Shown one piece after another: positions 1 to 47,054 of a stretch of 47,054 bases of DNA (its first letter is position 1; the number at the start of each line of letters is the position of its first letter). Below the pieces are notes generated by a model. The model worked only from the letters and a program-made list of their open reading frames with translations, was not told where the DNA came from and did no database searches. Position numbers and translations under genes: made by a program. Source of the DNA: a virus; the IMG/VR virus record IMGVR_UViG_3300050821_002087, positions 1 to 47,054 of that record; one strand, given 5' to 3'.

Positions 1-131
1 GTAGTCTGCTCTTTGATCTCCGTCAGACTTTGTTTTATATCCAATTCAAATTTGGCAGATGATCTGTCCTGACTTTCCAATCTCTCTAATACCCTTCCGA
101 TCAGGACATCTGTTGTCTGGACAGATTCCAT
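1..131 (-). CDS. N-terminal part of an XhlA-like small membrane protein split by the window ends
   Basis: An ATG at 131-129 opens a frame that runs off the left edge after 43 codons (MESVQTTDVLIGRVLERLES then a charged, heptad-like helix ending KEQT). The frame entering from the right edge (46797-47054) has the matching second half: NGRVTAVEKQ, then a hydrophobic helix. Charged coiled coil followed by one membrane helix is the layout of XhlA/haemolysin-type phage lysis proteins. Joining the ends directly gives 389 nt and breaks the frame. Collapsing the terminal duplicate GTAGT (or just GT) gives one frame of 128 (or 129) codons. The split is seen; the join is inferred. Confidence 0.75.
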   Translation of the reverse strand, partial: MESVQTTDVLIGRVLERLESQDRSSAKFELDIKQSLTEIKEQT

Positions 132-2927
132 TTAAACAACTTCCTGTACAAACCACGGGAAGTTTATAGATGAAGTAATGGGAGGAGCAGGAGGAGTTGG
201 CAGGGTAACGCTCAATGACGATCCGCTAGCATTTACTGCTCTAATCCTATAAAAGTTACTGGACGTTCCAGTGGTATCTACGTATGACGCAGTTCCCGAT
301 GAAAGTACAAACGATACTGGATTACTGTTGAAATAACCATCCGTGCATCTATCTACATAGAGAGCGTAAGGACCAGTCTCATTATTGGTCCAGGATATCG
401 TGGGAACTCCACCGGGGAACGTAACTGAAAGACTGCTGGGAGCTGCCGGCTGTCCAGTTAGCTGTGGGAACAGTGAATCAAACGTCCAATTATTCGTCCA
501 ATTGATAGACAAAGCACCCGTAGAAGGATTGACTGCTACTGGCAAAACAATATGTCGCCATCCCTGGAAACTATCGTTGGTGGTCTGGATAACTCCGAAA
601 GCTCTAAAATCCCATCTGTCACCTACATAGATAAGAGCAGAAGTGCCAGCATTAACTCCCCTTCTTCCTGGGATAACATAATAGCCGTCAGTTTGAGAAT
701 CGAAAGCGTAATTCTGTGAAGGAGTTAATGGACCTGGTCCCCAGTTTCCAGCCGCTCCATCAGTCAGCTCATTTGCATCTGGCTGGAAGGGGTTAACAGC
801 GGCACTCCAGGTTCCAAGAGGACCAGTTGTATTGCTTACGTACAGATTAAGACCTGGAGTCCATGGGGACAGGGTCGAAGCTCCCCAATAATAGGTGCTT
901 CCAATCTTGAACATGGCAAAACCTTCAGACTGTTGTCCAAAGGGCATATTGTTGCCATTGCCTACGCCAATTTGGTTGTTGTTATAGGAAACAAAGGTCC
1001 CGCTACTGGCAGTATAGGCTGCATTTAGCTGATGGATTACAGTATGCCATCCGCTGTTGTCATCGTTAATTAGATAACAGGTTCCATTTGTATCAAGGAA
1101 CAATTTATGATCTCCCTGTGTAGGGAATCCATCCATACTGGTAATCGTAGATCCTGACTGAGTCCATGGACCCGTGGGGGCCGGTGCAGTATACACTGCC
1201 ATATTGGCTGAAGTGGACTGTTGAGTCCAAAGGACATAATTGTTATTAGCAGCGTTATATACGACAGAAACCCTGTTCCAGGTGTTGCCACTGCTTGCTA
1301 TATTGGTGGTATTGGAAGCATAGGACCAGTTGCGAAGATCTGGGGAAGAATAGCAATCAATACCACCCCCAGCTGTCTCAAAGACTCCATTCTGGTCCTG
1401 ATTCATTCCATACCAATACCAAAGCCCAGAAACTGGATCGTGGAACTTATCACCAGCTATTGACCAAATCCGGTATCCTGATCGATTGACCGTGTACGGG
1501 ATATCAGTAGGAACAAGAGATCCAATGTGATAACTGGCGAGTGTTACTCTGCTATTAGACAGTCCACTCAAGACAGCGATTGCTTTAATTACCGTATTGG
1601 AAGAAACAATTATTGCACCTGAATACTGTACCGATGTTCCTCCTCCTGCACTTGGAGTGCTGCCATCAGTTGTATACCAAATGGCACTCCCAGTGGTAGG
1701 ACTGGACATTTTAACCTGCACTGGCAAATCAAAGTTTCCGCCAGTTGTTCCATTTGTATTCGTTATGGATACCGGGGCACATGTGGCACTTACTCCAGAG
1801 TAATACGATCCGTAGAATTCTAGATCAGCCGGCGAGCTTGAGGCAGCAGGAAGCGTAATTCGGTAGTAACGGAAATAACCTGATGCTGGAGCAAATTGGA
1901 TTGTGTTATTAAGTGTTCCCCACAAGCTAAGAGCCCCACCTATAGTTCCATTAGTAAGTGCAAACAGGGTAACGAAAGATCCAAAGGCAGCATCATTACT
2001 AGCCTGAATTTGAGCTGTTCCTCCACCAACCAATGTGCTTCTAAAGGTAGGGTTATTAAAGCTTAGCAGAGCATGGTCAGCCTGTATGGCTGCACCGCAA
2101 TCTATACCAACATAGTCTCCTGAAGCATTGGGGTTCAACCATTGCGTCCAAGAATTGGCGTCAAATACTAGAGCGTTCGTGGTGGCGTTGCCATTTGGAT
2201 CGTTTCCACCACCAGATGTACCTATGATTGATCCTGATCCTCCACTAATTCCCAGAACTACTTGACCATTAGTTAAGGCTGATGGAGGGGCGCTAACGAC
2301 AGCTATAGCAAACGATACCCATCCCCCGCTTACCGTGCTTGTGCTGGTGAAATTGGCTGTATAGGCTCCTATAGTCGATTCCAGCAAATCCTCTGCCATG
2401 AACGAAAGGCCACCCGTATTATTGGTAATAACCGATCGTTGCGTAAAACCTGATCCAGCCGTGATTCCGTTAGTGGCAGTTCCACTATGGAATGTAGTAA
2501 ACCCCAGAAGCAACTGGTTTCCACTGAACAGGGAAACTGAGCCTGTGGTGGTGGATGTCGCAGAGGCAGTGGGGCCAGCATTTCCGGATGCAGCAACTAC
2601 GCATGGCTGGTATTCCAATAGCAAAGCGCCATTAAAAGTACCTGTAGCGTTCCACTTAACCGTAATAGTCCTGACTCCAGCAGTTGCATTCTGAAGCACA
2701 TACAAAAAACTAGATAGAGCTTGTCCTGTTGGTAGTGGAGCGGATAGAACCAGGCTATTCCCTAGATCATCCTTAACTGATTGGATTAATGGACCACCAG
2801 TTACATTCAATCCAAAAAAGATTAAAACAGTATCCCCGCCAGTGGCGACCGTAATGCTGGCCGTTGCCTGCGTAACGCTGGTAACCTGACCTGCGGTCGC
2901 CTGTCCTATAAAGGTGGGAACAGCCAT
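132..2927 (-). CDS. Tailspike-like protein with GH43-type glycosidase domain
   Basis: A 931-residue, Gly/Ser/Thr/Asn-rich beta protein with no signal peptide, as expected for a virion component. Domains in order: a beta domain (about 1-215) that resembles the N-terminus of the protein at 3332-6166; a discoidin-like stretch (about 225-385); a chitobiase C-terminal-type domain (about 390-475, motif AIWYTTDGSTPS); a five-bladed GH43-like propeller (about 480-830); a C-terminal FN3-like domain. GH43 hallmarks seen include FHDPVSGLWYWYG, CYSSPDLRNW, GDHKLFLD and SEGFAMF, closest by eye to exo-beta-1,3-galactanase-like subfamilies. It probably binds and trims host-surface or capsule polysaccharide. 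The substrate is not known. It lies last before the lysis-type gene in the late block. Confidence 0.75.
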   Translation of the reverse strand: MAVPTFIGQATAGQVTSVTQATASITVATGGDTVLIFFGLNVTGGPLIQSVKDDLGNSLVLSAPLPTGQALSSFLYVLQNATAGVRTITVKWNATGTFNGALLLEYQPCVVAASGNAGPTASATSTTTGSVSLFSGNQLLLGFTTFHSGTATNGITAGSGFTQRSVITNNTGGLSFMAEDLLESTIGAYTANFTSTSTVSGGWVSFAIAVVSAPPSALTNGQVVLGISGGSGSIIGTSGGGNDPNGNATTNALVFDANSWTQWLNPNASGDYVGIDCGAAIQADHALLSFNNPTFRSTLVGGGTAQIQASNDAAFGSFVTLFALTNGTIGGALSLWGTLNNTIQFAPASGYFRYYRITLPAASSSPADLEFYGSYYSGVSATCAPVSITNTNGTTGGNFDLPVQVKMSSPTTGSAIWYTTDGSTPSAGGGTSVQYSGAIIVSSNTVIKAIAVLSGLSNSRVTLASYHIGSLVPTDIPYTVNRSGYRIWSIAGDKFHDPVSGLWYWYGMNQDQNGVFETAGGGIDCYSSPDLRNWSYASNTTNIASSGNTWNRVSVVYNAANNNYVLWTQQSTSANMAVYTAPAPTGPWTQSGSTITSMDGFPTQGDHKLFLDTNGTCYLINDDNSGWHTVIHQLNAAYTASSGTFVSYNNNQIGVGNGNNMPFGQQSEGFAMFKIGSTYYWGASTLSPWTPGLNLYVSNTTGPLGTWSAAVNPFQPDANELTDGAAGNWGPGPLTPSQNYAFDSQTDGYYVIPGRRGVNAGTSALIYVGDRWDFRAFGVIQTTNDSFQGWRHIVLPVAVNPSTGALSINWTNNWTFDSLFPQLTGQPAAPSSLSVTFPGGVPTISWTNNETGPYALYVDRCTDGYFNSNPVSFVLSSGTASYVDTTGTSSNFYRIRAVNASGSSLSVTLPTPPAPPITSSINFPWFVQEVV

Positions 2928-2935
2928 TCTCTAAA

Positions 2936-3328
2936 CTAACTGACCCTGCCAATAATCTGAGCCCTAGCGATATTTCCTCCAGCCAGGCTTGCTACAACAA
3001 CTCTAAATCCTAAAGCAGGGCAAAGTCCCAAAGCTGCAAGGTTTCCTGAAAACGTTGTAGATGCAGTCAGAGTTAGCACCGTAGATGCCGGAGCATTAAC
3101 CCAGTTTCCATCTAGGGTCAGTATCTGGAAGGTAATAGTTCCCGCTGATACGCTTCCATCTGTTACAAACAGATAATTGACATCATCAAGAGTATCAAAA
3201 TACTGAATGATAGATCCAGAAGTAGACCCAATTGGGACTGCTCTAGCTATCTGTAAATATGTCCCGTTTGCAGTGATTACGTTGTATTGAGCAACGTTTC
3301 TATTGTGGGGTATGACTGAACCTGGCAT
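2936..3328 (-). CDS. Hypothetical beta-rich tail-associated protein
   Basis: 130 residues, starts MPGSVIPHNRNVAQYNVIT, rich in Thr, Ala, Val and Ile with alternating hydrophobic residues suggesting a compact beta fold. No signal peptide or membrane helix. It sits with gaps of 3 and 8 nt between the two large glycosidase-like tail proteins, so a virion role (fibre adaptor or decoration) is likely by context only. I do not recognise a family. Confidence 0.6.
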   Translation of the reverse strand: MPGSVIPHNRNVAQYNVITANGTYLQIARAVPIGSTSGSIIQYFDTLDDVNYLFVTDGSVSAGTITFQILTLDGNWVNAPASTVLTLTASTTFSGNLAALGLCPALGFRVVVASLAGGNIARAQIIGRVS

Positions 3329-3331
3329 CTA

Positions 3332-6166
3332 TTAAACTCCGCTAACTGTGTAAAAACTTTGCTGACCTTGTTGAAGTATTTGTTTGTCGTATTCCCTATC
3401 AAGACAGGCATAAGCCTTGGGCTCTTCCAGTCCTCCCTTTTCATGCTGTCCATCATCAATTAGGGCATCGACAAATGCTGCCTTCTTGACAAATTCACTT
3501 AGAACGTATGGGAACCCAATTATCTGCCAAGTAGTAGGACTTTGCGTTGGGCTTGCAGCACTCTGGATTGCCAGGGATTTGTAGGTATCATTATTCCAGA
3601 AAGCCAGATCACCTACCTCATAGGTCTGAGATGAACTGTAATAGGACGTTGCAAATCCTGGATAAGGGATCCTATATTCAATCCAAACAGTTGTTGGAAA
3701 CTGTCCATTGTATCCGACTATCTGTCCTGGTATTGGAGTTCCCTGAACCAACAATGGACCATAAGGAGTGCTATCCGAGTAAACCCTGTCAGGGTATAGG
3801 ATTATACCAGCCTGCTCTCTTTCCCATCCTACGCTATTTGGATTTGTGTAGCTTCTAGGATCAGCTGCGAAAACGTTAAATACCGTCCCAATCTCATTAT
3901 AAGTGACCTGATTGGTTGGGATTATGAAGGGAGCTGTCATTACTGCTGCTCCCCAAAAGGTTGGAGATGTCGACGGGGGGTTGTTAAGGTTACTTACCTG
4001 TAGACTAGTCCAATACAACATTGAAGACCAATCAAACACAGTGGCACCCATGCTATAAGCCACTGTAGATTGCCAAGGATCCTCAAAAGCCCTACGCTCA
4101 TAGATAACTAGATCAGTCCAATCAAATCTCTCCCAGGCTTCCCTGCATCGCTCATCAATATAGGTCAGATAAGCTTCTGCCACTGGAGTTGTCATTGTGA
4201 CATTGGGATCAAGTCCCATTCTCCTGGCTACGCTGAAAAGAACGCTACCGTGAGTAGTTGATTTATACGGAAAGGCAAATGACGTCGTTGGAGTAACAGG
4301 AGCTTTAGCCCAGCCAGCTGCATATTGAGTCCCAGCCACAAATGATGTCATTGATGCATTAGCTAGAGCTAACGGACCATTGACAGGATCTGCTAAGATC
4401 TCTGCATCATATGACTCAATGAAATGTGTCCCAAATGACAATCCATTCGCTATACCTGCAGCATACCCCCCCCCTGATGCAGCATTGGCAAACTGGAATT
4501 GGAATCCAACAGGATTCACTGGGGACATCTGAGATATTATTGCACTGGGGGTTTGTATCTGGATCGGGAATCCACCCGTCAGGTTGTTGTATTGGATTCC
4601 CCAGCGTCCAGGAGGTATCAACGCATTGAAAGCATTGACTGCAGATTGTCCGTTAACCTGAGGCTTGGTAGCATGAAGAGGATCAGCAAAATCGACTATT
4701 ACCGCAGTATTTTGGAAGTATTTAAGATAGATTTCACCTATCGTATTAAAGGCACTGAACCATGCCTGCAATCCCGATAGGCCATTGAAACTAAGGGCTT
4801 GAAAATTGGCGTTATCAGTACTCGATTGAGCAAAATCCATTGAAACGTTCCATCCTACTCCTGTCATATTCACATATGAAAAGTTAGGATTAGAATCGTA
4901 ACGAGCTGCAAACGCTTTAACGAAATTGGTTAAAATATCTAAATAAACAGGATCCCAGGGAAGAGGGTAATTCGAAGGACCACCGAATGTAATAGCCTCG
5001 CTTCCGCTAACGGTTGCGTTATTTGAAAGAGTAATCTGTGTATCCGAATCAACAGACAAAACCGTTGTATTGGTAGGTATTCCAGTTCCAACTGCCGGCG
5101 AGTTCTGTTCTATTCCAGATGTACTCACAAATGTTACCTGTGGAAGTCCACTTGTCAGGGTTCCGGTAATTACCTGGACTGAAGTAGAGCTAAAAATAGA
5201 TGGAACGCTGTTAAGTACCCAGGCAGGAGAAAATCTCCCCATTCCTATGGTAACTCCAAGTCCCTTTCCTGTTTGGGCTGCTAACGCTAGGGCGGCATCA
5301 ATGTATGACCAGTCATACTGAGTGGCACTTGTATTCTGGATTGAACTCCAATAAACACGTATCTTAACCCCATTAAGCCTGGAATCATTCCAGCTCTGAG
5401 CAGCCTGCATTAGGGCTAATGTCTCCTGGCCAACTCCACCACTAAGACCAAAAAATCCTCTTAATTCGTAATTTCCAGCTGGAAGGATCTTTCCACTAAA
5501 AGCTTTAACTTGAGCAGGAGATTGAATGGGAGTGGGTGATATTCCAACAATCACTGTTGCCCAATATGAACTTGTAAGGCTTGCTACTGTAAATGTTTGA
5601 TTTCCTGATGGAGGTAATTGGGAATAAAGCAGAGTCTCATTGGAGGCTGACTGAGTCTCCATGGTCCATCCACTGCCGGCGCTTAAAGTGTTCCCACCAA
5701 TGACTGCTGCGACAACCAGAGTATCCAGACTATTGATATTGGTTTGAGCAGATACTGTCCCGGAACCAGTAGAGTTGTATCCGAACCCTGATGCTGAATC
5801 GATATATACTGGACCAGTACACTCAAAGAATGCCACAGTGATGTGGATTCCACCACCATTGGAAGTTCCAGTTATTGCTAAATTCCCGCTGGAAGGAAGA
5901 CTTAAAAGAACTCCAGAGTATAGAGACAGAGAGTATACTGTGCCTCCACTACTTACCTGCTGAGGCAGACCTATAGGGACGTAGGTATTTGGTACTGCTG
6001 CATTGTCCGCTATTGTTCCAGGCCTTGCAGTTCCTCCTACGTGATGCGTAAATATCCCTACAATGACAGTATCCCCAATAGTGGATGCAGCCGGGGCTGT
6101 AGCCGTAATTGAGGTAACGCTGGAACCAGAATTGGTTGCGTAATTAAATGGAGTAATTAAACTCAT
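3332..6166 (-). CDS. Chimeric virion protein: beta domain, TIM-barrel glycosidase and virion-type C-terminal domain
   Basis: 944 residues. The N-terminal beta domain (about 1-210) resembles that of the 132-2927 protein. Residues about 225-640 look like a beta/alpha-barrel glycoside hydrolase (ELRGFFGLSG, VKIRVYWSSI, YDWSYIDAAL, FVKAFAARYD), with a small beta insertion near 327-395 of a kind common in phage structural proteins (GIEQNSPAVGTGIPTNTTV). The last 290 residues are different: SVLFSVARRMGLDP, YIDERCREAWERFDW, and two aromatic repeats (YSMGATVFDWSSMLYW; YEVGDLAFWNNDTYKS) like carbohydrate-binding modules, ending in a charged helix. I infer that the C-terminal part is a head-tail adaptor or fibre-anchoring domain. 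The fold calls rest on pattern only; catalytic acids are not assigned. Confidence 0.65.
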   Translation of the reverse strand: MSLITPFNYATNSGSSVTSITATAPAASTIGDTVIVGIFTHHVGGTARPGTIADNAAVPNTYVPIGLPQQVSSGGTVYSLSLYSGVLLSLPSSGNLAITGTSNGGGIHITVAFFECTGPVYIDSASGFGYNSTGSGTVSAQTNINSLDTLVVAAVIGGNTLSAGSGWTMETQSASNETLLYSQLPPSGNQTFTVASLTSSYWATVIVGISPTPIQSPAQVKAFSGKILPAGNYELRGFFGLSGGVGQETLALMQAAQSWNDSRLNGVKIRVYWSSIQNTSATQYDWSYIDAALALAAQTGKGLGVTIGMGRFSPAWVLNSVPSIFSSTSVQVITGTLTSGLPQVTFVSTSGIEQNSPAVGTGIPTNTTVLSVDSDTQITLSNNATVSGSEAITFGGPSNYPLPWDPVYLDILTNFVKAFAARYDSNPNFSYVNMTGVGWNVSMDFAQSSTDNANFQALSFNGLSGLQAWFSAFNTIGEIYLKYFQNTAVIVDFADPLHATKPQVNGQSAVNAFNALIPPGRWGIQYNNLTGGFPIQIQTPSAIISQMSPVNPVGFQFQFANAASGGGYAAGIANGLSFGTHFIESYDAEILADPVNGPLALANASMTSFVAGTQYAAGWAKAPVTPTTSFAFPYKSTTHGSVLFSVARRMGLDPNVTMTTPVAEAYLTYIDERCREAWERFDWTDLVIYERRAFEDPWQSTVAYSMGATVFDWSSMLYWTSLQVSNLNNPPSTSPTFWGAAVMTAPFIIPTNQVTYNEIGTVFNVFAADPRSYTNPNSVGWEREQAGIILYPDRVYSDSTPYGPLLVQGTPIPGQIVGYNGQFPTTVWIEYRIPYPGFATSYYSSSQTYEVGDLAFWNNDTYKSLAIQSAASPTQSPTTWQIIGFPYVLSEFVKKAAFVDALIDDGQHEKGGLEEPKAYACLDREYDKQILQQGQQSFYTVSGV
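4466..4474 (-). repeat. G9 homopolymer inside the chimeric tail gene
   Basis: Nine consecutive C on the + strand, read as GGG GGG GGG (Gly565-Gly567) by the 3332-6166 gene. It is in frame as given. A one-base slip would truncate the protein before its virion-type C-terminal domain. Confidence 0.9.
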
Positions 6167-6480
6167 TTATTGCCAGTGTATCCAACCCTGTTTTCTCTCT
6201 TGGTATTCCTTCTTACCTCAGGGTTATCCCTCATGAATTGGCGTTTGAACTCTTTATCTCCCCAAATCTCATAGCCATATTTACGGCCCCAAGAATGATA
6301 GATATAAGGGTCAATACTCATTTCAAGCTGTCCAACTCCATCCATATGGATTGCATCCAATCTCTGGGTTGCTTTAGCTACTCTGGCTTGTTCACGATAT
6401 GCTAAAATATCTTGGGCATGCCAACCGGCCTGAATGTCTTGACAGATTAAATCTACTAATTCTTGTTCAGATTCGAACAT
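6163..6480 (-). CDS. Hypothetical late phage protein
   Basis: 105 residues, charged and helical (MFESEQELVDLICQDIQAGW ... YIYHSWGRKYGYEIWGDKEF), with no membrane segment. Its stop overlaps the start of the 944-residue tail protein by 4 nt, so translation is coupled. Position just after the capsid and decoration genes suggests a small head or connector protein, by context only. I do not recognise a family. Confidence 0.6.
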   Translation of the reverse strand: MFESEQELVDLICQDIQAGWHAQDILAYREQARVAKATQRLDAIHMDGVGQLEMSIDPYIYHSWGRKYGYEIWGDKEFKRQFMRDNPEVRRNTKRENRVGYTGNK

Positions 6481-6487
6481 AAAGAGA

Positions 6488-6523
6488 TTAGGAGACAGAG
6501 ATATGTAAATCCCTGCCTCCTAA
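6488..6523. other. Imperfect stem-loop between decoration gene and next gene
   Basis: Arms TTAGGAGACAGAGA and TCCCTGCCTCCTAA (+ strand) pair with two mismatches around a short loop. No clear T-tract follows in either direction, so this may be an mRNA stability or processing element rather than a terminator. Confidence 0.4.
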
Positions 6524-6537
6524 AATTACTGACTAAT

Positions 6538-7029
6538 TTAGCTAACGGGTTCGGTCAACTCAACCAGGTTCGTATTGGACACTTCAGCATCCATCGAAGC
6601 CAGGTTATCAGAAGCCCAGAACACAACCAACTGACCACCAGTGACCGTATTCAAAAGCTTAGTCGCAGTGGCGCTAAACGTCAGAATAACACTGGTCGTT
6701 GGGGAGGTTAGGCAGCTAAACGTGGTATTGCTAGAATATCCAGCCGAGAAACTGTTATTCAGAATTTCAGAAGCGCCTAGATATCTAGTTGCACTTCCAG
6801 CATCACCAACGCTCACCGTCAGGTTGGCGAGAGTTCCATCTGAGCTGGTGAATTGGGTTTGTACGTGAATGGCAACTGGACCGAATACTTCAGCCGGAAT
6901 TGGCTTAGCAATCGTGATCGTTCCAGTCGTAACGGCTCCAAGGGCAGCAATATCAGCTCCAGCAACTACCGCATACTTGTGGTAGCCGTTCTTGGCGATT
7001 TCCTCTAAGGATAAAGGTGAAATAATCAT
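6538..7029 (-). CDS. Probable capsid decoration or head-fibre protein
   Basis: 163 residues, beta-rich and small-residue-rich after a short N-terminal helix (SLEEIAKNGYHKYAVVAGAD). It lies 4 nt downstream of the major capsid gene on the same strand, the usual place for a decoration or head-stabilising protein in SU10-like phages. Function is inferred from position and composition. Confidence 0.6.
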   Translation of the reverse strand: MIISPLSLEEIAKNGYHKYAVVAGADIAALGAVTTGTITIAKPIPAEVFGPVAIHVQTQFTSSDGTLANLTVSVGDAGSATRYLGASEILNNSFSAGYSSNTTFSCLTSPTTSVILTFSATATKLLNTVTGGQLVVFWASDNLASMDAEVSNTNLVELTEPVS

Positions 7030-7033
7030 ATAA

Positions 7034-8044
7034 TTAGAGGGTCGTAGCGTTGAACTTGCCTAGGCCTAATGGGTTAAGGACCAATAGAGCAAAAACTGCA
7101 TCCACTAGACCACGAGGACCACCACCCTTGTCTTCCAATGGTTGGAAACGAGGACGGCGATTGTATCGCAGTTTCAACAGTTCCATATCCACTAGATAAC
7201 CACGGGCTTGTCCGGTCGTAGCAGAAGAGGCATCATCTCTGGCTAACCACAGGTCAGGCAGAACTTCAATTTCACCAAAGTCTCCAGCAAAGAAATCCAC
7301 ATTGGATTCAATCATCTGGTTGTCACCGTCATGGTTAAACAACCGAATGGAGGTGTTCGAGGAAACCGTAGGATTGTATTGCGAGAAAAACGTGAACTGG
7401 CGTTTCAGCTTAGTGCCAGCAAACAGGGTATAACGTTTCCGTTTACCAGTCTGCTTGTAGACAGATTCCAGTACTGCCTGAATGTTCGACTCAGCCAGCG
7501 TGGAGGTTTGCGTGCCGTCAATCGAGGCGGCAGGGGTCAAGAAGGCAGTAGGAACTGGCAAGTCTGTACCAGCCGATGAGCTGATCCATTGGCCAAGACC
7601 GCGAGTACGATAGGGGTTGATGCCATCTTCAGCAACGCTGTCCTGGCTACCACCAATAATCGACTCCATGTCTCGTTTAAGCTCTTCCAGCTTCTTAACG
7701 ACGGAATGGGCCATTTCACCCTTTTTACCAAGGCCGGCAACGTCTGAAACGTTCTCGGCAAAGTCAGACACCATCGCGGTACGTCTAACCTTCATTGCTC
7801 GTCCGCTAACCTTAACTCGGTTACGGGCAGCATTCTCAAAACTGTCTACGTCTGAACCATCTAGAACACCCGCAATATTGGGTAGTTCGTAGGCATCTAA
7901 CTGCCAATCAAACGTCATGTTCTTTAGATCTTCACCCTTTGGAATCATGGAAACCATGGGGGTAGACCTAGTATCTAGAAGCGAAATAATGTCGGCGAGA
8001 TCTTCTCTCTTACCAACTTGTTGCCTCTCAATTAAACCGGGCAT
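7034..8044 (-). CDS. Major capsid protein, SU10/DUF5309 type
   Basis: 336 residues with the layout of the SU10-type HK97-fold capsid family: N-terminal MPGLIERQQVGKREDLADII followed by LLDTRSTPMVSMIPKG, a central region with DFAENVSDVAGLGKK and LKRDMESIIGGSQDS, and a C-terminus with LVDMELLKLRYNRRPRFQPL. Full length for the family. It directly follows the scaffold gene (3-nt gap). It would form the icosahedral shell. The family call rests on recognisable sequence; the fold is established for the family. Confidence 0.9.
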   Translation of the reverse strand: MPGLIERQQVGKREDLADIISLLDTRSTPMVSMIPKGEDLKNMTFDWQLDAYELPNIAGVLDGSDVDSFENAARNRVKVSGRAMKVRRTAMVSDFAENVSDVAGLGKKGEMAHSVVKKLEELKRDMESIIGGSQDSVAEDGINPYRTRGLGQWISSSAGTDLPVPTAFLTPAASIDGTQTSTLAESNIQAVLESVYKQTGKRKRYTLFAGTKLKRQFTFFSQYNPTVSSNTSIRLFNHDGDNQMIESNVDFFAGDFGEIEVLPDLWLARDDASSATTGQARGYLVDMELLKLRYNRRPRFQPLEDKGGGPRGLVDAVFALLVLNPLGLGKFNATTL

Positions 8045-8047
8045 GTA

Positions 8048-9001
8048 TTAAAGCAATTCTGTAATATAATTTAGGATATCCGTTTGGGTTGCTTTGCCTG
8101 ATTTAAGTGATGTAGAAGATTTAGTACCCTTAGGGGCAGAGGATCCAGGGTTAACTACTGGAGCCTTCTTTACTGGAGTCTTGGTTACTACTGATTTAGA
8201 CTTTTCCTGATTGTGCAATAGAATACCTCTAGCTGCATGGCCTATTAACATCTCAAAATCAGGGAACCTTCGTATCTCTGGAAGAGCGTTTAGAATGGTC
8301 TGCCTGATTTGTCCGGCTGGAGTGTCTGACCTAAAGATGTCTGGATAGGTCTTTTTAGCTTCACCTGAGTACCCCTGAGATTGCTGGATATAATTAGCTC
8401 TCTTAGGAATATGCTCATCAATAAGTTCTTCAGCTCTGATTCTAAGCTCTTTTACCTGCTCAGTATCAATGAAGTGTTCTGTTCCATCTGACAGCCTGAC
8501 CGTTCCGCCTTCAGGATTCATGATGGCCCATTTCTTGGCCTGCAAAGCTTCCGTTCTCCTGGCTTGTAGGTTTTCAATATTGTCTACATCAGCCAATGGA
8601 TCACTAGCAGAAGGAGTAGCTACAATGGACTTCTCTGTCTTTACAGGAGCAGTCTTTAGAGCTTCAAAGTCAGCCTTTAATGCTGCCAGTTGCTCTTCTG
8701 CTCCCTTGGCTCTAGCCGTGAGCTTATTGATTCGCTTCTGAAACCAGTCAGGTTCTCCCTGTTCTGTTTCTTGAGTAGCTTCCTCTTCCGTTTCCTCAGC
8801 TACTTCTTCATTAGTTTGCTCAGGCTCAAGGGAAGGCTCTTCTAAATCTTTTACATCACTCGCTTCAGGTTCAACCTTAGCGGGTTCATTTGTTGTATCT
8901 TCTGTTACAGAAGTGTTTACTTCCTCCTCAGGGAAGATGGCAGACATAATGTCACTAATGCCAACTGTACTAGTGCTGCCGGTAGATGATGGTTCTGCCA
9001 T
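8048..9001 (-). CDS. Capsid scaffolding protein
   Basis: 317 residues. The N-terminal third is extremely acidic (runs of Glu in EVAEETEEEATQ), then a coiled-coil segment (FQKRINKLTARAKGAEEQLA) and a basic Lys/Ser-rich C-terminus (KTPVKKAPVV; GTKSSTSLKSGKATQ). Acidic disordered N-terminus, coiled coil and basic capsid-binding tail, placed just before the major capsid gene, are typical of phage scaffolds that guide procapsid assembly and leave before packaging. Confidence 0.8.
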   Translation of the reverse strand: MAEPSSTGSTSTVGISDIMSAIFPEEEVNTSVTEDTTNEPAKVEPEASDVKDLEEPSLEPEQTNEEVAEETEEEATQETEQGEPDWFQKRINKLTARAKGAEEQLAALKADFEALKTAPVKTEKSIVATPSASDPLADVDNIENLQARRTEALQAKKWAIMNPEGGTVRLSDGTEHFIDTEQVKELRIRAEELIDEHIPKRANYIQQSQGYSGEAKKTYPDIFRSDTPAGQIRQTILNALPEIRRFPDFEMLIGHAARGILLHNQEKSKSVVTKTPVKKAPVVNPGSSAPKGTKSSTSLKSGKATQTDILNYITELL

Positions 9002-9076
9002 GAGTTTGACTCAAGAAATAGGTAACGCCAGGACGAGAGTGTCCAGAGGCCTATAATATCGTCTATTACAGGCTGA

Positions 9077-9101
9077 CCTTCCAGTTGAGTAACCGGAAAG
9101 G
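9077..9101 (-). other. Stem-loop in the leader upstream of the scaffold gene
   Basis: On the - strand CCTTTCCGGTT and AACTGGAAGG pair around loop ACTC with one bulged T. It sits in the 108-nt gap before the scaffold start. No U-tract follows, so an RNA processing or stability site for the capsid mRNA is more likely than a terminator. Confidence 0.4.
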
Positions 9102-9109
9102 TTTTAGAA

Positions 9110-9355
9110 TTAAGCCTTAGCTTTGTTTCTTAGATCTAACAGACCTGTAATGACAAGGTCTAGATAGTATGCTCCACCATTACAATGAGCAGTATAATGG
9201 GAGTCTTTAGCTGCCTCAGGAGCCGTTGCATAGCTAAATGCCTGCTCTCTAAGTTGCTCTAATAGGTCTGTAAATGCCTCAATATAGATATCTGGCATTT
9301 CACCAAGTCGAGATGTTAGCTCAGATGGTTCTAGTATTTTAATCTGCTTTCTCAT
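9110..9355 (-). CDS. Hypothetical late protein
   Basis: 81 residues, helical and soluble (MRKQIKILEPSELTSRLGEM ... FTDLLEQLREQAFSYATA). It overlaps the preceding 55-residue gene by 17 nt. It is part of a run of four very small genes between portal and scaffold. I do not recognise a family. Confidence 0.55.
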   Translation of the reverse strand: MRKQIKILEPSELTSRLGEMPDIYIEAFTDLLEQLREQAFSYATAPEAAKDSHYTAHCNGGAYYLDLVITGLLDLRNKAKA

Positions 9356-9506
9356 TATCTTCTATAAGTTCTGACGAATCAATTAAGGCCTGAACTTCCC
9401 TAGCTTCTTCTAGGCTGTTATATCCTTGTATCTGTATTTCGCCATAGAACAGATAATAAAATGATCTTCCAGTCTTTAGGTTAAGCTTAATAATATAGGA
9501 ATTCAT
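9339..9506 (-). CDS. Small hypothetical protein
   Basis: 55 residues (MNSYIIKLNLKTGRSFYYLF ... AREVQALIDSSELI). ATG at 9506-9504 overlaps the previous stop as ATGA, which supports it as a coupled gene. Looks like a small alpha/beta protein. Confidence 0.55.
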   Translation of the reverse strand: MNSYIIKLNLKTGRSFYYLFYGEIQIQGYNSLEEAREVQALIDSSELIEDNEKAD

Positions 9507-9664
9507 GCCCAGTCTCCCCCAAATCTATGCCATTTGAATACATTGCTGAATATAAGGTTTATCCAATACCAAGGATGGAATCTTAACCAGAATTCCCGAC
9601 TCTTAACTTTAGGATCCCTGTCCTGATAAGCCTGATAGACTATTTGTCTGATATGTTCTTCCAT
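9503..9664 (-). CDS. Small hypothetical protein
   Basis: 53 residues (MEEHIRQIVYQAYQDRDPKV ... FWLRFHPWYWINLIFSNVFK), Trp/Phe-rich in the second half. Its ATG (9664-9662) overlaps the stop of the upstream gene by one base and its stop overlaps the next start as ATGA. Function unknown. Confidence 0.5.
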   Translation of the reverse strand: MEEHIRQIVYQAYQDRDPKVKSREFWLRFHPWYWINLIFSNVFKWHRFGGDWA

Positions 9665-9846
9665 TATGCTTTCACTACAGCGAATTTAGGAAACCCCAGC
9701 ATTACATCATAGGGTAGTTCTATAAAATATGAATGACCAATCATGCATCCTTCCTCCATTGGTTGACCATGCCAAACCACCTTGCAGGATTTACAATCCA
9801 ATAGAATAAGGTTGTAAAACCTCTCCCATCTCTTATCCATTCTCAT
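9664..9846 (-). CDS. Small hypothetical protein
   Basis: 60 residues (MRMDKRWERFYNLILLDCKS ... IELPYDVMLGFPKFAVV). Start overlaps the portal stop by one base (TAATG). Two Cys three apart (CKSC) but no second pair, so no clear zinc site. Function unknown. Confidence 0.5.
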   Translation of the reverse strand: MRMDKRWERFYNLILLDCKSCKVVWHGQPMEEGCMIGHSYFIELPYDVMLGFPKFAVVKA

Positions 9847-11909
9847 TATGCTGGATTAGGTTGCAATGGCTGTGCTCCAACTTTTCCAGTCTGAGCATTC
9901 TGTTGCTGTTGGACTTGGAAGGTTAAGAATTTTATCCTATTCTCTAACAGAGCCCTTGAGTCAGGGTCAGCAAAGATCTCCTTCTGAAGCTTAGGACTTC
10001 CCTTAAGGGTATTCTGAATGACCTGGAGCCTTAAAGGATAGTTCTGGCCTTGAGGAACCATAGGGGGCTCAATACCGACAGCAATCTTTGCTAAGCTATC
10101 CTGTTCATCATTGATTTCCTGTTGGCTAACTGATCCTGGAGGTCTTAGTCCATCTCTAGCTAAAACTGGATCAATAGCCTGGAAGGCATATCGGATTATG
10201 AAGTCCTTATCCACTGCTCCACTGGTATCCTGGGCAACCAATTGCCCAATAAGCTCCATTTTCTGCTCCAGCTGCTCCATATTCAGGTTCCTAGAGTCAA
10301 ATTCTATCCGAATGTCATATTCATTCTGGATATCGATCTTGCTCTGGTTAACCTGGACTCCAGTGGCTCCTGCAATCCGGTCAAACTCATCCTGACTAAG
10401 ATATTGCTGGCAAAGTTGGAACATCTGCCGGCACATTTCAGTTACTGGCAATAATGCCTGATCTACATACCTCTGCGTCCGATTTGCCACCTTGTTTGGA
10501 TCAACTCCTTCCATGGTAAGTCCCAAATAATCAGAAGCACTCTGTAGCAGGGTCATTTCAGCCTCCACAGAGTCATTGGTTTCAGGTGGAGGATTAAGCC
10601 AGCCCACATCTTGGTTTGGAGCAACAGGTATCTGGCTTGCTGGACCTATATTGTACTGCGTTCTGCCTCGATTTGCCGGGACTTTCATTGGAGGCAGGGT
10701 AGAGATACTGGTCCTGTCGATCCGGCTGTCCCTTTGGGCTTTTAGCTCGTTCTGGACGGTCTCCATGAGTTCAGGGATGCCCCTAGACTGCAATAGGTTC
10801 CTTGCCAATACCTCAAATCTGAACTCTACCAGAGGGAATTTGCCATGCTCATACTCATATGGTTCCCTTGGACCTTCAAAATCAACCATTGGATGGAAGA
10901 TTGTCTTCCACATCCTGAGTTTCTTGCCTTCCCATTCCTTAGAATATGCAGTAAATAATTCGCACAAATCCTCAACGTCATCGATAAATGCATTTTGGGT
11001 TATCCTCTGCCTCCAAGTATTGACATAAGTGCTTCCAAGGATGCTTTTCCCGACCATTGCTTGGATCTGCTTCTTAAAATCATCATCCCAGTTCTGAAGC
11101 TTAGCCCTTTCTTCAACTTCCGTAGTACTTAGGAGCTCCCGAACGACAACCCATCGAGCATCTGGGATGCAATAACTGTTGGCAGGAAGGAAAAAGTCCT
11201 CATAGAACCTCATCCCCTTAATAGCAGGCCTATTTTCCTTTAGATATTCCTGCTCATAAGTGAAGGATCCATTCTTAACCAAGTCCTTAAGGCATTTCTT
11301 AGGATTGGCTCCTCCGAAATACTGTTCAAAGACCATCTCAGCCACTTCCTTGTCTTCATCATCCAGTTCCCCTTGAGTCTCCTGTAGTCGGATAAGCAAT
11401 CCTTTAACTGAATCATCCTGGCTGGCTAATTGGATGAAATCCTGAAGAGTAATAACTACTTCATCAGTATCAATGTCCTGTCTCCAATAGACAAATCCTG
11501 CACTCAGACCGTAGCTGGCAGACCACTGCAAGGTCAGCTCTAATTCCCTAAGCCATTCTTGAGCAATCCGATTGTATAGAAAGTAATTAAGAACCTGAGC
11601 AATTACAGTAGCCTCAGTGGCATTGGCAGATTCAATTGGGACAGCCTGGAATGATGCCCGTTTGATTGCATTCATCTGCATATCGACAACTTCCTTGCAT
11701 TTACTGTCGATATATCTCTGTCGGGTATCTGCTGCTCCCTCCCATGGAAATGGTTCCTCGTCTAGGAAGTCCCTACGCTTACGTCCATCAGGGCTTTGGC
11801 CATCCCAGACACAGTACCTAGTCTCATCTGCTACCTGCCGGCTGTACAGGTATCCTGTAGCCTGCATCAGACTTCTATTAAATTGTTCCTTAAGTTCTTT
11901 TAAATCCAT
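9846..11909 (-). CDS. Portal (head-tail connector) protein, podovirus type
   Basis: 687 residues. The N-terminus has FPWEGAADTRQRYIDSK and VDMQMNAIKRASFQAVP, features of P22/SU10-like portals. The middle is rich in acidic and aromatic residues, and the C-terminal part has helix-rich segments (EQLEQKMELIGQLVAQD; AFQAIDPVLARDGL) and a Gln-rich end. Size and place between terminase and scaffold match a dodecameric portal through which DNA is packaged and ejected. It starts with ATG overlapping the previous TAA by one base. Confidence 0.85.
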   Translation of the reverse strand: MDLKELKEQFNRSLMQATGYLYSRQVADETRYCVWDGQSPDGRKRRDFLDEEPFPWEGAADTRQRYIDSKCKEVVDMQMNAIKRASFQAVPIESANATEATVIAQVLNYFLYNRIAQEWLRELELTLQWSASYGLSAGFVYWRQDIDTDEVVITLQDFIQLASQDDSVKGLLIRLQETQGELDDEDKEVAEMVFEQYFGGANPKKCLKDLVKNGSFTYEQEYLKENRPAIKGMRFYEDFFLPANSYCIPDARWVVVRELLSTTEVEERAKLQNWDDDFKKQIQAMVGKSILGSTYVNTWRQRITQNAFIDDVEDLCELFTAYSKEWEGKKLRMWKTIFHPMVDFEGPREPYEYEHGKFPLVEFRFEVLARNLLQSRGIPELMETVQNELKAQRDSRIDRTSISTLPPMKVPANRGRTQYNIGPASQIPVAPNQDVGWLNPPPETNDSVEAEMTLLQSASDYLGLTMEGVDPNKVANRTQRYVDQALLPVTEMCRQMFQLCQQYLSQDEFDRIAGATGVQVNQSKIDIQNEYDIRIEFDSRNLNMEQLEQKMELIGQLVAQDTSGAVDKDFIIRYAFQAIDPVLARDGLRPPGSVSQQEINDEQDSLAKIAVGIEPPMVPQGQNYPLRLQVIQNTLKGSPKLQKEIFADPDSRALLENRIKFLTFQVQQQQNAQTGKVGAQPLQPNPA

Positions 11910-12130
11910 TACCGACTCACTCTCGTACTATTGAAGAAGACTCTCTTGATCTCGTCCTTGTGAAAATACCGTCGGCCAGTCTTCTTTGGCTGAACCCATT
12001 TAATCAGTCCTGCCATTACACAGGAATCAAAGTCTCTGGCTGTAACTCCCAGCCAACGAATACAGTCCCGACGCCTAAGCAGGATCTTGTCCGGCTCAGT
12101 GTTGGCTGGTGTTAAAATTGGTCTAGGCAT
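11909..12130 (-). CDS. Small MerR-like helix-turn-helix protein
   Basis: 73 residues. LLRRRDCIRWLGVTARDFDS followed by GLIKWVQPKKTGRRYFHKDE is a MerR/HTH_17-type winged helix pattern (helix-turn-helix, then a beta wing ending in a basic Arg-Arg-Tyr). It lies between terminase and portal genes. It may be a packaging accessory, a small-terminase-like DNA-binding protein, or a late regulator. Confidence 0.65.
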   Translation of the reverse strand: MPRPILTPANTEPDKILLRRRDCIRWLGVTARDFDSCVMAGLIKWVQPKKTGRRYFHKDEIKRVFFNSTRVSR

Positions 12131-12133
12131 GAT

Positions 12134-12412
12134 TTATAAAGGAAGTTCCACTCCAACCCATTCAGCTATCTTTTTTAAGTATTTAACCTTATCCTCCATC
12201 TCGCAATCGGGTTGACCAGTCTCCTCGTCATAGATTTTGGCCTTAACGAGAACATCCCTAAGAAGTTCAATTTCTTTCTTTAGCTTGGCAAATTCCTCCT
12301 TTGACACTTCTGGGACATAAGGATTAACGGTTTGTCCCAATAAAGTGGTATATGGATATTGATTAGGAAGCCATTGATTGGCGTAGTCCCCCACATTGCT
12401 TACCATGCACAT
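12134..12412 (-). CDS. Hypothetical protein downstream of terminase
   Basis: 92 residues. N-terminus VGDYANQWLPNQYPYTTLLG is aromatic and polar. The second half is a charged coiled coil (VSKEEFAKLKKEIELLRDVL). Three nt separate it from the terminase stop. Small coiled-coil proteins of this kind are common between terminase and portal; no role is assigned. Confidence 0.6.
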   Translation of the reverse strand: MCMVSNVGDYANQWLPNQYPYTTLLGQTVNPYVPEVSKEEFAKLKKEIELLRDVLVKAKIYDEETGQPDCEMEDKVKYLKKIAEWVGVELPL

Positions 12413-12415
12413 AAA

Positions 12416-14008
12416 CTAATAATACTTTCTAACTGATCTTTCTTTCTCTTCACTGACTGGCTCTACATATCCAATCCTGGCAGTAACAGCATACCTGATT
12501 ACATCAATGCAATCCTTGGTAGCCCCTTCCTTGCCATCCTCCCCAGTCCATTCCTTCATAGCAAATATCAGGTTTGGACAAGCCTCCGATATGTAAAGCT
12601 TAGGCTGATTAAGACTGGTTAACTCTTCAGTCTGATTCCAATCCAATAGATTGTTTATCAGGTCTATTCCCTCCCCAATTGAATCTGTGGGTGAAGGATT
12701 GAAGAATAGCCCAATGTTAGAGCATTCCTCTAGAAGGGTTGTAGAATATTCCCGACTAAGAGTACTAGCTTGAGAATATCTGCTATCAATGATCCTGTCC
12801 TGAATCTCTTCCTTATTATCTATCTCAAGCCTATCTATTTCGTCTTTATATCTTTGGAGACCCCACCCAAAGCTTCTCTGAGCTGGGCCTTTGCAACCAT
12901 CATGCAAGCGCCCATGAGGTTCAGCCCAATCCCCAGGATCACCAATACCAGGGATGTAGGATCCAGGACTTGGCCACTCCCTGTAAAAAGTAACCCTTTC
13001 GAGTTCATCAACGATACACCAAGCCATAAACCAGTTCCGACCAGAACAAGGATCAACGATATGATATCGAGTACCTTTTCTCGGAACCTTATCAGCTGGG
13101 ATAATGTGAATCTTTTCATCAAATTTAGGGAACCTTTGGACTGCTGCTCTAGTCGGGATTCCATAGGCTCTACAGAGAATGTCTGATCTGTTGGCTCCCT
13201 CTAGAGTTTTCCTAAGATTATCGTAACCTCCGAAGGGATTATCTGATGTATGGAAGTATACGATTCTAGAATGCTTACGCTTACAGGCCTGCACTCTCGG
13301 GACAGTTTCCTTATCGCCCAAAATAGGAGCAGGAGCAGTCTTAATCGTCCTGGCTCCTTGAAGATATCCTTTAACCGTAGGTGTATATCCCTCCACTGGC
13401 GTGAAGGTGACGAGAAGTTCTCCTCCGCGGGTAACAAGTCTATACCTGATCGTTTCAATCCAATCTTGTGGAACCAATTCATCGCACCAAACAAAATCTA
13501 CTTCACCACCTTCAATGGTATTAATATCCTGACTGTAATGTCTAAAGAAACACTGTGATCCATTGGGGAGAACAAAGGTTCCATCACTGAAACCATTCTT
13601 TTGAGAGTAACTTATATTTGTTACCCGACTCTTCTTAATCTCCTTAAGCTCCCTAGGGATATACTTAAAGACGGCCGGCTGCTGCATCTGAATTGAATTG
13701 TCATGGTTAGTCTGGAAACACCAAACTCGACAATCAGGTTTCCTTGCCAGATGATACAGGGTTCTGGCAGCAGCATATTCAGTCTTACTAGCCCTGTTAC
13801 CTCCCAGTATTAGAATATCCTTTACCCCAGTCTCATAGAGTCCATCTGCCTCTGTCCAGATGTCAGGTCTAAACCCATACCTGTAAGGATCTTCTTTCTC
13901 TAGTCTTATCCTTTCTTCTCTAGCCTCTAGAAACCCGGCTACTCCATCTGGATCTGCTTCAAATGCTTCCCTGGAAGGAATTGGATATACTGGATGCTCT
14001 GTGATCAA
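12416..14008 (-). CDS. terL: Terminase large subunit
   Basis: 530 residues. Walker A ILILGGNRASKT (Gly69-Thr76), Walker B VDFVWCDE (170-177), and a nuclease domain starting near HIVDPCSG (Asp319). It is the ATP-driven motor and nuclease that packages DNA into the procapsid through the portal. The only start codon that keeps the full N-terminus is TTG at 14008-14006, which has no Shine-Dalgarno sequence and lies at the end of a terminator T-tract. No ATG, GTG or TTG follows before Walker A. The real start, or how this gene is translated, is therefore uncertain, but the gene identity is not. Confidence 0.92.
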   Translation of the reverse strand: MITEHPVYPIPSREAFEADPDGVAGFLEAREERIRLEKEDPYRYGFRPDIWTEADGLYETGVKDILILGGNRASKTEYAAARTLYHLARKPDCRVWCFQTNHDNSIQMQQPAVFKYIPRELKEIKKSRVTNISYSQKNGFSDGTFVLPNGSQCFFRHYSQDINTIEGGEVDFVWCDELVPQDWIETIRYRLVTRGGELLVTFTPVEGYTPTVKGYLQGARTIKTAPAPILGDKETVPRVQACKRKHSRIVYFHTSDNPFGGYDNLRKTLEGANRSDILCRAYGIPTRAAVQRFPKFDEKIHIIPADKVPRKGTRYHIVDPCSGRNWFMAWCIVDELERVTFYREWPSPGSYIPGIGDPGDWAEPHGRLHDGCKGPAQRSFGWGLQRYKDEIDRLEIDNKEEIQDRIIDSRYSQASTLSREYSTTLLEECSNIGLFFNPSPTDSIGEGIDLINNLLDWNQTEELTSLNQPKLYISEACPNLIFAMKEWTGEDGKEGATKDCIDVIRYAVTARIGYVEPVSEEKERSVRKYY

Positions 14009-14049
14009 AAAAAGATGCCAGGTTTTGATTCTTAAGAGGACAACCTGGC
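14007..14049 (-). terminator. Rho-independent terminator directly upstream of terL
   Basis: On the - strand GCCAGGTT (14049-14042) pairs perfectly with AACCTGGC (14024-14017) across a 17-nt loop, followed by ATC and seven T (14013-14007). It would end transcription of the 14.2-20.9 kb genes unless antitermination operates, and it touches the terL start. Confidence 0.75.
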
Positions 14050-14184
14050 TAACCCCTCGGACAAATTAATCTATGCTTTTGTTTAACCTATTGCGAGAAT
14101 GCACATCTAAGCCCCGACTCTTAGATCTTATTCCTCTGTAGGAATTCAGATTAATCTATCTTACTTACTTATTTTGGGGAAAAT

Positions 14185-14433
14185 CTAGTATCTAAATTCT
14201 GACAACTGATCCCCAGATGGATAAACAGCTCCATGGGATTTTAGCCATACAATGAAATCCATATACTTAATTGCAACAGGATATACGTCCTGCGAACAGT
14301 AAACTTCTCCATACCATTTGTCCCAAGCCTTCTTCTCCTCTCCCAGATCCATTCCATCAGGGATCATCAGGTGCTCTGTAGAATCATTCTCTCCAGAACA
14401 ACATGACTCTGAAATTATGGCGTAAAGTTTCAT
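14185..14433 (-). CDS. Hypothetical protein
   Basis: 82 residues, acidic and Cys-containing (LYAIISESCCSGENDSTEHL ... VYPVAIKYMDFIVWLKSHGA). Start overlaps the stop of the beta-helix gene as ATGA. It is last before the 176-nt gap that holds the terminator. Function unknown. Confidence 0.5.
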   Translation of the reverse strand: MKLYAIISESCCSGENDSTEHLMIPDGMDLGEEKKAWDKWYGEVYCSQDVYPVAIKYMDFIVWLKSHGAVYPSGDQLSEFRY

Positions 14434-15959
14434 TGTACCGTAATCGGCGACGGACTGGTTATAGTTATCACCTTACTGGTAGTGCCTGATTTAATGGTAA
14501 CCGTAGCCTTGTAAACAGTTGGTGTAGGCGTTGCCGTTGGCGTAGGAGTAGCAGTAGGTGTTGGTGTTGGGGTAGGAGTGGAAGTAGGAGTCGGTATAGG
14601 GGTTGGAGTAGGCGTAGGACTTGGACCACCACCAGTACCTGATACAGCATACTGAGCGTGCAAAGGATGAGGATAAGTATAAGGTGCCCAAGTAGGATGT
14701 GCCACATTAAGGTAATAATCCCTGCCTTGCTGTAGATATGTAGAGATTACCTGTCCATTATTGCAATTGTCCGGAAGATAGGTCTGGGTTTGTATATAGC
14801 CAGGATCAGTAACCTCTGTTCCAGTGTTATTCCAGACATAGATAGGCTCTAGGATTGCACCAATTCCATCTGCACCAAATTCACCTGGAGAAGATCCTCC
14901 GACAAGTCGATTGGCGTTTGTGTCGTCTCCGTTGCCCCAAGTTGCCGAGCTGTTAGCTGACCAGCCCCATCCTGTTTGACGTGGTGCTGGATAAGCTAGA
15001 GGGCAAAATGTTCCTCCTACTCCATCGTTCATTCCACGAGTGACACTAAAGACATTTAACTGAAAGCCACATTTATAAGGAATATGATCAACTGCGTTTC
15101 CGGTTATAACTCCAGTTCCACCTCGGCATTCAAACCAGTAATTGAGGTTCATTGGGTTATTGGCCGAAACAGTAAAGGTGTTGTTGTAAATCTCCCAATG
15201 CCGGACTCCATAGATACTCGTCTCTTGCCCATGGCTACTTAGAGCAGTATCCTGCATCGTGTTGTAGCGCCAGACAACCCTGGAGTTATCATCGTAATTG
15301 CAAATATTCTCTGCATTGTAGAACTTGCAATTCTCAACGTAGGAATTACTTAACCCAGTTGTATCCCGAACTCCTAGAGTATCACTAGTATTCCATCCAG
15401 AATACCCATATTTCTGTGCCCTAAACTGTATTCCACCTGCACCAGTTTTGCCACTACCTGTAAAGCTGGAATTCCAGATAATGATTCCATTATCATTACA
15501 GTTGAGTGAATACTCATAGACTCCATTCTGATCGAACGAGCAATCATGAACCAATACAGTATAGCTGCCCGTACTGGCTCTATCCACAGACATAATGAAT
15601 GCCTGTCCTCCTGCGTTGTTGGCTATCTGGATAAAATTGAGCCAGTAGATATTTACGTTGCCACCAGTTGAGCCAGTTACGTTTATCATGGCACTGCTGC
15701 CATTATTGTTTTGAATCGTAACTCCAGTAGCGTCTGCTCCAGCTAATGTGATTGCATTAGTGATGTTCAGATTACCAGTCCATGAATAAGTTCCATCAGG
15801 GATCACTACCGTGACTGTTCCATTGTCAGGAGCTGCAGAGCAGGCAGCTTGTACATCAGCTTGTGAACCATCCGTTAGGTATGTGTTACCCGATACAGTG
15901 TATGAATATCCAGCCGCTGCGAACAGCATCGATAAGGACAATAAAATAAATTTCTTCAT
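14430..15959 (-). CDS. Exported right-handed beta-helix protein with Pro-Thr linker
   Basis: 509 residues. A Sec signal peptide (MKKFILLSLSMLFAAAGYSY) is followed by a pectate-lyase-superfamily-like beta-helix: repeated Asn/Gly-rich coils such as NIYWLNFIQIANNAGGQAF, VLVHDCSFDQNGVYEYS and VENCKFYNAENICNYDDNSR. A Pro-Thr linker and a short beta C-terminus (KATVTIKSGTTSKVIT) follow. A signal peptide means secretion or surface display by the infected or lysogenic cell, which is unusual for a virion depolymerase. The architecture resembles bacterial cell-surface proteins. It could be a moron that alters the host surface or digests polysaccharide. The enzyme type is not assigned. Confidence 0.7.
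   Translation of the reverse strand: MKKFILLSLSMLFAAAGYSYTVSGNTYLTDGSQADVQAACSAAPDNGTVTVVIPDGTYSWTGNLNITNAITLAGADATGVTIQNNNGSSAMINVTGSTGGNVNIYWLNFIQIANNAGGQAFIMSVDRASTGSYTVLVHDCSFDQNGVYEYSLNCNDNGIIIWNSSFTGSGKTGAGGIQFRAQKYGYSGWNTSDTLGVRDTTGLSNSYVENCKFYNAENICNYDDNSRVVWRYNTMQDTALSSHGQETSIYGVRHWEIYNNTFTVSANNPMNLNYWFECRGGTGVITGNAVDHIPYKCGFQLNVFSVTRGMNDGVGGTFCPLAYPAPRQTGWGWSANSSATWGNGDDTNANRLVGGSSPGEFGADGIGAILEPIYVWNNTGTEVTDPGYIQTQTYLPDNCNNGQVISTYLQQGRDYYLNVAHPTWAPYTYPHPLHAQYAVSGTGGGPSPTPTPTPIPTPTSTPTPTPTPTATPTPTATPTPTVYKATVTIKSGTTSKVITITSPSPITVQ
14517..14622 (-). repeat. Degenerate hexanucleotide repeat encoding a Pro-Thr linker
   Basis: About 100 nt of CCN ACN repeats, with occasional Ile, Ser and Ala codons, encode alternating Pro-Thr in the beta-helix protein. 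Such arrays change length by slippage and act as extended linkers in secreted proteins. Confidence 0.85.
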
Positions 15960-16744
15960 GGATTATATGTAAATTGCTTAGTCTTACGTCCCTCCCAATT
16001 GGCTCCCATCTGAGCATCTTCTGATTCTAAGTGATACCCAATTATCTCAGGAATCATTGCCCGATGGCTTCTGGGCCAATGTTGAGCAAATAGAAAGTCT
16101 TCTCTGCCAGCATCCTTATGCCCCTCAGGATAACAGTTGATCCCTGATACTTCAGGATTCCACATCTGAAAAAATCCAATAGGTACATATCCAGATCCAC
16201 CCTTCATGACTCTAGTCCCGACTGGGAATGCATTCAGATGCACCCAGGAGTCATTCTCATGCTGTAACTGAGGATAGGATCTAAACTCATCAAAGGCTGC
16301 ATATCCCTTTACATTGAATCTATCGATCCCATAGATATTAGTCGGATCTAAATTAGCCTTCTCTATCAGTCCTCTAGTCTGAGGAGGTAGAAGTATATCT
16401 GCATCTAGATGTACTGCCCAACAGGATAAGCTTAAAGCCTCTAACCCCTCATTGATGGCAGCTCCCTTACAGAACTCTTTCCAACGGGATCTAATGGCAT
16501 CTGTCTGGATACATTGTACATGATGATACTCACAAATCCTTTGAGTCTTCCTATCCTCGGGACTTGTCACTACTACAAGCCTATCAAAGACAAACTTGTT
16601 GGCAGGGACTGTGTGAGCTAGAAAGTCATGATACTGATCACAGATGATTACTGCCTCAATCTTAAATGGTACCTGTATAGTTCTAGGTCCATCTAGATTG
16701 GCTTTCCCATCTTCACATTTACAAGGATCACAATACATCTTCAA
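15956..16744 (-). CDS. Glycosyltransferase-like protein (GT-A fold)
   Basis: 262 residues. After a Cys-rich N-terminus (YCDPCKCEDG) comes a GT-A-like region: AVIICDQYHDFLAHTVP, RLVVVTSPEDRKT and a DXD motif in AVHLDADILLP (Asp114-Asp116), the nucleotide-sugar and metal site of this fold. Its stop overlaps the start of the exported beta-helix gene, so the two are coupled. Together they may change the host surface (receptor masking) or glycosylate a phage or host component. No acceptor is known. Confidence 0.7.
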   Translation of the reverse strand: MKMYCDPCKCEDGKANLDGPRTIQVPFKIEAVIICDQYHDFLAHTVPANKFVFDRLVVVTSPEDRKTQRICEYHHVQCIQTDAIRSRWKEFCKGAAINEGLEALSLSCWAVHLDADILLPPQTRGLIEKANLDPTNIYGIDRFNVKGYAAFDEFRSYPQLQHENDSWVHLNAFPVGTRVMKGGSGYVPIGFFQMWNPEVSGINCYPEGHKDAGREDFLFAQHWPRSHRAMIPEIIGYHLESEDAQMGANWEGRKTKQFTYNP

Positions 16745-17178
16745 TACTTACCCTTAAACCTAGGTAATGGTTGATCTGCATAGTAAATAGGTAATCCATT
16801 AGGATCCTTCTTTACCTTGATTGACATTCCAGGAACAAACCTAGCATTTGTCTGTACCCGAATCCTGATCTCTTCACCCTCCAAGTCAGCTATCAAGAGC
16901 TTCCTATTAGTAGGGCTAGCCAGCTTTATCTTGGCTATAGAGCCCTTTTCTTTAATCTCTGTTATCTGGATGCCTAAAAGACTAGAAAGCTTCTCTAATC
17001 CAGTCCTAGAGAGTTTAACGGCCTCTCCTGGAGTCCATGACCAATCCTCATCCTTAACCAATGATTCTTTCCGAATCTGCTTAATGTCTTCCCGATCCAG
17101 TCCATACCTGGAGCAAAAGTCTGGTTCCGTTAAAGTTATTGGTTCAGTGTTCACCCAGTTCCTTAAGTAGGTCATCAA
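16741..17178 (-). CDS. Hypothetical protein with possible HTH and beta-barrel parts
   Basis: 145 residues. N-terminal half: TEPDFCSRYGLDREDIKQIR could be a helix-turn-helix. C-terminal half: beta-rich and basic (KIKLASPTNRKLLIADLEGE, IRIRVQTNARFVPGMSIKVK), resembling a small barrel. Overlaps the next gene's start and the previous stop, consistent with an operon. A nucleic-acid-binding role is only a guess. Confidence 0.5.
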   Translation of the reverse strand: MMTYLRNWVNTEPITLTEPDFCSRYGLDREDIKQIRKESLVKDEDWSWTPGEAVKLSRTGLEKLSSLLGIQITEIKEKGSIAKIKLASPTNRKLLIADLEGEEIRIRVQTNARFVPGMSIKVKKDPNGLPIYYADQPLPRFKGKY

Positions 17179-17374
17179 CCATTGATATTGATCCTAGCCG
17201 GCTGCTGTCATTCAATAGCTTCAACGTTGAGATCAATTTAGGATAAGCATTGCAGGCATGGAGGATGTAAGCTTCATCACTGTCATGAAAGTACTCTCCC
17301 TTAATGCAATCAAAGCGAGACGGTAGAGATTGCCAAGGCAATTGAGATTCAGGTTTATTGTTGATCTGATCCAT
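17144..17374 (-). CDS. Hypothetical protein
   Basis: 76 residues, soluble and helical (LPSRFDCIKGEYFHDSDEAY ... LLNDSSRLGSISMVDDLLKE). It begins after a 177-nt non-coding gap and overlaps the next gene by 35 nt. I do not recognise it. Confidence 0.5.
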   Translation of the reverse strand: MDQINNKPESQLPWQSLPSRFDCIKGEYFHDSDEAYILHACNAYPKLISTLKLLNDSSRLGSISMVDDLLKELGEH

Positions 17375-17551
17375 TACTGTTAAGTCAATTGAAGATCTGG
17401 TTAAATCTTGTCAGTTACCTTTTAATTTTTTTTGGAAGGGTTTGATCGGCAAGGGGATTGGTCACCATCCTTCATTGAACCCCCTCCTCCCCTCAAATTG
17501 GTCCATAAGATCATACAATAACGGTCATGCATAACAGATAGTTGTTGATTA
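17375..17551. other. 177-nt intergenic region
   Basis: No convincing gene. The - strand carries a purine-rich stretch GGGGAGGAGGGGG (about 17479-17492) and a promoter-like TTGATA, 16 nt, TATGCA arrangement upstream of the 17144-17374 gene. A 36-codon ATG frame (17532-17422) lacks a ribosome-binding site. An internal late promoter is possible. Confidence 0.35.
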
Positions 17552-17797
17552 TCAATGACTTACAACTATTTGGCTGTGGAACATTGGATTGTAGTACTGT
17601 ATTGACTGATTGGACAAGCAGATCGGATACCCTGTTGTATTGCCTTGCCCGACATTAATTAATGACTGATTAATCAATAATTGCCTTGTTGAGCTTATGC
17701 CTGTGGATTCCGTTATTGATTCAGATATAGATCTATTCAGTATCTCAAGCCTGGCCTTAAGTCCTGATTGCTGATCCTGATAATCCTTGATATTCAC
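17552..17797 (-). CDS. Hypothetical protein, GTG start
   Basis: 81 residues, polar, Ser/Gln/Asn-rich (LKARLEILNRSISESITEST ... LLINQSLINVGQGNTTGYPI). The GTG start overlaps the previous TGA (GTGA). No recognised domain. The composition looks weaker as a coding sequence than its neighbours. Confidence 0.4.
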   Translation of the reverse strand: MNIKDYQDQQSGLKARLEILNRSISESITESTGISSTRQLLINQSLINVGQGNTTGYPICLSNQSIQYYNPMFHSQIVVSH

Positions 17798-18042
17798 AGA
17801 CTATTCTTATACTTGATAAACTGTTCAGCTACTCTGAAGCAGTCCTTCATTTTCCTAAGATTAAACTCATTCAATTCCTCTTGAGCGCAATACTTGCCAG
17901 GAGGAGTAGTATCAGCACTTCGTACAAATAACTGCTGGGCCAATCTCTCAATATCTCTCTTAAAGATTGGTGGACTACAGGCTTCTGCCTGATTGTTCAT
18001 TTCCTCACCCAATTCCCTAATTTGATATTGCTCTAGTTCCAT
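17794..18042 (-). CDS. Hypothetical protein
   Basis: 82 residues, charged and helical (MELEQYQIRELGEEMNNQAE ... FNLRKMKDCFRVAEQFIKYK). It directly abuts the CHAP endolysin gene. A possible lysis regulator or unrelated small protein; nothing decisive is seen. Confidence 0.5.
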   Translation of the reverse strand: MELEQYQIRELGEEMNNQAEACSPPIFKRDIERLAQQLFVRSADTTPPGKYCAQEELNEFNLRKMKDCFRVAEQFIKYKNSL

Positions 18043-18678
18043 TTAATTCCCAATGATTCTGGCAGTCTTCTCCAGCTCTTCCATTACATAACCTTTATCA
18101 TCTAACCGATTAAATGAGGCCATTTCAAATTGGCTAATATGCCGGCTAGGCATCCATCCAGTGGGAGCCTTGACTGGCTCTAGGAATTTCTTAACCTTGG
18201 ATTTACTGATCGGAAAGATACAGACCTTGTGGGCCTGGTTGCCTCCAAGTAATAGGATGGCATTATCAATCCCTGGGAATTGAGTTTCACCACCATAGAA
18301 GGCAATGTGACCAGTGAGAATGACAACATCACCAACCTTAGGGACATCAACTTCTTTGAAGAAATGATCAACCTCATCATAGGTATTAAGGCTGGCAAAT
18401 TGATAGCCATTCTGTTTTAGAACCCAGGATACGAAAGCATTGCACCAACCATCTTGATAATACTCATCAAATTCCTGATCAGTAGTCTCAACATATTCTC
18501 TGACTCGATCAGACTCATATCCGACCTGCTTGGTGACGCCAATCTCTTTCATGGCAGTATCAATGATCTTCTGATCAAATACAGCAGGACTGGATGGAAT
18601 AGGTTTGGGTGGATTATCGTCTTGAGCTAAAGCTAATCCCGACAATGCTAATAGACTAATTATTACCTGTAGTTTCAT
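18043..18678 (-). CDS. Exported CHAP/NlpC-type endolysin
   Basis: 211 residues. A cleavable-looking Sec signal (MKLQVIISLLALSGLALAQ) precedes a cysteine peptidase/amidase domain: DGWCNAFVSWVLKQNGY (Cys79 candidate nucleophile) and GDVVILTGHIAFYGG (His124). This matches the CHAP/TIGR02594 arrangement. It would cleave peptidoglycan cross-links or stem peptides. The signal peptide suggests export by the host Sec system, so lysis timing may depend on the holin/XhlA-type proteins encoded near the window ends. The start overlaps the zinc-ribbon gene by 23 nt. Confidence 0.8.
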   Translation of the reverse strand: MKLQVIISLLALSGLALAQDDNPPKPIPSSPAVFDQKIIDTAMKEIGVTKQVGYESDRVREYVETTDQEFDEYYQDGWCNAFVSWVLKQNGYQFASLNTYDEVDHFFKEVDVPKVGDVVILTGHIAFYGGETQFPGIDNAILLLGGNQAHKVCIFPISKSKVKKFLEPVKAPTGWMPSRHISQFEMASFNRLDDKGYVMEELEKTARIIGN

Positions 18679-18841
18679 TATTTTCTAAACTTATCTGATC
18701 ATTACAAATCCAACATTCTGGGGAAGCTGGCGAATATACTCTCTTGCATTTTGGACATATCCAACCTGTGGGAATACCACTCCATATAGGTATGCTATCT
18801 CCATTAATGGGCCATATCGGATCTCCATTAAAACCAATCAT
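18656..18841 (-). CDS. Small zinc-ribbon protein
   Basis: 61 residues with two Cys pairs, WICPKCKRVYSP and ECWICNDQ, forming a likely zinc ribbon at residues about 29-47. Start overlaps the previous stop as ATGA. Partner unknown; zinc ribbons of this size bind nucleic acid or protein. Confidence 0.65.
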   Translation of the reverse strand: MIGFNGDPIWPINGDSIPIWSGIPTGWICPKCKRVYSPASPECWICNDQISLENNETTGNN

Positions 18842-19248
18842 ACAATCTTAGCTGACTTGATACCTAGATTAAGGATCAACTCTAAATTTCTTACAGTTCT
18901 TTCAATGGTAGAATAATAGAATCGATAGAATATGGATTTAGCTAGCTCATTATCCGACTCAGCCATTAGATCTCTGATTTGGTCAATTGGACTCAAGACA
19001 CAATGGAGTAGCTCATGACATAGAATCATTTCTAATTCATTATTCGATCCAATGTTTTCAACTCCAATATCTATAAGGGCAAATTGGTAATCACAATTAG
19101 GCTGGCAAATAGCCACTCTGCTTTCATCTTCATCATCAGATATGGACTTACTGACTTCAATGGTAAGCTCCCAATCCTCAAGCTTGAATCTCTTCTGTAG
19201 TCTTGGAAGGTTCTGCCGGATCCATTTTCTGGCTGTATCTACCCTCAT
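18838..19248 (-). CDS. SprT/zincin-like metallopeptidase
   Basis: 136 residues with HEXXH motif CHELLHCVL (His78, Glu79, His82) and an N-terminal helix-strand region (WIRQNLPRLQKRFKLEDWEL). Phage proteins of this size with HELLH are usually called SprT-like. Possible roles are cleavage of a host protein or DNA-protein crosslink, or a toxin-like activity. Coupled to the zinc-ribbon gene by ATGA. Confidence 0.65.
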   Translation of the reverse strand: MRVDTARKWIRQNLPRLQKRFKLEDWELTIEVSKSISDDEDESRVAICQPNCDYQFALIDIGVENIGSNNELEMILCHELLHCVLSPIDQIRDLMAESDNELAKSIFYRFYYSTIERTVRNLELILNLGIKSAKIV

Positions 19249-19369
19249 ATTCAGTGTTTAGGGATTGGTGATAATCTCTTAACCATTTGGTCCAAGCTTC
19301 TTTCTTTGATATCCATGGTGGATCAGATAGCTCAATACTTGTTTCTTCCGAAAAGGTAAGTTGCAACAT
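19178..19369 (-). CDS. Hypothetical small protein
   Basis: 63 residues (LQLTFSEETSIELSDPPWIS, WTKWLRDYHQSLNTEYEG). The Trp-rich middle looks protein-like, but the frame overlaps the metallopeptidase gene by 71 nt and a 27-residue frame at its 5' end, so only one reading may be used. Confidence 0.4.
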   Translation of the reverse strand: MLQLTFSEETSIELSDPPWISKKEAWTKWLRDYHQSLNTEYEGRYSQKMDPAEPSKTTEEIQA

Positions 19370-19415
19370 AACCTATTATAACCCCTAAAGTTAGGGATAT
19401 GAAATAGACTAGCAT
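19332..19415 (-). CDS. Candidate 27-residue membrane peptide
   Basis: MLVYFISLTLGVIIGYVATY then LFGRNKY: one membrane helix with a basic tail. It lies in the otherwise uncovered stretch before 19425, on the operon strand. No strong ribosome-binding site was seen. Confidence 0.35.
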   Translation of the reverse strand: MLVYFISLTLGVIIGYVATYLFGRNKY

Positions 19416-19424
19416 CCTATCAAA

Positions 19425-19589
19425 CTACTTAGATTCCAGATATTTATTCCTCATAATAATCCAGTTAAACTTATCTAAGAAGTATTCTGATCTAGTCACC
19501 TCGTGATAACTGCCGGCATTAAGACCAACCTGAAGATCATTGATAAACTCTTCATAGGTATCATATAATTCTGGTAATCGGATTGTCAT
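19425..19589 (-). CDS. Hypothetical small protein
   Basis: 54 residues (MTIRLPELYDTYEEFINDLQ ... SEYFLDKFNWIIMRNKYLES). I chose the ATG at 19589 because it overlaps the stop of the upstream membrane peptide (ATGA). An in-frame start 18 nt upstream exists. Acidic and helical; function unknown. Confidence 0.5.
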   Translation of the reverse strand: MTIRLPELYDTYEEFINDLQVGLNAGSYHEVTRSEYFLDKFNWIIMRNKYLESK

Positions 19590-19717
19590 TTTAACCAATC
19601 TTCCCAATTGAAGATCTTACAAAGAATAGAATAGACAATCCTGGTGCCCCAATAGCCTATTAGGTGTCCCGACAGGGATGCTATCACTATAATCAATGCT
19701 GCTAAAACTATTTCCAT
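19586..19717 (-). CDS. Small membrane protein
   Basis: 43 residues: MEIVLAALIIVIASLSGHLI forms one membrane helix, followed by a basic amphipathic tail (YSILCKIFNWEDWLK). The ATGA overlap with the next gene supports it. Could be a holin-like or superinfection protein, unproven. Confidence 0.5.
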   Translation of the reverse strand: MEIVLAALIIVIASLSGHLIGYWGTRIVYSILCKIFNWEDWLK

Positions 19718-19764
19718 AGGGTCCGAACAGGATGCGAGGATCTATTTATCCGACAGGATGTCAT

Positions 19765-19989
19765 TTACAATATCTTGACCACGTTATCTTTAACCCATTT
19801 ACCCAAATCATCGAAGTGTTCTCGATGGAAATAAATAGGACCATTGCGATAACGCCTTTGCATCATGAAAGTGTAACGACCTCCATTAGGAGCCATGCTC
19901 ACTATGACAGTGTCAAAGCCTTTATCTTCCTGTAGATCCATCATCCAGTAAGGGCCTTTAATAATCTCGCTGTATTGATCTTTAGTCAT
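19765..19989 (-). CDS. Hypothetical protein
   Basis: 74 residues, mixed alpha/beta (GPYWMMDLQEDKGFDTVIVS, YTFMMQRRYRNGPIYFHREH), ending in a helix. Overlaps the upstream gene by 8 nt. No recognised family. Confidence 0.5.
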   Translation of the reverse strand: MTKDQYSEIIKGPYWMMDLQEDKGFDTVIVSMAPNGGRYTFMMQRRYRNGPIYFHREHFDDLGKWVKDNVVKIL

Positions 19990-20158
19990 TTGAAATACCA
20001 GACTGTGAATGCCTGCTCATTTCTTCACTAGAAAACAGTTTGGCTGCATAGGTATTACCTTGCATTCTAGCCCTTGTCTTTAGGGCATTAATCTCCTTGT
20101 CAGTAAATACACTGAACAATAGATTCAAATCCACTACCTCATCAATCTGGGTTGACAT
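19982..20158 (-). CDS. Hypothetical protein
   Basis: 58 residues (MSTQIDEVVDLNLLFSVFTD, KEINALKTRARMQGNTYAAK). The ATG at 20158 fits the operon overlap better than an upstream in-frame start. The small helical, basic middle could bind nucleic acid. Confidence 0.45.
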   Translation of the reverse strand: MSTQIDEVVDLNLLFSVFTDKEINALKTRARMQGNTYAAKLFSSEEMSRHSQSGISND

Positions 20159-20657
20159 CTTTAGCCTTAGGTAGACTATCAAACATTCTCTTAAGCTCTT
20201 CAGGAGTAGCTACAGACTTAGTCTCAGTCCTGCTGGTGGCTTCACCTCTTAACAACTGGAAATTCTTAACAGTCTCAGTTAAAACATCAGCTAATCTATT
20301 GATTGATATCTTGTCATTATCCTCTGCCAATCGTTCCGACGTAGCATGGATAGCCTCTTCGAGGCGATCAACTATTGCTGACCTTCTTGAGTCAATAGAT
20401 TGAGGATGAGCTTTGATTATGTCCCGAATCAGAGCTGGTTGATGTCCAGTCAATCTGGATATCTTGTTAACAGATTCTCCCGATGCTAGCCTATCAACAA
20501 TATCTTTATAGCCTGTGGGATCCGACTCTATGAAGAAGGTTAAGTCTTTACTGTGTTTAACAGGAGCTCGTTCGAGCTCTTTACTTAAGCCTTCTACTTC
20601 TCTGACTATCTCAATCTGTTGAGCTAATGGTAGCTCTCCCTTCGGGAGTCTGCCCAT
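20142..20657 (-). CDS. Helix-turn-helix protein, candidate small terminase
   Basis: 171 residues. A central segment DIVDRLASGESVNKISRLTG plus HQPALIRDIIKAHP is a good helix-turn-helix. It is followed by long helices (RLEEAIHATSERLAEDNDKI, LADVLTETVKNFQLLRGEA) and a disordered tail. HTH plus helical oligomerisation region and size suit a small terminase subunit, but terL is 6 kb downstream. It may instead be a late regulator. Confidence 0.5.
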   Translation of the reverse strand: MGRLPKGELPLAQQIEIVREVEGLSKELERAPVKHSKDLTFFIESDPTGYKDIVDRLASGESVNKISRLTGHQPALIRDIIKAHPQSIDSRRSAIVDRLEEAIHATSERLAEDNDKISINRLADVLTETVKNFQLLRGEATSRTETKSVATPEELKRMFDSLPKAKDVNPD

Positions 20658-20658
20658 A

Positions 20659-20787
20659 TCAGCCTACTGGAGGGCATTTAAGCTGAGTCCATTCCATTGT
20701 GGTGTTAGCCCATACCCAAAGGGTACCATCATCACAAAGAGCCAATATTCCATCCCCGCAGTATTCTACCTGAATTACCTTTCTCAT
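20659..20787 (-). CDS. Small conserved-looking phage protein
   Basis: 42 residues: MRKVIQVEYCGDGILALCDD then GTLWVWANTTMEWTQL. The pattern resembles short beta proteins common in phages (ALCDDGTLW). It ends 1 nt before the next start. Confidence 0.5.
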   Translation of the reverse strand: MRKVIQVEYCGDGILALCDDGTLWVWANTTMEWTQLKCPPVG

Positions 20788-20794
20788 CTACCCA

Positions 20795-20896
20795 TTACCT
20801 TAACAATATCCAAAGAACAGCTATAACTGTAACCATGGCAAAGAATCCTTGGATTACTCCCATGAGATTCTGTCCAATTTCAATTGCTGCCATCAT
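20795..20896 (-). CDS. Candidate 33-residue membrane peptide, first late gene
   Basis: MMAAIEIGQNLMGVIQGFFA then MVTVIAVLWILLR: one membrane helix. The second ATG (20893) is equally possible. It begins just past the leader terminator at 20896-20938 and so would be the first coding sequence of the late block. Confidence 0.4.
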   Translation of the reverse strand: MMAAIEIGQNLMGVIQGFFAMVTVIAVLWILLR

Positions 20897-20938
20897 AAAA
20901 AGAAAAACTCCCTTCACATCACCAAATGCAAAGGGAGT
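20896..20938 (-). terminator. Strong terminator or attenuator before the late genes
   Basis: On the - strand ACTCCCTT (20938-20931) pairs with AAGGGAGT (20914-20907), followed by TTTTTCTTTTT. It lies between a candidate late promoter and the first late gene, an arrangement that fits regulated antitermination. Confidence 0.75.
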
Positions 20939-20991
20939 AAACCAACTCCTAGCTATTTCTAATCTATTAAGTTAAGTTATTGACTAACTGA

Positions 20992-21020
20992 ATAGTACAC
21001 CTATTTGTCTAAATGTTCAA
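20992..21020 (-). promoter_or_regulatory. Candidate late promoter
   Basis: TTGAAC (21020-21015) and TACTAT (20997-20992) are separated by exactly 17 nt on the - strand, each matching the sigma70 hexamers at 4 of 6 positions. It points at the terminator and the late genes. Confidence 0.4.
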
Positions 21021-21102
21021 CAACTATCTATCTGACATCAGGGATTGTTGAATTCCATATAAAATAGATGCCCCTATCGGGACTCAATCTGATCTAATGA
21101 CT

Positions 21103-21118
21103 TACCTATTAATAGGTA
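21103..21118. promoter_or_regulatory. 16-bp perfect palindrome, candidate operator
   Basis: TACCTATTAATAGGTA is perfectly self-complementary and is followed by TATATA. It lies in the 500-nt control region without genes (20897-21396). Likely a binding site for a dimeric regulator. Confidence 0.5.
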
Positions 21119-21123
21119 TATAT

Positions 21124-21248
21124 AGGACCACCTATCTGGCCAGGAATCGTTTACGATTATAAAACCGGCTAGGCTGATCCCTCGGAATTAAATTTCAGGA
21201 CAGGCTTGTAAATTCTCCTGTCTAGGTGCAGTGTCGGTGGGTGGTCCT
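21124..21248. other. Candidate structured RNA or replication/control element
   Basis: AGGACCACC (21124-21132) can pair with GGTGGTCCT (21240-21248) as a 9-bp closing stem. Inside are CTGGCCAG, a hairpin AATCGT-TT-ACGATT (21145-21158) and a hairpin GACAGG/CCTGTC (21199-21222). Nested inverted repeats in a gene-free region suggest a folded transcript or an origin. Strand and function are undetermined. Confidence 0.35.
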
Positions 21249-21285
21249 CCCGTCTTTCGCCTCCAGACCATCTACGGTCCAGAAA

Positions 21286-21340
21286 TAAAAAAAGAGCCAT
21301 CTCAAACTGCTGCCCAAAACGTCTGGACTGAGATGGCTCT
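21286..21340 (-). terminator. Terminator of the ribbon-helix-helix gene
   Basis: Perfect 12-bp arms AGAGCCATCTCA (21293-21304) and TGAGATGGCTCT (21329-21340) with a 24-nt loop. On the - strand the stem is followed by seven T. It ends the transcript from 21666. Confidence 0.75.
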
Positions 21341-21396
21341 GATTTAAGGTGGTAAATATAATCTATTTTGACTAATCTGTCAACATCTTCATATCT

Positions 21397-21666
21397 TTAA
21401 GGTTTGTCACCCTCCTGGGAAGGGGGAGGATCATATCTGAATCGTATTGGGATCGGAAGCTGAGTAGCTCCGTCTTTCCTTAGCTGTATCACAGCGTTGA
21501 TGGCTTGCTTGACAAAGAGGGATCGACTTAGTCCGAAGTAACTTAGAGCTTCTTCAAGCTCCTGGAACTTCTCATCACTGATTCTGGTTTCCACTACTTT
21601 CTCCTTTGGCAGCATGTCTGCCGGGACAGGATCACCATTCATGTCTAATGCATACAGGAAATCCAT
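21397..21666 (-). CDS. Ribbon-helix-helix transcriptional regulator, candidate repressor
   Basis: 89 residues. VVETRISDEKFQELEEALSY then FGLSRSLFVKQAINAVIQLR (about 24-63) reads as a strand-helix-helix MetJ/Arc-type fold. A Pro-rich tail follows. It is transcribed alone, divergent from the early operon, with its own terminator. The start lies 1 nt from a palindrome, suggesting autoregulation. It is the best candidate for a lysogeny or early-promoter regulator in the window, since no CI-like protein was found. Confidence 0.6.
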   Translation of the reverse strand: MDFLYALDMNGDPVPADMLPKEKVVETRISDEKFQELEEALSYFGLSRSLFVKQAINAVIQLRKDGATQLPIPIRFRYDPPPSQEGDKP

Positions 21667-21667
21667 A

Positions 21668-21690
21668 CCGAAAAATTCAGATATTTTCGG
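21668..21690. promoter_or_regulatory. Operator-like inverted repeat at the start of the RHH gene
   Basis: CCGAAAA (21668-21674) and TTTTCGG (21684-21690) are exact inverted repeats placed where the ribosome-binding site would be. Binding would block transcription or translation of the regulator. No second copy was noticed. Confidence 0.5.
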
Positions 21691-21849
21691 ATTTTTGCAG
21701 ATTTCTCTTGATGGGGGGTCAAAGTTGGGATCTAATCCACGGTATTACAGGGATCGTAATTCCCATAATTCCCGATGGCAGCAACGCTCTAATGGTTTGG
21801 CATTAGACGGCATCGGGAAGGACAACATTCAAACTGTCCTTAACCCCTA

Positions 21850-21893
21850 AAAAGAAAAGCCCTGAACCAGAGCAGCAACTCTGATCCAGGGGA
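21850..21893 (-). terminator. Orphan leftward terminator
   Basis: GCCCTGAACCAGAG and CTCTGATCCAGGGG form a stem with two mismatches. On the - strand it is followed by TTTTCTTTTT. No - strand gene precedes it, so it implies a short leftward transcript from the 21.9-22.0 kb region. The rest of 21667-22013 holds no gene that I can support. Confidence 0.55.
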
Positions 21894-21973
21894 CTAAAAC
21901 CTAATGTCCAGTGAGACGGTAGGCTCGTGCAGAATACCATATAGGCCTGTTTGGTCAAGTCCAAATAAGGTCA

Positions 21974-21998
21974 TTTGTGTCACATTCGCGTCACAATC
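21974..21998. promoter_or_regulatory. Repeat pair upstream of the first early gene
   Basis: TTTGTGTCACATTCGCGTCACAA contains GTCACA twice and ends in inverted TTGTG/CACAA. It lies 16 nt before the first early ATG and is a plausible operator for the early promoter. Confidence 0.35.
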
Positions 21999-22013
21999 GG
22001 TCAAGGAGGCTGA

Positions 22014-22250
22014 ATGGCTCCAATAGAGATACTCTTGGAGATTGCTAAGCTTCCTGGAGAAGTGGGAGATCTTACCAGGGATCTCATAGGGAAGGATGTA
22101 CTGGCAATGCTGATAGCCAAAGCCGGCTTAGTAGGCACGAGCCAGGTTCTCAGCCCTACTCATGTTGCTGAAGTCCTAGGGATCAGTCGGAACACTGCCA
22201 GTGATCGTATAGACCTGGCATCTGTAAAGACTCCCCTGATCAAACCTTGA
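22014..22250 (+). CDS. Helix-turn-helix protein, first gene of early operon
   Basis: 78 residues. The C-terminal half VLSPTHVAEVLGISRNTASD reads as a helix-turn-helix. The N-terminal half is hydrophobic and helical. A strong Shine-Dalgarno AAGGAGG lies 6 nt upstream, the best in the region. As the first early gene it may be a Cro-like or antirepressor protein. Family not identified. Confidence 0.55.
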   Translation: MAPIEILLEIAKLPGEVGDLTRDLIGKDVLAMLIAKAGLVGTSQVLSPTHVAEVLGISRNTASDRIDLASVKTPLIKP

Positions 22251-22347
22251 GCGTTTTAAGGGCATTCTGTTGCCGATACTGCACCAATTGGTTGGCAGAT
22301 ATGCACCCTGAGATCACAAGATAAACAATTAAGTCCAATATCTGGAC

Positions 22348-22545
22348 ATGCAGAGTCCCACTGAATCAACACTCCACAGAATGGGATACACGGTAGGTGA
22401 AGTCGCAAGCATGTTGGGCTGTTGCGATAAGACAGTAAGGAAGCTGATCAGGAATAAGGTAATCAAACCATTCCTTAGTTCCCCCATTCTAATTTCCAAA
22501 TCAGAACTAGAAAGAATAACCAATGATCATAGTCCCGCTAGTTAG
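22348..22545 (+). CDS. xis: Excisionase-like MerR-type protein
   Basis: 65 residues: YTVGEVASMLGCCDKTVRKL then IRNKVIKPFLSSPILISKSE is an HTH_17/excisionase winged helix (helix, turn, recognition helix, wing, final helix). In a phage with a tyrosine integrase this is the likely directionality factor for excision. The ATG follows directly on the inverted repeat GTCCA-atatc-TGGAC (22333-22347), so a later in-frame ATG (22381) is possible. Confidence 0.65.
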   Translation: MQSPTESTLHRMGYTVGEVASMLGCCDKTVRKLIRNKVIKPFLSSPILISKSELERITNDHSPAS

Positions 22546-22723
22546 TTTTGCAGTCGGCCTTTTCCTGGGCTGGCTCAAGCCTTCTTCAACCAGATACTTC
22601 GGGCTGTTCTCAGACTTCAAGAAACCACTCAAGTATAACATGGATGAATATTCAGAAGGCTTCGAGGATGGTTTCAATTTAGCAGAGAAAATCTATCAAG
22701 ATCAATACTCAGACAGACAATGA
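22523..22723 (+). CDS. Small membrane-anchored protein
   Basis: 66 residues. MIIVPLVSFAVGLFLGWL is a membrane helix. The tail is acidic and aromatic (YNMDEYSEGFEDGFNLAEKI). It overlaps the excisionase gene by 23 nt and the next gene by ATGA. Early membrane peptides can mediate superinfection exclusion; not shown here. Confidence 0.55.
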   Translation: MIIVPLVSFAVGLFLGWLKPSSTRYFGLFSDFKKPLKYNMDEYSEGFEDGFNLAEKIYQDQYSDRQ

Positions 22724-22968
22724 AAATTAAAGTAACACAGAGGGATATTAGTTTGGCCAATAAGAGAAGGAATATTGGCTATAAATTTCCAAGTAGAAAC
22801 TGCCCAGTAGCATTGGCAATGAAAAGGCTAACCAAAAGGAGTTGGATAGTCGGACAGCTTGTGGCACATGAAAGAGGAAGAGCTGTTGATCTCCCTGAGA
22901 TTGCCGTCAGGAATATTGAAAAATGGGATTCCCTTAAACGTATGTATCCCTTCACTTTTGAAATCTGA
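22720..22968 (+). CDS. Conserved-type hypothetical early protein
   Basis: 82 residues. VTQRDISLANKRRNIGYKFP followed by NCPVALAMKRL fits a short phage family with the pattern I-x-x-x-D-I ... CPVAxAxxR. Role unknown. Basic, soluble. ATGA overlap on the left and a shared base on the right. Confidence 0.6.
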   Translation: MKIKVTQRDISLANKRRNIGYKFPSRNCPVALAMKRLTKRSWIVGQLVAHERGRAVDLPEIAVRNIEKWDSLKRMYPFTFEI

Positions 22969-23210
22969 TGCAAGTCCCAGAATATGTCTTTGAGATACTT
23001 ATACAGGATGCTTGGAACCTTGATCCAGGAGAGCCCCTTCTCAACTGGAGTCCAATTACTTACCCTAGTGCTGATAGGACTTTTCTTAGAAAGGTGGTTT
23101 CTGACATGTATCGTGAGGTAGAGTTCATGTTAGTATGTCCTGAACCAGAACTTAAGCCTGATGAATTTGAGATCTGGCGACCTAAATCAGCTCTTAATCC
23201 ATTCTCTTAA
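22968..23210 (+). CDS. Hypothetical early protein
   Basis: 80 residues, acidic, Trp/Pro-containing (VPEYVFEILIQDAWNLDPGE, MYREVEFMLVCPEPELKPDE). It starts at the last base of the previous stop codon. No recognised domain. Confidence 0.5.
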   Translation: MQVPEYVFEILIQDAWNLDPGEPLLNWSPITYPSADRTFLRKVVSDMYREVEFMLVCPEPELKPDEFEIWRPKSALNPFS

Positions 23211-23211
23211 T

Positions 23212-23397
23212 ATGACTGTAGATGACGTTGTAGATTTGGATATTACCTTGGCCAAGTTAGCAGAAGAAAAGGAGAAGAAGGCTTTTATACAAGGTGTTTG
23301 GGTTGGCTGGGAGGCATACCAGAACTACGGACTAATCAATCCGGATATCATAGATATATGCTGGGAGAACTGGAAGAAATTTAACAATGGAAAATAA
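23212..23397 (+). CDS. Small hypothetical early protein
   Basis: 61 residues (MTVDDVVDLDITLAKLAEEK, FIQGVWVGWEAYQNYGLINP). The ATG at 23212, 1 nt after the previous stop, is preferred over an upstream in-frame start at 23161 that would overlap the previous gene by 50 nt. Acidic, helical. Confidence 0.5.
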   Translation: MTVDDVVDLDITLAKLAEEKEKKAFIQGVWVGWEAYQNYGLINPDIIDICWENWKKFNNGK

Positions 23398-23530
23398 TCC
23401 TGCACCTAAAAAGGGATTTACCATCAGGGAAGCTGTTACTCCTCCCAAACCTGTGACTTACAAGTTCATGATACAATTGAATGCAGCTTGTGATGCTTTC
23501 TTTAAGAAGAGGGGAATCAAATACAAATGA
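23387..23530 (+). CDS. Small hypothetical early protein
   Basis: 47 residues: MENNPAPKKGFTIREAVTPP then a basic helix ending KKRGIKYK. It overlaps both neighbours (11 nt and ATGA), typical of this operon. Confidence 0.45.
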   Translation: MENNPAPKKGFTIREAVTPPKPVTYKFMIQLNAACDAFFKKRGIKYK

Positions 23531-23694
23531 CTCCAGAAGAACATAAGCAGAGGCACATGGAGCTTCACAAGAACCTTGATGAGCTGCTTGCCGATTGGAT
23601 AGGTCATACATTCTCACTTCCATCTACTTCTACAGTTATGCAGTTATTGGATTGGTCCTATCAGCAAACTCTAAACCCTACGGAGGTTGAATAG
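23527..23694 (+). CDS. Small conserved-type phage protein
   Basis: 55 residues (MTPEEHKQRHMELHKNLDEL, LADWIGHTF, TVMQLLDWSYQQTLNP). The EEHKQRHMELHKNLDEL start and the MQLLDWS end resemble a short family often found next to phage recombination genes. It abuts the ATPase start without a gap. Confidence 0.6.
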   Translation: MTPEEHKQRHMELHKNLDELLADWIGHTFSLPSTSTVMQLLDWSYQQTLNPTEVE

Positions 23695-24606
23695 ATGGCC
23701 TTCGTAAAAGCTAGCAGATCTAAGATCTATCTTAAGTTAGCTCTACAGGGAGTATCGGGATCAGGTAAAACCATGTCAGCAATTCTGTTGGCAAAAGGTT
23801 TATCTGAGAATGGAAAGATAGCCTTTATAGACACAGAGAATGGATCTGGATCCCTCTATTCTGATAGGTACGAATATGATGTAGATGAGATCCGGCCTCC
23901 CTTTGATCCGGCTAAGTTCAGTAAGTCATTCCAGGAAGCCCTGGGACTAGGGTATGATGTAATTATCCTGGATTCCTTCAGTCACGTCTGGGAGGGCGTA
24001 TTAGCCATTAAGAGCGAGCTTGATGCTAAGCCTAAGGCTAACAGCTTCACAAATTGGAATGAGGCTGGTAGGCAATTTAAATCTGTTCTAGACACTATCC
24101 TGCAATCACCTGTTCATGTTATCTGCTGTATGAGGAGAAAGATGGACCATGCATTAGATAAGTCTGATGATGGCAAGCTAACAGTCAGGAAGTTAGGCAT
24201 GGCTCCAATCATGCGAGATAACATTGAATATGAGTTCAGTACCATCTTTGAGATTGATTCCAATCATTTAGCTTACTCGGATAAGGATAGGACTGAACTG
24301 TTTATACAGAAACCTCCATTTAAGATTACAGAGGATACTGGCCGGCAGCTTAAGGGATGGCTGAATGGTAATGTTACAGAAAGCAAGGGTAATCATTCCT
24401 TTACTCCATATCAGTCTAGCGGAGATCTATATCAGTTCTTATTGGACAATGAGCTTGATGAAAAGGCTTGGTCCCTGTTTGTGTCCAGGGGATGGCTAGA
24501 CAAGGATAAAAGGATTGATGAGATCGATCCGGCACTAGCTTCAAAGCTTCTAAAACAGAAGGATAATCTAATCCTTAAATTGAAGGAAATGGAGGCAGGA
24601 AAGTGA
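23695..24606 (+). CDS. Sak4-like RecA-fold ATPase (single-strand annealing)
   Basis: 303 residues. Walker A LQGVSGSGKT (Gly19-Thr26), GKIAFIDTENGSGSLYSDRY and Walker B YDVIILDSFSHVWEG give a minimal RecA/AAA_24 core as in phage Sak4. The C-terminal 80 residues are charged and helical. With the neighbouring exonuclease and DUF669 protein it forms a homologous-recombination module that anneals single strands and may promote mosaicism. ATGA overlap with the nuclease supports a complex. Confidence 0.8.
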   Translation: MAFVKASRSKIYLKLALQGVSGSGKTMSAILLAKGLSENGKIAFIDTENGSGSLYSDRYEYDVDEIRPPFDPAKFSKSFQEALGLGYDVIILDSFSHVWEGVLAIKSELDAKPKANSFTNWNEAGRQFKSVLDTILQSPVHVICCMRRKMDHALDKSDDGKLTVRKLGMAPIMRDNIEYEFSTIFEIDSNHLAYSDKDRTELFIQKPPFKITEDTGRQLKGWLNGNVTESKGNHSFTPYQSSGDLYQFLLDNELDEKAWSLFVSRGWLDKDKRIDEIDPALASKLLKQKDNLILKLKEMEAGK

Positions 24607-25433
24607 ATGACCGTGTTATAAATCCCAGGGGATACGATATTAAATATCACCTTCCAGCAGAGGAATACCACAGCCGGCCAGAGATCAGCCTGCATCAGTT
24701 ACTGGAGTACTCCAAGTCTCCAGCTCACGGAGAATATAAGCGACTAAATCCAATTACCCCCACTCCTGCTATGAAGTTTGGATCAGCTTTCCATTCCTAT
24801 GTCTTAGATGGAACTGAGTCCTTCTACAATCAGTATGCTATTAAGCCTAAGGTTGATGGCAGGACCACTGAAGGCAAGGCAGCTCTAAGGAAGTTCTATG
24901 CAGAAAATAAGGGTAAGATTGACATCACTGAGGATGACTTCCAGACAATCAAGGAGATGACCTTAACCCTTGAAGGTGAACTCTTATCCGGTCGGATCAT
25001 TGACTTTGATAATGGAGATAATGAAGTCTCATTAATCCTAGAGAATGAAGGAGTAAGGGTCAGGTCTAGGATTGACAGTATCCAGAATGGATACCTGGCA
25101 GATCTTAAGACTACTGATTCAGCTCATCCTGATGACTTTACTAAGTCAATTATCAACTTCCGCTATTACGTCCAAGCAGCCTTCTACTTAGACAATGCTG
25201 CCATATGTGGAATCAAAGCAGATGACTTTTACTTTGTAGCTATTGAGAAGACTCCTCCTTATGGCATCAAGACCGTAAGACTTGGAATAGCGTTCCTAGA
25301 AGCCGGCAGGAGATACTATAAGCATCTATTACAGGTTTACAGGGAATGCAGGGCTATCAATCATTTCCCATCCTATTCAACTGACATTATAACAATCCAA
25401 CCACCACAATACTTAGTAAACAGCATACAATAA
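24603..25433 (+). CDS. RecE/RecB-like PD-(D/E)XK exonuclease
   Basis: 276 residues. Features of the DUF3799/RecB nuclease family: MKFGSAFHSYVLDG (His64), EVSLILENEGVRVRSRIDSI (Glu141, Asp157), YLADLKTT (Asp167-x-Lys169) and the QxxxY motif in VQAAFYLD (Gln191, Tyr195). It would resect double-stranded ends to expose strands for the Sak4-like annealer. Confidence 0.8.
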   Translation: MNDRVINPRGYDIKYHLPAEEYHSRPEISLHQLLEYSKSPAHGEYKRLNPITPTPAMKFGSAFHSYVLDGTESFYNQYAIKPKVDGRTTEGKAALRKFYAENKGKIDITEDDFQTIKEMTLTLEGELLSGRIIDFDNGDNEVSLILENEGVRVRSRIDSIQNGYLADLKTTDSAHPDDFTKSIINFRYYVQAAFYLDNAAICGIKADDFYFVAIEKTPPYGIKTVRLGIAFLEAGRRYYKHLLQVYRECRAINHFPSYSTDIITIQPPQYLVNSIQ

Positions 25434-25434
25434 C

Positions 25435-25824
25435 ATGGAAAACATCGAATTCACTTATACCGAACAAGCAGATGGAGAATTTATCTCTGATCCTGGTCAA
25501 TATGAAGGGACCATTAAGTCAGCCAAACTGGAGGATAATGGAGGCGGGAAGCATATTCTAAAGGTTTTGTTAGAGACAGAGGATGGAAAGCTATTCCTAG
25601 ATCGGATCTATATCACTGATGGCAAGAGCTGGGGCTTAAGCAAGCTAGTCAAGGCTGCCCAGATTGGAGATGTGGCAGATGGCCAGAAGGTTGGGTTCAA
25701 TGCCAAGATGGTAGTTGGAGCCCAAGTAGGCTTCAAGTTGGCCAACAAATGGAACAAGGCAAAGACCAAAGAGTTTCTAAATGTTGTAGCTTACACTAAA
25801 CCTTCAGATGGCATCGAACTCTAA
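25435..25824 (+). CDS. DUF669-type single-stranded-DNA-binding-like protein
   Basis: 129 residues. FISDPGQYEGTIKSAKLEDN, ILKVLLETEDGKLFLDRIYI and AQVGFKLANKWNKAKTKEFL follow the DUF669 pattern, a family found in phage recombination loci and thought to have an OB-like, SSB-related role. Starts 1 nt after the nuclease stop. Confidence 0.7.
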   Translation: MENIEFTYTEQADGEFISDPGQYEGTIKSAKLEDNGGGKHILKVLLETEDGKLFLDRIYITDGKSWGLSKLVKAAQIGDVADGQKVGFNAKMVVGAQVGFKLANKWNKAKTKEFLNVVAYTKPSDGIEL

Positions 25825-26206
25825 GAAGCCCATTAACAGTGGGGTAAAAGGTAAAAGAGGAGAGAGGCAGGTTAGGGATCTCCTCATCCAATATGACTAT
25901 ACTGCTAGGCGTGGAAGACAGTTCTCAGGATCTCCAGAAAGTCCCGATGTTGTTTCGAGCTTTGAAGAGATCCATATCGAATCAAAATGGGTGGAAAGCC
26001 TTAACCTCTATCGAGCATTCGAACAATCTGAAAAGGATGCTGGAGGAAAGATTCCAACGGTCTGGCATCGAAAGAACAGAACTCCATGGATGATTACTTT
26101 AAGGGCTGAGGACTTTCTAAAGCTTGTTCAAAAGAAAAGATCAGAGAAAGAGCCTGAATCAATTATGCCGGAATGGATGGGGGTTTATAAATTGGTTAGG
26201 CAATGA
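25808..26206 (+). CDS. Holliday-junction-resolvase-like PD-(D/E)XK nuclease
   Basis: 132 residues: GVKGKRGERQVRDLLIQYDY, ARRGRQFSGSPESPDVV and IHIESKWVESLNLYRAFEQ give the Hjc-type order E, D, E-x-K. WHRKNRTPWMITLRAEDFLK completes the core. It would resolve recombination intermediates before packaging. Overlaps the DUF669 gene by 17 nt and the next gene by ATGA. Confidence 0.75.
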   Translation: MASNSKKPINSGVKGKRGERQVRDLLIQYDYTARRGRQFSGSPESPDVVSSFEEIHIESKWVESLNLYRAFEQSEKDAGGKIPTVWHRKNRTPWMITLRAEDFLKLVQKKRSEKEPESIMPEWMGVYKLVRQ

Positions 26207-26364
26207 GTGAACCCTATTGTGGAATCCTGGTTATCAGTGGAGTTGAATGCCATGGAATCATAGACGGCAATACAATAACACTTCATGACCAAAAGGCAGG
26301 TACTGCATGGGAAGGCCATAACAAAAATGACAATCAAATACGATCGAATTCAAGCGGGCGATAG
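26203..26364 (+). CDS. Candidate small early protein
   Basis: 53 residues (MSEPYCGILVISGVECHGII, DGNTITLHDQKAG). Supported by the ATGA overlap with the resolvase gene. Its last third overlaps the next gene in another frame, so the call is tentative. Confidence 0.4.
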   Translation: MSEPYCGILVISGVECHGIIDGNTITLHDQKAGTAWEGHNKNDNQIRSNSSGR

Positions 26365-26509
26365 AATCTATATTCCTAGTCATAGAAAGTCTTTCTGTGT
26401 CATAGAGAAGTACAACTACGAAATACAATATTATGTTAACCTGGCAGGATTAGGTAATGTCAATATTTCCTGTCCTCCAGAATGGTTTAAGGGATCATAC
26501 ATTGAATGA
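26327..26509 (+). CDS. Hypothetical early protein
   Basis: 60 residues: MTIKYDRIQAGDRIYIPSHR then SFCVIEKYNYEIQYYV and a C-terminal strand, a small beta-barrel-like protein. I chose the ATG at 26327; an in-frame ATG at 26285 is also possible. ATGA overlap downstream. Confidence 0.5.
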   Translation: MTIKYDRIQAGDRIYIPSHRKSFCVIEKYNYEIQYYVNLAGLGNVNISCPPEWFKGSYIE

Positions 26510-26589
26510 GCGATATACAGGGAGTCGGCATTATATTGTTCATTCTGGTCAGCGCATTAATTATAATCCTGGCAATGAGGTCTGCATGA
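26506..26589 (+). CDS. 27-residue membrane peptide
   Basis: MSDIQGVGIILFILVSALII then ILAMRSA: a single membrane helix. Linked by ATGA overlaps on both sides, which is the main reason to accept it. Confidence 0.5.
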   Translation: MSDIQGVGIILFILVSALIIILAMRSA

Positions 26590-26801
26590 ATCTCAGACTT
26601 GAATATGCCTTAATGGTATTGGGGACATTAGCTTGTTGCTGCTCCTGTAGTTGCATGATGGAGCATATTAATGGCCTGCCCTGTGATTCTATTTACAATT
26701 CGAAGCCTAGGCAGGAATGGCCAGTATATAACACCATGGAGAAATGGTTAATAGATCCCCTTCATTACGACAGCTCAGTATGGATAGAGACGAAGAAGTA
26801 G
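26586..26801 (+). CDS. Small Cys-rich, lipoprotein-like early protein
   Basis: 71 residues. MNLRLEYALMVLGTLACCCS followed by CSCMMEH looks like a signal or membrane segment ending at a Cys cluster. The remainder is soluble with Trp and Pro. Lipid attachment is possible but the lipobox is unclear. The ATGA overlap sets the start. Confidence 0.45.
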   Translation: MNLRLEYALMVLGTLACCCSCSCMMEHINGLPCDSIYNSKPRQEWPVYNTMEKWLIDPLHYDSSVWIETKK

Positions 26802-26911
26802 ATGAAATCAGGGAAGCATTTGAGGCAGGTTTCCATTCTGCTTACGGTCAACAGAATCCAGTCTCACTAGAAGAAGAATGGAAGATTTACAATCAAGAGA
26901 GAATGAAATGA
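26780..26911 (+). CDS. Small acidic early protein
   Basis: 43 residues, acidic (MDRDEEVDEIREAFEAGFHS ... LEEEWKIYNQERMK). Overlaps the previous gene by 22 nt and the HD-domain gene by ATGA. The EAFEAGFHSAYG pattern is seen in other small phage proteins. Confidence 0.45.
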   Translation: MDRDEEVDEIREAFEAGFHSAYGQQNPVSLEEEWKIYNQERMK

Positions 26912-27435
26912 AATCAGGATATATCAGAACCAGTTCAGGCAAGAAGTTCCATCCTTTTAATCCTTCTCCTGATCAAATTGCAGTTGCAGATATTGCTACT
27001 GGACTGGCCAATACTTGTAGATTTGCAGGACAATTACCTGAGTTCTACTCGGTAGCCAGACATTCAATTATTGTATCTAATCTAGTGCCAGCAGGATTTG
27101 CCATGGATGGATTATTCCATGATGCAGCAGAGGCTTATCTAGGTGACCTTGTCAGCCCATTGAAAAAGGGATTGCCAGAATATAAGGAGATAGAGGTAGC
27201 AGTCTATTCCTCTATAGCAGAGGCGGTAGGACTTAAGAAGGAACTGCCGGCAGAGGTTAAGATCTGGGATCAGATTGTTCTGGAGGATGAATTCAGTTAC
27301 TTCTTTCCAGAATATCTGGCAGAAGACTTCTCTCAATTAACCAAGGTGAATGCTTGGAAGAATTTCTATAGCAGCCCATCAGTGGATAGATTCGCCTTCC
27401 TAGCAAGATATTGGCAGCTGAAAGCAATACAATGA
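26908..27435 (+). CDS. HD-domain phosphohydrolase (YfbR-like)
   Basis: 175 residues. GYIRTSSGKKFHPFNPSPDQ, EFYSVARHSIIVS (His52) and GLFHDAAEAYLGDLVSPLKK (His71-Asp72, Asp80) are hallmarks of HD nucleotidases related to YfbR, common in phages. It probably hydrolyses deoxynucleoside monophosphates or related nucleotides and adjusts nucleotide pools during replication. The ATG at 26908 (ATGA) is preferred over a start 30 nt upstream. Confidence 0.8.
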   Translation: MKSGYIRTSSGKKFHPFNPSPDQIAVADIATGLANTCRFAGQLPEFYSVARHSIIVSNLVPAGFAMDGLFHDAAEAYLGDLVSPLKKGLPEYKEIEVAVYSSIAEAVGLKKELPAEVKIWDQIVLEDEFSYFFPEYLAEDFSQLTKVNAWKNFYSSPSVDRFAFLARYWQLKAIQ

Positions 27436-27797
27436 CAGAACCTCTATTTAACTCAGCCTGTAAGAAGAGACTCAATAAGGCTATTGAGATAGTAGATCAA
27501 AGGGGGCAACAGTATGGAGATACTCTTAGGGATTGCCAATGGTTGGTCCTTAGGGCTACCTATGAACAAATTAACGACATGGCAGGGTATGGATATTTCA
27601 TTACCGATGAAACCCTTAGGGCCCTGGCAATAGCAGCCCTATGTGACATCAAGTACCAAAGATTCCAAGGCGGATGGAATGAAGACAACATTGATGATGG
27701 GATTAATTATCAGTCTATCCTTCCAGAAATGATTGAGCTTGCCATTAAGTCCTATGAATCTCCCGAGGTATCTTCAGGAAAGGTTGAGCAGTCCTAG
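27432..27797 (+). CDS. DUF6378-like phage protein
   Basis: 121 residues: AIEIVDQRGQQYGDTLRDCQ, LRALAIAALCDIKYQRFQGG and GWNEDNIDDGINY fit DUF6378, a helical phage family sometimes compared with MazG-like nucleotide hydrolases. The ATGA overlap with the HD gene suggests a shared nucleotide-metabolism role. Start chosen at 27432. Confidence 0.6.
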   Translation: MTEPLFNSACKKRLNKAIEIVDQRGQQYGDTLRDCQWLVLRATYEQINDMAGYGYFITDETLRALAIAALCDIKYQRFQGGWNEDNIDDGINYQSILPEMIELAIKSYESPEVSSGKVEQS

Positions 27798-29478
27798 GAG
27801 ATCTGAGGGCCAGAGACATCAGGATATTCTAGAACTCTCCTACATGATGATAGGGGAGAAGATCCCAGAGGATCAAATCTTCCTATTGCTTAGGAATAGA
27901 TATCCCGACAAGGATAAATCAGATAGAGAAATCTGGGATGCTATCAGGGGAGCTAAGGCCAGGAATCCTCAACCAACAATCAGCCATTACTCGGATGATT
28001 ATCAACCATTTAGACCATTGATTATTACTAGACCATTTAAGCTTAGCAAAGATATTCGGGAGCCATTGCCTCAGGTCAAGATGTCCACTCAGGATTTCCT
28101 GAACCTGGCCTTCAGGCCGGGAGAAATGATATGCGTTAATTGGCATGCTATTCAAAATGGAAATAAGTGGATACCTGCCAGCAAGGGACTTTTTGATGAC
28201 CTAGAGGGATGGTTGTCATTCTTCAATCAAGAAGAGGAAAAATACCATAAGCAGGGGATCTGGTTCCGAATCAATCCAGTTAAGGATGAATCAGGAACAG
28301 ATGAGTCAGTGTCGTCCTTCCGGCACCTGCTTGTAGAGTTTGATAGTCGTCCATTAGAAGAGCAATGGGCTATCTATACTGAATCAGATTTGCCTATTAC
28401 CGCTGTAATCTATTCAGGATCGCGTTCTATGCATGCTCTAATCAGAGTAGACGCTAAGGATGCTAAAGAGTTTAAAGAACGTCAGGAGAGGGTTTATGGC
28501 TATTTACAGGACTATCTAGATGATTCAGGAAACAAGAATCCCAGCAGATACAGCCGGCTACCAGGAGTATATAGAAATGGTAAAGAACAAAAACTTATTG
28601 CTGTCAATATTGGGGCAAAGTCCTATCAAGACTGGGTTGATGGTATTGATCTTCCTAGGGCTATCACCGTTAGTGCTATGCTGCATTACGATAGGAGTTC
28701 CGATCCTGACTCTGTGGTTGGGAATAGATGGCTTAACAAGGGTGGATCACTCGTCATACAGGGATCCAGTGGGATAGGGAAATCTAGCCTGATTATGCAG
28801 ATGAGTATCTGCTTTTGTTTAGGAAAGGACTTCTTTGGACTTCAACCTTCAAAACCACTTAAAATTGTCACTATACAAGCGGAAAACTCTGACTCTGACC
28901 TGGCTGAACCATTGCAAGATATGGTTAGTGAGCTTAACCCATCACCAGTGGAACTTGATAGGCTTAGGGATAATCTATTATTTTTTACTGATTCTGGATC
29001 TTTCGGTTCTAGCTTTATCGATATGTTTGCTAGGCTTATCAAGCGGTATCAACCTGATATTATCATTTGTGACCCGCTGCTTAGCTTCATTGGCGGAGAC
29101 ATTAACAGCCAAGTTGTTGTCTCTGAATTCCTAAGGAATGGAGTCAACCCTATCCTCAAGGATACAGGAGTAATAGCCTGCTTCGTGCATCATACTGGCA
29201 AGCCCAGGGATGGAATCAAAACAGATACAGATGCCAATTATTCTGGACTAGGATCCAGTGAACTGACCAATTGGGCCAGAGCCATTATCAGCCTATCTGA
29301 ATGCAGGGAATCTCCAGGATCATTTGATATGAGATTCAGTAAGAGAGGCAAGAGAGCTGGGATAATTAATGATCTGGGGGATCCAGTAACCAAGGTGACA
29401 CTTAGACATTCACGGCAAGGAATTCTATGGGAGAAGGTTCAGATTAAACCATTGATAGATATTGAGGTGACTATATGA
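27754..29478 (+). CDS. Primase-helicase fusion (AEP-like primase plus RepA-type ATPase)
   Basis: 574 residues from the ATG at 27754; an in-frame TTG lies 21 nt upstream. The N-terminal region has AEP-primase-like motifs: FRHLLVEFDSRP (metal-binding Asp) and YSGSRSMHALIRVDA, then NPSRYSRLPGVYRNG. The C-terminal part is a RepA/AAA_25 helicase: VIQGSSGIGKSSL (Walker A, about 337-345), PLKIVTIQAENSDSD, DIIICDPLLSFIGGD (Walker B), CFVHHTGK. It would prime and unwind phage DNA. Overlaps the previous gene by 44 nt. Confidence 0.8.
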   Translation: MNLPRYLQERLSSPRRSEGQRHQDILELSYMMIGEKIPEDQIFLLLRNRYPDKDKSDREIWDAIRGAKARNPQPTISHYSDDYQPFRPLIITRPFKLSKDIREPLPQVKMSTQDFLNLAFRPGEMICVNWHAIQNGNKWIPASKGLFDDLEGWLSFFNQEEEKYHKQGIWFRINPVKDESGTDESVSSFRHLLVEFDSRPLEEQWAIYTESDLPITAVIYSGSRSMHALIRVDAKDAKEFKERQERVYGYLQDYLDDSGNKNPSRYSRLPGVYRNGKEQKLIAVNIGAKSYQDWVDGIDLPRAITVSAMLHYDRSSDPDSVVGNRWLNKGGSLVIQGSSGIGKSSLIMQMSICFCLGKDFFGLQPSKPLKIVTIQAENSDSDLAEPLQDMVSELNPSPVELDRLRDNLLFFTDSGSFGSSFIDMFARLIKRYQPDIIICDPLLSFIGGDINSQVVVSEFLRNGVNPILKDTGVIACFVHHTGKPRDGIKTDTDANYSGLGSSELTNWARAIISLSECRESPGSFDMRFSKRGKRAGIINDLGDPVTKVTLRHSRQGILWEKVQIKPLIDIEVTI

Positions 29479-29798
29479 CAACAAAAACAGAAAAGACATT
29501 TTGGGTTAAGATTTATATGAGTGGACCAATTGAGGCTGCCAAGCAGGTATGCAGGGCTGTATGTCACGATGAAGGTCTGTGTGTTACTATTGATCCAACA
29601 CATTTCATTTATACAGGAGGAGAAGAGGCAGGGTTCGTGGTTGGCTTAATCAATTATCCCAGGTTTCCAAAAATGGATGATGAGATTATGGATACTGCCA
29701 AGTATCTAGTCGAAGAATTATTGCTCTCCACTCATCAACATTCAGCCTTAATTATGACTCCCGATATTACCGAGTGGACAACTTCTCGCGCTCAATGA
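29475..29798 (+). CDS. Hypothetical early protein
   Basis: 107 residues, alpha/beta. KTFWVKIYMSGPIEAAKQVC, DEGLCVTIDPTHFIYTGGEE and EAGFVVGLINYPRFP suggest a ferredoxin-like fold. ATGA overlaps at both ends place it between primase-helicase and PP-loop protein. Short phage proteins of this pattern are common; function unknown. Confidence 0.6.
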   Translation: MTTKTEKTFWVKIYMSGPIEAAKQVCRAVCHDEGLCVTIDPTHFIYTGGEEAGFVVGLINYPRFPKMDDEIMDTAKYLVEELLLSTHQHSALIMTPDITEWTTSRAQ

Positions 29799-30607
29799 GC
29801 GCCATCAATGTAATAAGTTTAGGGGCAGGAGTCCAAAGCTCGACCATGGCCCTGCTGGCTGCTCATGGGGAGATTGAGCCAATGCCAATTGCTGCCGTTT
29901 TTGCTGATACTCAGGGAGAGCCCCAGAGCGTTTATAATTGGCTGGATTGGCTGGAACCTCAATTGCCCTTCCCCGTGATAAGAGTAAGCAAGGGAAACCT
30001 AGCCGAGGAGGCCTTGACGATGCGAACCTCCAAGGAAGGTAAGATGTACACTAGATCTCTTGTGCCAGCCTTCATAAAAAACCCAGACGGCACCGGAGGA
30101 ATAATGCAGAGGACATGCACCTATGACTTTAAGGTGATGATGTTAATATCAGCATCTAAGAAGTTGGCAAAACAGCATTCCTCCTCACAGGTTATTCAGT
30201 GGATTGGAATCAGTCTTGACGAGGCGCATCGGATGAAGCCCAGCAGGGAGAAGCTGATAGAGCATCGATATCCTTTGATTGATCTCAGAAAGAATCGACA
30301 TGATTGCCTGAGATGGATGGAAGCAAATGGATATGCCAAGCCACCTAAATCAGCCTGCGTTTACTGTCCTTACCACTCTGATAGAGAATGGAGAAGGCTT
30401 AAAATTGAGGAGCCAGAAGAATTCCAAAAAGCGGTTGACTTTGACAAAGATTACAGGGCGATCAAGGCACAGACCGATAATATTAGGGGAATACCTTATC
30501 TGCATTCTTCAATGCAGCCATTAGATGAGGTTGATTTCTCAAATGATGAGGATAACGGCCAGCAGGTACTGTTTGGGAATGAATGTGAAGGCCTTTGTGG
30601 GGTATGA
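29795..30607 (+). CDS. PAPS-reductase-like PP-loop protein
   Basis: 270 residues from the ATGA start. ISLGAGVQSSTMALLAAHGE holds the PP-loop (Ser8-Ser16) of N-type ATP pyrophosphatases, followed by AAVFADTQGEPQSVYNWLDW. Cys motifs: QRTCTYDFK, SACVYCPYHSD and C-terminal ECEGLCGV. Phages often carry such PAPS-reductase/sulfurtransferase-like genes; proposed roles include sulfur transfer and nucleic-acid modification, none proven here. Because this phage also has a thioamide-forming YcaO-TfuA pair, a sulfur-delivery role is worth testing. Confidence 0.75.
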   Translation: MSAINVISLGAGVQSSTMALLAAHGEIEPMPIAAVFADTQGEPQSVYNWLDWLEPQLPFPVIRVSKGNLAEEALTMRTSKEGKMYTRSLVPAFIKNPDGTGGIMQRTCTYDFKVMMLISASKKLAKQHSSSQVIQWIGISLDEAHRMKPSREKLIEHRYPLIDLRKNRHDCLRWMEANGYAKPPKSACVYCPYHSDREWRRLKIEEPEEFQKAVDFDKDYRAIKAQTDNIRGIPYLHSSMQPLDEVDFSNDEDNGQQVLFGNECEGLCGV

Positions 30608-30810
30608 TCACCTGGTCCAAATGGGGAATCTATTGGTTTGGAGAGATAGATGGCAAAAGGAAATTTCAGATATCTGATGCTCATGATGGAACTTATTATG
30701 CCAGCATCTATTCAGGGGATGATTATTATGCAATTCTGCACAAGGTATCTGATATTGAAGAGGTTAAAAGATTCTGCCTATTTGTGGCCAGGGGATATGG
30801 ATTGATATGA
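30604..30810 (+). CDS. Hypothetical small early protein
   Basis: 68 residues, aromatic (MITWSKWGIYWFGEIDGKRK, DGTYYASIYSGDDYYAILHK). ATGA overlaps on both sides fix the start. Small beta-sheet-like protein of unknown role. Confidence 0.5.
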   Translation: MITWSKWGIYWFGEIDGKRKFQISDAHDGTYYASIYSGDDYYAILHKVSDIEEVKRFCLFVARGYGLI

Positions 30811-30959
30811 GGGCAATCCTGATTGTTCTGCTTATATCCCTGATTGCTGGATGCTCAAATATAGAAGATCCTAAGTCTAGAATTGTCTGGAAAATCAGTG
30901 CTTACAAGCTGCCTAAAAGTGAAGCTTCTTGGCCATCTCTTGACTGTGGTCATCTCTAA
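30807..30959 (+). CDS. Small lipoprotein, last early gene
   Basis: 50 residues: signal MRAILIVLLISLIAGC with a good lipobox (LIAG-Cys16), then a short polar tail ending SWPSLDCGHL. ATGA overlap with the previous gene. Its 3' end overlaps the convergent integrase gene by 47 nt. Small phage lipoproteins can block superinfection or help lysis; not shown here. Confidence 0.55.
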   Translation: MRAILIVLLISLIAGCSNIEDPKSRIVWKISAYKLPKSEASWPSLDCGHL

Positions 30960-31992
30960 TATGCGTATAGAGTTTAAGGAGAAACGAACCCTTGTCTTTA
31001 TCTCCTCTCCACATTGCTACCGTGGCAATGGGAACTCCTGATTCCAGGCAGTGGGTGGTGAAGTAGTGCCTGAAGCTGTGATGAGTCATTCTGGGCAATC
31101 CTAGAGCAGCACAGGCACTATGAAGAGACTCATCACATCTTGTCACTGATACAATATATCCCTGATCGAATCTGGACTTATCCTTGAAATATCTGCCGGC
31201 AGCAATGAAGTCTAGAAGCTTGGACAAGTCTGGAATAATTGGCATCCATCTTTCAGAGGATCTTTTAAATGGGACAATTCTTATCCTGTTGTTTTCCCTG
31301 TCTACATCTGACCATTTCACCAAGCTGACCTGGCCAACCCTTAGTCCAGTATAGGCCATAAATTCTATCAGATCAGCTGCTCCATGGGCGCAGGCATGTC
31401 TACCTCCCCTGATCTTATTAACCAGACTCCTGAATTGCTCGTTAGATGGAAGCCATGGGACTAAGTGCTTTATCTTGGCTTTCTTTATCTCGTTAGCTGG
31501 ATTGTATAGAATCAATCCCTGCTTTACTGCCTCATCCAGAATGGATCTCAGGCTTCCCAGGACATTGTTGTAAAGGGCTTTGCTGTAATTATCCGAACAT
31601 CTCTTAGACCACTCCATTATTAGTGGAGTGGAAAGATTCCTGGGCGGCATATCGGCTATTCCAGGCCAAGTATCCTTAAGCACCTTAATACAGGTATGTC
31701 TGTATATCTTGGAGTTGGGCTGAAGGGATACATCGTGATCAATTCTTGCCAGATAGAGAGTGAGCAATTCTCCCATTGTCTGGGCATTAAAATTATATCC
31801 AACCTCTATGCTTGCCCTAGCCCTGGCCTCAGCCAGAACCGGCGGCAACTTGTTCTGAGCCTGCCTGTAATCCTTGGTATGGAGACAGATATAATAGCCC
31901 TTATTATTGACATGCAACCTTGCGTAATAGGTCCCGGAGGGATGCCGGATGTAAAGATGCTGGGTTCTAGTGGCCTTGAATCCATTTGACAT
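30913..31992 (-). CDS. int: Tyrosine integrase
   Basis: 359 residues from the ATG at 31992; a longer reading to 32106 adds an unlikely hydrophobic N-terminus. Catalytic residues: Arg218 (AYTGLRVGQ), Lys243 (VPFKRSSERW), His305-x-x-Arg308 (HHSFRHYF), Tyr342 (LKLYTHIRDD). The position usually His or Trp before the tyrosine is Asp331 in WRGDKDKG, where relatives often have GHKDGG. An N-terminal arm-binding-like part (about 1-70) and a core-binding helical domain precede. It integrates and, with the excisionase, excises the prophage. Convergent with the early operon. Confidence 0.88.
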   Translation of the reverse strand: MSNGFKATRTQHLYIRHPSGTYYARLHVNNKGYYICLHTKDYRQAQNKLPPVLAEARARASIEVGYNFNAQTMGELLTLYLARIDHDVSLQPNSKIYRHTCIKVLKDTWPGIADMPPRNLSTPLIMEWSKRCSDNYSKALYNNVLGSLRSILDEAVKQGLILYNPANEIKKAKIKHLVPWLPSNEQFRSLVNKIRGGRHACAHGAADLIEFMAYTGLRVGQVSLVKWSDVDRENNRIRIVPFKRSSERWMPIIPDLSKLLDFIAAGRYFKDKSRFDQGYIVSVTRCDESLHSACAALGLPRMTHHSFRHYFTTHCLESGVPIATVAMWRGDKDKGSFLLKLYTHIRDDHSQEMAKKLHF

Positions 31993-32261
31993 TCCTAAAC
32001 CGTAACATGTTACAGGAAAAATAACAACAAATAAGGTTTTTACCTGGGGTAAATAAATCAAGCCATATGATCGTAAATAATGAATGATCGAAAGAATAGC
32101 AGGCAACCAAGGGTATTATAGAGGAGAGAATTAAGGAATTCCCCTGGGGGCTTGCAGGTTGCAAGCAATAGCCCGTTACGGCATGGGGGACAGGCAAGTG
32201 ACTATTGACCAGCCAAAGAAAAGGCTGTAACTTCATTGATCGAAAGGATTAGAATCAGACA
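31993..32261. promoter_or_regulatory. Integrase upstream region, candidate attP
   Basis: 269 nt without a supported gene. Seen: perfect palindrome GTAACATGTTAC (32002-32013); direct repeats TGATCGAAAG at 32085-32094 and 32237-32246 with a variant TGATCGTAAA at 32068-32077; perfect hairpin GCTTGCA-GGT-TGCAAGC (32150-32166). Repeated short arm-type sites around an inverted repeat beside int are typical of attP. The core was not identified. Confidence 0.45.
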
Positions 32262-32465
32262 ATGACCCAAATAATTGGATTTATAATCACAATGGTCTGC
32301 ATCTCCTTATTCTGGAGATGGATGGGATATTTAAAGACTCAATCTGAGATCAAGAAGGAAGAGAGGCTTGATAGACTGCGATCCCAGGCATTCGACCCGA
32401 ATCTGATTGATCCGATGAATCCTAGGGCAGATGAGCTAAGGGAGATTGCTAGAAGGTTGCACTGA
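32262..32465 (+). CDS. Small membrane-anchored protein
   Basis: 67 residues: MTQIIGFIITMVCISLFWRW is a membrane helix, then a charged coiled coil (KTQSEIKKEERLDRLRSQAF). It lies alone on the + strand between int and the end of the late block, overlapping the latter by 30 nt tail to tail. A lysogenic moron, for example superinfection exclusion, is possible. Confidence 0.5.
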   Translation: MTQIIGFIITMVCISLFWRWMGYLKTQSEIKKEERLDRLRSQAFDPNLIDPMNPRADELREIARRLH

Positions 32466-35400
32466 AGGATTGGAGAGATCCTCTCCTGTAAGAAGGGTTC
32501 CTTTTTTTCCAAAAATATTTGCAGCCTCTATTCTTCCAACGGTTCTTCCCTTATTTGTAGTGAAGAGATTGGAATCTGAAAATCTTCCATTGTATCCAGC
32601 GTCCCTGGCGTTTTGCTCTGCCAGAAAATGAGTTGGGCCAGTATATATTTGACCATTTTCTGCCTTCACCGCAGCTGAGGATACCCTTTCCGGCACATCA
32701 GAAGATAATGGATTGTAATTCCTATTTGCCAAGTCATAATCAGCTTGGCTGCGAAAGGGCTGAATGGATCCCTGCCAGTTGACATTTGCCATTCGGTCCA
32801 GCCTAAAGGACTTAATAAAAGGCTTATCCTTGGCCGCTCCTGTTCCAGACAAGGGATTGCTTGACTGGTTGACCTTATTGGCTTTCAACCCTAGAAGCAT
32901 ATTGATCTTATCCCTTTTAGCCTCTCCAAGTCCATTGGATGCCCCAGGATCACCTTTGCTTAAATTGGTAAAGTATTGGTCCACGTCCCTGGCAAAGGAG
33001 CTTATATTGCTCCATGTTCCTTTGATGTCAGGACGATCCCTGATCATAGAATAGTTCTTCAGGATCTGGGAGAGATCAGCAGTCTTTGTCAGGATATTTT
33101 CATTCTTAAGTACCTGCATCTGATAGGGTATTGCCTCCCTAAACTCGTATGGGAAGGAGCCATATCTGCCAAAGTTGGTAGCCTTATAGTAACCAAAGGC
33201 CAGGATGCCGCCTTGTTGATTGGGATCTGCCAGACCCCTGTTGATTGAGTGAACCAGCTCCCTGTAATGAGGGCTAGCATTAACGTGATCAAGGGCGTCA
33301 TTCAGAAGCTGTTCTGGAAATGACCTAGCCTCATAGGCCTGAGATTCAGGATTGAAACTGATTCCATTCTGTTGTAGCCACTGAGGAGATTCCTTAGACA
33401 GGGAATCATGGATGAAAGTGGATAGGGCCCTTGCTTCCTGATCTCTCTGGCCATTACTCTTTAGGCCAGTGATATTCCCCTGATCGTCTACATTTATGGC
33501 AGCTGATCCCCTGAGCTTCTTTGCCAGGATAGTGGGGTCAGACTGTACTTCAGCCTTAGTGATCATTCCTGGTCCCTTGACATCGTTAGGGTTGACCTTC
33601 CAGCCATTCTTAAGCTTGTAATATCCTTTGACTATATTGGATAGAGTATCATTCTGTCCAAGCTTACCTGAGAATAAGCCAGTCCCGACTACTTGCCCCG
33701 ATCTATTGAAGGTATATCCAAGCTTGCCAAGGAGTTCCTGAGCAGCTGAAGATGTCCACAATTCTGGTTTAAACGCCCCAGTAGATAGATGTGATCCAGA
33801 CATCAAGTAATCTACTCCATGCTCAGCATACAGCTCTTGGGCAAACTCTTGATCAGAGATATTGGGATTCTTGCCCAGGCCGGCCAACTTATCAGTATAA
33901 CCTTGCTTCAGGTCTGCAAACTCAGGAGTAAGCTGATATTGGCCATTTGATCCCTTAATGGGATTTCCCTGAGGATCCAATGCTGTATAGGCTCCAACCT
34001 TACCTGTATCAGCATTTCCCAATACAGCATCATAGACTTTCTGGAATTGTCCAGATCTAGCCATATAATGCTGCACCTCATGGGCTAGCATTGGCGCCAA
34101 TGGATTCTGGCCAGATGCGTTGATATTGGCTACAGATTTTCCAGCAGAGAGATCTACCTCATGGAATCCAGATTCTCCTCCTGGCTTATTGTAGAAATTG
34201 ATTCCTACGTCAGGATGGGCAGCACTTATTTGGGACAGCTTAATTTGATCAGGAAGACTTAATTGATTAAAGTCAGACTGTTGGGATGGCAGAAGCTTAT
34301 TCTGTTTGAACCTGGAAAGATCTCCATAGGAAGCCCTTAAGGATTCAGCAGGATCATTGAACTTTCTCCACTGACCCATGCCGGCACCTGCCAATCCATA
34401 TATTCCACCAAAGGCTGCTCCTTGAATGGATGACTGAATAGGATTTAAAGGATTAGACATTCCTCCCAGGATTGCTCCAGTAACCGCTCCCTTCGCCACT
34501 GCTCCTCCAGCCTTAGCGACATCTCCCAGAGCATATATGGCAGGAGTATCCAGCCATGAGGCTATCTTACCTGTTGCGCTGTCACTACCGAGTTCTTGGG
34601 ATACTCTCCTAAAGAATGGAAGACTAGATTCCCCGGCTAGCAGCTCTTTGCCCATTACCCTTAGGGGAGCAACTAAGGCATCACCAATAGTTGGGGCATT
34701 TTGCATGATTCCCTTAATGACTGGTCCAGCTGGTCCTGTATGGCTGTACAGAGTCCAATCAACCATTTTATCAACAAGCTTTTCAGCAGCTCCCTGAATA
34801 GCTGGATTTCCTCCAGCGATCTTAGCAGCTATTTTTCCAGGGAAATCAGCAACTCCTTTGGCCAGATTGGCAACTCCGTCTAGTCCCGATGAAAGAATCT
34901 TGGCCCCAGTGCCGGCAACTGTGCTGGAATTACTTGGAGTAGCAGTCTTGGCAAAATGGGATATTACTGTATTAGCGTCCAAATTGGCTGACTGATAAGC
35001 CTGTTGAGCAGCACTGAAATTGGCTGTTGCAGCATCGTGAGCATCCTTGGCTGCAAGGAATTCTGGCTGAGACTTGGCAGTAGTCATTGCCAACTTAGCA
35101 TCATTGACTGCCTGGCTTGCCGCAGTCAGAGTAGATTCAGCCTTGGTGACATTTCCCAGAGCATCAACAGTAGTCCCGACAAATGTAGGCTTGATTAATC
35201 CTGCCACTGCTCCAGCAGCATCAAGTACAGGTCCAGGGGCTAAGGTTTGAAATATTAAAGAAGCACCAGCGGCAGCCTCGGGATTAACAACACTGCTCTT
35301 GATATCATTAGCCAATTCCTTTTGGCCAACAGCACTATATCCGGCAGCAGCAGCATTAACAAAGTTATTGGCTATGCCAGCCCTCTGCATTGCCCTTTGC

Positions 35401-36701
35401 TGCAATAGGAAGGCAGCATGAGCATCTTGGGCATCCTTAGCAACTGGATCAATCTTCTCGTTGATTCCAATGTCCTCTGTCCCTCTGGTAAGGGTATCCA
35501 TTGCCCCCCTGGCAAAGTTGACCATCCCGTCTCCGAAATCCACCAGTCCCTTTAATCCATCAGCAGTCCCTGTAGCATTGGTGGCAATATTGTTGGCCAG
35601 ATTCTGCGTAAGTGTTACGCTGTTATTCTGACCGGTAAGCTTGTTCCATAGGTATTGAGCGCCATTATCAATGGTTGAGCTTAGATTATTCTCAAAGGCA
35701 TCTAGGCTATCAGATGCTCCTTTGATCATTCCAGGTATGGATTGGACTCCTTCTGTAACCTGCTGCTGTAAGGATTTCCCTTTCTGAGGATCCCATACCA
35801 TGGACTTCCAAACAGACTCATTATTCCATATGAACTGAGGATCCTTGGCCAGAGTATAGGCCATTTGATCCTCTGGGGATATCTGCTTAGGATCTCCTCC
35901 ATTCTGCAGGTAATAATCCATTATATCTGCCTGATCAGGAGTGGCTACCCTTAGACCTAATGAATAAGGATTATGGGCTTGAGCCCATCTCTGCATTGCC
36001 TGGCTTACATAATAAGATCTGGTATTGCCTCCAGTGCCTATTGGTGCATTGGGATCAGCATTATTCCCCTGAATAGGGATGGACTTTCCATTTTGATCTA
36101 CAATGGAATAGGTAAGACGAGAATTGTCCTTGATCCCAAGGGCATCCGCTGCCCCCTTGGTGGTATCAATAGCGTTTCCGGTCCATGCCGCTGGACCAAC
36201 GTCTACTATAGGGCCAGTGACTTTCTTGCCATTTGGACCTGTTACTTGGACTTTGTATTTACCTTGGGAGATAGCCGCTTGAGTATTCGGATCCCAACGG
36301 TTGCCTATTGTCGAATTGACAACTGAGATTGGCAGAGAGAAGCCTACTAGGTTAGGATTCCTAGTGTCATAAGGCTTCCCAGTTGATGGATCAGTGAAGA
36401 ATCCCTGACCATTGTCTTGAGCGTCAGTAGATCCATCATAGTTTAACCCAAAAACAGTAGACCTGCCCGTTGCTGACGTTATAAGGCCATTAGACGGCTT
36501 TTGATTGGTCTTGGCTGTATTGGTATTTCCAGACTGAGAAACGCTGTCCTGGGGCGATTGTGGAGCTTTATTTTGAGTTGCAGCTATAACTCTAGGGTCA
36601 TCAAGCCTGCCAGTATCTAATCTAAGGGCTGCTTGAGCCTGAGCTAGAGTTGTACTTAGATCATCAGTTCCACCGGGAACATCTCCACTGCCTGCTGCCA
36701 T
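32436..36701 (-). CDS. Giant ejection-type protein with double-psi barrel and zincin motif
   Basis: 1421 residues, last gene of the late block. An N-terminal disordered region (1-75), then a double-psi beta-barrel-like domain (about 77-205; GRSTVFGLNYDG, DNGQGFFTDPSTGKPYD) shared with the 45596-46075 protein, long helical Ala-rich regions (about 300-770), a metallopeptidase motif LAHEVQHYMARSG (His874, Glu875, His878) with a downstream Glu-rich helix (QEFAQELYAEHGV), and a C-terminal domain with GQIYTGPTHFLAEQNARDAG. Giant late proteins with peptidoglycan-active and protease domains in podoviruses are internal virion proteins ejected into the cell envelope. They resemble polyvalent proteins of mobile elements. 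Confidence 0.75.
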   Translation of the reverse strand: MAAGSGDVPGGTDDLSTTLAQAQAALRLDTGRLDDPRVIAATQNKAPQSPQDSVSQSGNTNTAKTNQKPSNGLITSATGRSTVFGLNYDGSTDAQDNGQGFFTDPSTGKPYDTRNPNLVGFSLPISVVNSTIGNRWDPNTQAAISQGKYKVQVTGPNGKKVTGPIVDVGPAAWTGNAIDTTKGAADALGIKDNSRLTYSIVDQNGKSIPIQGNNADPNAPIGTGGNTRSYYVSQAMQRWAQAHNPYSLGLRVATPDQADIMDYYLQNGGDPKQISPEDQMAYTLAKDPQFIWNNESVWKSMVWDPQKGKSLQQQVTEGVQSIPGMIKGASDSLDAFENNLSSTIDNGAQYLWNKLTGQNNSVTLTQNLANNIATNATGTADGLKGLVDFGDGMVNFARGAMDTLTRGTEDIGINEKIDPVAKDAQDAHAAFLLQQRAMQRAGIANNFVNAAAAGYSAVGQKELANDIKSSVVNPEAAAGASLIFQTLAPGPVLDAAGAVAGLIKPTFVGTTVDALGNVTKAESTLTAASQAVNDAKLAMTTAKSQPEFLAAKDAHDAATANFSAAQQAYQSANLDANTVISHFAKTATPSNSSTVAGTGAKILSSGLDGVANLAKGVADFPGKIAAKIAGGNPAIQGAAEKLVDKMVDWTLYSHTGPAGPVIKGIMQNAPTIGDALVAPLRVMGKELLAGESSLPFFRRVSQELGSDSATGKIASWLDTPAIYALGDVAKAGGAVAKGAVTGAILGGMSNPLNPIQSSIQGAAFGGIYGLAGAGMGQWRKFNDPAESLRASYGDLSRFKQNKLLPSQQSDFNQLSLPDQIKLSQISAAHPDVGINFYNKPGGESGFHEVDLSAGKSVANINASGQNPLAPMLAHEVQHYMARSGQFQKVYDAVLGNADTGKVGAYTALDPQGNPIKGSNGQYQLTPEFADLKQGYTDKLAGLGKNPNISDQEFAQELYAEHGVDYLMSGSHLSTGAFKPELWTSSAAQELLGKLGYTFNRSGQVVGTGLFSGKLGQNDTLSNIVKGYYKLKNGWKVNPNDVKGPGMITKAEVQSDPTILAKKLRGSAAINVDDQGNITGLKSNGQRDQEARALSTFIHDSLSKESPQWLQQNGISFNPESQAYEARSFPEQLLNDALDHVNASPHYRELVHSINRGLADPNQQGGILAFGYYKATNFGRYGSFPYEFREAIPYQMQVLKNENILTKTADLSQILKNYSMIRDRPDIKGTWSNISSFARDVDQYFTNLSKGDPGASNGLGEAKRDKINMLLGLKANKVNQSSNPLSGTGAAKDKPFIKSFRLDRMANVNWQGSIQPFRSQADYDLANRNYNPLSSDVPERVSSAAVKAENGQIYTGPTHFLAEQNARDAGYNGRFSDSNLFTTNKGRTVGRIEAANIFGKKGTLLTGEDLSNPSVQPSSNLP

Positions 36702-36704
36702 AGA

Positions 36705-37745
36705 TTAAGGATTACCTTGTGCCACAGGAGTGTTTACCCCTGGATTCTGTTGAAGCATAGCTTGTCTGGCTTGCATGAAACTTAGAACAGCTTGCTTGGT
36801 CTGGGGAGTGGAATCACCTAGAGATGCAGTAGTATTGGATCCCTGAACAGTGGCTTGAGGAGGAGAAGCTGCAGGAGTTGCCGAAGGCGAAGCAGGCGTA
36901 TTAGCTGCCGGCTGATTGAATGCATCATACATCTGACCCACGGACAACTGTCTCTTGGATAGATCTGCAAATTGATCCTGAGTCTCTTTGGTCTGATTAG
37001 CTACCTGATAATTCCCGAATCCAAATTGATGCAGCAGGGAAGCCTTTCCATTAAGGGCCAATGTCTCAAGATTGTAAAACTTAGCATTAGCGTCTGGAAG
37101 AGTGTCCTTATCTCCTGGTAAAATATCCTCTATTTTGGCTTGTACTCCTGGCCTGGCATCTGCTCCCTGAAGATAGCCAATCGTCTGGGCAACCGAGGGA
37201 GTTAGAGATTCCCTCAGAGCCTCAAACTGCTTAACAGATCCATTGGTTTGATTGGAATGAACCCAATCCCCAAGCATTGACTTGAAGTTGCCTCCAAATA
37301 TTGCTCCCGATTTGTTCAGGGCATTATTATAAGAACTCTGCAATAAATGAAGATTAGATATGGCAGAATCATATCTTGCTAGATCTTTCTGAACATCAGT
37401 TGGCAATGGATCAGGCTGAGCAGTCTTGATTAAGGCATCAACAGCTTTACCAAGAATCAGGCTCTTCTGGCTGTTAGCAAAAGCGGTCCCATCACTTTGG
37501 GCCTTTTTCCAATCATCAACACTGTAATATTTCCCTTGAGCAGCCGCAGCATTAGCCTGATCATTGGCTGCTTTTGTTCCTACATCAGTAGGGTCATAGG
37601 CTTTTACCTGATCATACAGCTGCTGAATAACGCTGGTATTCTGTGTATTTTGCAGTCCACTAGGGTTATTAGTGAACGGTTGATTCTGCTTCTGTTGATT
37701 GGAATACCAAGCATTAAGCTGAGCTTGATAATCTGGATCAGCCAT
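36705..37745 (-). CDS. Internal virion/ejection-type protein
   Basis: 346 residues, Gln/Asn/Ala-rich and helical (YQAQLNAWYSNQQKQNQPFT, AAAQGKYYSVDDWKKAQSDG, AISNLHLLQSSYNNALNKS), with a Pro/Ala/Ser-rich low-complexity end. Short gap to the giant protein (3 nt) and one-base overlap with the gene upstream. Composition and place match podoviral ejection proteins. Confidence 0.6.
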   Translation of the reverse strand: MADPDYQAQLNAWYSNQQKQNQPFTNNPSGLQNTQNTSVIQQLYDQVKAYDPTDVGTKAANDQANAAAAQGKYYSVDDWKKAQSDGTAFANSQKSLILGKAVDALIKTAQPDPLPTDVQKDLARYDSAISNLHLLQSSYNNALNKSGAIFGGNFKSMLGDWVHSNQTNGSVKQFEALRESLTPSVAQTIGYLQGADARPGVQAKIEDILPGDKDTLPDANAKFYNLETLALNGKASLLHQFGFGNYQVANQTKETQDQFADLSKRQLSVGQMYDAFNQPAANTPASPSATPAASPPQATVQGSNTTASLGDSTPQTKQAVLSFMQARQAMLQQNPGVNTPVAQGNP

Positions 37746-38329
37746 TATTGGTAAGCCGGTTTAGTGAAATCAGGAGCACCGTTCACTATTGGATACTTAG
37801 CCATTTTACCCGTTGCTGGATCCTTAAGGACAGAAGTAAATACTGCTGGACCTTGAGTTGGAGCAGGAGTCTGTGGAACGGTAGAGCTGGTATCCGTTCC
37901 CTCTTTTTGGACATTACCAGTGTTGGTTGTAGTTCCTGGCAAATTCTGATTTGGAGGGGTAGGACCATTCGGTCCAGCTGGATAATGACCCAATATTGAA
38001 GGATCAAATATAGGTGCTCCAGCTTGTCTCATTGCAGCGTATTGTCCGGCAAGCTTAGACTGTTCTTGCATCTTGGTATTCATGGCTCCCCCATACATGC
38101 CAATCATTTGTTCCTTAGCTCCAATTCCTTTTCCTAGAACTGATTGGTAAACATCTTGAGGCAAAGCCCCATTCTTAGCCAATACATCCAAGGTATCATT
38201 GGCAGTCTTTTGTCTAGCAATAAGACCTCCAACTGAACCTGCCAACTTGTCAAAGTTATCTCCCGCCCTACTTAAGGCATCATACAAATATCCGCCCCCC
38301 AAATTGGGGACACCTAAATCCCAGCTCAT
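37745..38329 (-). CDS. Internal virion/ejection-type protein
   Basis: 194 residues. The N-terminal half is helical (YLYDALSRAGDNFDKLAGSV, VLAKNGALPQDVYQSVLGKG). The second half is Pro/Thr/Asn-rich low complexity. The start MSWDLGVPNLGGGYLYDAL is Gly-rich. It directly follows TfuA with no gap. Probably an ejection protein; also a possible substrate of the YcaO-TfuA pair by position only. Confidence 0.55.
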   Translation of the reverse strand: MSWDLGVPNLGGGYLYDALSRAGDNFDKLAGSVGGLIARQKTANDTLDVLAKNGALPQDVYQSVLGKGIGAKEQMIGMYGGAMNTKMQEQSKLAGQYAAMRQAGAPIFDPSILGHYPAGPNGPTPPNQNLPGTTTNTGNVQKEGTDTSSTVPQTPAPTQGPAVFTSVLKDPATGKMAKYPIVNGAPDFTKPAYQ

Positions 38330-39538
38330 TTATTCTTTTTCTCTTTCTATAGCTATTAACAATTCAGGAAGGGTTGAAAAGCCTGCTTCTCTGATAAAAT
38401 CTTCTAGTGAACCATCGGTTCTAACATCTCCGACACTGATTGGCTTAAGACTATCCAATACCATTTTCTCTTCTGATAATCTGGATGCACTTTTGCCCAG
38501 CTTACTGTATCTCCCGAAGGTTCTAAGGTGATCCAGCATTGGCTTGGTTGTTCTCCTGCAGGTTCGAGTCGATAATAAGGCACCTTGAAGCTTTCTGATT
38601 CTAGCATTGTCGGTTAAAAACTCTTTAAATGAATCTTTATTTAGATGATTGTCATCAATCCATTTAAGGAGTTCTTCCTTATCCTTAATCTCTAGTCTCT
38701 TCATTAGCCGGGATAATTCTATTGCTAGATCATCCCTGGAGACTCTGACATCAATGTAATTGCAGGCTAGCAAAGCTATGTTTCTATTGCTGGAATGCCA
38801 GATCTCTTCCTGGATATTCTCCAGACTTAAGGCTGCATGAGATTCAATATGTTGAATGGATACCCCATCAACCTTCCTGTCTCTCTCATGCTGAGCCCTA
38901 AACAGTGTGGTTAAAGCTTCTGGACCAGGTCTAGTCTTATCAGTCTTTAACGATCTGAAGTTTCTTAAGAGTCCTTCAGCATCAATAGCCTTCTGGTCAA
39001 CAATCTTAAAAGGCTTAATCCCATTCTTCTTAAACAGCCCCTTAAGGGATTCCATCCATCTGCTTGAGTAATGGATGCCCCCAGAAAGCTCTAGGATTCG
39101 ATTTAAGACATCTTTATCCTTAACCGAGGCTCTTATATTAACCAAGGGTACAGAAACCCTAGAATATCCTTCTGAGTAGCTTACGGCTACTTCTGAGTCA
39201 TCGTCTATGATTCCATCTCTATACCATTCATAGATCTGACCATGTCCAACCATTCCACATCTCTCCAGATCTGCTGCTCTGAGAGCCCCCATTGAACTAG
39301 ATCCATAAACCTTTATTCCTTTATGAAGAGCATAGACTATCTCCTTAACCCATACAGAGAAACATTGATGAAATTCTCCGTCTATAAGGATCAAATGAGT
39401 CGGATGCTCATTCTCTATATCCGAGATTATATCCGATTGCTTGGCCGGAGGCCTATAGACTAAATCAGGCTCAATATCCCTAGCCTTCTCTAGGCTTAAG
39501 CTTGGCCCGAGGTATACAATGACTTTTTCTTTAAGCAT
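38330..39538 (-). CDS. tfuA: TfuA-like protein, partner of YcaO
   Basis: 402 residues. The TfuA core (about 1-130) is clear: VIVYLGPSLSLEKA (Gly11-Ser15), VYRPPAKQSDI (29-33), LILIDGEFHQCFSVWVKEI (Asp53-Phe56), KVYGSSSMGALRAADLERCG (79-88) and GQIYEWYRDGIIDDDSEVAV. TfuA proteins act with YcaO to turn a backbone amide into a thioamide, probably by handling sulfur or activating the substrate. This one has about 270 extra residues, mostly charged helices (ELSRLMKRLEIKDKEELLKW, FKEFLTDNARIRKLQGALL), longer than many stand-alone TfuAs. Its start lies inside the 3' end of ycaO (43-nt overlap), so translation is coupled. Confidence 0.88.
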   Translation of the reverse strand: MLKEKVIVYLGPSLSLEKARDIEPDLVYRPPAKQSDIISDIENEHPTHLILIDGEFHQCFSVWVKEIVYALHKGIKVYGSSSMGALRAADLERCGMVGHGQIYEWYRDGIIDDDSEVAVSYSEGYSRVSVPLVNIRASVKDKDVLNRILELSGGIHYSSRWMESLKGLFKKNGIKPFKIVDQKAIDAEGLLRNFRSLKTDKTRPGPEALTTLFRAQHERDRKVDGVSIQHIESHAALSLENIQEEIWHSSNRNIALLACNYIDVRVSRDDLAIELSRLMKRLEIKDKEELLKWIDDNHLNKDSFKEFLTDNARIRKLQGALLSTRTCRRTTKPMLDHLRTFGRYSKLGKSASRLSEEKMVLDSLKPISVGDVRTDGSLEDFIREAGFSTLPELLIAIEREKE

Positions 39539-40662
39539 CTAGGAGATGGTGACCAAATTCCATCCATTCTTATGGATTCCATTCCAGGGACAAACACTTT
39601 AACAACTGGGATAGCATTGTCACCAACTTCAATGGTCTTTAAATGTTTTACGTAAATCTCTTTAAACCCTGCATCTATAACAGACTTAGAAATAGACTTC
39701 ATCTCATCTGAAGTTTCCATTTCCTTTGGAGACACGTATTCATTTAAGTCCTCTGGCATTCCATTCATCAAATCATCTATTTTCTTTGGTGACGTATTCC
39801 TAGCCACAAGAAATGACCTTCTGAATAGATCATCCCTAGATCCCGATATGAATACACATCTAGACTGATATGCTTCCAGAACAGCCCTCTCCATGGATTT
39901 GACTGGATCTATATGGCATCCATGGCCGGCATAGACTCCTGCTTCATCTCCATACACTACACATCCAAATACTGGGATCCCAATATCCTCTTGAGTACAC
40001 GAGAACAGCCCAACCCTTAATCCTGACTTGGTTGCCTTATTCTTCAATTCCTGAATACTGTCAGGGATATTTACAACCCTTTTATTTGACTCGCAGTATT
40101 CCGATATTGTTCTGGCATCCCTTTCTATGATCTCATATATTCCAGAGCAAATAGCATCAGGAATGCTACATCCGCTTGCAACTCCATTGCTGGAATTCTG
40201 AAAGTGAGCTATAAACTTGTTTCCCCTTGGGACTAGCCAGCAAATCTCAGACGGTACTAATCTATTAGATCCAGAGACTATCTCCGTTGCCACTTCCCAT
40301 TCAATAACCATATCCTGATGGAATATGCTATGGGATATCAGCGGAAGACTGAAACAATCAATCTTGGGATATCCAAGCTGGGATACCGATGATTCTATGG
40401 TTTCCCCACTTGGACATTCGCCAGCATAATATTCAGCAGACTCCAGGATAGCTCCAGCCCTAGCCATTCTGGGGTTCAGTGATTTTCCCGAATTGACCGA
40501 TATATTAACAGATAACGGCCTTACTGATGAATAGGTATGACTACCTATAATATCTAATCCAGTAACATCTGAAACCCTTGAAATTCCCATTTCCCATAAC
40601 TGGGACTTTGTAAGGGAATTTATTTTATCTGAGAAAATCTCTCTTTCCTCTGATCTAACCAT
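39496..40662 (-). CDS. ycaO: YcaO-domain ATP-dependent cyclodehydratase/thioamidase
   Basis: 388 residues, a stand-alone YcaO domain. ATP/Mg-binding signatures are present: ARAGAILESAEYYAGE (Glu74, Glu77), GVASGCSIPDAICSGIYEII then ERDA (Glu177, Glu180), MERAVLEAYQSRCVFISGSR (Glu263, Gln266) and Arg276-Asp-Asp. No Pro-rich C-terminus of the azoline-forming type is seen; it ends CLKKKSLYTSGQA. YcaO proteins phosphorylate a backbone amide oxygen; with TfuA the known product is a thioamide. It starts at the last base of an ejection-protein gene (TAATG) and overlaps tfuA, so it is co-expressed with late virion genes. Codon and base use look like the neighbours. Confidence 0.92.
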   Translation of the reverse strand: MVRSEEREIFSDKINSLTKSQLWEMGISRVSDVTGLDIIGSHTYSSVRPLSVNISVNSGKSLNPRMARAGAILESAEYYAGECPSGETIESSVSQLGYPKIDCFSLPLISHSIFHQDMVIEWEVATEIVSGSNRLVPSEICWLVPRGNKFIAHFQNSSNGVASGCSIPDAICSGIYEIIERDARTISEYCESNKRVVNIPDSIQELKNKATKSGLRVGLFSCTQEDIGIPVFGCVVYGDEAGVYAGHGCHIDPVKSMERAVLEAYQSRCVFISGSRDDLFRRSFLVARNTSPKKIDDLMNGMPEDLNEYVSPKEMETSDEMKSISKSVIDAGFKEIYVKHLKTIEVGDNAIPVVKVFVPGMESIRMDGIWSPSPRCLKKKSLYTSGQA

Positions 40663-41780
40663 TAATTGGCTGTGGCTGCAGCAGTGGAAAGAGTTGCCGT
40701 TCCAATACCTAAGGAAATGGCTCCCTGCATGTAGGCTGCGTTTTGCTGGTTTTGAAGCTGAGCATTAGCAGCCTGGGCAGCAAACTGAGATTGAGCATTG
40801 AACTGGCCATTGCTGTTAGCTGTTCCAATCAATGAATCAATGAATGTAGGAAGGGAATTGTTATTCTTGAACATGCTCGCCAACATACCCTGCTCATTCC
40901 AAAAATTGTTTGGATTAGCATAAGCCTGGGTTGCTCCAAGAATATCGCTGGTTAACCCCATCTGAGCCTGGTTTTGGATATTAGCTAAATTGGTTCCTAT
41001 TTGCCCCTCCTGGGATCCTATCTGTCCATATGTTGATCCAATCTGTCCAAGCCCAGATCCAACCTGACCAAGTGTTCCGGCAGTGTTGGTTAGACTGTTC
41101 ATGGTCTGGTTGGCAAATCCTTCTCTCTGAGCCAATCTCTGCTGAGAATATTGATCTCTATTCAATAGATCCGTAGCAGCAGCAGGGTTAGAATTAAACA
41201 GTCCATTCTGGCTGAATGTTGCAGCAGTCTGCTGGTCAACCATGTTCAGCTCTTGTGGACTCAGGGTTCCACCTAATGCCAATTGACTCTGTGCCAATTG
41301 TCCCATTTGCCCCCCCAGACCCGTAGGAGAAAGCATTCCCTCTAGACTGCCACCAGCAGAATTAAGTACTCCCGTAGCATCCTTTAAGGTGGCATCAGCG
41401 GAATTGAAATTATTTAAGGCTCCCTGTATAGCAGGGGCTGAATATTGCAGGGCAGGATTTGCCGCAGTAACAGCGGAAGCAATATTGCCCTGTTGTCCCA
41501 GAATATCTGAACTCATTCCGGGAAGAGTTGATCCAAATTGTCCTACATTAAATGCATTGCCGGCACCGGCAGCATTGCCAGCACCAGTGTTAATTCCTCC
41601 ATTTAGCATCTGCATAAATGCATTAACGTTCTGGCCAGAGATCTGATTGCTCAGTCCTGCCAGAGAGGGCTCCATGAATTGTTCAGCCCCCAGGATATTG
41701 GTGTTATTTCCAACAATCTGGCTTATGTCCTGGCCAATAGTAACTGGAGCAGGAGCCTGAGGAGCCTTGCCACCACCCAT
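40662..41780 (-). CDS. Internal virion/ejection-type protein
   Basis: 372 residues, very rich in Gln, Asn, Gly and Ala, with an MGGGKAPQAPAPVTIGQD start seen in podoviral internal proteins, many Gly-Gln/Ile-Gly repeats (GQVGSGLGQIGSTYGQIGSQ) and a C-terminal helical stretch (FAAQAANAQLQNQQNAAYMQ) ending in a hydrophobic segment. Probably a gp14-like ejection protein that forms a channel in the envelope. It has a good Shine-Dalgarno (GGAGGTAA) and overlaps ycaO by one base, so it is the immediate upstream neighbour and a candidate thioamidation target. Confidence 0.65.
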   Translation of the reverse strand: MGGGKAPQAPAPVTIGQDISQIVGNNTNILGAEQFMEPSLAGLSNQISGQNVNAFMQMLNGGINTGAGNAAGAGNAFNVGQFGSTLPGMSSDILGQQGNIASAVTAANPALQYSAPAIQGALNNFNSADATLKDATGVLNSAGGSLEGMLSPTGLGGQMGQLAQSQLALGGTLSPQELNMVDQQTAATFSQNGLFNSNPAAATDLLNRDQYSQQRLAQREGFANQTMNSLTNTAGTLGQVGSGLGQIGSTYGQIGSQEGQIGTNLANIQNQAQMGLTSDILGATQAYANPNNFWNEQGMLASMFKNNNSLPTFIDSLIGTANSNGQFNAQSQFAAQAANAQLQNQQNAAYMQGAISLGIGTATLSTAAATAN

Positions 41781-42112
41781 TATTTGTTACCTCCAAGTCT
41801 CATGAGAAAAGGATTATTAGAAAAGGTTTGTGGATTAACTTGATTGCCTTGATTTGTGCTTCCTATAAAATTAGAAGGGTTAAATCCAGAGAATGGATTG
41901 TTTGAACCATTCCAATTAGGAAAATTATAGGGATTGGGCTGCTGCGGAGGTTTAGGAGATGGTCCAGGAGTGGTTTGATTGACTATCCCTGGAGCCAAGG
42001 CATTAGAGGCAGTATTAACAGGAGATGGATTCACCCCAGGAATAGGGCTCATAGCCATCCCTGTATTTGAATTTACCCCAGGATTTCCCATTGCTGCACT
42101 ACCTCCACCCAT
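41780..42112 (-). CDS. Low-complexity Gly/Pro/Asn-rich late protein
   Basis: 110 residues, start MGGGSAAMGNPGVNSNTG, dominated by Asn, Pro and Gly (PKPPQQPNPYNFPNWNGSNN), with a short end NPFLMRLGGNK. No folded domain visible. Shares the MGGG start with the next gene. Overlaps it by one base. Probably a virion-internal or assembly protein; composition makes it another conceivable YcaO-TfuA substrate. Confidence 0.55.
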   Translation of the reverse strand: MGGGSAAMGNPGVNSNTGMAMSPIPGVNPSPVNTASNALAPGIVNQTTPGPSPKPPQQPNPYNFPNWNGSNNPFSGFNPSNFIGSTNQGNQVNPQTFSNNPFLMRLGGNK

Positions 42113-42462
42113 TATTTCCCTTTTCTTTTGAACTTAGCGAAATCATAAATCTTAACTTTCTTAGATCCTCTTCTGTTGAATGCCAGATACTTGGCCGGGA
42201 TCACTTCATCCATTATTTCTGAGACTGAATAAGTCTTGTCTCCAACTAGAATATAGACAAACCAACAGTTTCTATTCTTAGTCCCGAAATAGCACTTGAA
42301 TCCATCTGACCAACAGCGTTCACCAACCAGGACAAAGTTCTCTTTGACGATTACAGATCCAACATTAAGACAATGCCAGATGACATCAGATACAGATGTT
42401 TCCGGTTCCCACTTCTTATAAAGCTCAATAGCCTTCTTTAGATGTGGGTTATTAGTCTGCAC
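42112..42462 (-). CDS. Hypothetical basic protein
   Basis: 116 residues, alpha/beta with several Trp and Cys (SDVIWHCLNVGSVIVKENFV, RCWSDGFKCYFGTKNRNCWF) and a basic C-terminus (RRGSKKVKIYDFAKFKRKGK). Unlike its structural neighbours in composition, so possibly a non-virion accessory gene. I do not recognise it. Confidence 0.5.
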   Translation of the reverse strand: MQTNNPHLKKAIELYKKWEPETSVSDVIWHCLNVGSVIVKENFVLVGERCWSDGFKCYFGTKNRNCWFVYILVGDKTYSVSEIMDEVIPAKYLAFNRRGSKKVKIYDFAKFKRKGK

Positions 42463-43932
42463 TTAAACTGTCCGACGGATCCAGTCCCAGCTAGTATTTA
42501 CAAAGGATCCATTACCGCAGAACACTGACAGGAATACTCCTTGAATAGGATCTCCACCAAAGGAAGGACCACTGGTATAGCTCTCGCTATAAACCTGTAC
42601 AAAGTTTATTCCATCAGCAGAGAAGGCTACGTAAAGATGGGTTCCATTATATCCAACCCTGAAATATTGCATCCCATAGAATGGTCCATTATTTGAGCCA
42701 ATTGAATTCGAGGTTCCTCCAGAAGCAGTGGGATCTCCCTTGCTTACAGTAAAGTTAATTCCATTGGTTGAGTTAACATACAGCCCGGCACAAAGGGACT
42801 TGGTGTTACCTGTATTACAAATACCGAAGTTGCCCTGGAATAGAAGAGCATTAGCAAACCCTCCCACGGTCATCTTGGCAGTAAATTCAAATGGAGATCC
42901 AGAGAAGCTGGAAATATTTTGGTTGAACAGTATGAAGGAGGCAGCAGTTGCGGCTATATTAGCATTCAGATAACTTCCACCTAGGCTATAGTTTCCAGCT
43001 GTACCTCCCGATGAAACTGTCCAAATATCCGTGTTCAGATTGGGACCATCAAATTCGTCATCCCACTGAGTTGCAACCAACGGAGGGGCATCAGGATGAA
43101 ACCAGGAGCTTGAAGCAGCCAAAATATTGCCAGGATTAATAATATCCAAAACCAAACTTGGATCACTCTGATATGGCAACGTAGTGTCACCCTGAACAAG
43201 CTGCGACTCTCCAAACCTAAATCCGCAAGTTGAGCCGGCTAATGCAGTCAAGGCAGCATTAGGAATATCAATCTGAAACCTCAAGCCATTCGAGGCAGAT
43301 GTTGGAATGTTGAAAGTGGCTGTCATCTGAGTCCATACGGATTGAGGACAGACCTGCAGCAAATTGGTTGAGACCTGGGCTGCTGTTGACCAAGCGTCTG
43401 CTGACGTAGGAGCCCATAGGGATAGACTTGGAGTAAAGCTGGCTGATTGAGTGTTCTTTATGTAAATAGAGAACGTCATTGTCGAGCCTTTAAGAGCACC
43501 GGCAATGTCTGACGCCATATTCTGATAGAATCCAAGAGAGGCAAAGGAAGCACTATCTACATCAATCTCAGCAGCGTAAACACTGGTAGTAGTAGCCCCA
43601 TCAGTTTGACAGGTAATAGTTACATTCTTAGAGTTGCCTGCTGAAGTATTTAATGGGGTAGCAACTGCTGACCAATATCTAGGATTGGTGACAGTTAATG
43701 CTGGCGCTACGCCACTCGCTGCCGTAATTCCCGACACTCCTATGGGTGCAAGAAAATCAGATTTATTAAAGTTACTGTTCCTTAGGAAATTGACAGTGGA
43801 GTTTGGAATATTAAGTCCCGAAGTAATCGCCACTGTTGGCTGAGCAATTGCCCTACAAATAGCTGGCGTAAGCTCTTCGTTGTCTCCTAATAGATATCCA
43901 GGAGTAACCGTTACTGTAATAGGAGTTGCCAT
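42463..43932 (-). CDS. Tail-fibre-like protein with carbohydrate-binding and LamG-like domains
   Basis: 489 residues, no signal peptide. The middle (about 55-255) resembles CBM4/9-type jelly rolls (MTFSIYIKNTQSASFTPSLS, SVWTQMTATFNIP). The C-terminal 200 residues look like a concanavalin/GH16-like sandwich (WDDEFDGPNLNTDIWTVSSG, FRVGYNGTHLYVAFSADGIN). Probably binds a host glycan. One-base overlap with the nozzle gene upstream. Confidence 0.65.
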   Translation of the reverse strand: MATPITVTVTPGYLLGDNEELTPAICRAIAQPTVAITSGLNIPNSTVNFLRNSNFNKSDFLAPIGVSGITAASGVAPALTVTNPRYWSAVATPLNTSAGNSKNVTITCQTDGATTTSVYAAEIDVDSASFASLGFYQNMASDIAGALKGSTMTFSIYIKNTQSASFTPSLSLWAPTSADAWSTAAQVSTNLLQVCPQSVWTQMTATFNIPTSASNGLRFQIDIPNAALTALAGSTCGFRFGESQLVQGDTTLPYQSDPSLVLDIINPGNILAASSSWFHPDAPPLVATQWDDEFDGPNLNTDIWTVSSGGTAGNYSLGGSYLNANIAATAASFILFNQNISSFSGSPFEFTAKMTVGGFANALLFQGNFGICNTGNTKSLCAGLYVNSTNGINFTVSKGDPTASGGTSNSIGSNNGPFYGMQYFRVGYNGTHLYVAFSADGINFVQVYSESYTSGPSFGGDPIQGVFLSVFCGNGSFVNTSWDWIRRTV

Positions 43933-45596
43933 TAAATTCTAGTTCTTGAAAAGCTGTATCTCTTAGCCATCTCTGCAGTCATAGCCTCTATCTCAATCGT
44001 TCCCTGAGTATTGGTGATTCCAAATTGGACATATCTGCCAGACTGCCTTAAGGGGAATGATTCTGAAAATGTTTGGGTATTGCTAAGCTGAATTCCTTTT
44101 TGCAAATACACTGGGGGGATGACCGTATAGTCCTGTCTCATCAGGGTATTAAAGTCATTGTTAACGTTGGTAGTATCGTAATCAGGCTTTCCAAAGCTGT
44201 AATACTTGGATTGGCTTCTAGTCCTGTTGTCTATAATCGTTGTTGCTGGACCTACTCCCTCAATTTGAGCGGTAACGCTATAGCAGGGATTAAGAGTGGA
44301 TAGCCTTATGTCCCCTCTTTTAAACGCAAACTCATTCTCAGGACTGTCACAAGTAAATCCCCTTGAAAGTATATGGAAGTTAATTGGGTTAGCCGATGCC
44401 CCACTATTCCCAAGGATGTCTCTATCACCCTCCTCCATCAGCATCACGACTCCCATAACCCTATCCACTGCCATTAATCTCTTTTCCCCTGCATAGTTAG
44501 CTATCCAGAGATCATCAATGCAAAGTCCATTTGGATAGCTGTCAAAAGATTCCCAGGCTTGCAATGTGATGTTGTAGACATACATCATGTTGTTCCTGGT
44601 GCTATTTCCTACAGGCAAAGCAAAGTAAGCTCTATCTCTCCAGACTTGAGCTGTAGCCCCAGATACTGCCAACCAATTGATCTGCTTCATATTGGGCAGG
44701 ATTGGTTCCGATGCCGGCAGTGGTTGTACCTGGTAAGCCTGGTCAAAGATCTGGGACAGATTATATATTCCAGATCTATCCAGAAACATTACTTCTTGTC
44801 CAAACTGAACGACTGCCTTCCTTGCAGCCAATCCTATCCTTCCGCTTACCTGAGTCATTGTCAGGGAACTCAAATCCCCCGTGACATTGCTAAACAGGAA
44901 TATGGAATGGTCCTTGAATGCTATGACAAATGTCTGCTGCCAAGGGAACAACCTCACCAGCTGATCAGCTTGGCCAGTGTTTACAGTGAAATTAGCAAAC
45001 GAATTATCGTACTCCGTATAGTCCCCAATATTGGAGACTGCTATCTGATCTCTAGTAAATGGGACTATAATCCTGTTGGCTATCGTCTCTCCCGTAACGG
45101 CATTAGGAATCGTCGTAAATGGCGTTGTAGGAGCCGGGAAAGCTCCAAAGGTCTGATTGGTGCCATTCCAAACCAAAGGGGCTACAGTCGGACCCTGGAA
45201 CATTATAAGCTGATTGAAGGCCTGTAGGAACTCTACATTAGTACTGATAGTAGTTCCTGATGGCAAGGCTACGAATTGTGGGCTATACCCATTAGCTACG
45301 AGCCAAACTCCATTCGTTACTGCTATACAGATCCATTCAACCAGAAAGGGGTCACTGAACTTACCTACTCCCCATATTTTAGGATAGTTTACTGCATTCC
45401 ATCCAGATGGAAGCATTATTCCCCATCTGGTCTGAACATCCCCATTTACTATCCTTGCGTTCCTAGAATCACAAAGGAATCCCTGATTGACTACCGAGGG
45501 ATCAGGAGTCTTGGTGTCTACTCCTAGAAAGTAGTTATCGGCCGCAACTTCAGTGGTTTCTTCCTGAAGCCAATAGTTGTAGTCGTACCTAGGCAC
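43932..45596 (-). CDS. P22 gp10-like tail nozzle/stabilisation protein
   Basis: 554 residues. FLCDSRNARIVNGDVQTRWG near the N-terminus, many short beta repeats (WLVANGYSPQFVAL, QVWRDRAYFALPVGNSTRN, MYVYNITLQAWESFDSYPNG) and an end EMAKRYSFSRTRI fit the beta-propeller nozzle family of podoviruses, which closes the portal channel and anchors the tail tip. Family assignment is by pattern; position among tail genes agrees. Confidence 0.7.
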   Translation of the reverse strand: MPRYDYNYWLQEETTEVAADNYFLGVDTKTPDPSVVNQGFLCDSRNARIVNGDVQTRWGIMLPSGWNAVNYPKIWGVGKFSDPFLVEWICIAVTNGVWLVANGYSPQFVALPSGTTISTNVEFLQAFNQLIMFQGPTVAPLVWNGTNQTFGAFPAPTTPFTTIPNAVTGETIANRIIVPFTRDQIAVSNIGDYTEYDNSFANFTVNTGQADQLVRLFPWQQTFVIAFKDHSIFLFSNVTGDLSSLTMTQVSGRIGLAARKAVVQFGQEVMFLDRSGIYNLSQIFDQAYQVQPLPASEPILPNMKQINWLAVSGATAQVWRDRAYFALPVGNSTRNNMMYVYNITLQAWESFDSYPNGLCIDDLWIANYAGEKRLMAVDRVMGVVMLMEEGDRDILGNSGASANPINFHILSRGFTCDSPENEFAFKRGDIRLSTLNPCYSVTAQIEGVGPATTIIDNRTRSQSKYYSFGKPDYDTTNVNNDFNTLMRQDYTVIPPVYLQKGIQLSNTQTFSESFPLRQSGRYVQFGITNTQGTIEIEAMTAEMAKRYSFSRTRI

Positions 45597-46075
45597 TAGA
45601 TATGTTGCTGTCCTGCATTAGGACCAGGAGATCCACCACAGATCTCCCAGCCTTCAATAGGAATAGGATTGTTAGCCTTGTCCCGAATCTCTAGGTCAAC
45701 CAATGCATATCCCTTAGTATCCAGGATATGAGCGGGAGAATAGCAGAGATCAATGATGTGCTTAGTCCAAACTGACGGACCAATATCGACAATCTTGCAT
45801 CTGACAGACCTGTTATTCCTTGCAGTAATCCAGACAGTGAATTCCTGATTGCTGATTGCCTGCCTGACATCAGGATGACTATGCAAACCAATGCTCTTAT
45901 CGATTACAGGGATAGGCAAGGAACAGCCCATCAAGGTCTTGTCTGTAGTATCGTAGGGCTTATTGGTACCAGGATCCGTAAAGAACCCTAATCCATTATC
46001 CCCACGATCAGCTTTGCCATCATAGTCTAACCCGAAGATGGTTGCTATTCCCTGAACCCTGTAAACGTTACTCAT
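45596..46075 (-). CDS. Double-psi beta-barrel (RlpA-like) protein
   Basis: 159 residues. GIATIFGLDYDGKADRGDNG followed by GFFTDPGTNKPYDTTDK, then RCKIVDIGPSVWTKHIIDLC, the typical DG-rich and DIGPS motifs of double-psi barrels related to RlpA. The same domain opens the 1421-residue ejection protein. RlpA-like domains bind or cleave peptidoglycan; catalytic competence is not shown. No signal peptide. ATGA overlap with the holin-like gene. Confidence 0.65.
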   Translation of the reverse strand: MSNVYRVQGIATIFGLDYDGKADRGDNGLGFFTDPGTNKPYDTTDKTLMGCSLPIPVIDKSIGLHSHPDVRQAISNQEFTVWITARNNRSVRCKIVDIGPSVWTKHIIDLCYSPAHILDTKGYALVDLEIRDKANNPIPIEGWEICGGSPGPNAGQQHI

Positions 46076-46341
46076 TTTACTAAGGTTGCCTTAGGAACCG
46101 ACTTGAAGATTCCACTGATATTGAAGTCCTTGGCTGCTACTCCTAAAGCAATAGTTCCAACGGCAGTAAGGAACCCCGATGGTCCTAGCCATACAACGTG
46201 ATCCCATCCACCAGAAAAGAAGCTGGTTAAGCTGGGACCAGAGTTGAGGATTGCAATACAGACACCGCAAACCGTAGTCTTCCAATTAGACAGAAAAGCA
46301 GCCTCTACATGGGCCAGCAATTCTCTGAATATGAAATTCAT
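46072..46341 (-). CDS. Holin-like membrane protein
   Basis: 89 residues. SNWKTTVCGVCIAILNSGPS, a second hydrophobic stretch LGPSGFLTAVGTIALGVAAK and the terminal DFNISG match small phage holins with two membrane helices and an AAKDFNxxG end. It would time membrane permeabilisation. TAATG overlap upstream. Confidence 0.65.
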   Translation of the reverse strand: MNFIFRELLAHVEAAFLSNWKTTVCGVCIAILNSGPSLTSFFSGGWDHVVWLGPSGFLTAVGTIALGVAAKDFNISGIFKSVPKATLVK

Positions 46342-46592
46342 TAGGGCTGGCTATTAACAGCATTCTCCAGAGCCGTAAGGGCATCCTGGAAAGCTACCGT
46401 AGCAGCATTGGCTGCAGTAACAGCGCCGGCCAAGGGAGGGTAAAGGGAGACGATAGGACTGACAGCTGCCTCAACAGTCTTAACAACATTAAGACCATTC
46501 TGAATAGCCGCCAAAGCGATTTGCTCTTCAGTTTTAGGATGTTCGAAAAATCCTACAACTTCCTCTTCAATTTTCTGAAATATATTGCTCAT
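46341..46592 (-). CDS. Small helical late protein
   Basis: 83 residues, Ala/Val-rich amphipathic helices (FQKIEEEVVGFFEHPKTEEQ, GAVTAANAATVAFQDALTAL). Found beside holin-like genes in other phages as a short helical protein of unknown role. ATGA-type overlap with the lipoprotein gene. Confidence 0.5.
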   Translation of the reverse strand: MSNIFQKIEEEVVGFFEHPKTEEQIALAAIQNGLNVVKTVEAAVSPIVSLYPPLAGAVTAANAATVAFQDALTALENAVNSQP

Positions 46593-46807
46593 TTATTGTA
46601 TCTCTGACTCGATTCTAACTTGTTTTCTTCTTCTACTGTAAATTGTTCCCCATCACCTTTTTCGTCTATCGGTCCAATTGGGATTTTGACTACCACCAAA
46701 GTAACGGTCATACCTCTCTTCGACCCTTTCGAAGATAACAATCCCGATACCGACGAACAGGATGAGAATCCCAATAAGCACAATGCCAATATCCATTTAA
46801 TGACCAT
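46589..46807 (-). CDS. Small lipoprotein, possible outer-membrane spanin subunit
   Basis: 72 residues: MVIKWILALCLLGFSSCSS has a signal sequence ending at a Cys in an imperfect lipobox (FSS-Cys), then a short periplasmic region with DEKGDGEQFTVEEENKLESS. Size and position in the lysis-type cassette suggest an Rz1-like role. A second small membrane gene is nested in another frame. Confidence 0.5.
   Translation of the reverse strand: MVIKWILALCLLGFSSCSSVSGLLSSKGSKRGMTVTLVVVKIPIGPIDEKGDGEQFTVEEENKLESSQRYNK
46653..46796 (-). CDS. Nested 47-residue membrane protein
   Basis: MDIGIVLIGILILFVGIGIV then IFERVEERYDRYF and a basic tail. The ATG follows directly on the TAA of the split XhlA-like gene. 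It lies wholly inside the lipoprotein gene in a different frame. Embedded lipoprotein/membrane pairs are known for Rz/Rz1 spanins, although here the membrane protein is the shorter one. Confidence 0.45.
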   Translation of the reverse strand: MDIGIVLIGILILFVGIGIVIFERVEERYDRYFGGSQNPNWTDRRKR

Positions 46808-47054
46808 TCTTCTTAGGTGTAGATGTTGGCTGAGGTACAGGAACTGACTGTTTTAAATTGTCTATATCCTGATGGATATTCTTTAGCTCAGTATCCAGGA
46901 AGGGAACATGTTGCAGGCTTGATCCAAAGAAAAATCCTAACACTGCAATTATTACTCCCATGCTTCCAAGGGCATACTTAATCAGAGCTATCTGACTGGC
47001 CCAGGTGGTATTCTGTTTCTCTACCGCTGTGACTCTTCCATTAGTCTTAGTAGT
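46797..47054 (-). CDS. C-terminal part of the XhlA-like membrane protein split by the window ends
   Basis: This frame enters from the right edge: NGRVTAVEKQNTTWASQIAL, a membrane helix YALGSMGVIIAVLGFFFGSS, then a short helix (DTELKNIHQDIDNLKQSV) and a Pro/Lys tail ending KKNGH with TAA at 46799-46797. It continues the frame at 131-1 once the short terminal duplicate is collapsed. XhlA-like proteins assist holin-mediated lysis; lipoprotein, membrane and holin-like genes follow at once. Confidence 0.75.
   Translation of the reverse strand, partial: TTKTNGRVTAVEKQNTTWASQIALIKYALGSMGVIIAVLGFFFGSSLQHVPFLDTELKNIHQDIDNLKQSVPVPQPTSTPKKNGH

What the first reader, a model, noticed from the sequence alone, without database searches (positions are those of the whole stretch)
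38330..40662. Phage-encoded YcaO-TfuA pair inside the ejection-protein module
Seen: a full-length YcaO domain with its ATP-binding Glu/Gln/Arg signatures and an overlapping TfuA-like gene, co-directional and translationally coupled with late virion genes on both sides. Known: YcaO with TfuA makes backbone thioamides, on McrA glycine in methanogens and on ribosomal peptides in bacteria. Inference: the phage carries a complete thioamidation machine expressed late, either to modify an ejected virion protein (for protease resistance or membrane insertion), to modify a host protein, or to make a peptide. I know of no described phage system of this kind.
Basis: partly seen in the sequence, partly recalled or inferred. 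Interest (0 to 1): 0.93.

Follow-up and report, generated by a model that had tools for sequence, protein, structure and literature searches.

The report
Phage thioamidation enzymes among ejection genes
A group of uncultivated phages carries, always in the same place among the genes for proteins injected into the host, an intact enzyme pair that elsewhere swaps an oxygen for sulphur in a protein's backbone; it probably modifies one of the phage's own injected proteins, which no virus is yet known to do.

Summary
Window 40662-39496 (-) is an intact YcaO (Pfam E 8e-54; all ATP-site residues present; model TM 0.81 to MjYcaO). 39538-38330 (-) is an intact TfuA (E 4e-33; N-terminal half matches M. 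acetivorans TfuA, PDB 6xp8) with a helical C-terminal extension. They overlap by 43 nt inside a gapless late operon.

The pair is not stray cargo. It recurs in about 27 other IMG/VR records. Twenty-two viral YcaOs, the window included, form one clade (support 100/100), apart from all bacterial and archaeal ones sampled. It occupies one fixed slot: directly after a Gly/Ala/Gln-rich gp14-like gene and before the large ejection genes. Selection is strong (dN/dS 0.05-0.11). More distant phage relatives lack it and show the empty slot. No match was found in 50,697 named phage records, BFVD or the held literature.

Best explanation: a phage-dedicated backbone-thioamidation system acting on a protein of its own ejection apparatus. 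Enzyme class and slot are shown; thioamide chemistry is inferred from family; the substrate is unproven. The obvious candidate, the upstream gp14-like protein, carries no motif specific to YcaO-bearing phages. A peptide product is disfavoured: no precursor, transporter or room for one.

The parts
39496..40662 (-). YcaO enzyme, 388 aa (ATP-dependent backbone amide activation)
   Evidence: PF02624 E 7.6e-54; ATP-site residues invariant; AlphaFold model pLDDT 87.7, TM 0.81 to MjYcaO-peptide 6peu; viral clade 100/100
38330..39538 (-). TfuA-like partner, 402 aa: TfuA domain (residues about 5-190) plus helical C-terminal extension
   Evidence: PF07812 E 4.1e-33; PDB 6xp8 by sequence and by fold, E 1.7e-16, TMt 0.81; C-terminal half low confidence
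40662..41780 (-). 372-aa Gly/Ala/Gln/Asn-rich protein directly upstream of YcaO; counterpart of family c5, T7 gp14-like by position (candidate substrate)
   Evidence: 40% G+A+Q, highest of the window's proteins over 150 aa; weak profile match to c5 (E 0.0013, probability 18%); same slot in all carriers
41780..42112 (-). 110-aa small late protein of unknown function
   Evidence: no family match; position only
42112..42462 (-). 116-aa late protein in the place of family c4 (small gp13-like protein)
   Evidence: position; no significant profile match
42463..43932 (-). 489-aa late structural/carbohydrate-binding-like protein (place of family c0)
   Evidence: position; weak CBM_4_9 match
43932..45596 (-). 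554-aa tail nozzle / head-closure protein (counterpart of family c3)
   Evidence: phrog_3287 E 3e-8, as also a c3 homologue; named phage hits 'head closure', 'tail tubular protein B', 'phage stabilization protein'
37745..38329 (-). 194-aa Gly/Ala/Gln-rich late protein directly downstream of TfuA
   Evidence: position and composition
36705..37745 (-). 346-aa late protein, gp15-like by position
   Evidence: position and composition; no family match
32436..36701 (-). 1421-aa ejection protein, gp16-like by size and position, with an N-terminal domain shared with the 159-aa protein
   Evidence: 44% identity of residues 79-212 to the 159-aa protein; a counterpart in a relative carries Amidase_2

Best explanation
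The pair is a phage-owned protein-thioamidation system dedicated to the phage's ejection apparatus. Late in infection YcaO, helped by TfuA, uses ATP to activate a backbone amide, and sulphide from the host's sulphur pool replaces its oxygen, on a specific residue of one of the proteins made from the same operon. The most likely targets are the small Gly/Ala/Gln-rich gp14-like protein made just before YcaO, then the 194/346-aa or the large gp16-like protein. The thioamide would rigidify or protect a local segment of a protein that must pass the portal, refold and insert in the envelope, as thioglycine is thought to stabilise McrA. Shown: intact genes, family, fold, operon slot, conservation, purifying selection. 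Inferred from family: thioamide chemistry. Inferred from position only: the virion substrate. Not known: the residue, the sulphur donor, the benefit.
For: Intact pair with all ATP-site residues; closest fold is the peptide-bound archaeal YcaO and TfuA 6xp8. Same slot in every carrier that spans it: nozzle (c3) - c0 - c4 - Gly-rich c5 - YcaO - TfuA - ejection genes. In three further sub-lineages with other flanking families (the window; L021/L022; L024) the upstream gene is again a Gly-rich protein, whereas the downstream gene differs between lineages. One viral clade, 100/100. dN/dS 0.05-0.08 (YcaO) and 0.08-0.11 (TfuA) against 0.3-0.4 for the next ejection gene. In T7-type phages the gp14 and gp15 genes are adjacent in a small operon (PMC8954989); here the pair sits between their positional counterparts. 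Precedents for whole-protein thioamidation: McrA by YcaO-TfuA (PMC5589413), uL16 by E. coli YcaO (PMC13063428).
Against: No substrate motif: the residues conserved in c5 of carriers (R-x-F-G-x-x-G, N, Y) are kept in the two c5 homologues from phages without the pair, so c5 shows no sign of a special site. Homology of the window's 372-aa protein to c5 is weak. Distant relatives with a similar module do without the pair, so ejection does not need it in general. No sulphur-transfer gene co-occurs. Stable position alone can also reflect late expression rather than a virion substrate.
Confidence: 0.5

Rival explanations
1. The pair modifies a host protein (for example a ribosomal protein such as uL16, or an envelope or defence protein), acting late, or early if the enzymes are themselves packaged and ejected with the core proteins.
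For: A bacterial YcaO thioamidates ribosomal uL16 (PMC13063428). The genes lie among those for packaged and ejected proteins, so packaging is conceivable. The phage protein tested shows no carrier-specific site.
Against: Late-operon position and unvarying linkage to the same virion genes are not needed for a host target; host-takeover genes normally sit in early or moron positions (general knowledge). E. coli YcaO, which acts without TfuA, has a different domain layout (TM only 0.5-0.6).
Confidence: 0.2
2. A RiPP cluster: the pair makes a thioamidated peptide (bacteriocin or signal) released at lysis or by lysogens.
For: Bacterial YcaO-TfuA pairs are commonly mined as thioamidated-RiPP clusters (PMC8120280); the window encodes an integrase.
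Against: Genes are packed end to end, leaving no room for a precursor in the operon. No transporter, leader peptidase or other tailoring enzyme was seen beside the pair here or in relatives. Flanking genes are virion genes.
Confidence: 0.1
3. A different YcaO reaction (azoline, amidine or other amide activation) on a phage protein, with TfuA as partner.
For: YcaO enzymes do several reactions by one mechanism (PMC13063428); thioamide is inferred from TfuA partnership only.
Against: TfuA-associated YcaOs form a recognised thioamidation group (PMC8120280); no E1-like/ocin-ThiF partner was found in the operon; the NCBIfam best matches are the thioglycine YcaO and TfuA models.
Confidence: 0.1
4. 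A selfish or accidental passenger that happens to have been fixed in the late operon of one phage lineage without a role in the virion.
For: Absent from distant relatives; the slot also hosts an HNH gene in one phage (L197).
Against: Strong purifying selection, open frames in carriers, retention across lineages whose virion genes have diverged beyond BLAST detection.
Confidence: 0.05

Closest known systems
YcaO-TfuA of methanogens (McrA thioglycine installation; MjYcaO 6pe3/6peu, TfuA 6xp8)
   Same: Same two families, usually adjacent genes, same fold and ATP site; acts on a whole protein
   Different: About 21% identity to MjYcaO in the structure alignment; encoded by phages in a virion operon; TfuA has a long helical extension in most; no McrA substrate
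TfuA-associated YcaO of thioamidated RiPP clusters and the long-TfuA pairs of Azospirillum, Acidobacteria, Actinomycetes
   Same: Nearest bacterial sequences; same translational coupling of YcaO and long TfuA
   Different: No precursor, peptidase or transporter beside the viral pair; viral clade separate with 100/100 support; flanked by virion genes
E. coli YcaO (uL16 thioamidation)
   Same: YcaO acting on a folded protein
   Different: No TfuA needed; extra domain; only 14% identity in the structure alignment
T7-type ejection module (gp12 nozzle, gp14, gp15, gp16)
   Same: Order of nozzle, small proteins, gp14-like protein, gp15-like and large gp16-like gene
   Different: YcaO-TfuA inserted between the gp14-like and gp15-like genes; no named phage in the collection searched has either enzyme

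Membership tests
YcaO superfamily (PF02624) | Full-length YcaO domain by curated profile | tested here: met
   E 7.6e-54, 184 bits vs cut-off 25.7, profile 1-325/325
YcaO superfamily (PF02624) | ATP/Mg-binding Glu, Gln, Arg residues | tested here: met
   E74, E77, E177, E180, R181, E263, Q266, R268 conserved in viral, bacterial and archaeal rows
YcaO superfamily (PF02624) | YcaO fold | tested here: met
   Model pLDDT 87.7; 6peu TM 0.81; the 41 PDB hits at E <= 0.001 are all YcaO-type enzymes
TfuA family (PF07812) | TfuA domain and fold | tested here: met
   E 4.1e-33; 6xp8 E 1.7e-16, TMt 0.81
TfuA-associated thioamidating YcaO | ycaO adjacent to tfuA, same strand | tested here: met
   43-nt overlap in the window; adjacent in the carriers
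TfuA-associated thioamidating YcaO | Thioamide formed on a substrate | not testable with these tools
   Needs mass spectrometry
McrA-glycine thioamidation equivalogs (TIGR03266 / NF033432) | Score above the curated equivalog cut-off | tested here: not met
   142.8 vs 365 bits and 149.1 vs 235.2 bits
Thioamidated RiPP cluster | Precursor peptide ORF and tailoring/export genes beside the pair | tested here: not met
   Gapless operon of virion genes in the window and no such genes seen in relatives
T7-type ejection module | Nozzle, gp14-, gp15-, gp16-like order | tested here: inconclusive
   Nozzle supported by annotated hits; gp14-16 likeness rests on order, size and composition; no PDB sequence match

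The most novel reading that the evidence does not exclude
The first virus known to install a backbone thioamide on its own virion protein: a third kind of thioamidated protein after McrA and uL16, and a post-translational backbone edit built into a phage ejection machine.
Probability: 0.45. Interest if true: 0.92.

Novelty: new variant of a known kind. Interest (0 to 1): 0.82.

Why it matters
Thioamides are known in only two characterised proteins. If phages use one to tune a protein that must cross a portal, refold and open the cell envelope, it gives a direct, testable handle on how ejection proteins work and adds a viral branch to YcaO biology. The fixed slot reduces the search for the substrate to a handful of genes. 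It also offers a set of co-evolved enzyme-substrate pairs for the study of protein backbone chemistry.

Tried and rejected
Simple cargo gene: rejected by recurrence, slot and selection. Bacterial contamination in IMG/VR: rejected for the clade, since virion genes flank the pair on both sides in many contigs; two hits, L048 and L050, look bacterial-like in flanks and tree and were left out of the clade. L023 as a separate acquisition in the same slot: suggested by the quick tree, not by the careful one, where it is a weak sister of the clade. PAPS reductase as dedicated sulphur source: rejected, 3 of 22 carriers. Conserved F-G-L-x-G motif of c5 as a thioamidation site: rejected as carrier-specific, since it is kept in c5 of phages without the pair. 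C-terminal C-x-A-R-x-x-Y-G tail of c5 as substrate: absent from several carriers and present in HMO-2011, which lacks YcaO. Host identification through Acidobacteriota and Verrucomicrobiota genome samples: nothing found. Single-protein scans (YcaO, 1421-aa) of viral contigs found nothing; profiles were needed. PDB search with the c3 and c5 profiles and the 1421-aa protein: no meaningful match.

Full report
What is there. The window is a 47,054-base IMG/VR virus record with no terminal repeats found: a phage with an SU10-type major capsid protein, terminase, integrase and primase. Its late genes run on the minus strand from 20.6 kb down to 0.1 kb and again from 46.8 kb to 32.4 kb, as one module would in a circularly permuted genome. 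At 40662-39496 lies a full YcaO and at 39538-38330 a full TfuA-like gene, overlapping by 43 nt; the YcaO start codon overlaps the stop of the 372-aa gene before it, and TfuA abuts the 194-aa gene after it. Profiles are unambiguous. The ATP-site residues are all present. The AlphaFold model (pLDDT 87.7) matches peptide-bound and ATP-bound archaeal YcaO best (TM 0.81). The TfuA N-terminal half matches the M. acetivorans TfuA structure; its C-terminal half is helical, of low confidence and without a known relative.

Is it sporadic? No. Named phages (50,697 records) gave no hit for either protein, and no viral model in BFVD has the fold at E <= 0.001. But profiles made from bacterial relatives found 17 YcaO and 25 TfuA loci in IMG/VR, with TfuA mostly at 33-40% identity over its full length; the best bacterial sequence found, among the 80 best loci kept from the genome scan, was 33-34%. 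With two loci added later, about 27 records besides the window carry the pair, or YcaO at the end of the contig, among virion genes; four of these are near-identical. In trees the window and 21 other viral YcaOs form one clade with support 100/100; L023 is a weakly placed sister. Residues nearly fixed in the viral clade and rare in bacteria lie beside the ATP motifs (Ser to Gly at 70, Glu to Asp at 169) and near the C-terminus (Tyr to Trp at 370; numbers minus 3).

The slot. Clustering of neighbours, profile relabelling and rescue of genes hidden by antisense ORFs give one order in the main lineage: c7, c8, c6, c3 (about 610 aa), c0, c4 (about 135 aa), c5 (210-576 aa, rich in Gly/Ala/Gln), YcaO, TfuA, then large ejection-type genes up to 2,000 aa, one of them shown to carry Amidase_2. 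The window has the same layout with proteins too diverged for BLAST: 554 aa (nozzle/head closure; a c3 homologue and the 554-aa protein hit the same family phrog_3287), 489, 116, 110, 372 (40% G+A+Q), YcaO, TfuA, 194, 346, 1421. In two further arrangements (L021/L022; L024) the gene before YcaO is again Gly-rich, while what follows TfuA differs. In T7-type phages the gp14 gene is adjacent to gp15 and followed by gp16 (PMC8954989); by order and size the pair sits between the gp14-like and gp15-like genes. That equivalence is positional; no sequence match to solved T7 proteins was found.

Presence and absence. Whole-record search found YcaO in 22 of 22 carriers, in open frames (a single TGA is counted in L017, where the first-look frame is longer than the gene); L024 keeps an open frame but has an internal deletion of roughly 65 residues. 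It is absent from eight records of more distant c3 relatives, from HMO-2011 and from C75C1, the named phage nearest to the window by terminase (33%) and head-closure protein. Two c5-bearing phages without the pair, L092 and L186, show c5 followed directly by other genes: empty slots. So the pair is a clade-specific addition that has been kept, or an ancestral one lost outside the clade. dN/dS between close relatives is 0.05-0.08 for YcaO and 0.08-0.11 for TfuA, against 0.3-0.4 for the next gene, c11.

How it most likely works. TfuA-associated YcaOs make thioamides, on McrA glycine in methanogens (PMC5589413) and on peptides (PMC8120280); a YcaO without TfuA thioamidates folded uL16 in E. coli (PMC13063428). 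The fixed coupling to virion genes argues that the substrate is made from the same operon. The gp14-like protein is the one constant direct neighbour, so it is the first candidate, but comparison of carriers with the two non-carriers showed no carrier-specific site: the R-x-F-G-x-x-G motif and other invariant residues are kept in both groups. I therefore hold the ejection-apparatus substrate at about 0.5 and the gp14-like protein itself at about a third. T7 gp14 is the first protein ejected and forms an outer-membrane pore, and ejection proteins refold strongly (PMC8954989, PMC11784390), so local rigidity or protease resistance from a thioamide is a reasonable benefit; this step is speculation. 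The sulphur source is unknown: the window's PAPS reductase (phrog_424) is found in only three of 22 other carriers.

Rivals. A host target stays open, more so if the enzymes are themselves packaged. A RiPP is unlikely: the operon is gapless and no precursor, transporter or peptidase was seen beside the pair. Another YcaO reaction is possible but TfuA speaks for thioamide. A useless passenger is made unlikely by selection and persistence.

Known or new. The enzymes are a known kind; formal membership of the McrA-specific equivalogs is not met, and RiPP-cluster membership is not met. A YcaO-TfuA pair as a fixed part of a phage ejection module appears undescribed: full-text searches for YcaO, TfuA or thioamide with phage, virome, auxiliary-gene or virion terms found no such report. 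That library lacks most subscription journals and preprints, so priority is not certain. The host is unknown.

Noticed in passing
window 45596-46075 (-) and 32436-36701 (-): The phage's 159-aa protein and the N-terminal domain of its 1421-aa ejection protein are 44% identical over 134 residues: one domain used both as a free protein and as the head of an ejection protein.
   Followed up: partly
window 29774-30607 (+): PAPS-reductase family protein (phrog_424, E 7e-45) in the early region; not linked to YcaO in relatives.
   Followed up: yes
window 14430-15959 (-): Secreted-looking 509-aa protein with a signal-like N-terminus and a Pro-Thr repeat tail, lying in the terminase region; resembles host-type exported proteins.
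   Followed up: no
L024 10001-10924 (+): YcaO with an internal deletion of about 65 residues but an open frame, followed by a short TfuA (195 aa) without the C-terminal extension.
   Followed up: partly
L197 5518-6081 (+): HNH-endonuclease-like gene inserted between the gp14-like gene and YcaO, as a homing element would be.
   Followed up: no
L175 (HMO-2011) 9001-9180 and c5 C-termini: A C-terminal domain (C-x-A-R-x-x-Y-G ... W-x-x-F-R-x-W) is shared by gp14-like proteins of these phages and a hypothetical protein (2,121-bp gene) of marine phage HMO-2011.
   Followed up: partly
L003 353-5029 (Legionella longbeachae plasmid): A conjugative plasmid carries ATP-grasp, MoaD/ThiS, ThiF, YcaO and TfuA genes in a row beside the transfer genes: a candidate sulphur-carrier-fed thioamidation cluster.
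   Followed up: no
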